The notes under the pieces were generated by a model that was given only the letters and a program-made list of their open reading frames with translations, did no database searches and had not been told where the DNA came from. This document shows positions 1 to 41,330 of a stretch of DNA of 41,330 bases, in pieces (within the stretch, counting starts at the first letter, position 1; the number at the start of each line of letters is the position of its first letter). Location: the NCBI GenBank assembly GCA_015233135.1, contig JADFYH010000026.1, positions 1,092-42,421 on the forward strand, given 5' to 3'. The position numbers were made by a program, and so were the translations under genes. The DNA comes from Deltaproteobacteria bacterium (lineage in GTDB: Bacteria; UBA10199; JADFYH01).

Positions 1-938
1 TCACTGCTCCCCGCCACACAAGGCTTGGATGCCTTAGGAAAGACGGCGGACTTTATTACTCACCCCCAAGAAAAAGCCGAGGCCGCTTATCAGGAGAAGC
101 CAAGCAGGATTATAAAGACCTGCAAAGGCTTTGGAACCAACCCAAAGAAGAAATTTCAAAAGGGACAGAAAAACTGGGCAACGCGGTTCAACACGAGTGG
201 AACGAATTTACGAAACCTTTTGAAAGCAGCAATCCCAATGTGAGGGCCAAGGCTTGGGGTAAAACAAGTTTTGATGTTGGATCGATATTTGTTGGTGCGG
301 GAGAGATGAAAGGAGTAGTGGCGGTTGAGAAAGAGACTTCTCTGCTGAGTAAGGCTGCAGGCCTTGAAGAAGCAGGGTTGAATATTTTAGCTCAAACTGA
401 AAAGAAGATTATCCCCGAGGCAGCAGAGCTCATGGCTCAGGGAGCAAATGGGTTTGAAAAAGAAACTTTGCTTTCAAAAATAAATTCTGAGAATGCGCCC
501 GTTGCACTTTACAAAAAATTACCCGCGGGTTTTTCCTCTCAGAATGAACTGAAAGAATTTGCAAATATTTTCAAAGAAGGATTAGCTCAATCTGCTGATC
601 CTGATGCTCTTGGAATTCTTAGAGGCAGCGCGGTGACTGGCATTAAACATGATTCTGGATTGCCTTTTGATGTGGGGAAGAAAAGTGATTTTGATTTGGC
701 GGTGGTGAGTCCGAAGTTGGTAAAAAGGGTTGAAGAGATGGGCATGCCCTTACGAGGTGGAGGGACTAGGAGTGGGCCACTCGGAATTATAAAGCCAAAA
801 GACAGAACTATTTTAAAACAATTACAATTGTTAGAGAGTGCTGAACAGTTGAAAATATTATCAAACAGAAAAATCTCAATAATGTTTTACGAAACTGAAA
901 CACAGCTAAGCCAACGAGGAAAATATATTAAGTTTTAG
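1..938 (+). CDS. 3' end of a polymorphic-toxin-like protein with a nucleotidyltransferase-like C-terminal domain; partial, frameshifted
   Basis: The gene enters from the left edge. Frame 1 reads protein-like (LLPATQGLDALGKTADF, then HPQEKAEAAYQE) up to about base 96. From there frame 3 carries the protein-like sequence (AKQDYKDLQRLWNQPKEE...) to the stop at 936-938. Restoring one A in the 'gagaag' at 94-99 joins the two. The middle (GKTSFDVGSIFVGAGEMKGV) resembles linkers that precede toxin tips in polymorphic toxins. The last ~110 residues contain RGSAVTG followed by KKSDFDLAVVSP, the G-S...D-x-D pattern of the polymerase-beta nucleotidyltransferase fold, then LRGGGTRSGPLG. Seen: the motif, the frameshift, and a small gene 17 bp downstream. 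Inferred: a toxin that modifies a nucleotide or RNA, delivered by a large upstream protein (Rhs/WapA-like or similar) outside this window. The frameshift may be a sequencing error or real decay. Confidence 0.6.
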   Translation, partial: TAPRHTRLGCLRKDGGLYYSPPRKSRGRLSGEAKQDYKDLQRLWNQPKEEISKGTEKLGNAVQHEWNEFTKPFESSNPNVRAKAWGKTSFDVGSIFVGAGEMKGVVAVEKETSLLSKAAGLEEAGLNILAQTEKKIIPEAAELMAQGANGFEKETLLSKINSENAPVALYKKLPAGFSSQNELKEFANIFKEGLAQSADPDALGILRGSAVTGIKHDSGLPFDVGKKSDFDLAVVSPKLVKRVEEMGMPLRGGGTRSGPLGIIKPKDRTILKQLQLLESAEQLKILSNRKISIMFYETETQLSQRGKYIKF

Positions 939-955
939 TTTTTGGAGAATATATT

Positions 956-1267
956 ATGGAAAAATCATTAGTATTTGGAATAAAAAATTATGAACAAGAT
1001 GATATTAAAAATATTTTAGAAAAAGTTTTATCTATAAAATTTAATGAACATTCTTCCGAGGAACAAGACTATTTATTTGCTGGAGATGACAATGCGGAAA
1101 ATTTTGTAATTCACCATAACTATAATGATGAATACTGGGATTATCCAAATCATAAGGAGTGCAAAATAATATTAATTATAAACGTTACGTCTCGTTACGA
1201 ATACCTTCAAAAACTCCTCACCGAAAAAATTCCTGAACTAGTTTTGTTGGAAGTGTTTGAAGAGTGA
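956..1267 (+). CDS. Small acidic protein, probable immunity protein for the upstream toxin
   Basis: A 103-residue acidic protein (many D and E, four Asn-His-Tyr-rich stretches) with no signal peptide or membrane segment, so it is probably cytoplasmic. The ATG has a good ribosome-binding site (GGAGA about 8 bases upstream). The gene is visibly more AT-rich than its neighbours, as is common for horizontally exchanged toxin-immunity cassettes. I do not recognise the family from sequence. The call rests on position (17 bp after a nucleotidyltransferase-like toxin tip, same strand), size and acidity. Its TGA stop is embedded in the left arm of the inverted repeat at 1262-1369. Confidence 0.5.
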   Translation: MEKSLVFGIKNYEQDDIKNILEKVLSIKFNEHSSEEQDYLFAGDDNAENFVIHHNYNDEYWDYPNHKECKIILIINVTSRYEYLQKLLTEKIPELVLLEVFEE

Positions 1268-1369
1268 TACCTCACCCTACCCTCTCCTACTTTAGGAGAG
1301 GGGACATACGGGGAACTAAATTTTTCACCCTCTCCTGAGGCAGGAGAGGGCCGGGGTGAGGTATCACTC
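1262..1369. repeat. Composite inverted repeat built of two REP-like palindromes
   Basis: Two REP-like units (1268-1304 and 1326-1364) face each other. The outer arms GAGTGATACCTCACCC and GGGGTGAGGTATCACTC are perfectly complementary for 16 bp and then continue imperfectly. Each half also forms its own CCTCTCCT/AGGAGAGG stem. The left arm contains the stop codon of the preceding gene. A transcript through here could form a strong structure that ends or stabilises the toxin-immunity mRNA; that role is inference. Confidence 0.8.
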
Positions 1370-1393
1370 GGGCATCACCCGCTTTTTATCACT

Positions 1394-1804
1394 ATGAATC
1401 CTCTAACCACGCCCTACAATCATTCTCTCTTAAAAGAAAAAAGAAGAACTCTTCGAAAAGATCAAACCAAAGCAGAGACAATTCTTTGGCATCACCTACG
1501 GCATCGCCAATTGAATGGAATCCGCTTTAAACGCCAATACAGTGTCGAATTTTTCATAATAGATTTTTATGCACCTTCACTGCGATTGGGAATTGAACTA
1601 GATGGCGGACACCATGATAATCCAGAAATAAGAGCACAAGATCAATTCAGAACCACAGTATTGAACAATATAGACATTCAAATTTTAAGATTTTGGAATA
1701 GTGAAATTTATGAAAATTTGAAGGGCGTATTGGAGGAGATAGTCAGGGTGTGTCAGCCGTCTTCATACCTCACCCTGACCTCTCCTAGGGTAGGAGAGGG
1801 TTAG
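1394..1804 (+). CDS. DUF559 domain protein (Vsr-like nuclease fold)
   Basis: A 136-residue protein. It opens with a basic segment (LRKDQTKAETILWHHLRHR), then GIRFKRQYSVEFFIIDFYAP, then LRLGIELDGGHHD and ILRFWNSEI. This order (T-x-AE-x-xLW, F-x-RQ, D-F-x-x, E-x-DG-x-x-H, RFWN) is the signature of DUF559 (PF04480), related to the very-short-patch-repair endonuclease/PD-(D/E)XK fold. The cellular substrate of the family is not established. The natural end is near residue 122; the last ~14 residues (YLTLTSPRVGEG) are encoded by the REP-like palindrome at 1766-1813, which also supplies the stop. No clear ribosome-binding site is visible before the ATG. Confidence 0.85.
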   Translation: MNPLTTPYNHSLLKEKRRTLRKDQTKAETILWHHLRHRQLNGIRFKRQYSVEFFIIDFYAPSLRLGIELDGGHHDNPEIRAQDQFRTTVLNNIDIQILRFWNSEIYENLKGVLEEIVRVCQPSSYLTLTSPRVGEG

Positions 1805-1813
1805 GGTGAGGTA
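1766..1813. repeat. REP-like palindrome, supplies the DUF559 C-terminus
   Basis: A full-length copy of the dispersed palindrome: CTCACCCT...CCTCTCCT, a short loop, then AGGAGAGG...AGGGTGAG, with TACC/GGTA at the ends. It encodes the last residues and stop of the DUF559 gene and lies 5 bp from the stop codon of the convergent FG-GAP gene, so it may also act as a bidirectional transcript end. Confidence 0.8.
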
Positions 1814-1818
1814 CGAAT

Positions 1819-3375
1819 CTAAGCTTTCACCTTCCTCAAAATTCTCGCCCCACCCAACACTAAAATTGACGCAATCCAATATTCATACCTCACCCTGCCC
1901 TCTCCTACCTTAGGAGAGGGAGATAACGAGCACCCTCCACTGCTAGAAGCTGCTGCGGCAGGGGCTACTGTTACGCTTTGGTCGGTGGTCACGATTGAAG
2001 CTGGGTTACCGACCGCATTGTAAGTGCCATCGCTGGCGGCAAAGCGGTAGCTGTGGCTGCCTTCGGCTAGGGTGTGGGTGGCGTGGTAGATTTTGCCGTC
2101 GGTGTAAGTCGTGTCGGTGGAATCGGCTGCAGTCATGTCTATCGCTGTGCCATCGACGGTTACCGTGATTGAGCTTGGTGGCTCGTTATCGGCATCGGTG
2201 TAGGTGACTTGAAAGACGCCTGTTGTGGAATCTACCAAGGGGCTTGAGAGTGTGGGTTCTTTGTTGCCCAGTAATGTTACAATTTTATTGCTACCAGTGA
2301 CGGAGATGAGGAGGTCGGCGTGGCCATCGTGATTGAAGTCGTCGGTGACGATTTTGAAGGGGTTAGTACCCAGGTTTTGTGTGAAGATGGGAGTGGTGAC
2401 AAAAGTGCCATCCCCGTTACCTGCGTAAACTTGCAGCACACCTTGGTTTACAGCCCCATCTGCGTTGCAGATTACTGCAACATCATTTTTAGAGTCGGCA
2501 TTGAAATCGGCAATCACTAAATTATAGGGGCCATTGCAGACAGAGAGTGTTGTTGCTGTAAAGGCCGTACCAGTACCGTCGTTGAGGAGAATACTCAGGG
2601 TGTCATCATCGTGGTTCGCTACAATTAAATCTTGGGAAGTATTGTTATCTAACAAGCCGGCCTGAATACCTTGGGGGTTGTGGCCGACATCTAGGATGGC
2701 GATTTTGGGATAGGGGGGAATTGAATCACCAGCCCTACCGGAATAGATAAAAACTTTGTTTGTAGCAGTAGTCACAGCTACATCAGAATAGGCATCGGCA
2801 TTAAAGTTTGAGACAGTTAATTTATTTAGAGTAACTACAGTCCCTTCTTCGTCTCTAAATGATGGAAAAGCACCAGCACCATTGCCTTGGAAAAAGACAA
2901 GGAGATTATCTTCAATAGAAATAATATCCAAATTACTATCATTATTAACATCTGCATCAAAGATATCATTATTATGACTAGTACTCACATTAGTAGAATT
3001 AAAATGCACTTTGCCATTAGAGATATTCTGATAAGTCAATAAATCTGCATCAGTTAAATTTGAATAATAATAAATATCTAAATGGCTATCTTTATTAAAA
3101 TCTCCTGCAATTAAGTCATAGGGCGAAACAATAGTAGAGGTGTTTGGGTCTGCAATTAAAGTATAGGCTCCATTTGCCCCCAAACTCATTTGAGAAATCA
3201 CATTTTGAGTAGGAAATACAACAAAGGCATCCAAGCTTGTTGAGCCTGTGAAATTCCCAACCAAAACTCCTTGAGGAGCATGATCAAAAGCAGTATCGCT
3301 ATAACGAGTAAAATAGTTTGGTGCAGCAAAAGCATTCGAGGCTGTAAAAACTAACAAAAGAATTATTCTTTTCAT
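1819..3375 (-). CDS. Secreted FG-GAP/VCBS-repeat protein with C-terminal membrane anchor
   Basis: 518 residues. There is a signal peptide at the N-terminus (MKRIILLLVFTASNAFA), then repeated FG-GAP/VCBS units recognisable as DFNxDxxxD motifs (GDFNKDSHLDIYY, SNFNADAYSDVAV, ADFNADSKNDVAV, DDFNHDGHADLLI). These probably form a calcium-binding beta-propeller. A Big/cadherin-like segment (residues ~375-470) precedes the tail. The tail has a Cys motif (SSSGGCSL), a REP-derived insertion (SPSPKVGEGRVR), one hydrophobic helix (WIASILVLGGARIL) and basic residues. This order resembles Cys-motif/TM/Arg C-terminal sorting signals such as MYXO-CTERM or JDVT-CTERM; the exact class is uncertain. The start has a strong AAGGAGA site. 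Likely surface-exposed; ligand unknown. Confidence 0.82.
   Translation of the reverse strand: MKRIILLLVFTASNAFAAPNYFTRYSDTAFDHAPQGVLVGNFTGSTSLDAFVVFPTQNVISQMSLGANGAYTLIADPNTSTIVSPYDLIAGDFNKDSHLDIYYYSNLTDADLLTYQNISNGKVHFNSTNVSTSHNNDIFDADVNNDSNLDIISIEDNLLVFFQGNGAGAFPSFRDEEGTVVTLNKLTVSNFNADAYSDVAVTTATNKVFIYSGRAGDSIPPYPKIAILDVGHNPQGIQAGLLDNNTSQDLIVANHDDDTLSILLNDGTGTAFTATTLSVCNGPYNLVIADFNADSKNDVAVICNADGAVNQGVLQVYAGNGDGTFVTTPIFTQNLGTNPFKIVTDDFNHDGHADLLISVTGSNKIVTLLGNKEPTLSSPLVDSTTGVFQVTYTDADNEPPSSITVTVDGTAIDMTAADSTDTTYTDGKIYHATHTLAEGSHSYRFAASDGTYNAVGNPASIVTTDQSVTVAPAAAASSSGGCSLSPSPKVGEGRVRYEYWIASILVLGGARILRKVKA
1886..1921. repeat. REP-like palindrome inside the FG-GAP gene
   Basis: The copy TACCTCACCCTGCCC...TAGGAGAGGGAGA lies in frame inside the FG-GAP reading frame. 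It encodes about 12 residues between the GGCSL motif and the C-terminal membrane helix. Confidence 0.8.
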
Positions 3376-3393
3376 CCCAGAAATCTCCTTATT

Positions 3394-4548
3394 TTAAGGG
3401 CTTGTAAAATTAATCATTGTTTCTGCTTTATTGTACAAATCATTCGCAGTGCACTCAAAACGGTAGCTTCGAATGTCAGCAGAAGCAACAGAAACAGGGT
3501 AGTTAACAGGAAAACTAGTCCCAGAAACAAAAGAGGAACCACAAGCTGCACCCTCAATCCTACACCAACTCCCCGTCACCGTTTGTCCAGTTTCAGGACT
3601 TACCGGACAATCGCCCTGCAAAGTCACAGTTGCTGTTGGCGTACAACCCGTTGTTCCAGGTCTGCAAGAAAGTCTTCCATCACCGATGGTTTCTATCGTT
3701 GCCTCCGGCCTCACATGCACACTAAAGGGCATTGTCGGATAAGATACTGATGTATTATTGGTCTCACTACTCTCCACAAGACTATTCTCCGTATCCACCC
3801 TTACCTTTGCCGTAAAATCATTTCCAAAATCAGTGGCCGCAAAAGGAATGTCTGCTGTACCGATCGTAGATGCACCGGCTGCAATGCTCGCGATGTCTTG
3901 GGGGGCAGAGCTATAGAGTAAATCTGTTCCCTTGTATACATCCACAATCGCCTTACTAGCTGCGGCTATTGCAGTGCCGTTATTTGTCACTGTAAAGTTT
4001 ACGGCGATGCTGCTCCCCGCTACTCCAAAGGCACATCGCGTTGTATAAGTAGTGCTTGTACCACTCGTCACAGGTGCTCCACAAGATTGCGGATAGGTAA
4101 TCGAAGTTACCGCTCCACTCAAATCCACATGAGTCACCGCAAATGTAAGCGTCGTAAATACAGAAGTATTGCTGGCCACGCTGCTATCCAGCTCGGTTAG
4201 AGCTTGATTGTCATTCACCTGTACTGCAAATTGATAAGTGCTGTCCATCACTTCTATCGGCAATTGAAAATCAATTTGCTCATCGCTGGTCACCAAGGTT
4301 GACGTTGGATTTCCAGCGAGCGCATGGGTGCTTAATGCGATAATCGTAGTGAGGGGTCTCGATGTGGCTGGGATGAGGGCTGTATTTTTTATCCAGAGCA
4401 CCGCTTCTACCCCTACCGGCACATTGGCAGATGAAGTGCTTTTGAGCCTGTATTTTAATCGATAATGTTTCCCCGTCACCAAGGGGTCTGCAGCTGTCAG
4501 GGCTCTTTCTGTGGTTTCTGAAAGAATTTCATACAGTAGGGCCACCAT
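3394..4548 (-). CDS. C-terminal part of the frameshifted CARDB-repeat lipoprotein
   Basis: The 384-residue frame that continues the long lipoprotein after a one-base shift. The join is clear by comparison with the preceding repeat. The upstream frame ends VKHIELQADGG..., this frame goes on LLYEILSETTERALTAADPL, and together they match the previous repeat (VKHYDLEVVEGTVSLYPAASET...). Removing one base from the GGG at 4539-4541 restores a single frame. It holds the rest of that repeat, another CARDB-like repeat (HVDLSGAVTSITYP..., NFTVTNNGTAIAAASKA) and a Cys-rich tail (six Cys in the last ~100 residues). The nominal ATG at 4548 has no independent ribosome-binding site or signal peptide, so it is not an independent gene. 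Confidence 0.75.
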   Translation of the reverse strand: MVALLYEILSETTERALTAADPLVTGKHYRLKYRLKSTSSANVPVGVEAVLWIKNTALIPATSRPLTTIIALSTHALAGNPTSTLVTSDEQIDFQLPIEVMDSTYQFAVQVNDNQALTELDSSVASNTSVFTTLTFAVTHVDLSGAVTSITYPQSCGAPVTSGTSTTYTTRCAFGVAGSSIAVNFTVTNNGTAIAAASKAIVDVYKGTDLLYSSAPQDIASIAAGASTIGTADIPFAATDFGNDFTAKVRVDTENSLVESSETNNTSVSYPTMPFSVHVRPEATIETIGDGRLSCRPGTTGCTPTATVTLQGDCPVSPETGQTVTGSWCRIEGAACGSSFVSGTSFPVNYPVSVASADIRSYRFECTANDLYNKAETMINFTSP

Positions 4549-7500
4549 CGGCCTGAAGCTCGATGTGCTTCACATTAAACAGCTCTGTGCTTGTTCTTTG
4601 ATTATTTGTTGAAGTCAATTCCTCCCCCTCCACACGAGTTGAATTGAGCACCACTTTAATTGCATAAGGCAAAGATTCGTCAAGTGCTGTTGTTCCATTT
4701 AGTGCTGGAATTTTTACCCTTACAGATTCAGACACTGGATCATTTGTTCTAAAATCAAAGCTGGGGCTTGCAATGGGAATTCCACTTCCATCCAATACGC
4801 TCAAGGCAATATCCGCAGCACCTGCTCGAGTCAAAACGATTTGATAAGGCACGCTTAAAGCTTCCTCGGTTCCACTTTTTGTGGCCTGAAAATGAACTTC
4901 ATAACTTTGATTCTTCAAAATCTCCGCCCCGCTTGTCAGGGCAGTCTCGGAAGCTGCGGGATATAAACTCACCGTTCCCTCCACCACTTCCAAATCATAA
5001 TGACGTACTTTAAATGCTGCGCTACTACTATTGTTTGCAGGCGTTGGATCGTCATCGCCTCGCTCTACACTGGCAATCACTTTGAGTTGATATTCCTGAT
5101 TAGGATTCAGGCAGGCACCCGGGCAGCCAGAAGGAATGTGGAGGGTATCTGTGCTGCGGGACAGATCTTGTCCTACGACTATAGATTCAATCGAGGTACT
5201 GCCAGGCAAATCGAGGGGCGTTGATCCGGTGAAAATAGTTCCCGTTGGAACCAGTTGATAACGGATATTCACTCGACCCGAGCTGATGTTCCCATGATTA
5301 GTCACATGATAACTCACCGGATAATCGGTATCCGATAAAAGGTGCCCGCTTACGGTAGGGGCCAAAACGCGGTCGACGGATAAATCCACAAAAGGCACCT
5401 CATAGCTCACCTGTAGGCCGGCACTCGTTACGGCAGGAATTTCTCTAAACGAATCGGTACCCACTAGTGTGGGGCCTGTGATCGTTCCACTCAGGCTGGA
5501 GAGCTGAGAGCCAATTTGGGTGTTGTTCGCTTCGGCGTCTTGCACGCTCAGGTGATTCTTTTCAACAATATTGCCCCAAGGCTGAGAAGAGTTGGTATCT
5601 ACAAAAATTTGCAGCGCCCGGTGGGCATGGCTATTAGAATCGGTGCTGGCACAACGAACCACATTATTTCGGACGCGAACTGCAACAGGGACTCTTAGAA
5701 TTTGACCGGGGTTAATCGTCAGCGAATCGGAGGTCGAACTCACAAGAATATTATCGGAATACACGCACGCATCGGCTGTTCCATCACCTACCCGAACATA
5801 AAAAGGCCGATTCACGGGGCCGTCCCCATCATTTTTAATATACACGTCGATCGTAAACGAATCATTCACTGGGTGTATTTGATTGTCACAAGTAGCGCTG
5901 CTGCAAGCACTCAGGGTATCTCCCCCAATTCCATAAATTCTCAGATCCGGCGCCACCAAGCGGATGGGGAGGTAGGTGATGTTATTATTTTCATGCGTGC
6001 CTTCGTAATAATCTCCTACCGGTTTTTCGTGACTGACCGGATCAATCTCCGCTTCGATGGCCACATCCCCGGTGGGGATATTATCCCAGGCGGCAATACT
6101 TGCAGCCGTGAAATTAAAAGGGAAGGCAGAAACACTTTGGTGAGAATCTGCATCGCTAATTCCCAGTGGGGGCACTAGAGCGGGTTGTGTGATTAAGCTA
6201 TAAAGATCTGCGCCCGAATGGTCGGCGCGTTTTAAATTCAGTTTTAAGGTGGAAGTGCCTGAGGTGGCCAGAGTGCCCTGGTTGCGGACCTCGTAGTCTA
6301 GAGAAATAGCATCCCCCAAATTAAAGCTTCGAGTCGTAGGAGTTGTGGTACCTGCAAAATTAAGCACATCCACCACCAGATCGACGGCCTTGGCATAGAG
6401 GGGAATCTTGAGCACGTTATCGGCATTTTTAAAATCATTCAGCGTCTGGTAAACTCCATCTTTCAGCAGGGGAGTTTTGTCGCTTGCTGTACAAAAGCTT
6501 TCTCGGCCCGTGGCCTGGCTATCCGTTTTAATTGCTTCTGCCAGCACGAACAGGCAGGCGGGGCCTTCTACGATTTGATAATTGTTGATGGGAAATACCA
6601 AAGGAGGAATGGCCACTTCCTGCCCCGCTTCCAAACGATTCTGGCAGAACTCGGCCCCTCGCAGTTCGATGTCCTGAGTGTCGGCGCTGTTATTCGTGAG
6701 CAGGTTGCAATCTCTCGAATACAAGGTACGGATACGAACCGGATACACCTGATTATTTAAATGGCTCGCTTGATCAATCAGGGCCTGCGCTGCAGGTTCG
6801 TCCAGGTCCACCTTGCCATTGGCCTCATCCATTTGCCCCGCCAGCTGCAACAGACTTTGATAATAAGTGCCTCTCATGTTGAGGGGGTCGTCGTTGTCGC
6901 TATTGCTATACACGGCACTTAGCCCTGTGCCTGTCTTTGCCAGCGGATAGGACCCTGCATTTTTGACTTTGCCCAGGTTGAGGGTGAGGCTGTTTTCTTT
7001 CAGCAGATTAAACTCGTAGACCGTGCCGGTAGGAAGGCTGCTATAGCTCGTACTCCCCGCATTCTCCAAACGGAAGGCAGTGGCATCCAAGCCAATGCTC
7101 GCGGTATTTTGAGAGATGAGATCGTTGTTGGTTCCAAAGAGTTGCAGATGCAGATTGTGAATAAAACTGGGTTTCTCAGTGGCCAGGATATTATTGTGGT
7201 TATCCAGCTCGTCCAACACGCCATAAGCAGAACCTCCAATCACAATGTGGATAGGATCCACATTAATTTTAAAAAAATGATCTTTCCCCTGCGGGGTAGT
7301 CCCATCACTTCGCAACAGACTGACATGGGCCGAACGCAGGCCCGCAAAGGCCCCGGAGCTCAAGGGATGCAGACTGGAGCTGAGCGAGGCTGTCTGGGGC
7401 TGCACATCCGAAAAAACACTGTCGGGATAGGCCGCTAGATCTCTTCTTAAGGTGACCGGGGCAGGATCGTCGGTAAAATAATATTCCAGAGGTACCCCTT

Positions 7501-8950
7501 GATCGTAATCTTCAGAGCCCTGATTCACGACCGCATAATTTAAAATAAAATCCTCCCCCGCCAAGGCCACGTAGGGCGCTTTGACCAGGATGGGGAAGAG
7601 ATCGGGCAACAAATCGTTATTCTGATTTTTTTGTAAAACCACGATTCCCTGGTTGTCTCCACACTGACCAAAAGAATCTTTGCCCGGCCCGGAATATTTG
7701 TTGTGCAGCTGCGGATAACCACTCACGGCCTCCTTGGGAATTTTTACCAGCAAGGTGGTAAGAGAAGAACTTTGGGTTTTGATGAGGACTTCAGAAGAAG
7801 CAATGCCTTTAGAATCGATAAAAGGAGGAAACAGCACTTCGTTATCCCGCACACTGCTGCCGAAACCGGTTCCGCTGATTTCGATATAACCCACCTCAGC
7901 ATAAGCGTTGCGGGGGTTGACACTGGTACAGAATTTAACCTCCACCGGCTTGAAGGAAATGCCTTTGTCTACCTCGGCAAGATCCCCCGACAAATCGGGA
8001 CTGAGCGAAGTAAACTGGGGATTCTCGGCCAGGCTGGGCAGGCTGAGGGTAGAAATTCGGATACGATCGCCTTGCACGCTATTCGGCACGCTGTAATCAA
8101 AGCTGCCATCCAGACGGGCGTAAAAGGTGTACACCCCTTTCTCATTTCCCGAGGCATCCAGATGTTCCACGCGAATGAGCACCCCCGATTGCACGGAATG
8201 CGCATCCCCCACAATTCGTGCATTGCCGTTAGAATCGGGAGAAAGAGTAGCAATAATGCCTGCGTTGAGCACCATCACATGACCCGGATGCGAGGCAGGA
8301 TCTTTAGGGTCCGTGGGTGCAGGCTGCCATTCGGAAACAGGATTTCGACTGGCACTCTGCGCAGGCACGGCCCACACGCCATTCATCAACTCGGTCACAT
8401 TCGCATAGCCATCCGCGTCGTCATCAAAATCGTAACGCCAAGTGGCAGAAGCAAAACTCACTGCGGCGTCCTGCCCATTCACAATCGTTACAGGAGTTTC
8501 AATGCTGGCAATCACAATATCACCCTGGGTTTGCGAGCGGTGTGAAAGTGTGATTTTAAAAATAAAGTCGCCTACGGCTAATGCATCCAGATGCAGGCCT
8601 TCCGCGGGAATAATCTGTAAGGTCGTGCCCGCTTGGGGATTATTGGCATCCACAGGAACATATTTGATTTCAAGATCCTGGCTGCGAAGGGCTGCTGGGC
8701 TCGGATTATCAGTGGTCGGAGGGGGAAGGACTTCGAATTTTCCAATCAGGTTTAGGCTGCTTTGGATATCATTCAGCGAGCTGGATAACCCCAGCTGAGG
8801 GGTGGCGAGCGCGGGGGCTTGAGTTTGTGCGGGAGCCGTTTGAGATTGAGAGCTGTCGGCAAGGTCTGGTGTTTCTGATCCAGAACCGCAGGCCAGCAGG
8901 CTGCTGCAGAGGATGAGGCTGAGTGTGATTTTGGTGAATAGATTTTTCAT
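4529..8950 (-). CDS. Giant CARDB-repeat lipoprotein, N-terminal part
   Basis: The start is taken at 8950 (MKNLFTKITLSL) because AAGGAAA lies 6 bases upstream; an in-frame ATG 15 bases earlier lacks such a site. The signal peptide ends in a lipobox (LCSSLLACGSGS), so the mature protein should carry a lipid on Cys. After a low-complexity Ser/Gln/Pro linker come an EF-hand/dockerin-like loop (FDDDADGYANVTELMNG), an IPT/TIG-like segment (EVGYIEISGTGFG) and at least five CARDB-like immunoglobulin-type repeats. Each repeat has a DLxV...Y-x-V-x-N-x-G core: residues about 450, 860, 1000, 1190 and 1320. CARDB modules are usually cell-surface adhesion or assembly modules. With the downstream frame (3394-4548) the intact protein would be ~1850 residues. 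The frame stops at 4529 because of a one-base shift. Confidence 0.82.
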   Translation of the reverse strand: MKNLFTKITLSLILCSSLLACGSGSETPDLADSSQSQTAPAQTQAPALATPQLGLSSSLNDIQSSLNLIGKFEVLPPPTTDNPSPAALRSQDLEIKYVPVDANNPQAGTTLQIIPAEGLHLDALAVGDFIFKITLSHRSQTQGDIVIASIETPVTIVNGQDAAVSFASATWRYDFDDDADGYANVTELMNGVWAVPAQSASRNPVSEWQPAPTDPKDPASHPGHVMVLNAGIIATLSPDSNGNARIVGDAHSVQSGVLIRVEHLDASGNEKGVYTFYARLDGSFDYSVPNSVQGDRIRISTLSLPSLAENPQFTSLSPDLSGDLAEVDKGISFKPVEVKFCTSVNPRNAYAEVGYIEISGTGFGSSVRDNEVLFPPFIDSKGIASSEVLIKTQSSSLTTLLVKIPKEAVSGYPQLHNKYSGPGKDSFGQCGDNQGIVVLQKNQNNDLLPDLFPILVKAPYVALAGEDFILNYAVVNQGSEDYDQGVPLEYYFTDDPAPVTLRRDLAAYPDSVFSDVQPQTASLSSSLHPLSSGAFAGLRSAHVSLLRSDGTTPQGKDHFFKINVDPIHIVIGGSAYGVLDELDNHNNILATEKPSFIHNLHLQLFGTNNDLISQNTASIGLDATAFRLENAGSTSYSSLPTGTVYEFNLLKENSLTLNLGKVKNAGSYPLAKTGTGLSAVYSNSDNDDPLNMRGTYYQSLLQLAGQMDEANGKVDLDEPAAQALIDQASHLNNQVYPVRIRTLYSRDCNLLTNNSADTQDIELRGAEFCQNRLEAGQEVAIPPLVFPINNYQIVEGPACLFVLAEAIKTDSQATGRESFCTASDKTPLLKDGVYQTLNDFKNADNVLKIPLYAKAVDLVVDVLNFAGTTTPTTRSFNLGDAISLDYEVRNQGTLATSGTSTLKLNLKRADHSGADLYSLITQPALVPPLGISDADSHQSVSAFPFNFTAASIAAWDNIPTGDVAIEAEIDPVSHEKPVGDYYEGTHENNNITYLPIRLVAPDLRIYGIGGDTLSACSSATCDNQIHPVNDSFTIDVYIKNDGDGPVNRPFYVRVGDGTADACVYSDNILVSSTSDSLTINPGQILRVPVAVRVRNNVVRCASTDSNSHAHRALQIFVDTNSSQPWGNIVEKNHLSVQDAEANNTQIGSQLSSLSGTITGPTLVGTDSFREIPAVTSAGLQVSYEVPFVDLSVDRVLAPTVSGHLLSDTDYPVSYHVTNHGNISSGRVNIRYQLVPTGTIFTGSTPLDLPGSTSIESIVVGQDLSRSTDTLHIPSGCPGACLNPNQEYQLKVIASVERGDDDPTPANNSSSAAFKVRHYDLEVVEGTVSLYPAASETALTSGAEILKNQSYEVHFQATKSGTEEALSVPYQIVLTRAGAADIALSVLDGSGIPIASPSFDFRTNDPVSESVRVKIPALNGTTALDESLPYAIKVVLNSTRVEGEELTSTNNQRTSTELFNVKHIELQADGGPTV

Positions 8951-8969
8951 GGTGGTTTCCTTCATTTAT

Positions 8970-9006
8970 TCCCCTCTCCACTTGGGGGAGAGGGTAGGGT
9001 GAGGGG
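8970..9006. repeat. REP-like palindrome upstream of the lipoprotein gene
   Basis: CCCCTCTCCACTTGGGGGAGAGGG followed by AGGGTGAGGGG, about 20 bp upstream of the lipoprotein start codon. It does not supply the ribosome-binding site, which lies closer to the gene. Confidence 0.75.
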
Positions 9007-9140
9007 TTCATTCACTGGCTTCCAATACTGACTCAACGCTCCCTCACGGTTCTCATAAAATTCATTATTTCAATTCTGTAGTTGTACTTTTCTTTCGGAG
9101 TAATTTTGAAATGCCCACAAAAGTGCACCCATTTATTTTT

Positions 9141-9178
9141 CCCCTCACCCTGGCCCTCTCCCCCAAGGGGAGAGGGGA
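9141..9178. repeat. REP-like palindrome in the intergenic region
   Basis: CCCCTCACCCTGGCCCTCTC followed by CCCCAAGGGGAGAGGGG. It is the second of several palindromes in the 300-bp gene-free gap at 8951-9250. Apart from palindromes I see nothing coding in this gap. Confidence 0.75.
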
Positions 9179-9200
9179 ATCCTTATACCCCCCTCTCCTC

Positions 9201-9220
9201 GAAAATGCTCTCGCATTTTC
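9201..9220. terminator. Hairpin downstream of the PEGA gene
   Basis: GAAAATGC-TCTC-GCATTTTC is a perfect 8-bp stem with a 4-base loop, 30 bp after the PEGA gene stop codon on the minus strand. It is nested between two CCCCTCTCC / GGGGGGAGG blocks that could lengthen the stem. It is low in GC and has no long U tract, so a role as transcript end is plausible but unproven. Confidence 0.35.
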
Positions 9221-9250
9221 TCCCCCTCCAGGGGGGAGGAAGTTCCTCCC

Positions 9251-10771
9251 CTACGGATGCGGCAGCCCGCCCACACTGGCGGATCCCATGGGTACAGCAG
9301 CGGGTGGGGCATCTCCTCCTCCGCCCCCTTTTAAGGCCATCGCGGCACCGGCGCCACCGCCGGCAACCACGGCTCCTAAAATCAGATAAAAGGGCCAGGT
9401 TTTGTAAAAGGGTTTTTGATGCTTATAGCTCGCCAGATAGCGGCTGCCCTTGCCTTCGACGGCAATCAGGTCGGTCCATTGAGCGGGAGTCTTTTGTTGC
9501 AGCAGATCCTGGAGGGCGTGGGCGATGCTCACGTCGTAGTCGCTTAAGTTTGCGTCGATATCCGCATAGGCGCGGCCTAGTTCCTGGCCGCTTTGGGTGT
9601 CGACCGCCACTACAAATAAATCGTAATTCTTCTCCGATTTCTCTAAGCGAGCGGCAAATATTTTATCGGAGAGCAGCAGTTTGCCGACATCGGCCATTTT
9701 TGAAATTTGAGAGGCGTAATCTTTTTTGCTGATCACCTCGCCAATGAGGGCATCGAGGCTTACGGATTCGCCGGTCTTATTGAGGTTGAGGGCCAGTTTG
9801 TTGATGTAATCGTCCGCCGAGTTGGCGACGATCATCACGTTCTTTTCCCAGTCTTCAAAACCATCTTTCTGCAAGGTGATTTTTTGAACACCGAGGGGAA
9901 GATCTTTCAGCGTGGTCGGGGTACTGCCCATGTCTTTGTCACCGATAAACACGCGAGCTACGGTCGGGGTAGTTTCGATGCGCAGGCTACCGTTTTTAAT
10001 CTTTTTGTAACCTTCTTTGGCTTGATAGAATTTTGCAATGACGCCGGGGGAGTATTGAGTGGGGTCCAGTTGCCGATCGGGGTCTAAGGCCGCCGCGTTG
10101 AGAAAGGCAGTCTCTGCTTCTTTGTCTTTATTTTGTGCCTCTGCAATCAGGCCTTGAGTGAGATAGGCCTCACTGATCTTTCGGGCGACCGCGGGGCTGG
10201 CATCAAAGGCCGAGATGACCGACATCGCCTCTTTCATGATGGCAGAGGCCGAATCGAATTTAAAATCGTCGTAGAGTTTTTTGGCCTGAGAGACGAATTC
10301 GTCAATTTGCTTGGCCGCTACAATTTCCTGATCGAGATTTTTACTGAGGGCCTTTCGCATTTCGCTGCGATTATAGACCAGAAACCTGCCGCTGTTTTTC
10401 ACCTCGCGCCTAAAGGCGTTTGAGATTTCACGCAGCTCCAGGGCAGAGAGGCTGGTGGAATAGACATCGAGCACCGCGGCGATGGGGAGTTTCGATTTGA
10501 GAGAGGCAATTTCTTTTTTGGTTTTGGCTTCTTGGACTGGGTTTGCTGCAGCGGGCTCAGGAGTTGGGCTTGCCTTTATTCCTGAAAGATCGCTGGGTTT
10601 TAAATCCATGTTTTGTTCTTCGGGTTTTGATTTTATTTCTTCAGTTTTTTCCTGATTGTCTTTTTGAGGGACACTCTTTCGTTGGCTCCAAGGGTCTGCC
10701 CAGAGCACTTGGACGTGGAAGAAGCTGAGGAGGACGATGAAGCTGATGTGTTTTAGGATTTGTTTTTTCAT
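9251..10771 (-). CDS. Envelope protein with TPR-like and PEGA domains and a C-terminal TM helix
   Basis: 506 residues. There is an N-terminal signal sequence (MKKQILKHISFIVLLSFFHVQ...), a charged linker, then a segment at residues ~90-140 typical of periplasmic proteins that test hidden-protein activity (LDVYSTSLSALELREISNAF). Next come TPR-like helices at ~150-250 (AEAQNKDKEAETAFLNAAAL) and a PEGA domain at ~265-325 (GSLRIETTPTVARVFIGDKD, VGVQ-type K-x-G-F-E core). Near the C-terminus is a Gly-rich transmembrane helix (WPFYLILGAVVAGGGAGAAM) and a short Gly/Pro tail. This arrangement is common in Myxococcota and relatives, often near Ser/Thr kinases; the role is unknown. The ribosome-binding site GAGGT before the ATG is the edge of the REP-like repeat at 10777-10814. 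Confidence 0.8.
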   Translation of the reverse strand: MKKQILKHISFIVLLSFFHVQVLWADPWSQRKSVPQKDNQEKTEEIKSKPEEQNMDLKPSDLSGIKASPTPEPAAANPVQEAKTKKEIASLKSKLPIAAVLDVYSTSLSALELREISNAFRREVKNSGRFLVYNRSEMRKALSKNLDQEIVAAKQIDEFVSQAKKLYDDFKFDSASAIMKEAMSVISAFDASPAVARKISEAYLTQGLIAEAQNKDKEAETAFLNAAALDPDRQLDPTQYSPGVIAKFYQAKEGYKKIKNGSLRIETTPTVARVFIGDKDMGSTPTTLKDLPLGVQKITLQKDGFEDWEKNVMIVANSADDYINKLALNLNKTGESVSLDALIGEVISKKDYASQISKMADVGKLLLSDKIFAARLEKSEKNYDLFVVAVDTQSGQELGRAYADIDANLSDYDVSIAHALQDLLQQKTPAQWTDLIAVEGKGSRYLASYKHQKPFYKTWPFYLILGAVVAGGGAGAAMALKGGGGGDAPPAAVPMGSASVGGLPHP

Positions 10772-10776
10772 AGTTA

Positions 10777-10814
10777 TACCTCACCCTAGCCCTCTCCTAC
10801 ATTAGGAGAGGGGA
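10777..10814. repeat. REP-like palindrome providing the PEGA gene's ribosome-binding site
   Basis: On the minus strand the repeat ends ...AGGGTGAGGTATAACTATG, so its terminal GTGAGGT lies at normal Shine-Dalgarno distance from the PEGA gene ATG at 10771. It fills the gap between this gene and the AMIN gene. Confidence 0.75.
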
Positions 10815-10820
10815 TAAGAA

Positions 10821-11759
10821 TTAATAGCCAAACTCTTTTCTCAACTCCCGCTGGGTCTTCTTGTTCGGGGTTCCTGTGACAGGCAGCCCTTTGTCTTTTT
10901 GAAATTGCTTCAAGGCTTCTTTCGTTTGAGCCCCCACATCGCCATCCACCAGACCGGCATTGTAGCCTAGCTGCCTGAGTCTCGCCTGTACGCCTTTCAC
11001 CTCATAGCCCGGGCGTATGCGTTCGATGTGCACCGGCGTCTGGCTTTCTTCTAAAAAGATTTTATAAGGTTTGTTGTCTTGCAGCATAAACACCACGCGT
11101 TTCGAGCCATCGGCTGAAACAGTGCCTGCTGTGGACTCGCGAAGGTTGGAGGGCGTGGAGGGGCTTGAAGTGTTCATCGAAGCAGAAGAGGTATTGCTTT
11201 GCGAGCCTTCGAATAAAAGGCCTCCTTCGTCTTCACTGCCCATTTTGAGTTGGGATTCCCGGTCGCCTTTCTGGATGGCGCTAAACAGTTTCGATTTGGA
11301 GAGGGCCTCCTGAATTTGTTCGGGAGTTTTCTGGATGCGAAGAATCAGTTCGGTGTCTGTCTTACTAATCTGATACACAGGAAAGTTCTGCACCACGGTA
11401 TCGATAATAATGCGCAGACGGTCGGGCTTCATGGCGAGGCGCACGCGGGGAATGATATTCTGATCGCTCATTTGACTGAGATTCACAGCCCCCGTATTTT
11501 CAACTTTCGGAAAATCGAGGAGGAGTCGACCGGGATTCATCAATTTCTCTTCCACAAGTTCCATCAGGCCGCCAGAGGCTTCTAGCTTGAGCTGGCTGAT
11601 GGTGGAAGAACTTTCAAAACTCATTTTCTTCAGTTGAAACAAACTTTTTGACGCAGTGCTGGACTTTGTTTCTTGCGCGTGCACGAAGCCCATCACTGGA
11701 AATAGCGACAGGCAGACAACAAGAATCCACAAGCCGAAAAAGCGCATGCTTTTGCTCAT
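10821..11759 (-). CDS. AMIN-domain and peptidoglycan-binding protein
   Basis: 312 residues. A signal peptide (FFGLWILVVCLSLFPVMGFVHA) is followed by an AMIN domain at residues ~45-150 (NPGRLLLDFP, IIPRVRLAMKPDRLRIIIDT, YQISKTDTELILRI), a Ser/Thr-rich linker, and a PG_binding_1 domain at ~250-312 (VKGVQARLRQLGYNAGLVDG, then TKEALKQFQKDKGLPVTG). AMIN domains target proteins to septal or peptidoglycan-associated secretion/pilus machinery (as in AmiC and PilQ), and PG_binding_1 binds the cell wall. No amidase domain is present, so it is probably a structural or targeting protein. The start has a GGGGGAG site. It is followed by the PEGA gene after a REP-like repeat and is divergent from the kinase gene at 12033. 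Confidence 0.85.
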   Translation of the reverse strand: MSKSMRFFGLWILVVCLSLFPVMGFVHAQETKSSTASKSLFQLKKMSFESSSTISQLKLEASGGLMELVEEKLMNPGRLLLDFPKVENTGAVNLSQMSDQNIIPRVRLAMKPDRLRIIIDTVVQNFPVYQISKTDTELILRIQKTPEQIQEALSKSKLFSAIQKGDRESQLKMGSEDEGGLLFEGSQSNTSSASMNTSSPSTPSNLRESTAGTVSADGSKRVVFMLQDNKPYKIFLEESQTPVHIERIRPGYEVKGVQARLRQLGYNAGLVDGDVGAQTKEALKQFQKDKGLPVTGTPNKKTQRELRKEFGY

Positions 11760-11912
11760 AAACTCCCCCTTTAATTTTTCTTTCCTGAACCCCGGTGAAT
11801 TTTAAACGTGAAAGCCCTGCTCTCGAAATAGCAGGCTTTCAGAACCAGTAAACATGCATACCCTAGGGCGATGCACTGTTTTATGTGTTTGTGGAAGGCA
11901 TTTTGCCGTTAT

Positions 11913-11979
11913 TGTGTTAAAGTTTTTTTGTCAACACAGAAAAGCAATAAATATCAAAAAGCTATGCCGCATTGCGGCA
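11913..11979 (+). promoter_or_regulatory. Divergent control region upstream of the Ser/Thr kinase
   Basis: The 273-bp gap between the AMIN gene and the kinase holds three signals. TTGTCA (11928-11933) and TATCAA (11952-11957) with an 18-base spacer could be a sigma-70-type promoter for the kinase. An inverted pair TGTGTT (11913-11918)/AACACA (11933-11938) overlaps the -35 box. A perfect 15-bp palindrome TGCCGCATTGCGGCA (11965-11979) lies just after the -10. The last two are operator-like. No binding protein can be named. Confidence 0.35.
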
Positions 11980-12032
11980 GCGGAAGAGAATTTGACTAGC
12001 CTTGATTGAATGAGATAGGCACGCTCATCGCT

Positions 12033-13784
12033 ATGAATTCTACCCAACTCGGTCGCTACCAACTCACCGACAAACTTGCCTTGGGCGGGACTGCGGAAAT
12101 TTTTAAGGCCAAACTTTTAGGCGTTGAAGGTTTTGAAAAAACGGTGGTCATCAAGCGTATTCTGCCTCACTGGTCTTCCAACCATAATTTTATTTCGATG
12201 CTCATCGATGAAGCCAAAATCATGGTGAAGCTTTCTCATGAGCGCATTGTACAGGTGTATGAGCTGGGAAAAGAAGAAGACAATTACTACATCGCCATGG
12301 AGTACGTGCACGGTGTAGATTTAAAGCGCCTGCGCGATTGGCTGACTAGAAATAAAACAAAATTATCACTGGCGGAAGTTGTCCATATCACGATCGAAGT
12401 ACTGAGAGGCATCGATTATATTCATCGTCAGAAAGATGAAGAAGGAAAAAATTTACAAATTGTTCATCGTGATATTTCCCCCCAGAACATTTTAATTTCC
12501 ATCGAAGGAACCCTGAAAATTACCGACTTTGGAATCGCGCATGCCGCCTCACGTTCTTACGAAACCGCCACCGGAGTGCTGAAGGGAAAGTTTGCCTACA
12601 TGTCTCCTGAACAAGCACAAGGCAGCTTGCTCGATCAACGCACCGACATCTTTGCCTTGGGAATTATTTTTTATGAATTACTCAGCGGTCAGCGCATGCT
12701 CAGTGGAAGAAGTGATCTTCAGGTTTTGGAACAGGTGAAAAATTTTAACGTCGACCGCTTTCCCTTGCAATGGCCGGATGACAAAGAGTTGTGCCACATC
12801 ATTCGCAGGGCTCTGGAAAGTGATCTCAAAAAACGATATGCCACGGCTCAAGAATTTTTGAAGGATCTGATCGAATATAGGACCCGGCACGGTTTATTTA
12901 TCGATTCGGACAGCATTGCTGAAAAAGTTTTTCAAGCCCTGGAGTCGCGTAGCCACGAAAATAAAAAACAAAACACAATTCCACAAAAGCAGATCTTGGC
13001 GCAATCTGCCAATTTTCAACAGGCCGCTACCCAGGCGGATGGAGAAGCCACACGTTTTTTGGATGAAACCTTGAGCTATCCGATAGCCCTGGAGCGAACC
13101 AATACTTTGGTAGAGGCAGACCTTGAAAAAATTATTCCCAAGGCGGCAAAGAAAATCGAGCCCAGCACTGCCCTGAAAAACCATGCTCCTATTTCGCAAA
13201 AACAAAAAAATAATTCCTGGCCAAAAGTTCTGGCTTCTTCATTTTTATTTTTTATTTTTTTATTTCTGGGGCTTTTTGTTTACACCAATTTTTTCAAGAC
13301 AGAAAAAAAATCTACTCTTGCGCCTAAACCCGCGGAGACGCTTCCTGTATCACAGATTATTTCTGAGAGCAGTGAAAGCAAACTCAGTGTGGTAGAGCCC
13401 TCCAAAAAACAAGAAACAGAAATGGAATCGAAAAGAAAAAAAGAAGAACCCAAAAAATTGAAAGAAAATAAAAAGGATTTGATCGCGAAAGAAAAATCCA
13501 GCGCGGATTTACCCGAAAAAGAATCCGCCCCCCCTAAAGGAAAGGGCCTGCTCTCTGTAAAAGCTAATCCTTGGGGCAAGATATCGGTCTCTGGCGTAGT
13601 GAGCGGCAGCGAAAGACCTGTGGCCTCAAATGTTGCTTATGGCAATTACAGCATCAGCGTTGCCTACAAAGGGCTGTCTGGAAATTGGAAGACACTTTCT
13701 CGCAATGTTCGGGTAGCAAAGGCGTCTACTTCTTGTATCGCCAATTTCAGACCCGATGGTGAGGGGAGCTTGAGTTGTCGGTGA
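12033..13784 (+). CDS. Transmembrane serine/threonine protein kinase with PEGA-like C-terminus
   Basis: 583 residues from the ATG at 12033 (MNSTQLGRYQL). An in-frame TTG 27 bases upstream is possible but unsupported. The kinase domain covers residues ~8-285: Gly loop LALGGTAEIFKAK, catalytic Lys in VVIKRIL (~38), catalytic loop HRDISPQN (~145), metal-binding DFG (~166), activation end GKFAYMSPEQ. The HRD-[IV]-SPQN loop is typical of myxobacterial-type Hanks kinases. A Lys/Gln-rich linker leads to one TM helix (~397-422, SSFLFFIFLFLGLFVYT), a highly charged Lys/Glu stretch and a C-terminal beta domain (GLLSVKANPWGKISVSG...) resembling PEGA. Expected topology: cytoplasmic kinase, outer sensor. 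It faces the SDPQ-repeat gene convergently. Confidence 0.93.
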   Translation: MNSTQLGRYQLTDKLALGGTAEIFKAKLLGVEGFEKTVVIKRILPHWSSNHNFISMLIDEAKIMVKLSHERIVQVYELGKEEDNYYIAMEYVHGVDLKRLRDWLTRNKTKLSLAEVVHITIEVLRGIDYIHRQKDEEGKNLQIVHRDISPQNILISIEGTLKITDFGIAHAASRSYETATGVLKGKFAYMSPEQAQGSLLDQRTDIFALGIIFYELLSGQRMLSGRSDLQVLEQVKNFNVDRFPLQWPDDKELCHIIRRALESDLKKRYATAQEFLKDLIEYRTRHGLFIDSDSIAEKVFQALESRSHENKKQNTIPQKQILAQSANFQQAATQADGEATRFLDETLSYPIALERTNTLVEADLEKIIPKAAKKIEPSTALKNHAPISQKQKNNSWPKVLASSFLFFIFLFLGLFVYTNFFKTEKKSTLAPKPAETLPVSQIISESSESKLSVVEPSKKQETEMESKRKKEEPKKLKENKKDLIAKEKSSADLPEKESAPPKGKGLLSVKANPWGKISVSGVVSGSERPVASNVAYGNYSISVAYKGLSGNWKTLSRNVRVAKASTSCIANFRPDGEGSLSCR

Positions 13785-13831
13785 TTTCCGGGTTTCACGA
13801 TAGCTCAAGTTCCCCGCTCATCGATTTCGAT

Positions 13832-14446
13832 TTACTTAAGAGTCATCTGTGGATCACTCAAATTAACCCCCTTGATCATTTGGGGATCGCTGAGGTTTAT
13901 TTTGTTGAGCATCTGAGGATCACTGAAAGCTGAGGCTTTTACTATGCCTAAATTCTTTCCATTGATCATCTGCGGGTCACTCAAGTTCACACCCTTAATC
14001 ATCTGGGGGTCACTGAGATTCACTCCCTTGATCATTTGAGGATCACTGAGAGCTGATGGGGCTTTTCTCACCACGCTTAAATTCTTTACATTAATCATTT
14101 GGGGATCACTCAAATTAATCCCCTTGACGTTTACTCCCTTGATCATTTGAGGGTCACTGAGAGCCGAGGCCTTCACCATTTCAAGGTCATTTGAATTCAC
14201 TTCGTTAGTTATTTGGGGATCACTCGAATCATTCTCATTGTAGACCTCTTTTAATTCAACCTCTTCCCTCTGGATAGCCAAGACAGTTTTTAACTGTTCC
14301 AGGCAACTTTGTAATTGCGCTACTTCCAGCTGATCTGAAGCTTGAAAGCAGACCTCATCCACCTCACCCGATTCTGCTGCTTGCAAAGAACCCGCTGCAA
14401 GCAAAAAAAAGACAAAGACAGCACCTATGAAAAAAGATCCTTTCAT
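13832..14446 (-). CDS. Secreted SDPQ-repeat protein (unrecognised family)
   Basis: 204 residues from the ATG at 14446, chosen because AGGGGG lies 5-6 bases upstream and a clean signal peptide follows (MKGSFFIGAVFVFFLLAAGS). The mature N-terminus has two Cys about 17 residues apart in a helical, acidic segment (VCFQASDQLE..., SCLEQLKTVLAIQREEVELK). The rest is nine copies of an SDPQ unit whose best-conserved form is the 11-residue LSDPQMIKGVN, some spaced by 8-10 extra residues (NLSVVRKAPSA, NLGIVKASA). I know no family with this repeat. It could be a short solenoid or a substrate with repeated sites (S-D-P, K). It lies between two kinase genes and 175 bp downstream of the kinase-FGE gene on the same strand. 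Confidence 0.8.
   Translation of the reverse strand: MKGSFFIGAVFVFFLLAAGSLQAAESGEVDEVCFQASDQLEVAQLQSCLEQLKTVLAIQREEVELKEVYNENDSSDPQITNEVNSNDLEMVKASALSDPQMIKGVNVKGINLSDPQMINVKNLSVVRKAPSALSDPQMIKGVNLSDPQMIKGVNLSDPQMINGKNLGIVKASAFSDPQMLNKINLSDPQMIKGVNLSDPQMTLK
13835..14227. repeat. Coding repeats of ~33 bp in the SDPQ protein gene
   Basis: On the plus strand the phrase GATCATTTGGGGATCACT, or close variants, recurs nine times. In the tightest parts the period is 33 bp. The DNA-level similarity is as high as the protein-level similarity, which suggests recent expansion by slippage or unequal recombination. Confidence 0.85.
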
Positions 14447-14553
14447 GTCGCCCCCTTTTTTTAACCCAGGAACATCCAAGGTTATTCCTAAGTCTAGGTG
14501 CAATGGGCATACCAGTAAGGGCCTATCAAAATTGTTATAGGGTAACAAAATGT

Positions 14554-14577
14554 GCTGGGGCAATTTTCAAGCCCAGC
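14554..14577. terminator. GC-rich hairpin after the kinase-FGE gene
   Basis: GCTGGGGC-AATTTTCAA-GCCCAGC, a 7-8 bp stem with one bulge, lies 45 bp past the stop of the kinase-FGE gene. The A7 run follows it on the plus strand, so on the minus strand the T run precedes the stem. It is therefore not a classical Rho-independent terminator for the gene it follows. Confidence 0.3.
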
Positions 14578-14621
14578 GTCAAAAAAATAACACTCCTTTG
14601 CCAATTTTCCCTCATCAAAAA

Positions 14622-17411
14622 CTACAATGCTAAAGAAAGTCTAAAGGCCCCGTTGTAAAGCAGGGCGGCGGGGCGGCGGGCGCTCCAGGTTCTTGAAGCG
14701 GGGCGAAAATAATTCCCCCAGGGTGTTCGCACACTGCCTCCCACCATCATGACACAACCTTTTTCCCCCAGGCTACGAGTGAACTGCCTCACATTTCCAA
14801 CTACATCGAAAACTCCATAAAGGGAAACATCTGCATAACTATCTTCCTGAATAGGATGGGTTCCTACTGCCACAGGATAAGTGGTTTTTCTGCGATCGGC
14901 GTGAATTGCCCGGCTATTCATTTTATTGGGATCAAAACGGTAACCCCAGGGATAAATCCATTGAAAACCATTTCTGGCAACCAGTTCATATTCGTCCGCA
15001 CTCATAACCTGGTATTTTTTACCCGGGGCAAGGCTGTCCATTCTCCCTCTCCAAGCGGCATAAGCCTCTGCAGCATCCGCTGTAATTGAATGAATGGGTT
15101 GCTCATTAAAAACAGGTTCCTCACTTTGGTAGTGAGTGGACCCATGAGGGTCTAACAAGCTCAGTCGTTTTTGCCGCAGATCAAAGCGCAGTTTCCAGTG
15201 AAAAGGAGCCGTTTCAAGAAACTGGGAAAGCTGTGCCCAAACATCCTCTCCTGTCCAAGGCGTTTCCAAACGCGGAGTAGCTCGGGGAATAAAATTCAAA
15301 AGAGCTTCCAACTCTGCCTGGGCATCAAAGTCTAGTTGCCGTTGAAGAAGAAGATTCACATCTGCAACAAGCGAAGCGATAAATTTTTTATATTGGCTTA
15401 CGGTCACCGGAGTTCGAGACAGGGCAAAGCTCTTATGCAAACAGGCGCGGAGAGGATAACTGAACACCGCCCAAGGCTCTCCATCGTGATAAAAATCGTG
15501 CCCTAGAAAAGCCTTCCCCCTGGGAATCACAACAAGATCCGAAGCAAGAGAAGCTTCTCGATAGAGTTCAAGTTCCAAGTCAAGCCTTGCAGGCAATCCA
15601 GCTTCTTCCACTTCTAAAGCTCCCGCCACATCGGCATAGGTTAAATGAAAGGGTTGATCAATCGCAACAAAGCCTTCTCCTTCAAAATGAAGTACATAAT
15701 ATCCCGCTGGAAGTCTTATGCCTTGCAGCTTTCCCAGGCTTCCTGTCCAAACAGTTCGTGTTCCCTGAAAATCTGGATAAACCCTTTTGATCTCAATCTG
15801 TGAACGGAAATTTTGAAGCGCCGGGCTATCTCTCACAATCTTTAACTGTACGCTGGCTCCCATTTCCTGCACGGCCCGACTTTTATAAGAAGGAAGGGGC
15901 AATCCTGAAACTTCTTCCCAATCATATTTCTGCACCAGTCGTCTCAGGTGCTCCCGTTCTGCATGAGACAGCCGATCCTCCTCTTCGACCAAACGAGAAA
16001 AAGCGAGAGTTGTAATAATTTCTCTCGCCCTCTTGGGCATGGCTTCTCCCCCAAAACTAATTTCAAGATAGTCGATCAAATCTCTCCCCCCCTGATGCCA
16101 AGATTCTTTCAAGTCTTTCAATTCATAGAGGGGATCATTGTATCTTTCCCAAAACCCTGGAGTAACTTGTTCATCATAGCTAAAATTTTCCCACGTTTTA
16201 TGAAAGGCAATGGCCTTCTCGTCGTGAGCCCTGCGCAGCTCCAAGAGTTCATCCAGGCGTGCCTCGGCGTAACACATGAGCACCGCCTCACGGAGTTCCA
16301 AGGCACTGGAATATCGTTTTGCAGCGTCCGGATGAAAGGCCTTGCGGGCAACTTCATCCAGCTTATCCAGGATTCTGGAATTGCGATAATCCTTTTCAGG
16401 AAAGAGGTCGCGAAAATGAGGGACAGCTTCATAGTTTGCCGGAGTCACCAACCACAACATTTTTGGATTTCCATACACATCCAGCGCCAGCACCTGTCTT
16501 GCTTCACCCTTTGAGAGATCTCCTGTCCGATAGGAGGCATAGGCAGGAAAGCCTCCACTCATCCATTCGTAAAGGATACAGCCCAAGGCAAAGACATCGG
16601 TTTGAGCAGGGTTTTTCATCCCTATCCCCAAGGGTGTTTCAGGGGCAATATAACCCGGAGTGCCCGTAAAGCTCCCGGGTGCTGTCATTCGACGGCTACT
16701 TACGGCTATTCGAGAGATCCGAGAATCCTCCGAACTACCATCATTATTGCGCCGAGCCTCTTCAAACCCGAGGCAAATCCCCCAATCGAGGGGGACCGCG
16801 TTACCATTCATCACTTGCACATTTTCAGGTTTTAAATCGCGATGAATAATGCCACGCTGATGGGCGGAATCAACGGCCAGACAAAGGCTGGCAAAGACCC
16901 CAATTTTTTTCAGAACCTCGTCGTCTGCAAACGAAGGGCTTCCATTCTCTGCTCTGAGAATGCTCTCCATATTCTTTCCCAACATTTTTTCCATGACGGA
17001 AATGGGAACCGCTTCGCCTGAATTAAGTGTTACCTCAAAAAAGTCATAAACAGCCACCGTATAATGATTGTCCAGCCTTGCTGCTACCTTGATTTCATGA
17101 CGAATTCTGTCGAGATATTTTTTATTACTTAATATTTCTACAGTAGGAACCTTGATCACCGCCAAACGCTCCAGCTTGGTGTCGTAGACTTCAAAGACAT
17201 CGCTGCTTCCCCCCTGACCCAGCAGAGAAACAAGGATATAACGATCGTCAGGACCCACTCGAGTAGCAGCAGGAATAGTCCCTTTTCTAAAGAGGACATT
17301 GTCTCTATCTAAATGAATGCTGTACCTAACAGACCTGTCGGTCATGGACACCATACCGGCGACAAGGGCACTACCGAGAGCAGAGGCTAAAAAAAAACAC
17401 CCGAGCAACAA
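14622..17411 (-). CDS. Serine/threonine kinase fused to a sulfatase-modifying-factor (FGE) domain
   Basis: 929 residues if started at the TTG at 17411; ATG codons at 17354 or 17345 are alternatives, and none has a strong ribosome-binding site. A hydrophobic N-terminal segment (LLGCFFLASALGSALVAGMV) precedes a Hanks kinase: Gly loop LLGQGGSSDVFEV (~58), Lys in AVIKVP (~87), HRDLKPEN (~188), DWG in place of DFG, GTPGYIAPE. The middle (~400-640) is unassigned, partly PEGA-like. Residues ~645-929 form an FGE-sulfatase/SUMF1 domain: IPRGKAFLGHDFYHDGE, LSRTPVTVSQYKKF, AAEAYAAWRGR, VFDVVGNVRQFTRS, GGSVRTPWG, GAFRLSLAL. Kinase-FGE fusions are known in bacteria with many STPKs. The 5' end overlaps the 3' end of the giant gene by 25 bp across a T9 run (see findings). 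Confidence 0.88.
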   Translation of the reverse strand: MLLGCFFLASALGSALVAGMVSMTDRSVRYSIHLDRDNVLFRKGTIPAATRVGPDDRYILVSLLGQGGSSDVFEVYDTKLERLAVIKVPTVEILSNKKYLDRIRHEIKVAARLDNHYTVAVYDFFEVTLNSGEAVPISVMEKMLGKNMESILRAENGSPSFADDEVLKKIGVFASLCLAVDSAHQRGIIHRDLKPENVQVMNGNAVPLDWGICLGFEEARRNNDGSSEDSRISRIAVSSRRMTAPGSFTGTPGYIAPETPLGIGMKNPAQTDVFALGCILYEWMSGGFPAYASYRTGDLSKGEARQVLALDVYGNPKMLWLVTPANYEAVPHFRDLFPEKDYRNSRILDKLDEVARKAFHPDAAKRYSSALELREAVLMCYAEARLDELLELRRAHDEKAIAFHKTWENFSYDEQVTPGFWERYNDPLYELKDLKESWHQGGRDLIDYLEISFGGEAMPKRAREIITTLAFSRLVEEEDRLSHAEREHLRRLVQKYDWEEVSGLPLPSYKSRAVQEMGASVQLKIVRDSPALQNFRSQIEIKRVYPDFQGTRTVWTGSLGKLQGIRLPAGYYVLHFEGEGFVAIDQPFHLTYADVAGALEVEEAGLPARLDLELELYREASLASDLVVIPRGKAFLGHDFYHDGEPWAVFSYPLRACLHKSFALSRTPVTVSQYKKFIASLVADVNLLLQRQLDFDAQAELEALLNFIPRATPRLETPWTGEDVWAQLSQFLETAPFHWKLRFDLRQKRLSLLDPHGSTHYQSEEPVFNEQPIHSITADAAEAYAAWRGRMDSLAPGKKYQVMSADEYELVARNGFQWIYPWGYRFDPNKMNSRAIHADRRKTTYPVAVGTHPIQEDSYADVSLYGVFDVVGNVRQFTRSLGEKGCVMMVGGSVRTPWGNYFRPASRTWSARRPAALLYNGAFRLSLAL

Positions 17412-20400
17412 GAAGAGAGATGCCCGGCCACAAAACTAGCGGCCTCGGAGACCGAAGAAGCGAGGTAAGTGGCAAGTCCAACGGTGAGTGGAAGCATTAT
17501 CCCCCCCACTGTACGAAGAAACCCCGTGCGCACGATGCGTGCAGGAGCAGCTGGGCCAGCGCCGGGAGGAGTAGATCCAGGGCTTGTTGGGTCGACAATA
17601 TTGAACTTAAGCGGTCTGCCATTCACAGTAAGTACAAAAGAATCACCTAATTCAAAACTATGTTCCCCGTGTTGATGATGGAAAAGAGGGATCGCTCTGT
17701 CCTCTTCACCACCTTTCAAAAAGACTCCTTCTCTTACCGCCCAAGGATTAACCGCCCTCAATTTGTAGACCACCGCACTGTCTTGCATTACAGCAAGCAA
17801 CTCAAAGTTTTGGAGTGTTTCTCTCTCTGAATGATCTTCTTCCACAAATTCGCTTAAGCGTTTGGTTTCCCCTGTGGGAACCACACAATCAATCCCCTTA
17901 GAGCATTTTACGGCTTGAGGGGTATAGAGATCATAGAAAACACCTGCCACCGACAGTTTTAAGATATCCCCATCCGAAAATGAAACTGGGGATTGCTTTA
18001 ACTCTTCTAAGCTTACCCTTCTGTTTTTTCCATTTGGAGATTGTATACAGACAAAAAGATGATCTTCTATATTTTTTATAAAGGGGTATGGATGTGGAGC
18101 CAGGCTTAATTGGTAAGTCTTGCCAGTGCGTTTAAGGCTGACCCGTCCCTCAAGAGTAGAGGCCATCCCATCAATTACTCCTACGCCTCTTAAGCCCCCA
18201 TCTCCCCACTCTTCCCCTCTCAACTTATCAAGACCGACTTCTCCATTCTCTTCTAACTTAAGATCTACTCGAGTATGGCCAGGGAAAATGCTTTCAATCA
18301 TTCGCCCCTCTACCAATATATAAACCTTGCTTACTTCTCCTGTAAACTCTTCCCCCGCAACACCCAACCCACCCATATCTTTTATACCCGCTCCCTTTTC
18401 ATTTAAGAGATGAACCTCAACTCTTCCATCCATATATTTTAAAATGATGGGGATATCTGTTCTTACCCCACCTTCACGCTGAATATAATAATGCACAGCA
18501 TATGGATTAGCAGTCTGATAAAATGATGATATTCGTGAAATAGAAAATTCATTGCCTTCAGGGAAATCACCTCCTCTACCGAGAGAACACGCTTGATTTA
18601 ATGGAACCTGAACTCTATGATGTCGATCCCCATAATCCACAACGCCTGAATCCACCACAGCCAGGAGATCCCTTGCCAGAGCCACATCAAAGACGCCAGT
18701 CTTTCCTACTTGGCCGATGACCCGAGCAAAAACATCCGTCCCTGCTTCGATGAGTCGGCTTAATTGGGTACTGACAGCAGCAACAGTAGCTACTGAATCG
18801 CCCTCTGCAGCACCACCCCCCTTCGGCCCACTGTTTTCTTCTACCAGCCCCCCCAGACAAATTCTCACTCGCTCACCTCGAATCACCAGATCGAATTTGT
18901 TTCCTTCCAGCAGCTGGACAATTCGGGGTTTTAAGGGATAGACCAATTCTTGATCATCAATGCGACAAATCACTTGAGGCCTTTCCCCTGCAAATTGAGG
19001 ATCAAAGCCCTCTCTAAAGCGCAAGGCGCAAGCCTTTCCATTTTCTGTTGTAGAAATTTCCAATTGTTTCAAAATAGCCTCATGCCTGTGCCCAGGAATC
19101 ACCTGATCCAAAGTCACACGGGCACCAGGCAACAGCGTAAAATTGTAAACGGGAATATCTTCTGAGGCTGCCGGTACTAGATGCTCGGCAGCCGCGGAAA
19201 GTCTCGCCGACAGTTCCTCTAAGCCTCTTCGCAAAGCAGCTGCGATATCAACACCTTTATTCCACAATTGCCTTACCCCTGCAGCCATTACATCTCTAGG
19301 CAACTGATTCGCGCGCGCTATCACTTCCTGCAAGGCTTCCAATCTTCGCTCGGGCACACGCCTTTTATAGGCGGCCTTGGCGCTTCTTATTTCCTCAATC
19401 AACTTCGCTCGTAACTCAGAGGGCTGGATCACCTGGTTTACAGAAGCCACCGCAAGGGCACGCTCCATTCCATTGGCGGCATTGTAAATGGCGGCCTCTT
19501 TGTTGACGTACTCTTCAAGAATGGGTTGCAACACAAGCCCTCGCTGCACGTCTTCCAGCTTGGCCTCTCCTTTTTTCACACGCTCATCTGCCTCTGCCTG
19601 GGCACGAATGGCATCGGTCACCAAACCCTGCCAATTTTTCATACGTGCATCCCGTTCGGCAGCCTTGAGTATTTCTCTTCCGTAAACCACCAGGGCAACT
19701 CCACGCCCATCCAGCACTTGTTCTCTGGCTCCTTCCAAAGCCAACACACGGAAGGCCTCCTGATCTTCAGGAGCAGCCAGTTGCCGATCGACCACCACTT
19801 TTCCACCGCCGGTACAGGCCCCAAGATTCACCATGACTTGAGGCCCCTCAAACAAGACATTGGCCGTTCCGTATTTGCCGCCGTTGGTCAATTGACGTTC
19901 CTGCATCGCAAGACCAATGGCCATAAAAACCAGATTGTCATAAAGATGAACCAAAGGAAGTCGCCCATCGGCCTTGCCAATGGCCCTCATAATTTTTGCA
20001 GAATCACTCGGCGCAAGCACCCCAGGTTGAAACACCAACATCACCGGCTGCCCGCCAATTTGAGCAATAGCCGCTACTGTTTTTGTAGCCATGGGTTCTT
20101 TGTTTTTAATTTTCAAGGCATCATTTTGAAGATGAAATTCTCCCTTGTAATCTTTCCATAAAAAGAGAGGGGGCGGGGCATCCTGATCGATTAAGGCTCG
20201 AAGGAAAGGAAGAAAATCTTCCTGGGGCATTGGAGCACCTAATTTTTTCATCAGGTCGCCAATGTTTCCCTGTTCAACACCATTCACCATCCACGGAGTT
20301 TGGGTCACATCGCGATCTACCGGATCTTTGCTGCGTCGTCTGCTCACAATCTGACCATTGCGTTCCACTGCCGTATAATAATGCAGCAGCAGTAATTGTT

Positions 20401-23400
20401 TGTGAGCCTCCAGTCGATTGGGTGCAAAAAGTTGCGCTTCACCATTAGGACCATGCACCCCGTTGTATCCGGCCATATCTTGAATGCCGCCCGGAAAGGT
20501 TCTTTTGACGATGCCAGGCAGTTGGGTCACCGAGGCAGTTGGATTTGCTGCGGCTGCAAAGGCTTGGGGGCCAGTGAGGGCCAGACTTCCACGAGGAGTC
20601 ATGATCACCACCCCACCGGTAGCCTCCGCGATGGCAGCAATCGAAATATCATAAGACATGATACCGATACTGAAATCATCCACCACAAAATTCATGCGTA
20701 CTCGGTGTTTACCAAGCTCTGCATTTTGCTTAATGCAATTTAAAACAATTTCTCTAAAGGTGGCACTCACCGCATCCAGCACCTCTACCCCGGAATCCCT
20801 GTCAATAAAGGCCCCGGCGGAGGCCACATGCCAATCGATATCCAAACCATTTTCTGCCGCATAGTGAATGGCCGCAATAATGCGCGCCGTTTCTTCATGG
20901 CCAATAGAGCCTTTGGAGGGGTCATGCGAGAGATCGCCAAGGATACTCAAACGGCGAACGGGAAAGCCCAGGCCCATGTCGTTTTCCATCAAACCTATCA
21001 CCACCCCCGCCTTGTTTCGTCCTATTTCTCTGGCTTGACCGTCGGCATTCACCGCAGGAACAAGTTGCCCCGGATGATTGTAATCAATTTTTCCTGTGGA
21101 TGGATTGATCGGTGTCGCACTGCCCTTCACCACATGTTCTAGATCCAGTTCCACGAAGCGGGTGTTCCCCTTAAATGCTCTAGGATGTTCTCTAGCCAAT
21201 GCACTGATGGCGGCATCCATGTGCATAGGCACATGATAGGCAAAGACACCCCCAGTCGCCTGAACTTTTCTAGCTCTCAATTCCACGGGTGTCGCCGTAC
21301 TCACCTTAGATTCGTCCAAAAACTTATAGGCAATCTCCCCGAGGGGCCTATTTGTTTTTGTCAGCGATGCAACTGTACTGGCATCACTCCAATTCACCAT
21401 GACTCTTTTCGACTGAAGCTCAGCCCCTGCTGCATTGGCAAACAAGGCCTCTTCAAGCGCTTTCACCTTCACTTCAAAACGATAGCGCGTAGGGTTGGTA
21501 ATCGTAATTAAAACCTCGCGATATTTATTGGAAGTTTCAGAAACCCTAATACGACCACGCACCACCACTTTTTCAAGATGAAGTTTTCTCAACAACTCCC
21601 AGTGCTGGGTGGCCAAGTTTTCAACATAAGCGACAGTCTCGTCATGAGTCATGTCCAATTCGGGAAGTATATTCATAAACAAGCGATTCCACTTCGCCGA
21701 TTCTTTCGCATTATCCGTCAACGATTGTTCCATCGCCCGAATACTTTTAACAAACAACTCCTCCAATTTTGGAATACCCACTACACCCTGTTCATTACGC
21801 AACACCTGGGCACGCCTCACCACCAAGTTTCCAAAAAGACGCACATCTCCCTTCACCTCTTTTTCTTTTCCCGAACCATAATACAAATGCACATCACGGT
21901 CTGAATTGACCTGATCACGTCTTAAATCAAAAAGAGAAAGGCGTTCAATTTCAATTAAACGATTGGCCGTGAAAGGCTGAAGAGATCTGAGATTAGTGGC
22001 TTCTACAAATTTTTGGGATAGGCCTTGGCCATTGGGTTCTCGAACGAAGGTATAATAAACAGGGTAAGCATTCCCCTCCGTAAAGGCAACCGTCACTCGG
22101 CGAAGATTGGACTCACTGACCCAGCTGGAATCGCTGTTCAAACTTTCGGCAAAGCTTTGCAGCCATTTTGCCTCCTCAAAGCCGGCAGGCTTCGCCATCA
22201 TCAATTCCACCACATTGCTGCCGCAATTTTTACAATCCGAGTTTCTCAGCTTCAAGGTGTGCCCAATATCATGCAAATCTTGGATAGCTTTTTCGGGGCT
22301 TGTTTTGACACGGGCAAAAGAACGTTGAATTCGTCTGGCATCCCCATTCCTGCCCTCCACTTTATAAAAGTTCACCACCAGGGCATCTGCATCCAGATGT
22401 TTTATGCTCTCCAGATGATGCCCACGAAATTCGCGCCGGGTTTGAATGTTTTCAGCCAGCTGTCGAGCTTTGGGACTCAAAGCCTTGTTATTATAAAGTG
22501 CGGTCAAAGGCGTGGTGAGTGATTCTGCAAGAGTTACAATCTGTTTTACAAACTGCCTTTTTTGCTCCATATCAAAACCCTTGGCAATCAACTCAAAAAG
22601 ATGACCCAAATTTTTGAGAGATTGGGTTCTGTCTTTTTCATCCAGGCCTCTGCTAAAATTCTCAAACAGTTGTACAGCCAGATTTGCATTATTTTCTGCG
22701 GATTCCCCGGCAAACAACCTCACACGCGAGGCATTTTCAAAACCCCAGGTGGCGACGCCTTCCGGAGAAAGGCTGATATCCACTTTTAATCGTGCAGGGC
22801 TTCCACCCTTCGCTGCCCCAGCAACTTCATATTCCCAGTTATAAAGCCCCTGACGAGCCGCAAGCAAAGGCACGGCTTCCGATTGAAAATAATCACTATT
22901 AAATCCTCCCGAAAAATATTCGATGGAAGGGGGCTGAAACAACTCGGAATGTCTGTTATAATGAACGCAGTAAACCATCTCCCCGGCAGGCAAACCCGGA
23001 ACAGGATCAGAGGCCACATAAACTGTTTTATGCCCCGAGGCCTGACGAATACGAATATTTTTTAGATCACCGATACTGTTGAGCTGGAAAGTAATTTCAT
23101 TCTTTGGATCTCGCTGAAGCCTTGCCAACTCTTCTCTGAATGCCCTGTTTTGCTGAAAAAATTTGGCCAGGGTTCCTAGTAAAGGATCCGAAGTTCTGAG
23201 GGGATCGGAAATAAAAGCTTCGAGGCGTTGTTGCAGCAGATCAATATTTTTGGCAGTGGGAAGTCTAATATTCGCCACACATTCCAGGTGTAAGCTGACC
23301 GCTGATCTTAATTTCAAGGCTCTTTTTTCTTTGTAACGATAACTGCTGCGATCTTCAAATTCTTCACGGGGAATTGGGCGCCCTCTGCTTTGCAAGGCCG

Positions 23401-26400
23401 CTTTTCCCAAGGCTTTCTCGAGGCCATTGCTTGCGTAATGATTATCGTATTCTCCGGTTCGCACCGCTTCGCGCGCCAGAAATCTCAGTTGGCCCAAAAT
23501 ATCCGCCTTGGCTTTTTCAGACTCAAAGACGGTTTTGGATAAGGCCTGAGAGGCTCTTTGAAGCACCTGCAATCTTTTTCCGGGATGATAAACCACAAGC
23601 TTGGCAAACATGGCGTCGAAGAAACCGAAAATTCTATCGCCACTCGCGATAGAGGTCTCCACATGAATTCCTTCGCTCTCAGGAAATTCCAAGCGATTCA
23701 CTGTTCCGGGGGAAGGGGCATTTCTACCGCGATAAAGACTGTTGGGATCTGCTGCTTTCAAACGAACTTCCACCGCTGACCCATGATTTTCAATACTCTC
23801 CTGAAGGTAAGAAAGGGGAAGACCTCGACCAATGTCGATAGCATCTGAAATAAGATCGGCCGTTTCGTCCTCTCGTCCGAGAATTCGGGTCACGAGTTCC
23901 GTCACGCGATGTTCCACCTGAATTCGCGCGTTCACCTCCATGGCAAAAAAATCACCGGTATCGGGATCCACCATGAATTCTACCGTTCCATGTCCGGTAT
24001 AATTCACGGCCTGCGCGGCCTTGCGCACCGCTTCATACATCTTTTCTCTTAAACCAGGGAAACGAGCAAAAATTTCAGCCGGATAAATTTCAATGAGTTT
24101 TTGATCCCCTTCCTGAAGCGTACATTCTCTTTCACTGAGTATTCCTGTGTTTCCAAAACGGTCGCGAATAATTTGAAATTCCACATGCTGAAAACGGGGA
24201 ATAAACCGTTCTGCCAAAATTCTTTTGCTTTTACCTTCTTCCTGACAGGTTCCAAATTCATTCACTAATTCTTTTAGAGTATAGACCGTCTGCTGACCTT
24301 TTCCACCACCGCCTCCGACAGCTTTGAGGCGAGCCCCAAAGGCCAAGGCAATCTCTTCGAAACTTTCATTTCTCTCAATGTTTGAGAGCACCGCCAAAAC
24401 CCTTTGCCTATCTTCAGATTTAAAAAATCCAATCTCCAAAAGTTCTCTCGCTAGCGACAAGGCATTCTCGTGTCCCACCTGAGTCCCTTGCACAACGGGA
24501 ATCCCCGCTTCGATAAAGGCCTGCTTGGCTACATCTTTATCGCCCGCACGAAGCATACTTTTCACAGAAGGGCCAAATAAAATCAACCCCTCCCCATTTA
24601 ATGCCGTCACCAGCTCATGGGCTTCCGATTTGTAACCGTAGCCTGGATGCACCGCCTGACAATTGGAACGCCTGGCTTCCAGGGCGATATGATTTACATC
24701 TTGATACAAATTATTGATCAAATTCTCATCCGTAACGACAGGGTCACCACTACTGATCAAATGTTCCACCTGCCCTGCAGCATCCATTTCTTGCCTCAAG
24801 GCCTCGGATAACTTCGCAGGTGCTTCTGCCACCACCACAGGAACAAAGCCCTGGTGTTGACGAATCGCACGAACAGCATCGGCCGTTCCAAAGCTGGTAT
24901 CAATGGGGGTAGTGGAAGTGTATTTAAAATCTTTTGCTCTTTTTTTGCTGTCGGACTCCGGAGCACGCAGACGCACAAACACCCTGGCCTCGGCGCCAAA
25001 CTCCTCAACGGCCTTTCTCACCCAGGCATGATTCGCCTCGGCTTCATGCACCATGATCACCGGAGTCATTCCCTGCTTATGTACACTGCGCGCAATACGC
25101 ACGGCAATTTCACCGCGATGGGGGATAAACACGCGTTCAACATTAGGATTGGTTTGGATATTTAAACCTGGATTTAAGATCGCCTGAAGATCATCCAGGC
25201 GTTGAAACAGAACCTTTCTTTGTTTGGCGTCCAGACCTTTATCTGTAATACCGGCCAGGGCACGGCGGGCATTATCGTTTGCCGCCTTGGTTTTAAAATT
25301 TTGTTTTTTAAACCTTTCCCAAGCAGTGGAGGCACTCTGGCTTGTATCGGTGAGTCGCGTATAAATCTTTCTCTTGAGGGCTAGGGCTTCCCCTCTGACA
25401 GCTGAGGCAGAGGATCCCCTACGCCCCGCAGCCTGCAGCCCTTCCACGCCTTCCCCTTCCACTCGAGACGCCGCGTCCACTCCGGAAATTTCCAAACCCA
25501 GTTGCGCCGCTGCACCTTCTGGAGAATTTAATTTTGTTGCTGTCAGGAGTTCTGCAGGCACTGCAGGATTTTCCAAACCCAGAGGATTTTTTGGATCGGA
25601 TTTTCCATCCGAGAAAAAGCCTTGGGAAGTTCCTTCATCTCTACCTGAACCTGAACCCGCCGCATCTTTTGCAGTCACCCGCGCACGCGCTGCAGACGCC
25701 AATCTCTCGGGCTCTGCTTGGGCATGGCGATTCAGCGATTCTTGATCTCGAACTCTCACTTGGGCCGCTAAGGCTTGTTGGATGGCCAAGCCCTCTCTCC
25801 CTTGAGGGGAGAGAGTTGGAGAGAGGGCGACCGCGGGTGCACTCGGGGTCACCCTCTCCCTGCCCTCTCCCGTCGAGGGAGAGGGGAAAACTAAATTAGA
25901 ATGTATAGAAAAAGTTTCTGCAGAGGGATAAGAAGCTCGACCCTCTCTCCCTTGAGGGGAGAGAGTTGGAGAGAGGGGGGTCGCAGGTGCACTCGAGATC
26001 CCCCTCTCCCTGTCCTCTCCCGTCGAGGGAGAGGGGAAAACTAAATTAGAATGTATAGAAAAAGTTTCTGCGGAGGGATAAGAAGCTCGACCCTCTCTCC
26101 CTTGAGGGGAGAGAGTTGGAGAGAGGGGGGTCGCGGGTGCACTCGAGATCCCCCTCTCCCTGTCCTCTCCCATCGTAGAATTATCAATTGCATCCACTGG
26201 CTCTCTCTCTCCTCCCTGCCGCCCCTGAAAATCCCTCACCTCTCCCAAAACGCCTTGCACTGCCTCTAAATCCCGATCCAAGAAAGGTCTCAAATAAAAA
26301 GCCAGCTGCTCCGGATTTCCCTCCGACAAGGCTCGAATCCCTGCCAGGGTATGTGCCTCAACGCCCAGTTCCAAGGCATTCTGCAGCAGGCGCAAGCGCT

Positions 26401-28837
26401 CTGAACTGGAGAGGCCTAAATCCGCAATCGATCTTATCAAGCCCTGGGCATTCAAATTTCGTGTCGCTTCATAAGTAAACGCCTCCATTTGCAGATCGCG
26501 CAGATCAAAGCCCGCAGGCCTTTGTTCGCCTGAACTCCGATAAGCTGGGTGCTCTGTTTCAGAACCATGAAGATGAAAAAGTTCTCTCAGGTCCACTTCG
26601 TGCCCATTCATTCGTTCGCGCACTTCGGCCAATAGTTCTTCGTGGCTGCAACGTCGCGAAAGATCGATTTCACCCGTCAAATAATGCCATAAACCTTCAT
26701 GCGAAGAAGCCTGTGCAGCAGGCACTGGGCGCCGCTCCAAAGCCAGCAGCAATTCCGTCATCCTCAAACCTCTTTCGCCAAAAGGAGGAATAGCAAGCTC
26801 ACGCAGAAAAGGCTGAAAACGTCGAGCCTCTGATAATAGATGATGCCGCCCTTCCACCCCATGCATCCAGTGCCCCGCTCCTGGAACCCCTTCAATCAAG
26901 CCTCCGCCGGCCTTCATCTTGAGATCTTCAATCACATTCCCCAAAAACCCTAAACTCCAGGAAGGTTTCCTCGCTTCTTCTTCCAATCCTAAAAATTGAT
27001 TCACCGTCCCCGAGGCATAAAAACTCCCAGGACCTGTCAGCAAATAATCAAGCACCCATAAAGAACGATTGCTCAACGCCCTCATCGCAGAAGACGAGAC
27101 ATTCTCAAACAAAAGCGTACGCAGCGGACGAGCTAAGGCCTTGAACGCTGCCCCCCAGCCATGACAGGTGGCAAAGGTAATCATCATGCTGGCAAAACCT
27201 TTTGCCCCTGCATAAGGCGTCACTTCATGGCTTAAAAAATTTCTATAGGCATCTTGATGCAGAGGGTTCTGGCTGTCCGCATACGCAAAGGCCCCGCCTA
27301 CTCCCATTCCCGCCACCGTAAAACCCGCGGCCTCTGCCGCACAGGGAAGTAAAAATCCAAGGGCCGCCCCCAAACGGGCAATGCCCATGGCCTTGGTGGC
27401 CACCGACAGGCCGCGACCCATCGCAAAGGGAATCAGAAAATGGCTGTAGGTCTGTAAGACATTGTGCCCCAGGCCGGGAATGAAGTTTTGCAACTCCCCA
27501 AGCACGGTATTGGCTTGGGCCTTGAGTTCCAGAGTGGCTCGTAAGCCCGCAGGCAAGCTCCCCAGGCTGTGGCGTTGTTCCAAAAGTCCGGCCAGCTGGA
27601 TGCCGCTCTGTGTATAGCCCCGGTCTTGAGTTCCCAGGCGCAAGGCCAAATCGTAAATCTGCGCATCCACTTCGCCTTCCCCCACCCTCAGCGTCTCTTC
27701 ATTGGCGGCCACAAAATCGATGAGGAGTTGAGCCACGGTACGCGTATCCGAGCTGTCGTGAAAGAAGTGAGCCCGCATCCAATTTTCTAGGGCAAAAGAT
27801 TCCGGAGCCGTGTGAGATAAAAAATCCTGAACCTGCACAAAACCTAGAGCCGCCCGAGTATCCGTCAAAACAGAAGCTAGGGCCTCGCTGAGCGTGGCAT
27901 GTTCGTGATGTTCCAAATATTGCGATACGGCTTGAAGATATGCCTGAATTTCGTGATCAAGCCCTTCTTGCGAAGCATGATGTTCTTGAACTTGTTTCTG
28001 CGCCCATTCGGAGAGTACGGTCTGCAGCACTCCTACCAAAAGCCCGCGCCGAGAGAGTTGCAGGGATCCTTCGAGTTGATCTCTCAGTTCGGTGGCCAAC
28101 ACGTTCTCGGGATGGGCCTGTACCTTGGCTCGCAGGCGACTTAGGGCCGCTTCAATGTGTTGGGGTGTTTGCTCGGAGGCGTAAAGGCCTCTCAAGATAG
28201 GCAGAATGGACGCCAGTTGCGCCAGTCGAGTCTGATCTTCGGCACTACAAAAGCGGGCCCCTCGGCCCCGATGGGCTAAAGGGTTTTCTGAAACATAGCC
28301 TGCCACTCGATCCAGATGCTGCAAGGCCTTCTCATGATCCCCGGCCTGGGCCCAAACACCCGCCATGGCCCGTTCTGCCGAGGCCAAGGCCCAGGGGCTG
28401 GTCCAGCTTTGAGTCTCGCGTTCAAATCGAGCCAAAAGTTCTGTCACCCGAGCCGTTCGCCCCACAGCGGCCAAACGCGTAGCGGCTTCTATCAGGGCAT
28501 TCAGCTGGGTTTGGTTGAGACGAGATCTGCCTTGCAGATTAATCCCCGAAAGCGATTGATCTACCGCGACTTCTACTCCATGAATTTGCTCCGCGCTGGG
28601 ACCTTCGTGTTCTGTCTGGGCAGGGGTTTCAGAGGCTAATAGCCGCTGGCCATTCAAACGCCTCCATAAATTTTGAGTATTGTGTTGGAGTGCCATCCCC
28701 ACTTCACGAGCCAAATTGGGCGCTGGAGTAGGATTTGCGGTATCAGTGCCTGAATGAGCATGAGGTACTGTAACTGGCCCCACCGTTGGAATATGAGGAA
28801 TGGCGTTTTCAGACGAAGGAATACGTGCTGAGGTCAT
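17387..28837 (-). CDS. Giant protein with eukaryotic-type acetyl-CoA-carboxylase core (BC, central and carboxyltransferase domains)
   Basis: 3816 residues; ATG at 28837 behind AAGGGAG. Residues ~1-460 are alpha-helical, TPR-like. Residues ~465-560 are hydrophobic (ARLGAALGFLLPCAAEAAGF) and probably membrane-associated. At ~890-1015 there are 150-bp REP-derived tandem repeats. Residues ~1230-1760 are a biotin carboxylase: HRGEIAVRIARSV, HPGYGYKSE, LKAVGGGGGKGQ, QKLIE, AMEVNARIQVEH, PSPGTV. Residues ~2000-2520 resemble the ACC central domain (IEIERLSLFDL, DVHLYYG, NRLFMNILPELDM). Residues ~2520-3155 are an ACC-like carboxyltransferase (GVVIGLMENDMG, LALTGPQAF, GACTGGGKVVVD). Residues ~3160-3780 are beta-rich with GDxFxLxVxG units, then a hydrophobic end. 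No MKM biotin-attachment motif is visible. The typical eukaryotic ACC is ~2200-2350 residues; the core here is ~1925. Enzyme activity is unproven. Confidence 0.8.
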   Translation of the reverse strand: MTSARIPSSENAIPHIPTVGPVTVPHAHSGTDTANPTPAPNLAREVGMALQHNTQNLWRRLNGQRLLASETPAQTEHEGPSAEQIHGVEVAVDQSLSGINLQGRSRLNQTQLNALIEAATRLAAVGRTARVTELLARFERETQSWTSPWALASAERAMAGVWAQAGDHEKALQHLDRVAGYVSENPLAHRGRGARFCSAEDQTRLAQLASILPILRGLYASEQTPQHIEAALSRLRAKVQAHPENVLATELRDQLEGSLQLSRRGLLVGVLQTVLSEWAQKQVQEHHASQEGLDHEIQAYLQAVSQYLEHHEHATLSEALASVLTDTRAALGFVQVQDFLSHTAPESFALENWMRAHFFHDSSDTRTVAQLLIDFVAANEETLRVGEGEVDAQIYDLALRLGTQDRGYTQSGIQLAGLLEQRHSLGSLPAGLRATLELKAQANTVLGELQNFIPGLGHNVLQTYSHFLIPFAMGRGLSVATKAMGIARLGAALGFLLPCAAEAAGFTVAGMGVGGAFAYADSQNPLHQDAYRNFLSHEVTPYAGAKGFASMMITFATCHGWGAAFKALARPLRTLLFENVSSSAMRALSNRSLWVLDYLLTGPGSFYASGTVNQFLGLEEEARKPSWSLGFLGNVIEDLKMKAGGGLIEGVPGAGHWMHGVEGRHHLLSEARRFQPFLRELAIPPFGERGLRMTELLLALERRPVPAAQASSHEGLWHYLTGEIDLSRRCSHEELLAEVRERMNGHEVDLRELFHLHGSETEHPAYRSSGEQRPAGFDLRDLQMEAFTYEATRNLNAQGLIRSIADLGLSSSERLRLLQNALELGVEAHTLAGIRALSEGNPEQLAFYLRPFLDRDLEAVQGVLGEVRDFQGRQGGEREPVDAIDNSTMGEDRERGISSAPATPLSPTLSPQGREGRASYPSAETFSIHSNLVFPSPSTGEDRERGISSAPATPLSPTLSPQGREGRASYPSAETFSIHSNLVFPSPSTGEGRERVTPSAPAVALSPTLSPQGREGLAIQQALAAQVRVRDQESLNRHAQAEPERLASAARARVTAKDAAGSGSGRDEGTSQGFFSDGKSDPKNPLGLENPAVPAELLTATKLNSPEGAAAQLGLEISGVDAASRVEGEGVEGLQAAGRRGSSASAVRGEALALKRKIYTRLTDTSQSASTAWERFKKQNFKTKAANDNARRALAGITDKGLDAKQRKVLFQRLDDLQAILNPGLNIQTNPNVERVFIPHRGEIAVRIARSVHKQGMTPVIMVHEAEANHAWVRKAVEEFGAEARVFVRLRAPESDSKKRAKDFKYTSTTPIDTSFGTADAVRAIRQHQGFVPVVVAEAPAKLSEALRQEMDAAGQVEHLISSGDPVVTDENLINNLYQDVNHIALEARRSNCQAVHPGYGYKSEAHELVTALNGEGLILFGPSVKSMLRAGDKDVAKQAFIEAGIPVVQGTQVGHENALSLARELLEIGFFKSEDRQRVLAVLSNIERNESFEEIALAFGARLKAVGGGGGKGQQTVYTLKELVNEFGTCQEEGKSKRILAERFIPRFQHVEFQIIRDRFGNTGILSERECTLQEGDQKLIEIYPAEIFARFPGLREKMYEAVRKAAQAVNYTGHGTVEFMVDPDTGDFFAMEVNARIQVEHRVTELVTRILGREDETADLISDAIDIGRGLPLSYLQESIENHGSAVEVRLKAADPNSLYRGRNAPSPGTVNRLEFPESEGIHVETSIASGDRIFGFFDAMFAKLVVYHPGKRLQVLQRASQALSKTVFESEKAKADILGQLRFLAREAVRTGEYDNHYASNGLEKALGKAALQSRGRPIPREEFEDRSSYRYKEKRALKLRSAVSLHLECVANIRLPTAKNIDLLQQRLEAFISDPLRTSDPLLGTLAKFFQQNRAFREELARLQRDPKNEITFQLNSIGDLKNIRIRQASGHKTVYVASDPVPGLPAGEMVYCVHYNRHSELFQPPSIEYFSGGFNSDYFQSEAVPLLAARQGLYNWEYEVAGAAKGGSPARLKVDISLSPEGVATWGFENASRVRLFAGESAENNANLAVQLFENFSRGLDEKDRTQSLKNLGHLFELIAKGFDMEQKRQFVKQIVTLAESLTTPLTALYNNKALSPKARQLAENIQTRREFRGHHLESIKHLDADALVVNFYKVEGRNGDARRIQRSFARVKTSPEKAIQDLHDIGHTLKLRNSDCKNCGSNVVELMMAKPAGFEEAKWLQSFAESLNSDSSWVSESNLRRVTVAFTEGNAYPVYYTFVREPNGQGLSQKFVEATNLRSLQPFTANRLIEIERLSLFDLRRDQVNSDRDVHLYYGSGKEKEVKGDVRLFGNLVVRRAQVLRNEQGVVGIPKLEELFVKSIRAMEQSLTDNAKESAKWNRLFMNILPELDMTHDETVAYVENLATQHWELLRKLHLEKVVVRGRIRVSETSNKYREVLITITNPTRYRFEVKVKALEEALFANAAGAELQSKRVMVNWSDASTVASLTKTNRPLGEIAYKFLDESKVSTATPVELRARKVQATGGVFAYHVPMHMDAAISALAREHPRAFKGNTRFVELDLEHVVKGSATPINPSTGKIDYNHPGQLVPAVNADGQAREIGRNKAGVVIGLMENDMGLGFPVRRLSILGDLSHDPSKGSIGHEETARIIAAIHYAAENGLDIDWHVASAGAFIDRDSGVEVLDAVSATFREIVLNCIKQNAELGKHRVRMNFVVDDFSIGIMSYDISIAAIAEATGGVVIMTPRGSLALTGPQAFAAAANPTASVTQLPGIVKRTFPGGIQDMAGYNGVHGPNGEAQLFAPNRLEAHKQLLLLHYYTAVERNGQIVSRRRSKDPVDRDVTQTPWMVNGVEQGNIGDLMKKLGAPMPQEDFLPFLRALIDQDAPPPLFLWKDYKGEFHLQNDALKIKNKEPMATKTVAAIAQIGGQPVMLVFQPGVLAPSDSAKIMRAIGKADGRLPLVHLYDNLVFMAIGLAMQERQLTNGGKYGTANVLFEGPQVMVNLGACTGGGKVVVDRQLAAPEDQEAFRVLALEGAREQVLDGRGVALVVYGREILKAAERDARMKNWQGLVTDAIRAQAEADERVKKGEAKLEDVQRGLVLQPILEEYVNKEAAIYNAANGMERALAVASVNQVIQPSELRAKLIEEIRSAKAAYKRRVPERRLEALQEVIARANQLPRDVMAAGVRQLWNKGVDIAAALRRGLEELSARLSAAAEHLVPAASEDIPVYNFTLLPGARVTLDQVIPGHRHEAILKQLEISTTENGKACALRFREGFDPQFAGERPQVICRIDDQELVYPLKPRIVQLLEGNKFDLVIRGERVRICLGGLVEENSGPKGGGAAEGDSVATVAAVSTQLSRLIEAGTDVFARVIGQVGKTGVFDVALARDLLAVVDSGVVDYGDRHHRVQVPLNQACSLGRGGDFPEGNEFSISRISSFYQTANPYAVHYYIQREGGVRTDIPIILKYMDGRVEVHLLNEKGAGIKDMGGLGVAGEEFTGEVSKVYILVEGRMIESIFPGHTRVDLKLEENGEVGLDKLRGEEWGDGGLRGVGVIDGMASTLEGRVSLKRTGKTYQLSLAPHPYPFIKNIEDHLFVCIQSPNGKNRRVSLEELKQSPVSFSDGDILKLSVAGVFYDLYTPQAVKCSKGIDCVVPTGETKRLSEFVEEDHSERETLQNFELLAVMQDSAVVYKLRAVNPWAVREGVFLKGGEEDRAIPLFHHQHGEHSFELGDSFVLTVNGRPLKFNIVDPTSPGSTPPGAGPAAPARIVRTGFLRTVGGIMLPLTVGLATYLASSVSEAASFVAGHLSSCCSGVFF
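17389..17397 (-). promoter_or_regulatory. T9 homopolymer at the giant-gene stop: possible slippage site
   Basis: On the coding (minus) strand the giant frame reads GGT GTT TTT TTT TAG. The kinase-FGE frame is open through the same bases (TGT TTT TTT TTA GCC). One extra T (transcriptional slippage), or a -1 ribosomal shift, would join the frames into one ~4.7-thousand-residue protein. It may instead reflect a miscounted homopolymer in the assembly. Confidence 0.45.
25791..26172. repeat. Three near-identical 150-bp tandem units containing REP-like palindromes, inside the giant gene
   Basis: Units start at 25791, 25941 and 26091 (period exactly 150 bp = 50 codons); the third is partial. Each contains two palindromic blocks (CCCTCTCTCCCTTGAGGGGA... 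and CCCTCTCCCGTCGAGGGAGA...) and a shared AT-rich spacer. In the giant frame they encode a Ser/Pro/Arg-rich linker (LSPTLSPQGREG, VFPSPSTGE) between the helical N-terminal region and the carboxylase core. Copies differ at only a few positions, so the duplication is recent. Confidence 0.9.
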
Positions 28838-29018
28838 AGAACTCCCTTATAAATAAACAAAAAAGTTACACTTCTGGTGATTGGGGGGCTCTATCGGAAG
28901 GACGCAAAAAAAGTTGCTAACTATTTTTAATTTTTTTATTTGTCGCACTGCGTCATTTTATTAAATGGAGATTTTACCCATTGCCTTTGAAAGAAAGTTG
29001 CTCTAGCTTTGAGGAGCC

Positions 29019-29564
29019 ATGCAAACCCTTCGAAAAAAAATCAGATTTACCTATACCGATTATCTGCAGATGCCTTCCGAAAGACGCTATGAACTCGTGG
29101 ATGGAGATTTTCATATGGTTGCTGCACCACTTACTTATCATCAAAAAGTTCTAAGAAAATTATATGAGCTACTTGCACCAACAGCTCGAAATAATGAAGG
29201 CGAACTGTTTTTTGCCCCGGTAGATGTCGTCTTTTCTGAAGAAGACGTCGTCCAACCTGACCTAATTTTTATTTCCAAGGCTCGCTTGGGAATTATTACT
29301 GAAAAAAATGTAAGTGGCGCCCCTGAATTGGTTGTAGAAATTCTGTCCCCCTCTACCCGGGATTGGGACCGAAGCATTAAAAAACGCTTGTACGAAAAAT
29401 TTGGGGTTCAGGAATACTGGATCGTCGATCCCGAAGGTCAAAGTTTGGAGATTCTCAGCTTAACCGAGGAAGGCTTTCAGACCTTCCGTTGTTTTCAAAA
29501 GAACGCAAGGGCCACTTCCCCCTATTTTAAAGAATTAAGTTTTTCAGTTGAGCAACTTTTCTGA
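29019..29564 (+). CDS. Uma2 family (DUF820) nuclease-fold protein
   Basis: 181 residues. It has the Uma2 pattern in order: FTYTDYLQMPSERRYELVDG at the N-terminus, VVQPDLIFIS, APELVVEILSPSTRDWD, then KKRLYEKFGVQEYWIVDPE. Acidic residues in D-x-x-F/E-x-L-SPST fit a PD-(D/E)XK-like restriction-endonuclease fold. Members are abundant in cyanobacteria and other phyla but their role is not settled. The ATG has GAGGAG 3 bases upstream. The 3' end overlaps the convergent rpoH 3' end by 21 bp. The 181-bp gap to the divergent giant gene shows the giant gene's ribosome-binding site but no convincing promoter. Confidence 0.87.
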   Translation: MQTLRKKIRFTYTDYLQMPSERRYELVDGDFHMVAAPLTYHQKVLRKLYELLAPTARNNEGELFFAPVDVVFSEEDVVQPDLIFISKARLGIITEKNVSGAPELVVEILSPSTRDWDRSIKKRLYEKFGVQEYWIVDPEGQSLEILSLTEEGFQTFRCFQKNARATSPYFKELSFSVEQLF

Positions 29565-30449
29565 TTCTTTGGGGGCATCCCCCTCAAAATACCCCTTCAG
29601 CTTCTCCTTGATACGCTCTTCCAACTGCCTCACCCGCTCACGGGTAATTCCATATTCATCCGCGATATCCTGCAAAGTTTTAGGCATATCCGCCACCAGG
29701 CGTTCCTGAAAGATCTTAAGCTCGCGAGTATTAAGTGTTTTTGAGAACTGACCTAGTTTTTCGAGGAGCGCATCTTTAACTTGATGCTCGGATAAGGTTT
29801 CGTCTACCGGTTTACTACTATCTTTCAGCAAATCGACATGCAAAGTTCCATTATTTTCCCCAACAGGCACATCAATGGAAAGCTCGGAATTGGCCAGACG
29901 CAGGCTCATGTCGTTGATGTCCTCTTCCGATACATCCAGGCGCTCTGCCAACACCTTAGAATCGGAAGCGAACCCTTTCTTTTCAAGATCTTCTTTTTCT
30001 TTCATCAAGTTAAAGAACAGCTTTCTCTGCACCTGGGTAGTACCAATTTTAATGAGGCGAAAATTATCCAAAATATATTTCAGGATGTAAGACCGTATCC
30101 ACCAAGAGGCATAATACGCCACTCGCGCACCTTTCTCGGGGTCGTAATTCTTGACCGCCTTGAGCAAACCCACATTGCCTTCCTGAATGAGATCCAAGAC
30201 ATTTTGATAGGCAGAACGGTATTCCATGGCAATTTTCACCACCAAGCGCAAATGCGAGGTCACCAGTTTTTTCGCTGCCTCCACGTCCTTAAACTGATGC
30301 ATCTTTTCGACCAGTTCTTTTTCTTCTTCTTCAGAAAGCAAAGGATAACGTGAAACCTTTTGAAGGTACTGTTGCAGGGGATCTGAAGGAACCAAGGTCT
30401 GATTCTTCTGCAGACCCAAGGTTCTTTTTTTATTTTTAATTTCAGTCAT
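29544..30449 (-). CDS. rpoH: RNA polymerase sigma factor RpoH (sigma-32 type)
   Basis: 301 residues from the ATG at 30449 (MTEIKNKKRTLG); an in-frame upstream extension is encoded by the palindrome at 30461-30594 and is unlikely to be native. Region 1.2 is DPLQQYLQKVSRYPLLSEEE, region 2 contains HLRLVVKIAMEYR, DLIQEGNVGLLKAV and YASWWIRSYI, and the RpoH box is QRKLFFNL. Region 4.2 helix-turn-helix: TLQDIADEYGITRERVRQLE. The RpoH box separates it from housekeeping sigma-70. Expected role: heat-shock or stress promoter recognition by RNA polymerase. It is the last gene of the minus-strand run, 146 bp after tsaE, and may have its own promoter in or near the palindrome. Confidence 0.93.
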   Translation of the reverse strand: MTEIKNKKRTLGLQKNQTLVPSDPLQQYLQKVSRYPLLSEEEEKELVEKMHQFKDVEAAKKLVTSHLRLVVKIAMEYRSAYQNVLDLIQEGNVGLLKAVKNYDPEKGARVAYYASWWIRSYILKYILDNFRLIKIGTTQVQRKLFFNLMKEKEDLEKKGFASDSKVLAERLDVSEEDINDMSLRLANSELSIDVPVGENNGTLHVDLLKDSSKPVDETLSEHQVKDALLEKLGQFSKTLNTRELKIFQERLVADMPKTLQDIADEYGITRERVRQLEERIKEKLKGYFEGDAPKESEKLLN

Positions 30450-30460
30450 AAATAATAGTT

Positions 30461-30594
30461 CTCTTTCATAAATCAGCGAACGGTCCAAGTGCAAGGCGCG
30501 GAGGGTCCAAAATACCGGAGTTTGCTACTGCAAATGAGGATTTTTTGGATACCGCAACGCCGCAATTGGATCGTGCAGCGATTTATGAAAGAGA
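30461..30594. repeat. 134-bp symmetric palindrome between tsaE and rpoH
   Basis: The outer 14 bp (CTCTTTCATAAATC / GATTTATGAAAGAG) are perfectly complementary. The arms continue with mismatches (CGGTCCAAGTGC versus CGATCCAATTGC, GGGTCCAAAAT versus GTATCCAAAAA). The apex TTTGC-TACT-GCAAA sits exactly at the centre of the element. Both arms, read outward, encode the same LDRxxIYERxL peptide, which creates misleading short reading frames. It looks like a non-autonomous palindromic repeat element or a structured RNA leader of rpoH. Confidence 0.8.
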
Positions 30595-30595
30595 T

Positions 30596-31003
30596 CTAAT
30601 GAATTTCTATTTCTCTGGTAGTTGTATCCACTTTCCTAATCTCCACCCTAAAATCAAAACTCAAGTCTTGTATAAATTTATCGGCCCACTCAACGACCAC
30701 GATGTTTTCCGTTTGAAGATAGTCCTCAAAACCCAGTTCCTGCAGCTGAGCCAAATTCTCTAAACGATATAAATCCAAATGAACAAGCGTTTTTGCGCCG
30801 GCGTAAATTTGCATCAAGCTAAAGGTAGGAGAAGTCACTTCTTCTTCATTTATCCCCAAGGCCTGGGCCATTCCTTTCACAAAATGGGTTTTTCCTGCAC
30901 CCAAATCGCCGATCAAGGCAATCACTTCGCCGCCTTTTAATTGTTTGGTAAAAGTAGAGGCGATCTCAAAAGTTTTTTGGAGGGAGTGGGAGAGAAATTT
31001 CAT
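30596..31003 (-). CDS. tsaE: tRNA threonylcarbamoyladenosine biosynthesis ATPase TsaE
   Basis: 135 residues, close to the usual ~150. Walker A is GDLGAGKTHFVKG at residues ~32-44, followed by TSPTFSLMQIY, HLDLYRLE (Walker B region) and VVVEWADKF. This order is diagnostic for TsaE (YjeE). It works with TsaB and TsaD in the cytoplasm to make the t6A modification at tRNA position 37. It begins 5 bp after the PIN toxin gene, so it is probably co-transcribed with the toxin-antitoxin pair. Its stop is 2 bp from the 134-bp palindrome. Confidence 0.95.
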   Translation of the reverse strand: MKFLSHSLQKTFEIASTFTKQLKGGEVIALIGDLGAGKTHFVKGMAQALGINEEEVTSPTFSLMQIYAGAKTLVHLDLYRLENLAQLQELGFEDYLQTENIVVVEWADKFIQDLSFDFRVEIRKVDTTTREIEIH

Positions 31004-31008
31004 GCGAA

Positions 31009-31425
31009 CTAAACCCCAATCACTTCAAAGCCCTGAGCCTGGGCAGCAAGAGCTAATTCTTGATCGTGGGTTGCAAACAGAAAATCAGCTTTAACCCGTT
31101 CTCTCCAAAATAGGGCTGTCGATAAATGGATACTGTCCAGAGAGGCAAGAGCTGTTGGAAGAGAAGCCTCAGAAAAAGTTAAGATTGCTTCATTAATTGG
31201 AATTAAAGTAATAGGAAATAAAATTTTATGAAGGCCCAAATGATAAGCAGAGATATTCTCGCTCTTAATTTTATGTTGGAACTTTATTCGATCAAGGGTT
31301 CGATAGCACTCCACACGGAGCAAACGGCTAGACAAAGCTCGTTCAATTTTTCCCCATTCTTTTAATAAATAAGGCTCCCCAAATAAAACCCGCAATACAA
31401 CTGAACTATCTACATAACAGATCAT
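31009..31425 (-). CDS. PIN-domain toxin, VapC type
   Basis: 138 residues with the PIN acidic residues in the expected order: Asp in ICYVDSSVVLR (~6), Glu in LRVECYRTLDR (~41), Asp in LASLDSIHLSTAL (~95) and Asp in FATHDQELALAA (~119). PIN toxins are Mg-dependent ribonucleases, in many VapC cases cutting tRNA or rRNA; the target here is unknown. The ATG overlaps the antitoxin stop (ATGA), the usual translational coupling. Followed after 5 bp by tsaE. Confidence 0.9.
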   Translation of the reverse strand: MICYVDSSVVLRVLFGEPYLLKEWGKIERALSSRLLRVECYRTLDRIKFQHKIKSENISAYHLGLHKILFPITLIPINEAILTFSEASLPTALASLDSIHLSTALFWRERVKADFLFATHDQELALAAQAQGFEVIGV

Positions 31426-31679
31426 CTTCGTCTTCTCTCTTTAATCAATTCTGCCACAATATCAATTTCGGGATTTAATCGGGGAAATTTCATCTTTGCA
31501 ACTTTAGCAAAAGATTTGAGTTTTGGAAGGGCTTCTACGTTTTCTTTCTTATTCTCAAATGAAACAAGCCTCCCAATGGGATGATCACGGTCTAAAATAA
31601 TAATCTCTTCTCCTAGTCTAATTTTCTTGAGATATTCGCTCAGGTGACTTCTGAATTCGGCTATTTTGACGTTGATCAT
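31422..31679 (-). CDS. Phd/YefM-type antitoxin
   Basis: 85 residues from the ATG at 31679 (MINVKIAEFRSHLSEYLKKI). It has the Phd/YefM N-terminal fold pattern (V-x-E-F-R-x-x-L-x-x-Y-L), then GEEIIILDRDHPIGRLV and a basic C-terminal tail that would bind the toxin. An in-frame ATG 15 bases upstream lies inside the palindromic operator, and no clear ribosome-binding site precedes either start; a leaderless transcript beginning at 31679 fits the promoter spacing. Expected to bind its own promoter with the toxin and repress it. Confidence 0.85.
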   Translation of the reverse strand: MINVKIAEFRSHLSEYLKKIRLGEEIIILDRDHPIGRLVSFENKKENVEALPKLKSFAKVAKMKFPRLNPEIDIVAELIKERRRR

Positions 31680-31685
31680 TTTTTT

Positions 31686-31713
31686 GTTGTACATGAATGT
31701 ACACCAAAGTCAA
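31686..31713 (-). promoter_or_regulatory. Promoter and palindromic operator of the toxin-antitoxin pair
   Basis: On the minus strand, TTGACT (31708-31713) and TACAAC (31686-31691) are separated by 16 bases and fit a sigma-70 promoter. The perfect 16-bp palindrome TGTACATTCATGTACA (31688-31703) fills the spacer and touches the -10 box, the expected place for antitoxin autorepression. Confidence 0.6.
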
Positions 31714-31775
31714 CTAGACGCTACTGACGAGTCGCCAATTAAACTGACGCAATGCGACTCTCTAGTACAACCGTC

Positions 31776-31799
31776 GGTAGGGTAAGCCCTGGTGGGCTG
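31776..31799. repeat. Short hairpin repeat after nnr
   Basis: GTAGGGTAAGCCCTGGTGGG with AGCCC-TGGT-GGGCT forming a small stem directly after the nnr stop codon. It looks like a remnant of the GTAGGG-type palindrome also seen at 41225-41292. No U tract follows, so termination is uncertain. Confidence 0.45.
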
Positions 31800-33344
31800 T
31801 CAGATAAACTGCCGACTTGTTAGTAACTCCTTCAACACACAAGGAATCTTCTCCGCAATATCCCAGGCCAAGATCCCCTTCTCCCCTTTTTCTTCGGCTA
31901 CTAAATCTCCCGCTCGTCCATGAATCCAAATCCCCGCCTTCGCGGCCACTTTCATAGAAAGCCCTTGAGCCAGCAAGCCGCCAAGCAAACCTGTGAGCAC
32001 ATCTCCTGCACCTGCGGTGGCCATTCCTGGATTTCCATTGGAGTTGAACCAGAGTTCTCCACTGGGTGTGGCGAGTACAGAACGATAGCCTTTGAGTAAA
32101 ACCCACACTTGAAATTTTTTGGCAAAGTTTAAAACTTCTTCATATTCCCTCTCCTTTATAAGGAGAGGGTTAGGGGGAGGTAGTCCCTCTAACAGCCGCT
32201 GCATCTCCCCCGTATGCGGAGTCAAAAGGACTGGGGCTTTTATTTTTTTGAGGATAGAGAGATCGGTCGCAATCAAATTCAAGGCATCGGCATCCAACAC
32301 CAGAGGGGTTTGAACTTGTGGAAGAAGAGAAAAAATAAAATTTTTAGTCTCCCCAGAAACTCCCATCCCTGGCCCAATGGCTACAGCCTTAAACTTCCCC
32401 CTTTGTAAAAGAGAAAGCGATTCCGGAGAAGAAAGGTTAAAGGGTTCAAACATGATTTCTGAAAATTTGGGGTCAATCTTTTGATACGCCTCTTCCGGCA
32501 AGGCTAGCGTAGACAAGCCCGCCCCTGAACGTAAAACTGCCCGAGCCGTCATCAAGGCGGCTCCTATTTTGTTGCGGGAACCCGCAATAGTGAGAGCTTG
32601 TCCAAATTTATATTTGTGGCTTTGGCGTGGACGGGCTTTCAAAAAAGATCGGAAGGCTTCGGGCGTAATCAGAAATTCTTTTCGTTTGATTTTTGAATCA
32701 TAAGCGTCGGGGATCCCAATCGGAAAAACATGAATGTGCCCTGCCAGAAAACAATCCGGTCCTTTCACCAGGCCCAATTTGGGACGATGCAGACTTAAAG
32801 TCTCAGACGCATAAATAGCTTCCCCCATTTTTTCTCCACTCGTCGCACAAAGTCCGGAGGGAATATCCACCGAAAGAATGGGGACCTTCATCGCATTCAA
32901 CTCTGCAACCAAATAGGCAAAATAATCGGTGAGCGGACGAGAAAGCCCTGTGCCAAACAGGGCATCGAGGATGAAGGGAGAGGAGGCAATTTCGTCGTAA
33001 TAAATCTTGAGTAAACGTTGTGTATGCAAGGGAATGAAGGGAAGAGGTAAACGCCTCAAATTGATTAAGGCGTCCCCGCGGTAAGATTCTTCAGGCGCTG
33101 CCAGAAAAACTTTTATTGAAATTTTTGACTCGTGTAAAATTCGGGCAACGACCAAGCCATCTCCACCGTTGTTTCCCGGGCCGCAGAGGATAGAAATTTG
33201 CAGGGCCGCCGCTTGTTGCATCCTGATTATATAATCCGCAATCGCGCGCCCCGCATTTTCCATCAGGGCCAGGGAAGGAATTCCCTCTTTTTGGATGGCT
33301 TGTTTATCCATCCATTGCATTTCTTCGCGGGTGACGAGGATCAT
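31800..33344 (-). CDS. nnr: Bifunctional NAD(P)H-hydrate epimerase/dehydratase
   Basis: 514 residues, the usual size for the fused enzyme. The N-terminal YjeF_N epimerase (residues ~1-215) has MENAGRAIADYI, LCGPGNNGGDGLVVARIL and ILDALFGTGLSRPL. The C-terminal ribokinase-like dehydratase has AGSRNKIGAALMTARAVLRS, AIGPGMG, DADALNLI, LTPHTGEMQRLLEG and NGNPGMATAGAGDVLTGLLG. Together they repair hydrated NAD(P)H in the cytoplasm. A REP-like palindrome (32145-32182) is inserted in frame right after TPHTGEMQRLLEG, encoding PPPNPLLIKERE in a surface loop, so function is probably kept. It starts 8 bp after pdxJ. Confidence 0.95.
   Translation of the reverse strand: MILVTREEMQWMDKQAIQKEGIPSLALMENAGRAIADYIIRMQQAAALQISILCGPGNNGGDGLVVARILHESKISIKVFLAAPEESYRGDALINLRRLPLPFIPLHTQRLLKIYYDEIASSPFILDALFGTGLSRPLTDYFAYLVAELNAMKVPILSVDIPSGLCATSGEKMGEAIYASETLSLHRPKLGLVKGPDCFLAGHIHVFPIGIPDAYDSKIKRKEFLITPEAFRSFLKARPRQSHKYKFGQALTIAGSRNKIGAALMTARAVLRSGAGLSTLALPEEAYQKIDPKFSEIMFEPFNLSSPESLSLLQRGKFKAVAIGPGMGVSGETKNFIFSLLPQVQTPLVLDADALNLIATDLSILKKIKAPVLLTPHTGEMQRLLEGLPPPNPLLIKEREYEEVLNFAKKFQVWVLLKGYRSVLATPSGELWFNSNGNPGMATAGAGDVLTGLLGGLLAQGLSMKVAAKAGIWIHGRAGDLVAEEKGEKGILAWDIAEKIPCVLKELLTSRQFI
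32145..32182. repeat. REP-like palindrome inside nnr
   Basis: TTCCCTCTCCTTTATAAGGAGAGGGTTAGGGGGAGG, in frame within nnr and encoding PPPNPLLIKERE. The frame is kept across it. Confidence 0.8.
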
Positions 33345-33352
33345 GGTTAGCC

Positions 33353-34066
33353 CTATTTTAACAACGTTTTCATCTCCCTCACCGCCTGCGCAAAACCCAC
33401 CATCACGGCACGCGCAACGATAGAATGCCCTATATTGTATTCAATAATTTCTGGAATCGACAAGAGCTTGGACGTATTCTCATAATGTAGCCCATGGCCT
33501 GCATAAATTTTGAGGCCGATTTTTTCCCCAAACTGGGAAGCCTGCTTCAAACGCTCAAATTCTTTTTTTTGTGCGGCTTCTGTTTCTGCGTCGGCATATT
33601 GGCCTGTGTGCAGTTCGACAGCGCCCACTCCCAAATCGATCGAAAGCTGCAAGTCTTCTACATCAGGATTAATAAACAAACTCACAGGAAGCCCAGCCTG
33701 CTGAAGCAGATGAATTTGCTTTTTTAAAAAGTCAAAATTTTGTTTGAGATTTAATCCCCCCTCTGTGGTGAGCTCCAGGCGTTTTTCGGGGACCAAAGTG
33801 ACCAGATCGGGTCTCACTTGCAGGGCAATCGCCACCATTTCATCCGTGGCCGCCATTTCCAGATTGAGTTTGATCTTTATTTTTTTTCTCAATTCAAAGA
33901 CATCGGCATCTTGAATATGCCGCCGATCTTCGCGCAGATGCACGGTAATTTGATCGGCTCCCGCTTCCTGCGCAATTAAGGCCGCCGCAAAGGGAGAAGG
34001 ATAAACGGTGTGACGCTGCTGACGAAGCGTCGCAACGTGATCAATATTGACTCCAAGACGTGGCAT
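33353..34066 (-). CDS. pdxJ: Pyridoxine 5'-phosphate synthase
   Basis: 237 residues, the normal length. Motifs: LGVNIDHVATLRQQR at the N-terminus, GADQITVHLREDRRHIQD, NLEMAATDEMV, VTLVPEKRLELTTEGGL, SLFINPD, VELHTGQYAD, KIYAGHGLHYEN, EYNIGHSIVARAVMVG. These are the phosphate-, substrate- and catalytic-residue segments of PdxJ. The enzyme condenses 1-deoxyxylulose 5-phosphate with 3-amino-2-oxopropyl phosphate in vitamin B6 synthesis. The ATG has AAAGGA 5 bases upstream. It lies 8 bp after glmM and 8 bp before nnr, clearly one operon. Confidence 0.97.
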   Translation of the reverse strand: MPRLGVNIDHVATLRQQRHTVYPSPFAAALIAQEAGADQITVHLREDRRHIQDADVFELRKKIKIKLNLEMAATDEMVAIALQVRPDLVTLVPEKRLELTTEGGLNLKQNFDFLKKQIHLLQQAGLPVSLFINPDVEDLQLSIDLGVGAVELHTGQYADAETEAAQKKEFERLKQASQFGEKIGLKIYAGHGLHYENTSKLLSIPEIIEYNIGHSIVARAVMVGFAQAVREMKTLLK

Positions 34067-34074
34067 ATAATCCT

Positions 34075-35430
34075 TTAAGCTAACACCTTCAACACCTCAG
34101 TTTTGATATCCGAAATAATATTTGGAATTAAAGCCTGATTTTCACATTCCACCATAATTCGAACCAGGGCCTCGGTTCCCGAATAACGCAGCAACAAACG
34201 TCCCTGTTCACCCAGTTTATTTTCAGAATCTTTCAGAAGTTTTTGCAGCGAAGGAAATTTTAAAAAATCTTCCCGACGCCCTACTTTGATATTTTCCAAA
34301 ACTTGAGGCAGCGGTTCAAAAAGTTTTTTCAGTTGTGAAAGTTTTTTACCCTGCTGTTTCATAATGGCCAGTATCTGCAAGGCCGCCAGCAGGCCATCTC
34401 CCGTTGTTGCATGATCCAGAAACACCATATGCCCCGATTGTTCCCCACCCAGATTATAAGCATTGCTACGCATGGCCTCCACGACATAACGATCACCCAC
34501 CTGCACTCTCAACAAATCGATTTTCTGTTCTTTTAAAAATCTCTCTAAGGCAAAATTACTCATCACCGTGGCCACCACGGTATTTTTATTGAGCCTGAAT
34601 TTTCTTTTTAGTTCCAGGGCAGCAATCGCTAAAAAAACATCCCCATCTAAAATTTCTCCCTGCTCATCACACAAAACAACCCGGTCGGCATCGCCATCTA
34701 AAGCAACTCCAATATCAGCCCCCAACTCTTTTACTTTCTGAGACAGATTTTGTGGATGAAGCGCACCGCAGCTCTCATTGATATTAAAACCATTGGGCGA
34801 AACTCCCATCGCAAAAACCTGAGCCCCCAACTCTTCAAACACCACAGGCGCCACCTTGTAAGCCGCACCATTTGCGCAATCGACCACAATTTTTATCCCT
34901 TCCAAAAAAAGATCTTTCGGAAAAGCACTTTTGAGAAATTCAATATAACGGCCCGGCGCATCTTCTACCCGAAAGGCCCTGCCAATTTCCGTACCGCTTG
35001 GTAAATCTCCCGATTCTTTTTGATTCAGTTTTTGTTCAAGTTGATATTCCAACTCGTCAGGCAATTTAAAACCTTCATGGTCAAAAAACTTGATTCCATT
35101 GTCGTAATAGGGATTGTGCGAGGCGGAGATCACCACCCCCGCATCGGCACGCATGGCGCGCGTGATGAAGGCAATGGCAGGTGTAGGCAAAGGACCCAAC
35201 AGGATGGCCTCTGCACCTGCCGAGCAAACCCCGCTGGAGAGCGCATTTTCAAACATGTAGCCCGAACGACGCGTGTCTTTGCCAATCACCACCCGGCTTT
35301 TATGGGGTGAGCCCTTTTGCTTAAAGAGTTGAGCAATGCCACGACCCAGGCCAAGAGCCACTTCGCTGGTCATGGGATGAATATTTGCTTTTCCGCGAAC
35401 CCCATCGGTGCCAAATAATTTTCTAATCAC
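34075..35430 (-). CDS. glmM: Phosphoglucosamine mutase
   Basis: 451 residues from the GTG at 35430 (VIRKLFGTDGVRGKAN), matching the family start. Upstream in-frame codons come from a REP-like palindrome and would add a spurious Leu/Arg-rich extension. Motifs: active-site Ser in VVISASHNPYYDNGIKFF (~100), metal loop ALDGDADRVV (~240), sugar-binding GGEQSGHMVF, phosphate-binding RYSGTEALVRIMVE near the C-terminus. It converts glucosamine 6-phosphate to glucosamine 1-phosphate for UDP-GlcNAc, the peptidoglycan and LPS precursor. The ribosome-binding site (GAGGGGGT) is the end of the palindrome. folP-glmM adjacency is conserved in many bacteria. Confidence 0.97.
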   Translation of the reverse strand: MIRKLFGTDGVRGKANIHPMTSEVALGLGRGIAQLFKQKGSPHKSRVVIGKDTRRSGYMFENALSSGVCSAGAEAILLGPLPTPAIAFITRAMRADAGVVISASHNPYYDNGIKFFDHEGFKLPDELEYQLEQKLNQKESGDLPSGTEIGRAFRVEDAPGRYIEFLKSAFPKDLFLEGIKIVVDCANGAAYKVAPVVFEELGAQVFAMGVSPNGFNINESCGALHPQNLSQKVKELGADIGVALDGDADRVVLCDEQGEILDGDVFLAIAALELKRKFRLNKNTVVATVMSNFALERFLKEQKIDLLRVQVGDRYVVEAMRSNAYNLGGEQSGHMVFLDHATTGDGLLAALQILAIMKQQGKKLSQLKKLFEPLPQVLENIKVGRREDFLKFPSLQKLLKDSENKLGEQGRLLLRYSGTEALVRIMVECENQALIPNIISDIKTEVLKVLA

Positions 35431-35431
35431 A

Positions 35432-36322
35432 CTACCCCCTCTCCCTACCCTCTCCCTCAAAGGGAGAGGGAGAAGATAAAAAATCATTTACTAAAGTACA
35501 AGTACGCCTCGCTGCCGCGACATTGTGCACACGTAGAAACTGGATTCCCTGGTTCAGGCACAAGGCATGGGCCACTTCGCTTAAAGTGGATCGATCACGA
35601 GGAACATGATCTTCTTCAAAATATTTTTTCAAAAAAGACTTTCGAGAAAGCCCTATCATTAAAGGTCGCCTGAATTTCTGCAATTGTTTTAAGTAGGCCA
35701 GCAACTGAACATTTTGGCTCCCTGTTTTGGCAAAACCAACACCAGGATCCAAAATAATCTTTCGCAGATCCACTTTTTTTTTATCGAGGGCTTCCAATTT
35801 TTCTTCAAAAAAACGACAGAGCTCTTCCATAATATTTGGATATCGATTCAAGCTCGACATCGTCTGTGGGTTTCCCCGCGAATGCATCAAGACTGCAGGC
35901 AGGTGATGCTGGGCCAAAAAAGGAATCATCTCTTTATCAAATTCAAAAGCGCTCACGTCATTGATGAGATCAACACCGTAAGAAAGAAGTTTCTCGGCAA
36001 CTTTCACCTTTCGCGTATCGAGTGAAACAGGCAAATTTATTTGATCTCTCAACACATCCAAAACAGGAAGAAGACGATCCAATTCTTTCTGCACCGTAAT
36101 TGCTGTAGCTCCGGGACGAGTCGACTCGGCACCAATTTCAATCAGATCGGCCCCTTGAGCTTGCAAGTCTAAGGCATGTTTCAGAGCCTGCTTGGGATTG
36201 TGATACAAATCTCCATCCGAGAAAGAATCGGGGGTCACATTTAAAATACCAATCAAAAAAGGAAAGGGCCCAAAAGAAAAATTTGTGGGACCGAGTTGGA
36301 GTGGAGAAAGATCCTGTAACAT
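35432..36322 (-). CDS. folP: Dihydropteroate synthase
   Basis: 296 residues, slightly longer than usual. Motifs: FLIGILNVTPDSFSDGD (pterin and phosphate loop), IEIGAESTRPGA, PVSLDTRKVKVAE, INDVSAFEFD, VLMHSRGNPQTM, IILDPGVGFAKTG, MIGLSRKSFL, LRVHNVAAAR. It joins p-aminobenzoate to dihydropterin pyrophosphate in folate synthesis. The natural end is near VNDFLSS; the last ~12 residues (PSPFEGEGRERG) and the stop come from the REP-like palindrome at 35433-35475. It starts 9 bp after ftsH and its stop is 1 bp before the glmM GTG. Confidence 0.96.
   Translation of the reverse strand: MLQDLSPLQLGPTNFSFGPFPFLIGILNVTPDSFSDGDLYHNPKQALKHALDLQAQGADLIEIGAESTRPGATAITVQKELDRLLPVLDVLRDQINLPVSLDTRKVKVAEKLLSYGVDLINDVSAFEFDKEMIPFLAQHHLPAVLMHSRGNPQTMSSLNRYPNIMEELCRFFEEKLEALDKKKVDLRKIILDPGVGFAKTGSQNVQLLAYLKQLQKFRRPLMIGLSRKSFLKKYFEEDHVPRDRSTLSEVAHALCLNQGIQFLRVHNVAAARRTCTLVNDFLSSPSPFEGEGRERG
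35433..35475. repeat. REP-like palindrome at the folP/glmM junction
   Basis: On the minus strand it reads CTCCCTTTGAGGGAGAGGGT... and ends in GAGGGGGTAG. It provides the folP C-terminal codons and stop as well as the glmM ribosome-binding site. Confidence 0.8.
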
Positions 36323-36331
36323 GAAATCAAA

Positions 36332-38266
36332 TCAAGCCTTCCCCGGCTGTGGACTCACAAAAGGAGACACAATATTTAAACCCACCGGGCTACTCACCGC
36401 TTCATTGACCCCAGAACTAGGTGTAGCACCCTCTGAATCTCCTTTTTTAAAGGGAGGAAGTTTCTCTCCAGCAATGACTCGATCAATTTGATCACTATCC
36501 AAGGTTTCATATTCCAAAAGGGCTTCCGCTAAATGCTCTAATTTTTCTCGATTGATAGAAAGCAGATGCTTGGAGCGATCATAATTTTTCAGCACTATCG
36601 TCTTAACTTCCTGGTCTATTTCCAGCGCAGTCTGTTCGCTGTAATCCTGGTGTTTGGAAATTTCTCGTCCCAGAAAAATTTGTTCTTCTTTTTTTCCAAA
36701 AGTAAGAGGGCCTAGTTTTTCGCTCATCCCCCACTCACACACCATGCGTCGCGCAAGATCGGTCGCTCGTTCGATATCATTTCCAGCCCCAGTGGTCACT
36801 TGCCCAAGCACCAATTCTTCTGCACAACGCCCTCCCATCAAAATGGAGATATCATTCTCAGTCTGCTCTTTCGATTGAGTAAATTTTTCGCCCACAGGCA
36901 ATTGCTGAGTCAATCCCAAAGCCATCCCCCTCGGAATAATGGTCACCTTATGAATAGGATCAGTGCCAGGAATTAACCGCGCCACCAGCGTATGTCCCGC
37001 TTCGTGGAAGGCCGTATTTTTCTTTTCTTCATCGCTAATCATCAAACTCTTGCGCTCATGCCCCATGAGAACTTTATCTTTAGCCATTTCAAAATCTTTC
37101 ATTTCCACCATCTTTTTATTTTGCCCCGCCGCAAAAAGTGCCGCTTCATTCACCAGATTTTCAAGATCTGCTCCACAAAAGCCGGGAGTGCCTCGAGCCA
37201 GCACCATCAAGTCTACGTCTCTCCCTACCGGAACGCGACGAGTATGAATTTTTAAGATTGCTTCGCGTCCTCGCAAATCGGGCCGTGCAACCACAATACG
37301 ACGATCAAACCGGCCAGGCCTCATTAAGGCAGGATCCAACACGTCCGGACGATTCGTGGCAGCAATTAAAATAACACCATCGTTCGATTCGAATCCATCC
37401 ATCTCAACCAGCAACTGATTTAAAGTTTGTTCCCGTTCATCGTGCCCACCTCCCAAGCCTGCACCACGATGACGACCCACAGCATCAATTTCATCAATAA
37501 AAATAATACAAGGCGCGTGTTTCTTCCCTTGCTCGAATAAATCCCGTACGCGTGAAGCGCCCACGCCCACAAACATCTCCACAAAATCGGAACCGGAAAT
37601 AGAAAAGAAAGGAACTCCGGCTTCGCCCGCAATTGCGCGAGCAAGAAGGGTTTTCCCTGTTCCCGGGGGCCCCATCAGCAAAACTCCCTTTGGAATACGC
37701 CCCCCCAGTTTGGTAAATTTTTTGGGGTCTTTCAAAAAATCGATGATTTCTTCCAGCTCGCTTTTGGCCTCATTTGCACCCGCCACATCGGCAAAGGTCA
37801 CTTTTTTCTGATTTTCATTCAAGAGGCGTGCCTTGCTTTTTCCAAAGCTCATTGCCTTGCCACCCCCCATTTGAAATTGGCGCATAAAAAAGAAAAGGAG
37901 AAAAAGCAGAAGGAGTACGGGAATCCAGGAAACCAAAAGCTGCTGCCACATCGGAGTATCTTTTCGTTTTTTATATTCGACTTTGGCATCCGTCTTGGAA
38001 AGCATTTCCAGGGCCTTCTCTGAATTCACAGGACCTATGGTCTCAAAAAGAATAGGCCCTTCTTTATACTCCTTCTTGAACTGGCCAAAGTATTCTTCTT
38101 CTTGGATGGAAATCTGTGCGATCTGGTTACTGGACGCTGCCTCGAGCAAATCACTGAAGCTCACAGGTTTTCTGAATTCAGTCTTGGTATTGAATACATT
38201 CACCAGGGAAACAAAAATAAGCAGAATCAAAATCCAGAATGCGAGCGTTTTATGCGTCTGTTTCAC
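36332..38266 (-). CDS. ftsH: ATP-dependent zinc metalloprotease FtsH
   Basis: 644 residues from the GTG at 38266 ([15 protein letters not shown]), preferred because AAAGG lies 7 bases upstream; an in-frame ATG at 38329 adds an unlikely 21 residues. First TM helix ~9-27, a periplasmic segment, second TM ~105-125 ([18 protein letters not shown]). AAA+ domain: Walker A GPPGTGKT, Walker [16 protein letters not shown], arginine finger RPGRFDRR. Protease domain: HEAGH zinc site, [10 protein letters not shown]. Membrane quality control; in many bacteria it also degrades RpoH, which is encoded in the same gene run. The C-terminal tail after DRVIAGE is not conserved and includes a repeat-derived segment ([12 protein letters not shown]). 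Confidence 0.97.
36431..36458. repeat. Palindrome remnant in the ftsH 3' end
   Basis: CTGAATCTCCTTTTTTAAAG followed by GGAGG, resembling the half-site of dispersed CCTTTTTAAAGG-type palindromes. It encodes PPFKKGDSE in the non-conserved FtsH tail. Confidence 0.45.
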
Positions 38267-38337
38267 AAGAAAGCCTTTCTTAAAATATAATCGACTTAGC
38301 CCTTGAAGAGCTAACACCGCCGCATCCAACGGATCAA

Positions 38338-39366
38338 CTAAAAAAACTTATTTTTTGAGCGCTTACCCCTTTTAGAATGCCGTTTAAAGACAAGTTCTGT
38401 CTTTTTGACAAATACCTCAATTTCATTGGCCAGGGTCACCCTTGCTTTTGGAGAGGAAGAAAGCAACAAGTGTTGGATGTTAAGCAAATGGACCCTTTTT
38501 ATTTTATCATAAGTTAAACCAATACATTTTAAACTTTCTTTTAATACCCTCAAACGAAGGACCCCAGGCAACTGCTGCAATTTAGTCCGACTGAGTGAAA
38601 GTCTATTCTGCGTTTGCAACTTCTGCTCTTCCAACCAAGATTTCATTTTTTGGGACAAATAGTCTTGTTCCTCCCTTAAAATTTCAAGATTCTGAGCAAA
38701 GAGTTCTAAAAATTTGGGGTTTATTTCGTGAAGGGCCTCAAAAAGCCCATGGCGGATTTTATTGCGCAGATACTCTGTTTTCAAGTTGGAAGAATCTTCC
38801 CTCCAAAGTATTTTTTTCTCTTGGGCATACTCCAAAATTTGCTTTCGACTGAAAGGAAGCAGGGGCCGAAGCAAAAAAAGCCCATTTTTTTCCAACACAC
38901 TTTTTTCTCTTAAGCCCACCCAAGCCTCGGGCCCTTTTCCCCGAAGCATTTGGATGAAAAAAGTTTCTGCGACATCGTTGGCCTGATGGGCGGTAACAAT
39001 AAGGCTACATTGTTTTTGGAGCGCCAGACTCTCCAGTAAACGGTAACGCCAGGCTCTTGCTAAAGCCTGGAGGTTTGTTTTTTTGGAACTGAGTTTTGAT
39101 TTCAGAGAGCGCTTATGGAAAGGCCGCTGATATCGCTTGGCCAATTCTTTGACAAAACTTGCGTCGTCATCCGATTCTTTTCCCCGCAAACCATGATCAA
39201 AATGCACGAAGGACAAGTCAAAACCCAATTCTCGGCCAAGGCGAAACAACAGATCGGCCAACACCACCGAATCCACCCCTCCTGAAATGGAAAGCAAAAT
39301 TTTATCGCTGGATGAGATCAGTTTTTTGGAAAGGACATGCTGCTTGAACTGAGAGTAGAGGCTCAT
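38338..39366 (-). CDS. tilS: tRNA(Ile)-lysidine synthase
   Basis: 342 residues from the ATG at 39366, chosen because it overlaps the fur stop (ATGA). PP-loop ATP site [17 protein letters not shown] (~24-40), then [60 protein letters not shown], and LREDSSN-type [19 protein letters not shown]. It attaches lysine to C34 of tRNA-Ile(CAU) so that AUA codons are read. It is shorter than the E. coli enzyme and lacks a clear C-terminal TilS_C domain, like other short TilS forms. A 71-bp gap separates it from ftsH; tilS-ftsH order is common in bacteria. Confidence 0.96.
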
Positions 39367-39815
39367 ATTTTTTTTACTGAAACACACTCCTTACAATACC
39401 CATAAATCTCATGCACATGACTGACAATTTGAAAATGATAGCGTTTCGCCACCGATTTTTGCAGGGCTTCAATTTCATCTTCTTCAAATTCCAGAATTTT
39501 TCCACACTTTAAACAGATCAGATGATCGTGATGATCACCCGTTTTTTCGAAGCGCGAAAAACCATCTCCAAATTGCCACTGGTTGACAAATCCACATTCC
39601 TTGAAAATTTTTAAGGTGCGATAAACCGTCACATAACCAATGCGTGGATCCAGTTTCTTCACCTGGAAAAGGATTTCATCAATAGTGAGATGCCCTGCAG
39701 CATTAAGCATCGCCTCCAGAACTACTGCGCGCTTTTTTGTAAAACGAACCCCTTTTTCTCCCAAGGCCGCTTGCACTTCATCGGGAGTCCATTTTTTTTC
39801 TAGATTTTTTTTCAT
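39363..39815 (-). CDS. Fur family metal-responsive regulator
   Basis: 150 residues. Winged-helix DNA-binding part at ~12-90 (GVRFTKKRAVVLEAMLNAAG, HLTIDEILFQVKK, IGYVTVYRTLKIFKECGFV), then the metal-binding dimerisation part: GDHHDHLICLKCGKILEF (HHDH and CxxC) and SHVHEIYGYCKECVSV (second CxxC). This is the Fur pattern; with the HVHEIYGYC segment it fits Fur or Zur/PerR-like members, which cannot be separated from sequence alone. It heads the minus-strand operon and overlaps tilS by 4 bp. A 16-bp tandem repeat lies 39 bp upstream of its start and may hold its control site. Confidence 0.92.
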   Translation of the reverse strand: MKKNLEKKWTPDEVQAALGEKGVRFTKKRAVVLEAMLNAAGHLTIDEILFQVKKLDPRIGYVTVYRTLKIFKECGFVNQWQFGDGFSRFEKTGDHHDHLICLKCGKILEFEEDEIEALQKSVAKRYHFQIVSHVHEIYGYCKECVSVKKI

Positions 39816-39853
39816 GAAGCGAATGGCTAAAACAAACTGAAAGCTTCAATCAA

Positions 39854-39885
39854 GCGCTTTGTTATATCTGCGCTTTGTTATATCT
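39854..39885. repeat. Tandem 16-bp direct repeat upstream of the fur-family gene
   Basis: GCGCTTTGTTATATCT occurs twice head to tail with no spacer. On the minus strand each copy carries a TATAAC that could be a -10 box for the fur-tilS-ftsH operon, although no good -35 is visible. It does not match the classical Fur box. Confidence 0.5.
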
Positions 39886-39904
39886 TGAGGAGTGAGGGTA
39901 ATTT

Positions 39905-41143
39905 TTAGTCCTGAGGCACAACGACGGCACGAAACCCTAAAATACTGAGGTAATCACCAGGATCTCTGCTGTGCCGCACGGCTGCCCGCGCGAGCTTAAA
40001 CGAAACGGTGTCCCACTCAACACCGCGCAGCTCTCTTTCTCTTGAAGCATCTTCTTCATCAGATTCATCAGGGTTTAAAGATCCAGCTATGGTTTTAGAT
40101 AAACCCTCTAAGGGTCCATACCAACCGTTGCACCATTCCAATACCCCCTTAATTCTTACACCCAAGGGATTCACTGGAACAGCATCCACATCCTTCGGGC
40201 CATTGTCATCACTATAGATTCTCTCAAAATCATAGGTTCTCCCAAAATCTGCATTGCTTCCGTTAGGTATGGTTCCATCATTGGTCCCATATTTAAAATT
40301 GCGGCATTGTTTTGTTTGAGGATCAATCCCCCCTCTTCTCGTAAATTCTTCTTCCGCTGCACTGGGCAGACGACCAGACCGTCCTGTGAGCTTTCGACCT
40401 ATAAAATCCACAATACTCAAACCCTCCGCCCATCTCAGGGTAGCAGGCCGATTGGCTTTACTCACTCTGGAATCCACTATATGTACAGGCCTTACCCTCA
40501 CTACTTGTAAGCCATTGGGATTCTCTTGAGAAGCAACACCTGTCTCAAAGATCTTAGATCCAAAAAAATCATTGTAATAACGATGGCCATCACTCGTCGA
40601 ATAATTCAACTCCGGTATTCTTAGTTCTCCTGCTGAAATTTGTGCAGCCTTTGCGTCTGCCTCTTCTTGGGTTGCAAAGCGTCCTACGATCCAGCAATAA
40701 GGATTCTTTTTTTCAGTTCCTATGATCGCATAATCCAAACCCGCAAGATCATCCCATACCCTTCCTGCCTGGGCATTCGTCACTACCGTCTCTCCCATTT
40801 TAAAATTAGGAAGCTCAATGTCTTGCACCGGAAGTTCATCCGGGGAGGCATCTGCATCCTCTCCTCCCATCCTGAATTTACCTCCCTGGACTTCGATCAA
40901 CTTGCCATAAATTATCTCAAGCTCGGCTCTTTGAATAGCAGCTATCCGTTCAACATCGGCCTCTTCAATTTCACGAGTCAGAACTCTTTGCTGCCCTACA
41001 ATATCACTGACAGCAGCCAAATCACCTTCTTTCAAAGCCTTTAATCGAGCGTCACTCAATTCTGCGTGTCGAACTCTTAATGCAGCAATCCTCTCCTCTA
41101 GAGGGCCCAATCCCTCCCCAGCCGCTCCCATCGCCAGCATCAA
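39905..41143 (-). CDS. FGE/SUMF1-type (sulfatase-modifying factor) domain protein, 5' end disrupted
   Basis: 412 residues from a TTG at 41143, but the frame is open to the TGA at 41255-41257 and reads protein-like before the TTG (CQDFIEFAGRIPEIWHQTQL). The true N-terminus is thus unclear and is cut by the palindrome at 41225-41292. A helical, charged segment (EERIAALRVRHAELSDARLK...) leads into an FGE-sulfatase domain at ~80-410: VQGGKFRMGGEDADASPDE, ELPNFKMGETVVTNAQAGR, GRLPSAAEEEFTRRGG, GVLEWCNGWYG, ELRGVEWD, RAAVRHSRDPGDY, LGFRAVVVPQ. It lacks the kinase part of the 14622-17411 protein. Family members include the formylglycine-generating enzyme, but many bacterial ones have other or no known activity. 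Confidence 0.75.
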   Translation of the reverse strand: MMLAMGAAGEGLGPLEERIAALRVRHAELSDARLKALKEGDLAAVSDIVGQQRVLTREIEEADVERIAAIQRAELEIIYGKLIEVQGGKFRMGGEDADASPDELPVQDIELPNFKMGETVVTNAQAGRVWDDLAGLDYAIIGTEKKNPYCWIVGRFATQEEADAKAAQISAGELRIPELNYSTSDGHRYYNDFFGSKIFETGVASQENPNGLQVVRVRPVHIVDSRVSKANRPATLRWAEGLSIVDFIGRKLTGRSGRLPSAAEEEFTRRGGIDPQTKQCRNFKYGTNDGTIPNGSNADFGRTYDFERIYSDDNGPKDVDAVPVNPLGVRIKGVLEWCNGWYGPLEGLSKTIAGSLNPDESDEEDASRERELRGVEWDTVSFKLARAAVRHSRDPGDYLSILGFRAVVVPQD

Positions 41144-41224
41144 GGTTTGCAGCTGTGTTTGATGCCAAATCTCTGGGATTCGGCCTGCAAACTCGATGAA
41201 GTCTTGGCAGCTGGGAGATTCTAC

Positions 41225-41292
41225 CGTAGGGGCGGCCCTCTCTGTGGCCGCCCGTCACCATTTGCGGTCGGGCACGGAGGCCCAACCCTACG
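41225..41292. repeat. Double-hairpin palindromic repeat (GTAGGGGCGGCC type)
   Basis: Bounded by CGTAGGG and CCCTACG. The left half folds as GGGCGGCC-CTCTCTGT-GGCCGCCC (perfect 8-bp stem); the right half as an imperfect GGTCGGGC...GGCCCAACC stem. It is a different family from the CCCTCTCC palindromes and interrupts the 5' end of the FGE-type gene. Nothing coding is recognised between it and the right edge. Confidence 0.75.
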
Positions 41293-41330
41293 AAGAAGAT
41301 GACTTCCAACTGCAAACACCCCATGCCCCA

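Follow-up and report, generated by a model that had tools for sequence, protein, structure and literature searches.

A giant single-chain carboxylase relative without its own BCCP and a fungal-type fatty acid synthase with a common N-terminal module in a bacterial genome

Results

The window, i.e., the whole 41,330-nt stretch of contig JADFYH010000026.1 (Deltaproteobacteria bacterium) that we analyzed, carries on its minus strand a single open reading frame of 3816 amino acids (17387..28837), with an ATG start and no stop codon inside, as had originally been predicted. At its predicted TTG start, a protein kinase and FGE-sulfatase-domain ORF (14622-17411, minus strand) shares 25 bases with the end of the giant gene, and a further minus-strand ORF (13832-14563) contains many tandem SDPQMIKGVNL-like repeats. 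Rfam yielded no match.

Following the giant protein from its N terminus, a helical module at residues 101-746 (26600..28537, minus strand) precedes a linker with three tandem palindromic repeats (25791..26240, minus strand); these are 150 nt (50 codons) each, in frame, and encode LSPTLSPQGREG at residues 905, 955, and 1005. Other ORFs of this genome also encode SPxxxxGEGR-like peptides similar to the linker repeat. The biotin carboxylase (BC) domain (residues ~1232-1800; 23438..25144, minus strand) was identified by Pfam at residues 1370-1800 (Biotin_carb_N, 2.3e-17; CPSase_L_D2, 3.6e-33; Biotin_carb_C, 5.4e-12), by NCBIfam and PDB sequences, and by a check of its site residues; the motifs HPGYGYKSE, GGGGGKGQ, and EVNARIQVEH are at residues 1397, 1508, and 1634. 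Residues 1801-2174 (22316..23437, minus strand) then occupy the place of the BT domain and BCCP in other multidomain acetyl-CoA carboxylases (ACCs). The ACC central region (residues 2175-2457; 21467..22315, minus strand) matches ACC_central (PF08326) at an E value of 2.4e-28, across positions 424-701 of the 726-position profile only, with IEIERLSLFDL at residue 2295, VHLYYG at 2316, and NRLFMNILPELDM at 2384. The carboxyltransferase (CT) domain (residues ~2520-3160; 19358..21280, minus strand), assigned by Pfam, tree, and motifs, matches Carboxyl_trans (PF01039; 7.9e-13) at residues 2643-3156 and carries GACTGGGKVVVD at residue 3006. All of these BC, central, and CT scores lie above the Pfam cut-offs. 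The C-terminal ~656 residues (17390..19357, minus strand) had no match among the 46 genomes of the phylum and no convincing match among PDB sequences.

All seven motifs quoted in the original prediction are thus present in the order given, and Pfam bears out its single-chain BC-central-CT core. The membrane character also proposed for the N-terminal extension came out weak, with a single 19-residue segment (483-501) reaching a mean hydropathy of 1.6. The missing BT domain and BCCP, and the module held in common with a giant fatty acid synthase (FAS), had both been overlooked.

A profile search detected ACC_central in 10 of the 46 genomes of the window's phylum and, within a set of 385 relatives, in three further genomes from outside it. 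Full-length domain scans and alignment sorted the proteins into sets. Set I (G044, G038, and G042) displays the complete BC-BT-BCCP-central-CT layout, the BT (PF21385) match being weak in G042; set II (G015, G013, and G018) retains the BCCP; and set III has neither BCCP nor BT domain, comprising the window protein together with members from five genomes of another family, f7 (G012, G013, G014, G015, and G018). Four of the latter (G013, G014, G015, and G018) carry ACC_central twice, in a set II gene and in a set III gene.

Absence of the carrier was examined by several means. Pfam matched neither the BT domain (PF21385) nor the biotinyl domain (PF00364) in the window protein, and a motif scan of it for the E-x-M-K-M biotinyl-lysine motif was negative. 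A custom HMM trained on set I and set II BCCPs, the BCCP of another bacterial ACC, E. coli AccB, and both BCCPs encoded in this genome recovered true BCCPs in the searched loci at 1e-25 or better; at full sensitivity it found none in the scored set III proteins, the surrounding ORFs searched with them, or the FAS. For the gap where BT and BCCP would lie, Foldseek with a low-confidence AF2 model (pLDDT 56) placed ACC chains among its top matches, albeit weakly (E > 0.001). Pfam, custom HMM, motif scan, and fold search thus revealed no hidden BCCP in this gap or near the gene. By its sequence, the window protein is a multidomain ACC variant that lacks a BCCP; since BT and BCCP were both tested for and absent, we do not count it as a full member of that group. 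Among the papers found, none described a single-chain ACC without its own BCCP. Elsewhere in the genome are two stand-alone BCCPs, on contigs C30 and C9, each adjoining its own BC and CT; the C30 operon consists of a BC, a PCC-like CT, and a BCCP, and contig C6 carries an orphan CT gene. Besides the giant, PF01039 proteins in this genome are PCC/MCC-like CTs only.

We compared the BC site with 17 established site residues of E. coli biotin carboxylase (AccC). Sixteen of the 17 residues are kept in the window protein and in the four set III homologues scored with it, the G014 copy (short, incomplete ORFs) having been left out: in AccC numbering, K116, K159, GG165-166, E201, H209, Q233, K238, E276, E288, N290, R292, QVE294-296, and R338. 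The sole change, H236 to D1578 in the window protein, affects a position that also varies in BCCP-bearing relatives. A dead BC was rejected in view of the retained site residues, including R1692, the equivalent of R338. Between two close homologues, those in G015 and G013, BC and CT are under strong purifying selection, with Nei-Gojobori dN/dS values of 0.064 (BC), 0.114 (CT), 0.125 (AC), and 0.213 (BT/BCCP replacement). Because 16 of 17 site residues are kept and BC dN/dS is 0.064, the BC domain of the window protein is likely active.

The CT domain presents a more mixed picture, and may be active. It keeps putative oxyanion glycines (SIGIMSY at residue 2723 and GG at 3010), in motifs that build the oxyanion holes of known CTs, as in the yeast and PCC structures. 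On the substrate side, arginines are changed (SGAR to SGAF/SGAE; LRGG to TGGG/IVGG), the SGAR arginine being absent from set III and replaced by phenylalanine in the window protein; SGGAF is also found in the MCC-like CT of the same genome. Of the CTs compared, only that of the window protein has lost the GF motif. Loss of the R1954-type arginine was not accepted as proof of a dead CT: this arginine is also missing in BCCP-bearing relatives, both those of set II and those from other phyla, and the SGAR arginine is missing in this genome's MCC-like CT as well.

In the CT tree, in which human ACC1 is the sole eukaryotic row and E. coli AccD is not included, set III forms a clade with short bacterial multidomain ACCs and the G031 protein (support 100/99), sets I and II and human ACC1 make up the other clade (98/99), and the PCC/MCC-type CTs encoded by this genome fall in a separate one (100/100). 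Within its clade, the window CT has a long branch (1.1, vs 0.03-0.43). The BC tree, likewise with human ACC1 as its only eukaryotic row, places set III in one clade (100/100), apart from the human protein and set I. Identity of the window protein to human ACC1 is 28.6% for BC and 20.6% for CT, vs 30-32% for its CT against the short bacterial multidomain ACCs; "eukaryotic-type" as a statement of descent was therefore not upheld, and acquisition of the gene horizontally from a eukaryote was rejected on the CT tree. Two outcomes had been named beforehand as speaking against a giant carboxylase of this kind, i.e., no significant ACC_central match, or a CT grouped with ordinary bacterial AccD/PccB; neither was obtained, because the central match is significant (2.4e-28) and the CT falls outside the PCC/MCC clade in a tree without E. 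coli AccD. The G031 protein (L044, 5480-13382) is a multidomain ACC that has a BCCP and ends in a biotin protein ligase domain; another biotin ligase gene overlaps it.

The same genome (G000) encodes a 5652-aa fungal-type type I FAS (C6:45548-62506; L069/L070) in which all fungal-type domains are present (SAT, Fas1 helical, meander, DH, MAT, ACP, KR, and KS), followed by a 147-aa AcpS-like ORF. It is the genome's only detected ketoacyl synthase and carries ~1780 extra N-terminal residues. Within these, residues 657-1327 are homologous to residues 101-746 of the window protein (hhalign, 29% identity over 622 columns, 7e-29; BLAST, 1.7e-29), and a genome search with window residues 1-879 matched the window protein and the FAS only, with no third protein. 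An AF2 model of the module, of low overall confidence (pLDDT 47), shows regularly paired helices in the first ~160 residues; Foldseek with this model gave no firm fold assignment. The ACC and FAS genes sit on different contigs.

In family f7, the BCCP-bearing set II gene of G015 (L048) adjoins a fungal-type FAS gene, and the BCCP-less set III gene adjoins KS- and MaoC-bearing proteins, the KS retaining its Cys-His-His residues; on these grounds, these carboxylase genes travel with FAS-type genes. By alignment, f7 genomes (G012-G015 and G018) also have an N-terminal module, of ~430 residues, which each genome carries on no fewer than 34-40 large proteins (up to 124 candidate carriers), including ACC, FAS, KS, and MaoC proteins; given this number of carriers, it is not FAS-specific. 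With hhalign, this module showed no homology to the G000 module (probability at most about 2%). A 1736-aa protein of G012 (L039, 10452-15659) contains two ketoacyl-synthase-like stretches (VGACATG and ACSAACASG).

Discussion

We tentatively favor, at somewhat less than an even chance, a model in which the BCCP-less carboxylase works with a biotinylated BCCP encoded as a separate protein and makes malonyl-CoA for the giant FAS, their common module co-placing the two. Here, catalytic activity, use of a BCCP in trans, the substrate, and contact with the FAS are what we infer rather than observe. A multidomain ACC relative would have lost its built-in BT domain and BCCP. Its BC domain would carboxylate the biotin of a stand-alone BCCP, from the C30 or C9 operon, with ATP and bicarbonate; the carboxylated carrier would then move to the CT domain of the giant, which would in turn carboxylate a short acyl-CoA. 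The N-terminal modules would hold carboxylase and FAS together, such that malonyl-CoA is made beside its user. That the two are joined in one physical assembly by N-terminal modules paralogous to each other, the biotinylated carrier shuttling to the carboxylase as a protein of its own, would amount to a carboxylase-synthase assembly line not described before, and we consider this stronger proposal rather unlikely. In favor of the model we count the retained BC site residues, the low dN/dS of BC and CT in close homologues, the absence of a BCCP from the scored set III proteins alongside two free BCCPs in the genome, the module common only to the FAS, the FAS as the sole ketoacyl synthase hit, and the FAS-type neighbors of the f7 carboxylase genes. 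Against it we count the long branch of the window CT and its loss of the GF motif and SGAR arginine, the location of the ACC and FAS genes on different contigs, the possibility that the C30 operon alone supplies malonyl-CoA, and the widespread, non-FAS-specific modules of f7.

Since the window CT has lost residues that its relatives keep, the main rival is a CT-impaired scaffold or regulator, unlikely as we judge it to be, in which the carboxylase fold is retained for assembly with the FAS or as an ATP or acyl-CoA sensor and malonyl-CoA comes from the C30 operon. The missing BCCP, the degenerate features of the window CT (no GF motif, no SGAR arginine, long branch), and a complete alternative carboxylase in the genome would all suit such a role; however, the BC site residues are intact in all five proteins scored, dN/dS between close homologues is 0.06 for BC and 0.11 for CT, the putative oxyanion glycines of the CT are kept, and the KS adjoining f7 homologues retains its catalytic residues. 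The same partial degeneracy of the CT next to an intact BC, together with the orphan CT gene on C6, might instead indicate that the giant merely carboxylates BCCP for another CT (C30, C9, or C6) while its own CT is idle; this is very improbable, as C30 and C9 possess their own BC and the CT is under purifying selection in f7.

The substrate-side arginine changes (SGAR to SGAF/SGAE; LRGG to TGGG/IVGG), along with the recurrence of SGGAF in the genome's MCC-like CT, could also reflect an altered CT pocket, i.e., a carboxylase that takes its BCCP in trans and acts on an acyl-CoA other than acetyl-CoA, for a pathway other than the FAS. We regard this as distinctly unlikely, given that within this genome the module is common only to the FAS. 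Finally, the tandem repeat in the linker might raise suspicion of an assembly or gene-calling artefact, whether a chimera of unrelated ORFs or a BCCP lost by error; this is extremely improbable, as the 3816 codons form a single open frame on one 42-kb contig and the BC-central-CT order without BCCP recurs in homologues from other genomes.

A 2019 paper (PMC6491548) describes actinobacterial single-chain ACCs that have a central region, e.g., SACE_4237 of Saccharopolyspora erythraea, a multidomain ACC of about 200 kDa with BT and BCCP that is an active homodimer (PMC6491548). The single-chain BC-central-CT layout is therefore not new in itself; unusual in the window protein are the lack of BT and BCCP, the grouping of its CT with short bacterial multidomain ACCs, and the module it has in common with the FAS. 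Compared by description, not by sequence, the window protein resembles SACE_4237 in joining BC, central region, and CT in one bacterial chain, and differs from it in lacking BT and BCCP and in having extensions of ~1200 residues at the N terminus and ~650 at the C terminus; its CT clusters with 1.8-1.9-kaa bacterial proteins (G309, G173, and G220) of a size and layout resembling SACE_4237. With eukaryotic cytosolic ACCs (human ACC1 and yeast ACC) it has in common the BC-central-CT order and the ACC_central match; unlike them, it has no BT or BCCP, aligns to no more than the latter portion of the central profile, and has its CT in another clade. Heteromeric carboxylases such as E. coli AccABCD likewise have a separate BCCP, a likeness that would apply if the favored model holds, whereas BC and CT of the window protein are fused and its CT lies outside the PCC/MCC clade (100/100). 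To the fungal-type FAS I of the same genome it is linked by the N-terminal module, but it contains no FAS domain.

If active, the window protein would mean that a fused carboxylase can give up its swinging biotin domain, and, in a bacterium, would link the supply of malonyl-CoA structurally to a type I FAS of fungal type; we searched the literature for a comparable ACC/FAS system and obtained nothing relevant. Within one small phylum, near-eukaryotic ACCs (with up to 55% identity to human ACC1), short-bacterial-like ACCs, and BCCP-less ACCs occur together, so that phylogeny can directly test where the eukaryotic ACC and its central region came from. The near-eukaryotic ACCs belong to the same phylum and domain superfamily as the window protein and, in contrast to it, cluster with human ACC1 and possess every domain of the BC-BT-BCCP-central-CT order. 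Their loci are on C29 of G044 (L036, 1-7137, minus strand), C31 of G038 (L037), and C53 of G042 (L038); the G044 protein matches human ACC1 along nearly its whole length, with 55% identity in BC and 52% in CT.

Follow-up and report, generated by a model that had tools for sequence, protein, structure and literature searches.

Eukaryotic multidomain ACCs, including those of yeast, human and Chaetomium, carry the BC, central and CT regions in that order in one chain, and a multidomain ACC operates through a tethered biotin arm. A eukaryote-type multidomain ACC that is complete, functional and essential has been described in the bacterium Saccharopolyspora erythraea (SACE_4237; PMC6491548). The gene examined here, from a Deltaproteobacteria genome, predicts a protein of 3816 aa that, by description, resembles SACE_4237 as a bacterial single-chain carboxylase with a central domain and a tie to fatty acid synthesis (PMC6491548) but, unlike that complete enzyme, has no carrier. 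Its features, all on the minus strand, are listed below by position in the window (the whole 41,330 nt stretch of DNA that was analysed).

17387-28837, minus strand: whole gene for the 3816-aa ACC-like protein, a single open frame
26603..28525, minus strand: N-terminal module, residues ~105-745 (blastp to the fungal-type FAS I of the same genome)
25791..26240, minus strand: three in-frame 150-nt tandem repeats within the gene, in the linker before BC (unit LSPTLSPQGREG...)
23420..25144, minus strand: biotin carboxylase (BC) domain, residues ~1232-1806, catalytic residues kept (Pfam, solved-structure match, residue check)
22727..23419, minus strand: unrelated stretch at the place of BT-BCCP-AC1-AC2, residues ~1807-2037 (no biotinyl domain, no clade-conserved Lys)
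21398..22726, minus strand: rest of the ACC central region, about AC3-AC5, residues ~2038-2480 (Pfam, structure match)
20468..21160, minus strand: CT N-domain, residues ~2560-2790 (Pfam, alignment)
19658..20110, minus strand: CT C-domain, residues ~2910-3060 (Pfam, alignment, structure match)
20051..20062, minus strand: QIGG at the canonical RLGG, residues 2926-2929 (CT alignment)
19913..19945, minus strand: LYDNLVFMAIG at the canonical NWRGFSGG loop, residues 2965-2975 (CT alignment)
17390..19330, minus strand: C-terminal extension, residues ~3170-3816 (no family match)

Pfam identified Biotin_carb_N, CPSase_L_D2 and Biotin_carb_C, ending at residue ~1800, followed by ACC_central (2175-2457) and Carboxyl_trans (2643-3156). 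In a search of solved structures, the top matches to the BC were biotin carboxylases, and those to the central and CT regions were fungal, yeast and human ACC, eukaryotic ACC being the best structure match for the AC3-AC5-like region and the CT. A CT domain is present by both methods. However, AC1-AC5 are incomplete, as only positions 424-701 of the 726 in the ACC_central profile are covered and 230 residues separate the BC from the AC3-like part. The protein thus differs from eukaryotic multidomain ACC in having no BT, BCCP or AC1-AC2, in its changed CT loop and Arg equivalents, and in extra N-terminal (~1200 aa) and C-terminal (~650 aa) parts. The end of the gene is overlapped by a frame for a Ser/Thr kinase and FGE-sulfatase fusion (window 14622-17411), and a protein with repeated 'LSDPQMIKGVN' units is encoded at 13832-14563.

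A sequence-only reading of this DNA had seen no MKM-type biotinyl-lysine motif and an unrelated sequence at residues ~1770-2000, where a diverged biotinyl domain was now sought. Biotin_lipoyl (Pfam) was detected after the BC in 5/5 related proteins of canonical layout and in 0/4 tested members of the clade of the ACC-like protein, in which the 381-aa post-BC stretch gave no match even at E 10. A biotinyl profile built in this analysis matched 6/6 canonical-layout relatives, all six of which had been included in building it, at E < 1e-29, while, even with filtering disabled and a cut-off of E 1000, it reported nothing in the ACC-like protein, and it gave only E > 0.3 in four clade members. No match at the gene was found in a whole-genome biotinyl scan, and no C-terminal biotinyl domain, as in the single-chain long-chain acyl-CoA carboxylase, was present anywhere in the protein. 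MK/KM pairs occur only at residues 640, 1599, 2863 and 3066, with 0/4 in a biotinyl-like context. Profile-profile comparison found the post-BC stretch of the clade to be unrelated to that of biotinyl-bearing relatives, and the clade-invariant Lys sit in the BC, at 2423 and at 2955, with none in the 1807-2037 stretch. The absence of a biotinyl site was therefore borne out by Pfam, the custom profile and the MK/KM survey, and neither profiles nor conserved Lys revealed a diverged domain in 1770-2000. The unrelated stretch is also real, though its bounds shift to ~1807-2037, with residues 1770-1806 still part of the BC. A hidden biotinyl domain was rejected on the Pfam, custom-profile, profile-profile and Lys conservation results, though the linker (pLDDT 62) could hold a very divergent fold.

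An AlphaFold2 model of residues 1800-2180 was weak (pLDDT 62), with much of 1807-2037 low, and residues 2038-2180 of this model matched the AC3 domain of the human and yeast ACC structures, with a best Z of 7.1 over 105 residues. As AC3 is already matched by 2038-2180, ~230 residues stand in place of BT, BCCP, AC1 and AC2 in this protein.

Besides the source genome, five others, which belong to a single different family, yielded clade members in a profile search of the class. When one genome per species was scanned with two short peptide patterns, the only matches were three loci, each in a 'Deltaproteobacteria bacterium' MAG. Literature searches turned up nothing specific on the ACC or FAS of this clade. 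As the clade spans five other genomes, the carrier loss is not an assembly error; assembly error or frameshift was rejected as a cause on the clade-wide loss and on other frames, which gave no rescue. Six multidomain ACCs from the same class that do bear a BCCP (L029, L030, L031, L036, L061 and L037) share the layout, and in L036 and L061 a module of the sister-clade type is found at the N-terminus, but, in contrast to the ACC-like protein, all six carry a biotinyl domain. In L037 (L037:5465-12622), a biotin protein ligase is also fused at the C-terminus. Of the five other clade genomes, four (G015, G021, G027 and G042) were found to encode, in addition to the clade member, a multidomain ACC-like protein that has a biotinyl domain; in G021 its gene is fragmented. 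The clade was monophyletic in the BC tree (split 100) and in a CT tree built without L034, which was out of frame in a CT alignment (98), where the sister of the clade was the biotinyl-bearing L037, suggesting that the absence of the carrier probably reflects a loss and not a failure to acquire it.

In the BC, 15/17 inspected positions were identical to the E. coli residues (K116, K159, E201, H209, E211, Q233, K238, E276, E288, N290, R292, Q294, V295, E296 and R338), the length and residue numbers of the E. coli reference sequence being as expected. The two changes are H236 to D and L278 to M, and position H236 is variable in BCCP-bearing relatives too. R292, Q294, E296, R338 and K238 are retained by all clade members. 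The BC motifs are thus intact, as the sequence-only reading had held, and their retention across the clade would be hard to explain without biotin carboxylation. Most likely, the BC is active with a carrier in trans.

In the CT alignment, the canonical RGFSGG is replaced by LVFMAI (2969-2974) and the canonical RLGG by QIGG (2926-2929), so that both substitutions reported earlier, LYDNLVFMAIG and QIGG, were seen again, and other reading frames did not restore the motif at the GFSGG site. QIGG is common to all clade members. However, VFMAI is peculiar to the source genome, the sister sequences having GFNGD or GFNAD, and its ACC-like protein is the only clade member in which the first glycine of GFxx is absent. 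The BCCP-bearing relatives have GFSGG, GFMPR or GFDGS at this loop. Two Arg residues have substrate-side roles in the canonical CT. These are S and L in the ACC-like protein, in which the CT loop is without the motif glycines and both Arg equivalents, and a short insertion is present in CT-N. The predicted CT structure (pLDDT 41.7) was left out of the evidence.

Of the catalytic parts of the protein, the CT C-domain has changed fastest, with 38-41% identity to the sister sequences compared with 49-53% in the BC. Among sites invariant in four sister sequences, two of which are nearly identical, 50/98 in CT-C and 69/249 in BC are changed (Fisher p 5e-5). Relative-rate tests against three outgroups gave mixed results. 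Identity in CT-C among the other clade members is 71-87%, above that of their BC, indicating that the CT is under constraint in the sister genomes. On the best reading, the CT of the ACC-like protein would be remodelled or failing.

The carrier-less chain, the altered loop and faster-changing CT-C, and an N-terminal module in common with FAS I would all suit the pseudo-carboxylase raised in the earlier reading, taken here as an acyl-CoA/ATP scaffold or sensor for the fatty acid synthase that performs no carboxylation. This term misfits the BC half because the residues matching E. coli include the biotin-handling ones, and the catalytic residues, biotin- and bicarbonate-specific ones included, are kept in every clade member. 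It may fit the CT, where QIGG is clade-wide, the first GFxx glycine is missing only here and BCCP-bearing relatives also depart from GFSGG. With the catalytic BC residues kept and CT-C strongly conserved across the sister genomes, we consider a pseudo-carboxylase unlikely overall. Altered chemistry, in which the BC would make carboxyphosphate or carboxylate free biotin or an acceptor on the new 230-aa stretch and the CT would use a different donor or acceptor, would account for the clade-wide replacement of BT-BCCP-AC1-AC2 and QIGG, the missing equivalents of both canonical CT Arg and the CT-N insertion. However, the new stretch shows little conservation (19-22% identity between the ACC-like protein and other clade members) and has no invariant Lys, and L037 combines similar CT changes with a biotinyl domain and fused biotin ligase, making such chemistry improbable.

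Two free-standing BCCPs, of 210 and 130 aa, were found in the source genome, both encoded in operons that also include BC and CT genes; a single biotin ligase is present as well. The search for free-standing accB, accC and accD proposed in the earlier reading yielded two BCCPs, two BCs and three acyl-CoA-carboxylase CTs, with no separate AccA/AccD-type subunits. Neither BCCP is an orphan, because each is accompanied in its operon by a BC and a CT, and no carrier docking site was identified in the ACC-like protein. A carrier within FAS I was ruled out, as the FAS I locus gave no biotinyl match. The proposal that the carrier is encoded elsewhere is possible, and the free BCCPs, the ligase and the kept biotin-handling BC residues favour it. 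The third CT stands alone (G000:C6:81008-82507), with no BC or BCCP match adjoining. This excess of CTs over BCs and BCCPs, with the relaxed CT-C of the source genome, would fit use of the BC half alone, charging a BCCP from which a separate CT, such as the lone one, moves the carboxyl while the protein's own CT is a relic. However, that scheme is drawn from gene counts, and either operon could supply the orphan CT with a BC and a BCCP; we consider the scheme improbable.

The same genome carries a 5655-aa open frame with fungal-type FAS I domains (L070; G000:C6:45539-62503), which scored 1313 bits to a fungal alpha subunit versus 718 to mycobacterial-type FAS I. Here a FAS I of the fungal type is encoded by a bacterium, and ketoacyl-synthase matches elsewhere in its genome were weak. 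Residues 105-745 of the ACC-like protein are homologous to the N-terminal part of this FAS I (blastp E 3e-43, 26% over 687 columns), and the full module, which is not clearly transmembrane, was found genome-wide in these two proteins only. Partial matches to it occur in two giant proteins (L090 and L091, in G000:C38 and C50). The shared module suggests that the ACC-like protein and FAS I probably cooperate in making fat.

In G015 and G010, proteins with the same N-terminal module flank the carrier-less ACC, one of them having ketoacyl-synthase domains, and a further module-bearing neighbour in G010 has a MaoC-dehydratase domain. In G015, the BCCP-bearing paralogue (L061:2759-15154) lies directly upstream of a FAS beta half, and the two have a common N-terminal module. 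Blastp found no direct link between the modules of such genomes and that of the ACC-like protein; we infer that they are the same from their position and company. The FAS link is not universal, as no FAS_I_H match was obtained in G010 despite the clade member there.

Taken together, we lean evenly for and against the fullest explanation, that the ACC-like protein is a derived, BCCP-less relative of eukaryote-type single-chain ACC, tied to FAS I, with a trans carrier for its BC and an altered CT. It would sit with FAS I through the common N-terminal module as part of the malonyl-CoA supply of the latter, and its BC would charge biotin on a separately encoded carrier, one of the two free BCCPs. 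The CT would complete carboxyl transfer in the sister clade, whereas in the source genome, where the biotin side of the CT appears much changed, transfer may be performed by another CT or by none. A trans carrier is favoured because a biotinyl domain is present in 6/6 relatives and absent here and in the tested clade members, and because the genome encodes free BCCPs and a biotin ligase and the BC residues are kept. The tie to FAS I follows from the restriction of the full module to the two proteins and from the module-bearing neighbours in G015 and G010. Against the explanation stand the lack of an orphan BCCP, the loss of the CT loop glycines and both Arg, and the 50/98 changed CT-C sites. 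Only tentatively, an assembly may be envisaged in which the common module joins the fungal-type FAS I and the carrier-less ACC, the carboxyl passing via a trans carrier or without protein-bound biotin.

The clade-wide carrier loss and the N-terminal module in common with a fungal-type FAS I both lay beyond the view of the sequence-only reading. What is new is a bacterial eukaryote-type multidomain carboxylase that, judged from its sequence, has lost its carrier. A clade with an intact BC and no arm would show how multidomain carboxylases can split again, and it offers a naturally occurring case for testing whether a carrier can be supplied in trans. That a bacterial ACC-like protein and a fungal-type FAS I have a module in common is relevant to how the eukaryotic ACC/FAS pair may have originated or spread.

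Follow-up and report, generated by a model that had tools for sequence, protein, structure and literature searches.

A long palindrome directly upstream of an rpoH-like sigma-32 gene raises the question of whether it takes part in the control of that gene or is a mobile sequence that came to lie there. Thermosensors of rpoH exist in other bacteria, and the first-pass annotation of this deltaproteobacterial DNA (41,330 nucleotides, hereafter the window) proposed either a MITE-like element or an RNA structure in the rpoH leader.

A 141-bp hairpin element separates tsaE and rpoH

The symmetry of the palindrome, its centre at 30527/30528, its apex stem TTTGC/GCAAA and its location between tsaE and rpoH were all as first described. 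The perfect outer arm measures 15 bp (30460-30474 with 30580-30594) rather than 14 bp, and the palindrome, originally sized at 134 bp, belongs to an element of 141 bp (30457-30597). A repeat search returned one inverted repeat, 30456-30492 with 30562-30598, at 81% complementarity. The predicted fold is strong on both strands, with -60.5 kcal/mol (z -8.1) on the minus strand and -71.0 kcal/mol (z -9.0) on the plus strand, neither of which was equalled by any of 200 shuffles. A known Rfam family was rejected, as the Rfam search of the palindrome gave three matches at E <= 5, each far under its gathering score. The features of the locus are as follows.

29544-30449, minus strand: rpoH-like sigma-32 gene (ATG at 30447-30449), by NF005143 above cut-off and Pfam sigma-70 regions
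30454-30456: target duplication AAT on the rpoH side, by equal flanks
30457-30597, plus strand: mobile hairpin element of 141 bp, by ends, flanks and copies; the family model is oriented along the plus strand (AAGGCG left, CAACGCCGC right)
30457-30474, plus strand: left terminal arm AGTTCTCTTTCATAAATC, with 1 mismatch against the other end (AGATCTC)
30461-30467, minus strand: SD-like GAAAGAG for rpoH, from the element end, within the basal stem and 11 nt before the ATG
30493-30498, plus strand: core motif AAGGCG, its AA an unpaired bulge with an invariant second A, by letter counts and folds
30517-30519, plus strand: internal loop GGA, left of the apex stem
30520-30535, plus strand: apex stem-loop GTTTGC-TACT-GCAAAT, with apex stem halves TTTGC (30521-30525) and GCAAA (30530-30534)
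30536-30537, plus strand: internal loop GA, right of the apex stem
30555-30561, plus strand: core motif CAACGCC, its CAA an unpaired bulge, by letter counts and folds
30580-30597, plus strand: right terminal arm GATTTATGAAAGAGATCT
30598-30600: target duplication AAT on the tsaE side, contributing the T to the current stop codon of tsaE (minus strand)
30596-31003, minus strand: tsaE, by TIGR00150 and PF02367

The rpoH-like product scored 280 bits against TIGR02392, below the cut-off of 323. Directly upstream of tsaE lies a toxin-antitoxin module made up of a PIN-domain and Phd-YefM-type antitoxin pair (31009-31425 and 31422-31694, minus strand), and a gene for a Uma2-type putative endonuclease (PF05685; 29019-29564, plus strand) converges with rpoH, overlapping the end of the latter by 21 nt. 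An ORF of 3816 aa (17387-28837, minus strand) shows carboxylase-like stretches by eye.

The window also contains a second palindromic repeat, CTCTCCCNNNNNGGGAGAGG-like, at 25791-26240, 35450-35469, 9155-9175, 8974-8993 and 1282-1919, with 37 matches (up to 3 mismatches, both strands, corresponding to about half as many places) where 1.1 were expected. It occurs as three 150-nt tandem copies inside the 3816-aa ORF (94% and 60% to the first), and another copy coincides with the beginning of an ORF resembling phosphoglucosamine mutase by eye; the true start of this ORF may lie downstream of the one listed.

The element is one of many copies with inverted ends and target duplications

A DNA search of the element's own genome (2.61 Mb, 64 contigs) found it at 12 places at E < 1e-17, 7 of them near full length with 84-100% identity; 5 further rows were the same places on the other strand. 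With R1, a covariance model built from ten sequences of the element's own class, 20 matches were obtained at E <= 1, representing 18 distinct places (E <= 4e-4), one reverse reading and one weak fragment, with 150 of 1630 candidates scored. The family thus occupies at least 18 places in its own genome. The window element itself matches R1 over 30468-30589 with 131.4 bits and a later model, R2, with 111.3 bits. Some other copies (L009, L011, L092) lie near apparent tRNA genes, as judged by eye from flanking sequence.

The termini of the window element read AGTTCTC and AGATCTC, the third base of the left end being mismatched against the right end. Equal 3-bp flanks border 11 of the 15 copies that end in AGAYYTC; in the own genome this holds for 9 of 10, with flanks of the form ANT. 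The ANT duplication fits an ISL2-like end of the IS5 family, ANT duplications being a mark of the ISL2 subgroup of that family. One and the same core is found with differing ends, including AGAYYTCTTKC with ANT, GAGCCTATCCT with TNA, and CAGGCTGTTGA and GGAACCTCTNA forms (by eye). The TNA flanks are equal in L080, L081 and L101 and unequal in L083. End types of the family include AGAYYTC, GAGCCTATCC and CAGGCTGTTGA, and further types occur by eye in the own genome (L008, L009, L011, L072, L074).

We searched for a parent insertion sequence (IS) in several ways. The end pattern gave 63 and 65 matches in the own genome (up to 2 mismatches) against 65 and 66 for a backward control, i.e. no excess. 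A PF01609 search of the own genome returned no IS with the element's ends, its one DDE_Tnp_1 match (G000) falling below cut-off, and a PF13359 search of the own genome and 10 relatives likewise gave no parent IS, the sole DDE_Tnp_4 match (L152, in G018) having other ends. Nor was an autonomous IS with the element's ends seen among the lone ends inspected.

These observations bear out the MITE-like reading of the first-pass annotation: the copies are many, the ends inverted and the target duplicated, and the empty site that can be reconstructed makes sense (see below). That the element is a MITE is near certain. A transposase of the DDE type, in all probability from the IS5 family, would act in trans on its ends. 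MITEs of that family with ISL2- or IS1031-like ends share with the element their inverted ends and 3-bp ANT or TNA duplications; they differ in that the element was found without a parent IS and has a conserved structured core as its interior.

Other multicopy palindromes offer looser likenesses. QMITE2 of Coxiella burnetii is by description also a palindromic MITE. As described in PMC5896051, it is 150-190 bp long and lies mainly in 3' untranslated regions, and its alphaproteobacterial relatives have a conserved stem and a divergent tip; it differs from the element in its 7-11 nt duplications and GTAG REP, according to the same text. The multicopy sequences of Geobacter resemble the element by description, being multicopy, intergenic and in some cases palindromic, and some are also placed inside genes (PMC2700814, PMC2996986). 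The palindromic, multicopy character of the element, with GTAG in some right arms (GCAGTAGG), is shared with REPs or REPINs of the RAYT kind (single-strand Y1 transposase). The GTAG/CGTC REPs are given as 20-40 bp in PMC3733652. The window copy reads GCAGCG at the GTAG position, and we rejected the REP kind on the 141-bp size, terminal inverted repeats and 3-bp duplication of the element, which leave this reading a very slim chance.

Insertion probably occurred where tsaE and rpoH formerly overlapped

Removal of the element and one AAT reconstructs an empty site in which the tsaE TGA overlaps the rpoH ATG as ATGA. The TsaE protein encoded by this empty site ends in EIHYL, with two extra sense codons before the TGA. 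The insertion therefore truncates tsaE by two codons, the new TAG stop consisting of the duplication T and the element's AG, and the present rpoH start lies 146 nt beyond this new stop.

Comparison with relatives points in the same direction. A protein search with RpoH gave 37 relatives at E <= 1e-40, of which 29 loci were examined. In 6 of these tsaE is upstream of rpoH within the examined stretch, and in the other 23 the stretch has no tsaE. The two genes overlap by 4-29 nt in 5 of the 6, taking the likeliest start codon, and are 808 nt apart in the sixth; all five overlapping cases come from one family (f10) of the class. The element was absent from all 29 loci, so that among 30 loci only the window's own matched. 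A scan of genome contigs for RpoH confirmed none of 43 stretches. Most likely, then, tsaE and rpoH overlapped before the insertion, and the empty site, the overlap in relatives and the lack of the element from the 29 relatives' loci point to what is in all likelihood a derived event specific to this lineage. We infer that the element would have entered the ATGA overlap, supplying tsaE with a TAG stop two codons early, and that this was presumably tolerated because just two tsaE codons were lost and rpoH remained whole.

The element appears mobile, with no support for a role as an rpoH regulator

The element ends 7 nt from the rpoH ATG, and its end, which would now cover the rpoH ribosome site, takes in the SD-like GAAAGAG. 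This arrangement, together with the known thermosensors of other bacteria, favours a temperature-sensitive or other regulatory RNA structure in the rpoH leader, selected for heat-shock control. In the predicted ensemble the unpaired probability of GAAAGAG is 0.000 at 20 C and just 0.034 at 75 C, so folding at different temperatures, which the first-pass annotation had suggested as a check, did not free the site, and in silico there is no melting sensor between 20 and 75 C. With the element also missing from 29 of 29 examined rpoH loci of relatives and the family carried at 17 other places in the genome, the leader reading found no support as an adaptive role, and we consider it highly improbable. 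A simple scan limited to short stems and sigma-70 hexamers detected no promoter-like or terminator-like site in the element. The element would be contained in any mRNA reading through from tsaE to rpoH, by which route an incidental effect on rpoH may be possible. We read the element as mobile and not as an rpoH regulator.

A conserved core with compensatory pairing and fixed loop letters

To describe the interior of the hairpin we used a structure-free MAFFT alignment of ten sequences and two larger alignments, A5 and A6. Loci L034 and L038 were excluded from alignments A1-A3, and L032 and L037 also from A1. A5 holds 47 of 60 matches, a cut at E 2e-7 having dropped 5 reverse-strand readings of elements already present and 8 weaker forward matches; A6 holds 61 R2 matches, of which 5 are elements also in A5 and 3 are ERIC copies. 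Because A5 and A6 were both obtained by fitting to the model, they are biased in its favour, and E-values are rough.

In the structure-free alignment 24 of 44 pairs show two-sided change, as compared to 12.7 in shuffled and 11 in the best slid control, and 93.6% of cells pair against 82.1% when shuffled. The corresponding figures for A5 are 90.9% of cells pairing and two-sided change in 38 of 44 pairs, with covariation of 0.652 (0.182 shuffled, 0.142 best slid), and for A6 90.1% and 40 of 44, with covariation of 0.751 (0.181 shuffled, 0.142 best slid). While the stems vary by compensatory pairs, the internal-loop letters A and CAA are fixed, and GGA/GA less strictly so. The second bulge A of AAGGCG is present in 47/47 sequences of A5 and 61/61 of A6, the three CAA bulge letters in 46, 47 and 47 of 47 and in 59, 60 and 60 of 61 (97-100%), and the A of the GA loop in 46/47 and 58/61. 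GGA/GA is less strict: of the 61 sequences in A6, the three GGA letters occur in 51, 47 and 47 and the two GA letters in 49 and 58. The fixed letters are therefore short, with AGGCG on the left, CAACG on the right and, less strictly, GGA/GA around a 6-bp apex stem, for which a G-T closing pair is the commonest in both A5 and A6. The outermost loop, CGTCACGA/GCAGTA, is common to some branches only. The window element has this core hairpin, with AAGGCG, GGA-stem-GA and CAACG at set places, which is how we define the ERIC-like superfamily here.

The simplest reading of the conserved loop letters may be that something recognises the hairpin as a folded single strand of RNA or DNA. Whether this strand would be RNA or DNA was addressed by counting G-T against A-C pairs. 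In the model-fitted alignments G-T pairs are in excess in both A5 (74:28) and A6 (125:37), whereas the counts obtained without the model, with the central part trimmed, are 132:65 in A6, 75:90 in A5 and 9:23 in A3. Given this mixed outcome we make no claim of RNA over DNA.

The core of the hairpin seems to share a family with ERIC

ERIC sequences have been used for PCR typing for decades. ERIC, also called IRU or RU-1, of enterobacteria and Vibrio resembles the element in length class and in forming a single long imperfect hairpin. We scored six ERIC copies with R2, filters off, none of which had been used in building the model; five had been chosen for variety among the matches listed (40 of 346 records), and the other was the first E. 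coli match. All six matched across the whole model, the matches stopping no more than a few bases from where ERIC itself ends, with 47.5, 41.4, 35.0, 32.2, 25.1 and 17.8 bits. Their E-values range from 2.4e-11 to 0.011, five being at E <= 8.3e-5 and the weakest copy (17.8 bits) at 0.011. On the opposite strand the E. coli copy scored 3.5 bits and the other five were absent at E <= 5 (about 9 bits). Letter for letter, all six copies have AAGGCG to the left of the apex, five have GGAGC or GGAAC ahead of the apex stem and two have CAACGC.

The rest of a 45-kb stretch of K-12 gave at most 13.4 bits with R2, except for one match of 33.0 bits between ycbX and rlmL. This match (L142 7696-7807; K-12 1007695-1007806) carries the apex motif ACCGGAGCGTAC..GTACGTGAGGAT in another E. 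coli repeat, which we take to be possibly boxC; its 32-nt apex-motif stretch occurs in E. coli genomes at a median of 4 places each.

In the strict sense the window element is no ERIC. It ends in AGAYYTC with a 3-bp ANT-type duplication, AAT, in place of the TATAC..GTATA ends of ERIC, whose termini carry TA (PMC2229807), and the two are likened by model match. The element folds like ERIC and has its core, yet the ends and duplication differ. The core and ERIC thus seem to be members of one family, a kinship that is well supported by five copies and weakly by the sixth. According to a 2007-8 review, no sequence motif had been found in ERIC besides its ends (PMC2229807). Within the open-licence literature we found no report connecting ERIC with repeats from other phyla, and priority is not certain.

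The family seems to reach several bacterial phyla

Within the element's own class, R1 matched 20 of 46 genomes (E <= 0.01), counting the element's own; one of them (G003) had 54 matches. Further loci were retrieved with a pattern built from the core's own letters, and their scores are therefore not independent of the core: 37.9-63.7 bits with R1 for named proteobacterial MAGs and 37.2 for one Planctomycetales MAG, with weaker loci at 27.4 (L032), 25.1 (L034) and 18.6 bits (L038). Twelve of the 22 pattern loci look real (L032-L034, L037-L039, L041-L043, L046, L052, L053). The other ten were set aside by eye as apparent chance matches in GC-rich DNA; R1 saw only L036 among them, at 18.5 bits (E 0.03), close to the weakest accepted locus, L038.

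R2 found matches in 9 of 9 genomes with pattern loci, with up to 64 at E <= 1 in one, these genomes having been chosen for having a match. A survey of the gammaproteobacterial class of G062 scored up to 9 candidates per genome. At E <= 1e-4 it gave matches in 166 of 369 genomes, 158 of which had a best E <= 1e-6, and scores reached 99.8 bits; 3 of the 369 (G062, G064, G065) were already known matches. In the planctomycete phylum of G063, 27 of 294 genomes matched, 22 of them at E <= 1e-6 (G063 included), and in the phylum of G057, 5 of 40 did, so that in both phyla the majority of genomes have no match.

How far a plain hairpin can imitate such matches was assessed with controls. Read on the opposite strand, the 61 hairpins of A6 gave no match at E <= 1e-6, a level that 158 genomes of the G062 class surpass. 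With R2, none of the other palindromic repeats of the window exceeded 16.0 bits; the element gave 18.6 bits backwards against 111.3 forwards, and a chance match in GC-rich DNA (L036) reached 20.9 bits. With R1, five A5 elements reached 32.5-35.8 bits in wrong-strand readings, and weak whole-genome matches may therefore be plain hairpins.

These data bear on whether the element is an ordinary MITE derived from IS5 and confined to this lineage, its likeness to ERIC and to sequences of other phyla being a convergence of long hairpins. Ends and duplications that resemble IS5 subgroups would fit such a view, as would wrong-strand hairpins of up to 35.8 bits with R1. We nevertheless judge it improbable, as unpaired letters (the bulge A, CAA and the A of GA) are fixed in both A5 and A6, scores reach 99.8 bits in the G062 class, and five ERIC copies score 25-47 bits against under about 9 on the opposite strand. 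The hairpin core family thus seems to reach several bacterial phyla.

Elements often lie close to gene 3' ends

The position of the elements relative to genes was examined for 97 copies with at least 500 nt of flank, using crude gene calls. Of these, 31 overlap a called ORF by more than 60 nt, and the remaining 66 sites are tandem (36), convergent (21), divergent (6) or open on one side (3). Among neighbouring genes, 48 of 79 3' ends but only 10 of 50 5' ends fall within 20 nt of an element. Such placement, with the scarcity of divergent sites, would suit a MITE kept as an mRNA 3'-end or processing signal, here for tsaE, a possibility compatible with the mobile-element reading and in line with an effect of ERIC on the stability of upstream mRNA reported for Yersinia (PMC2229807). 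On the other hand, purging of harmful insertions also yields placement at 3' ends, and tandem sites show no orientation preference (13 to 23, p 0.13). Retention as such a signal therefore seems to us unlikely, if still worth keeping in mind.

A proposed ERIC-like superfamily of mobile hairpins

Taken together, the element is very probably a non-autonomous mobile hairpin (MITE) belonging to a superfamily in which ERIC is the most familiar branch. This ERIC-like superfamily most likely combines a conserved structural core with ends that can be exchanged, the core presumably being inherited across elements with different ends. More tentatively, ERIC might be the enterobacterial branch of an ancient superfamily of mobile hairpins that crosses phyla, in which the loop letters of the core module are kept because a host or element factor recognises the folded single strand, and the outer ends are swapped among transposase systems of ANT, TNA and TA type. 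If this is true, a core common to other phyla would place ERIC in a wider family and provide motifs to mutate and a covariance model for genome annotation, and the shared core would bring the long-standing questions of how such hairpins function and how they are mobilised within reach of experiment.
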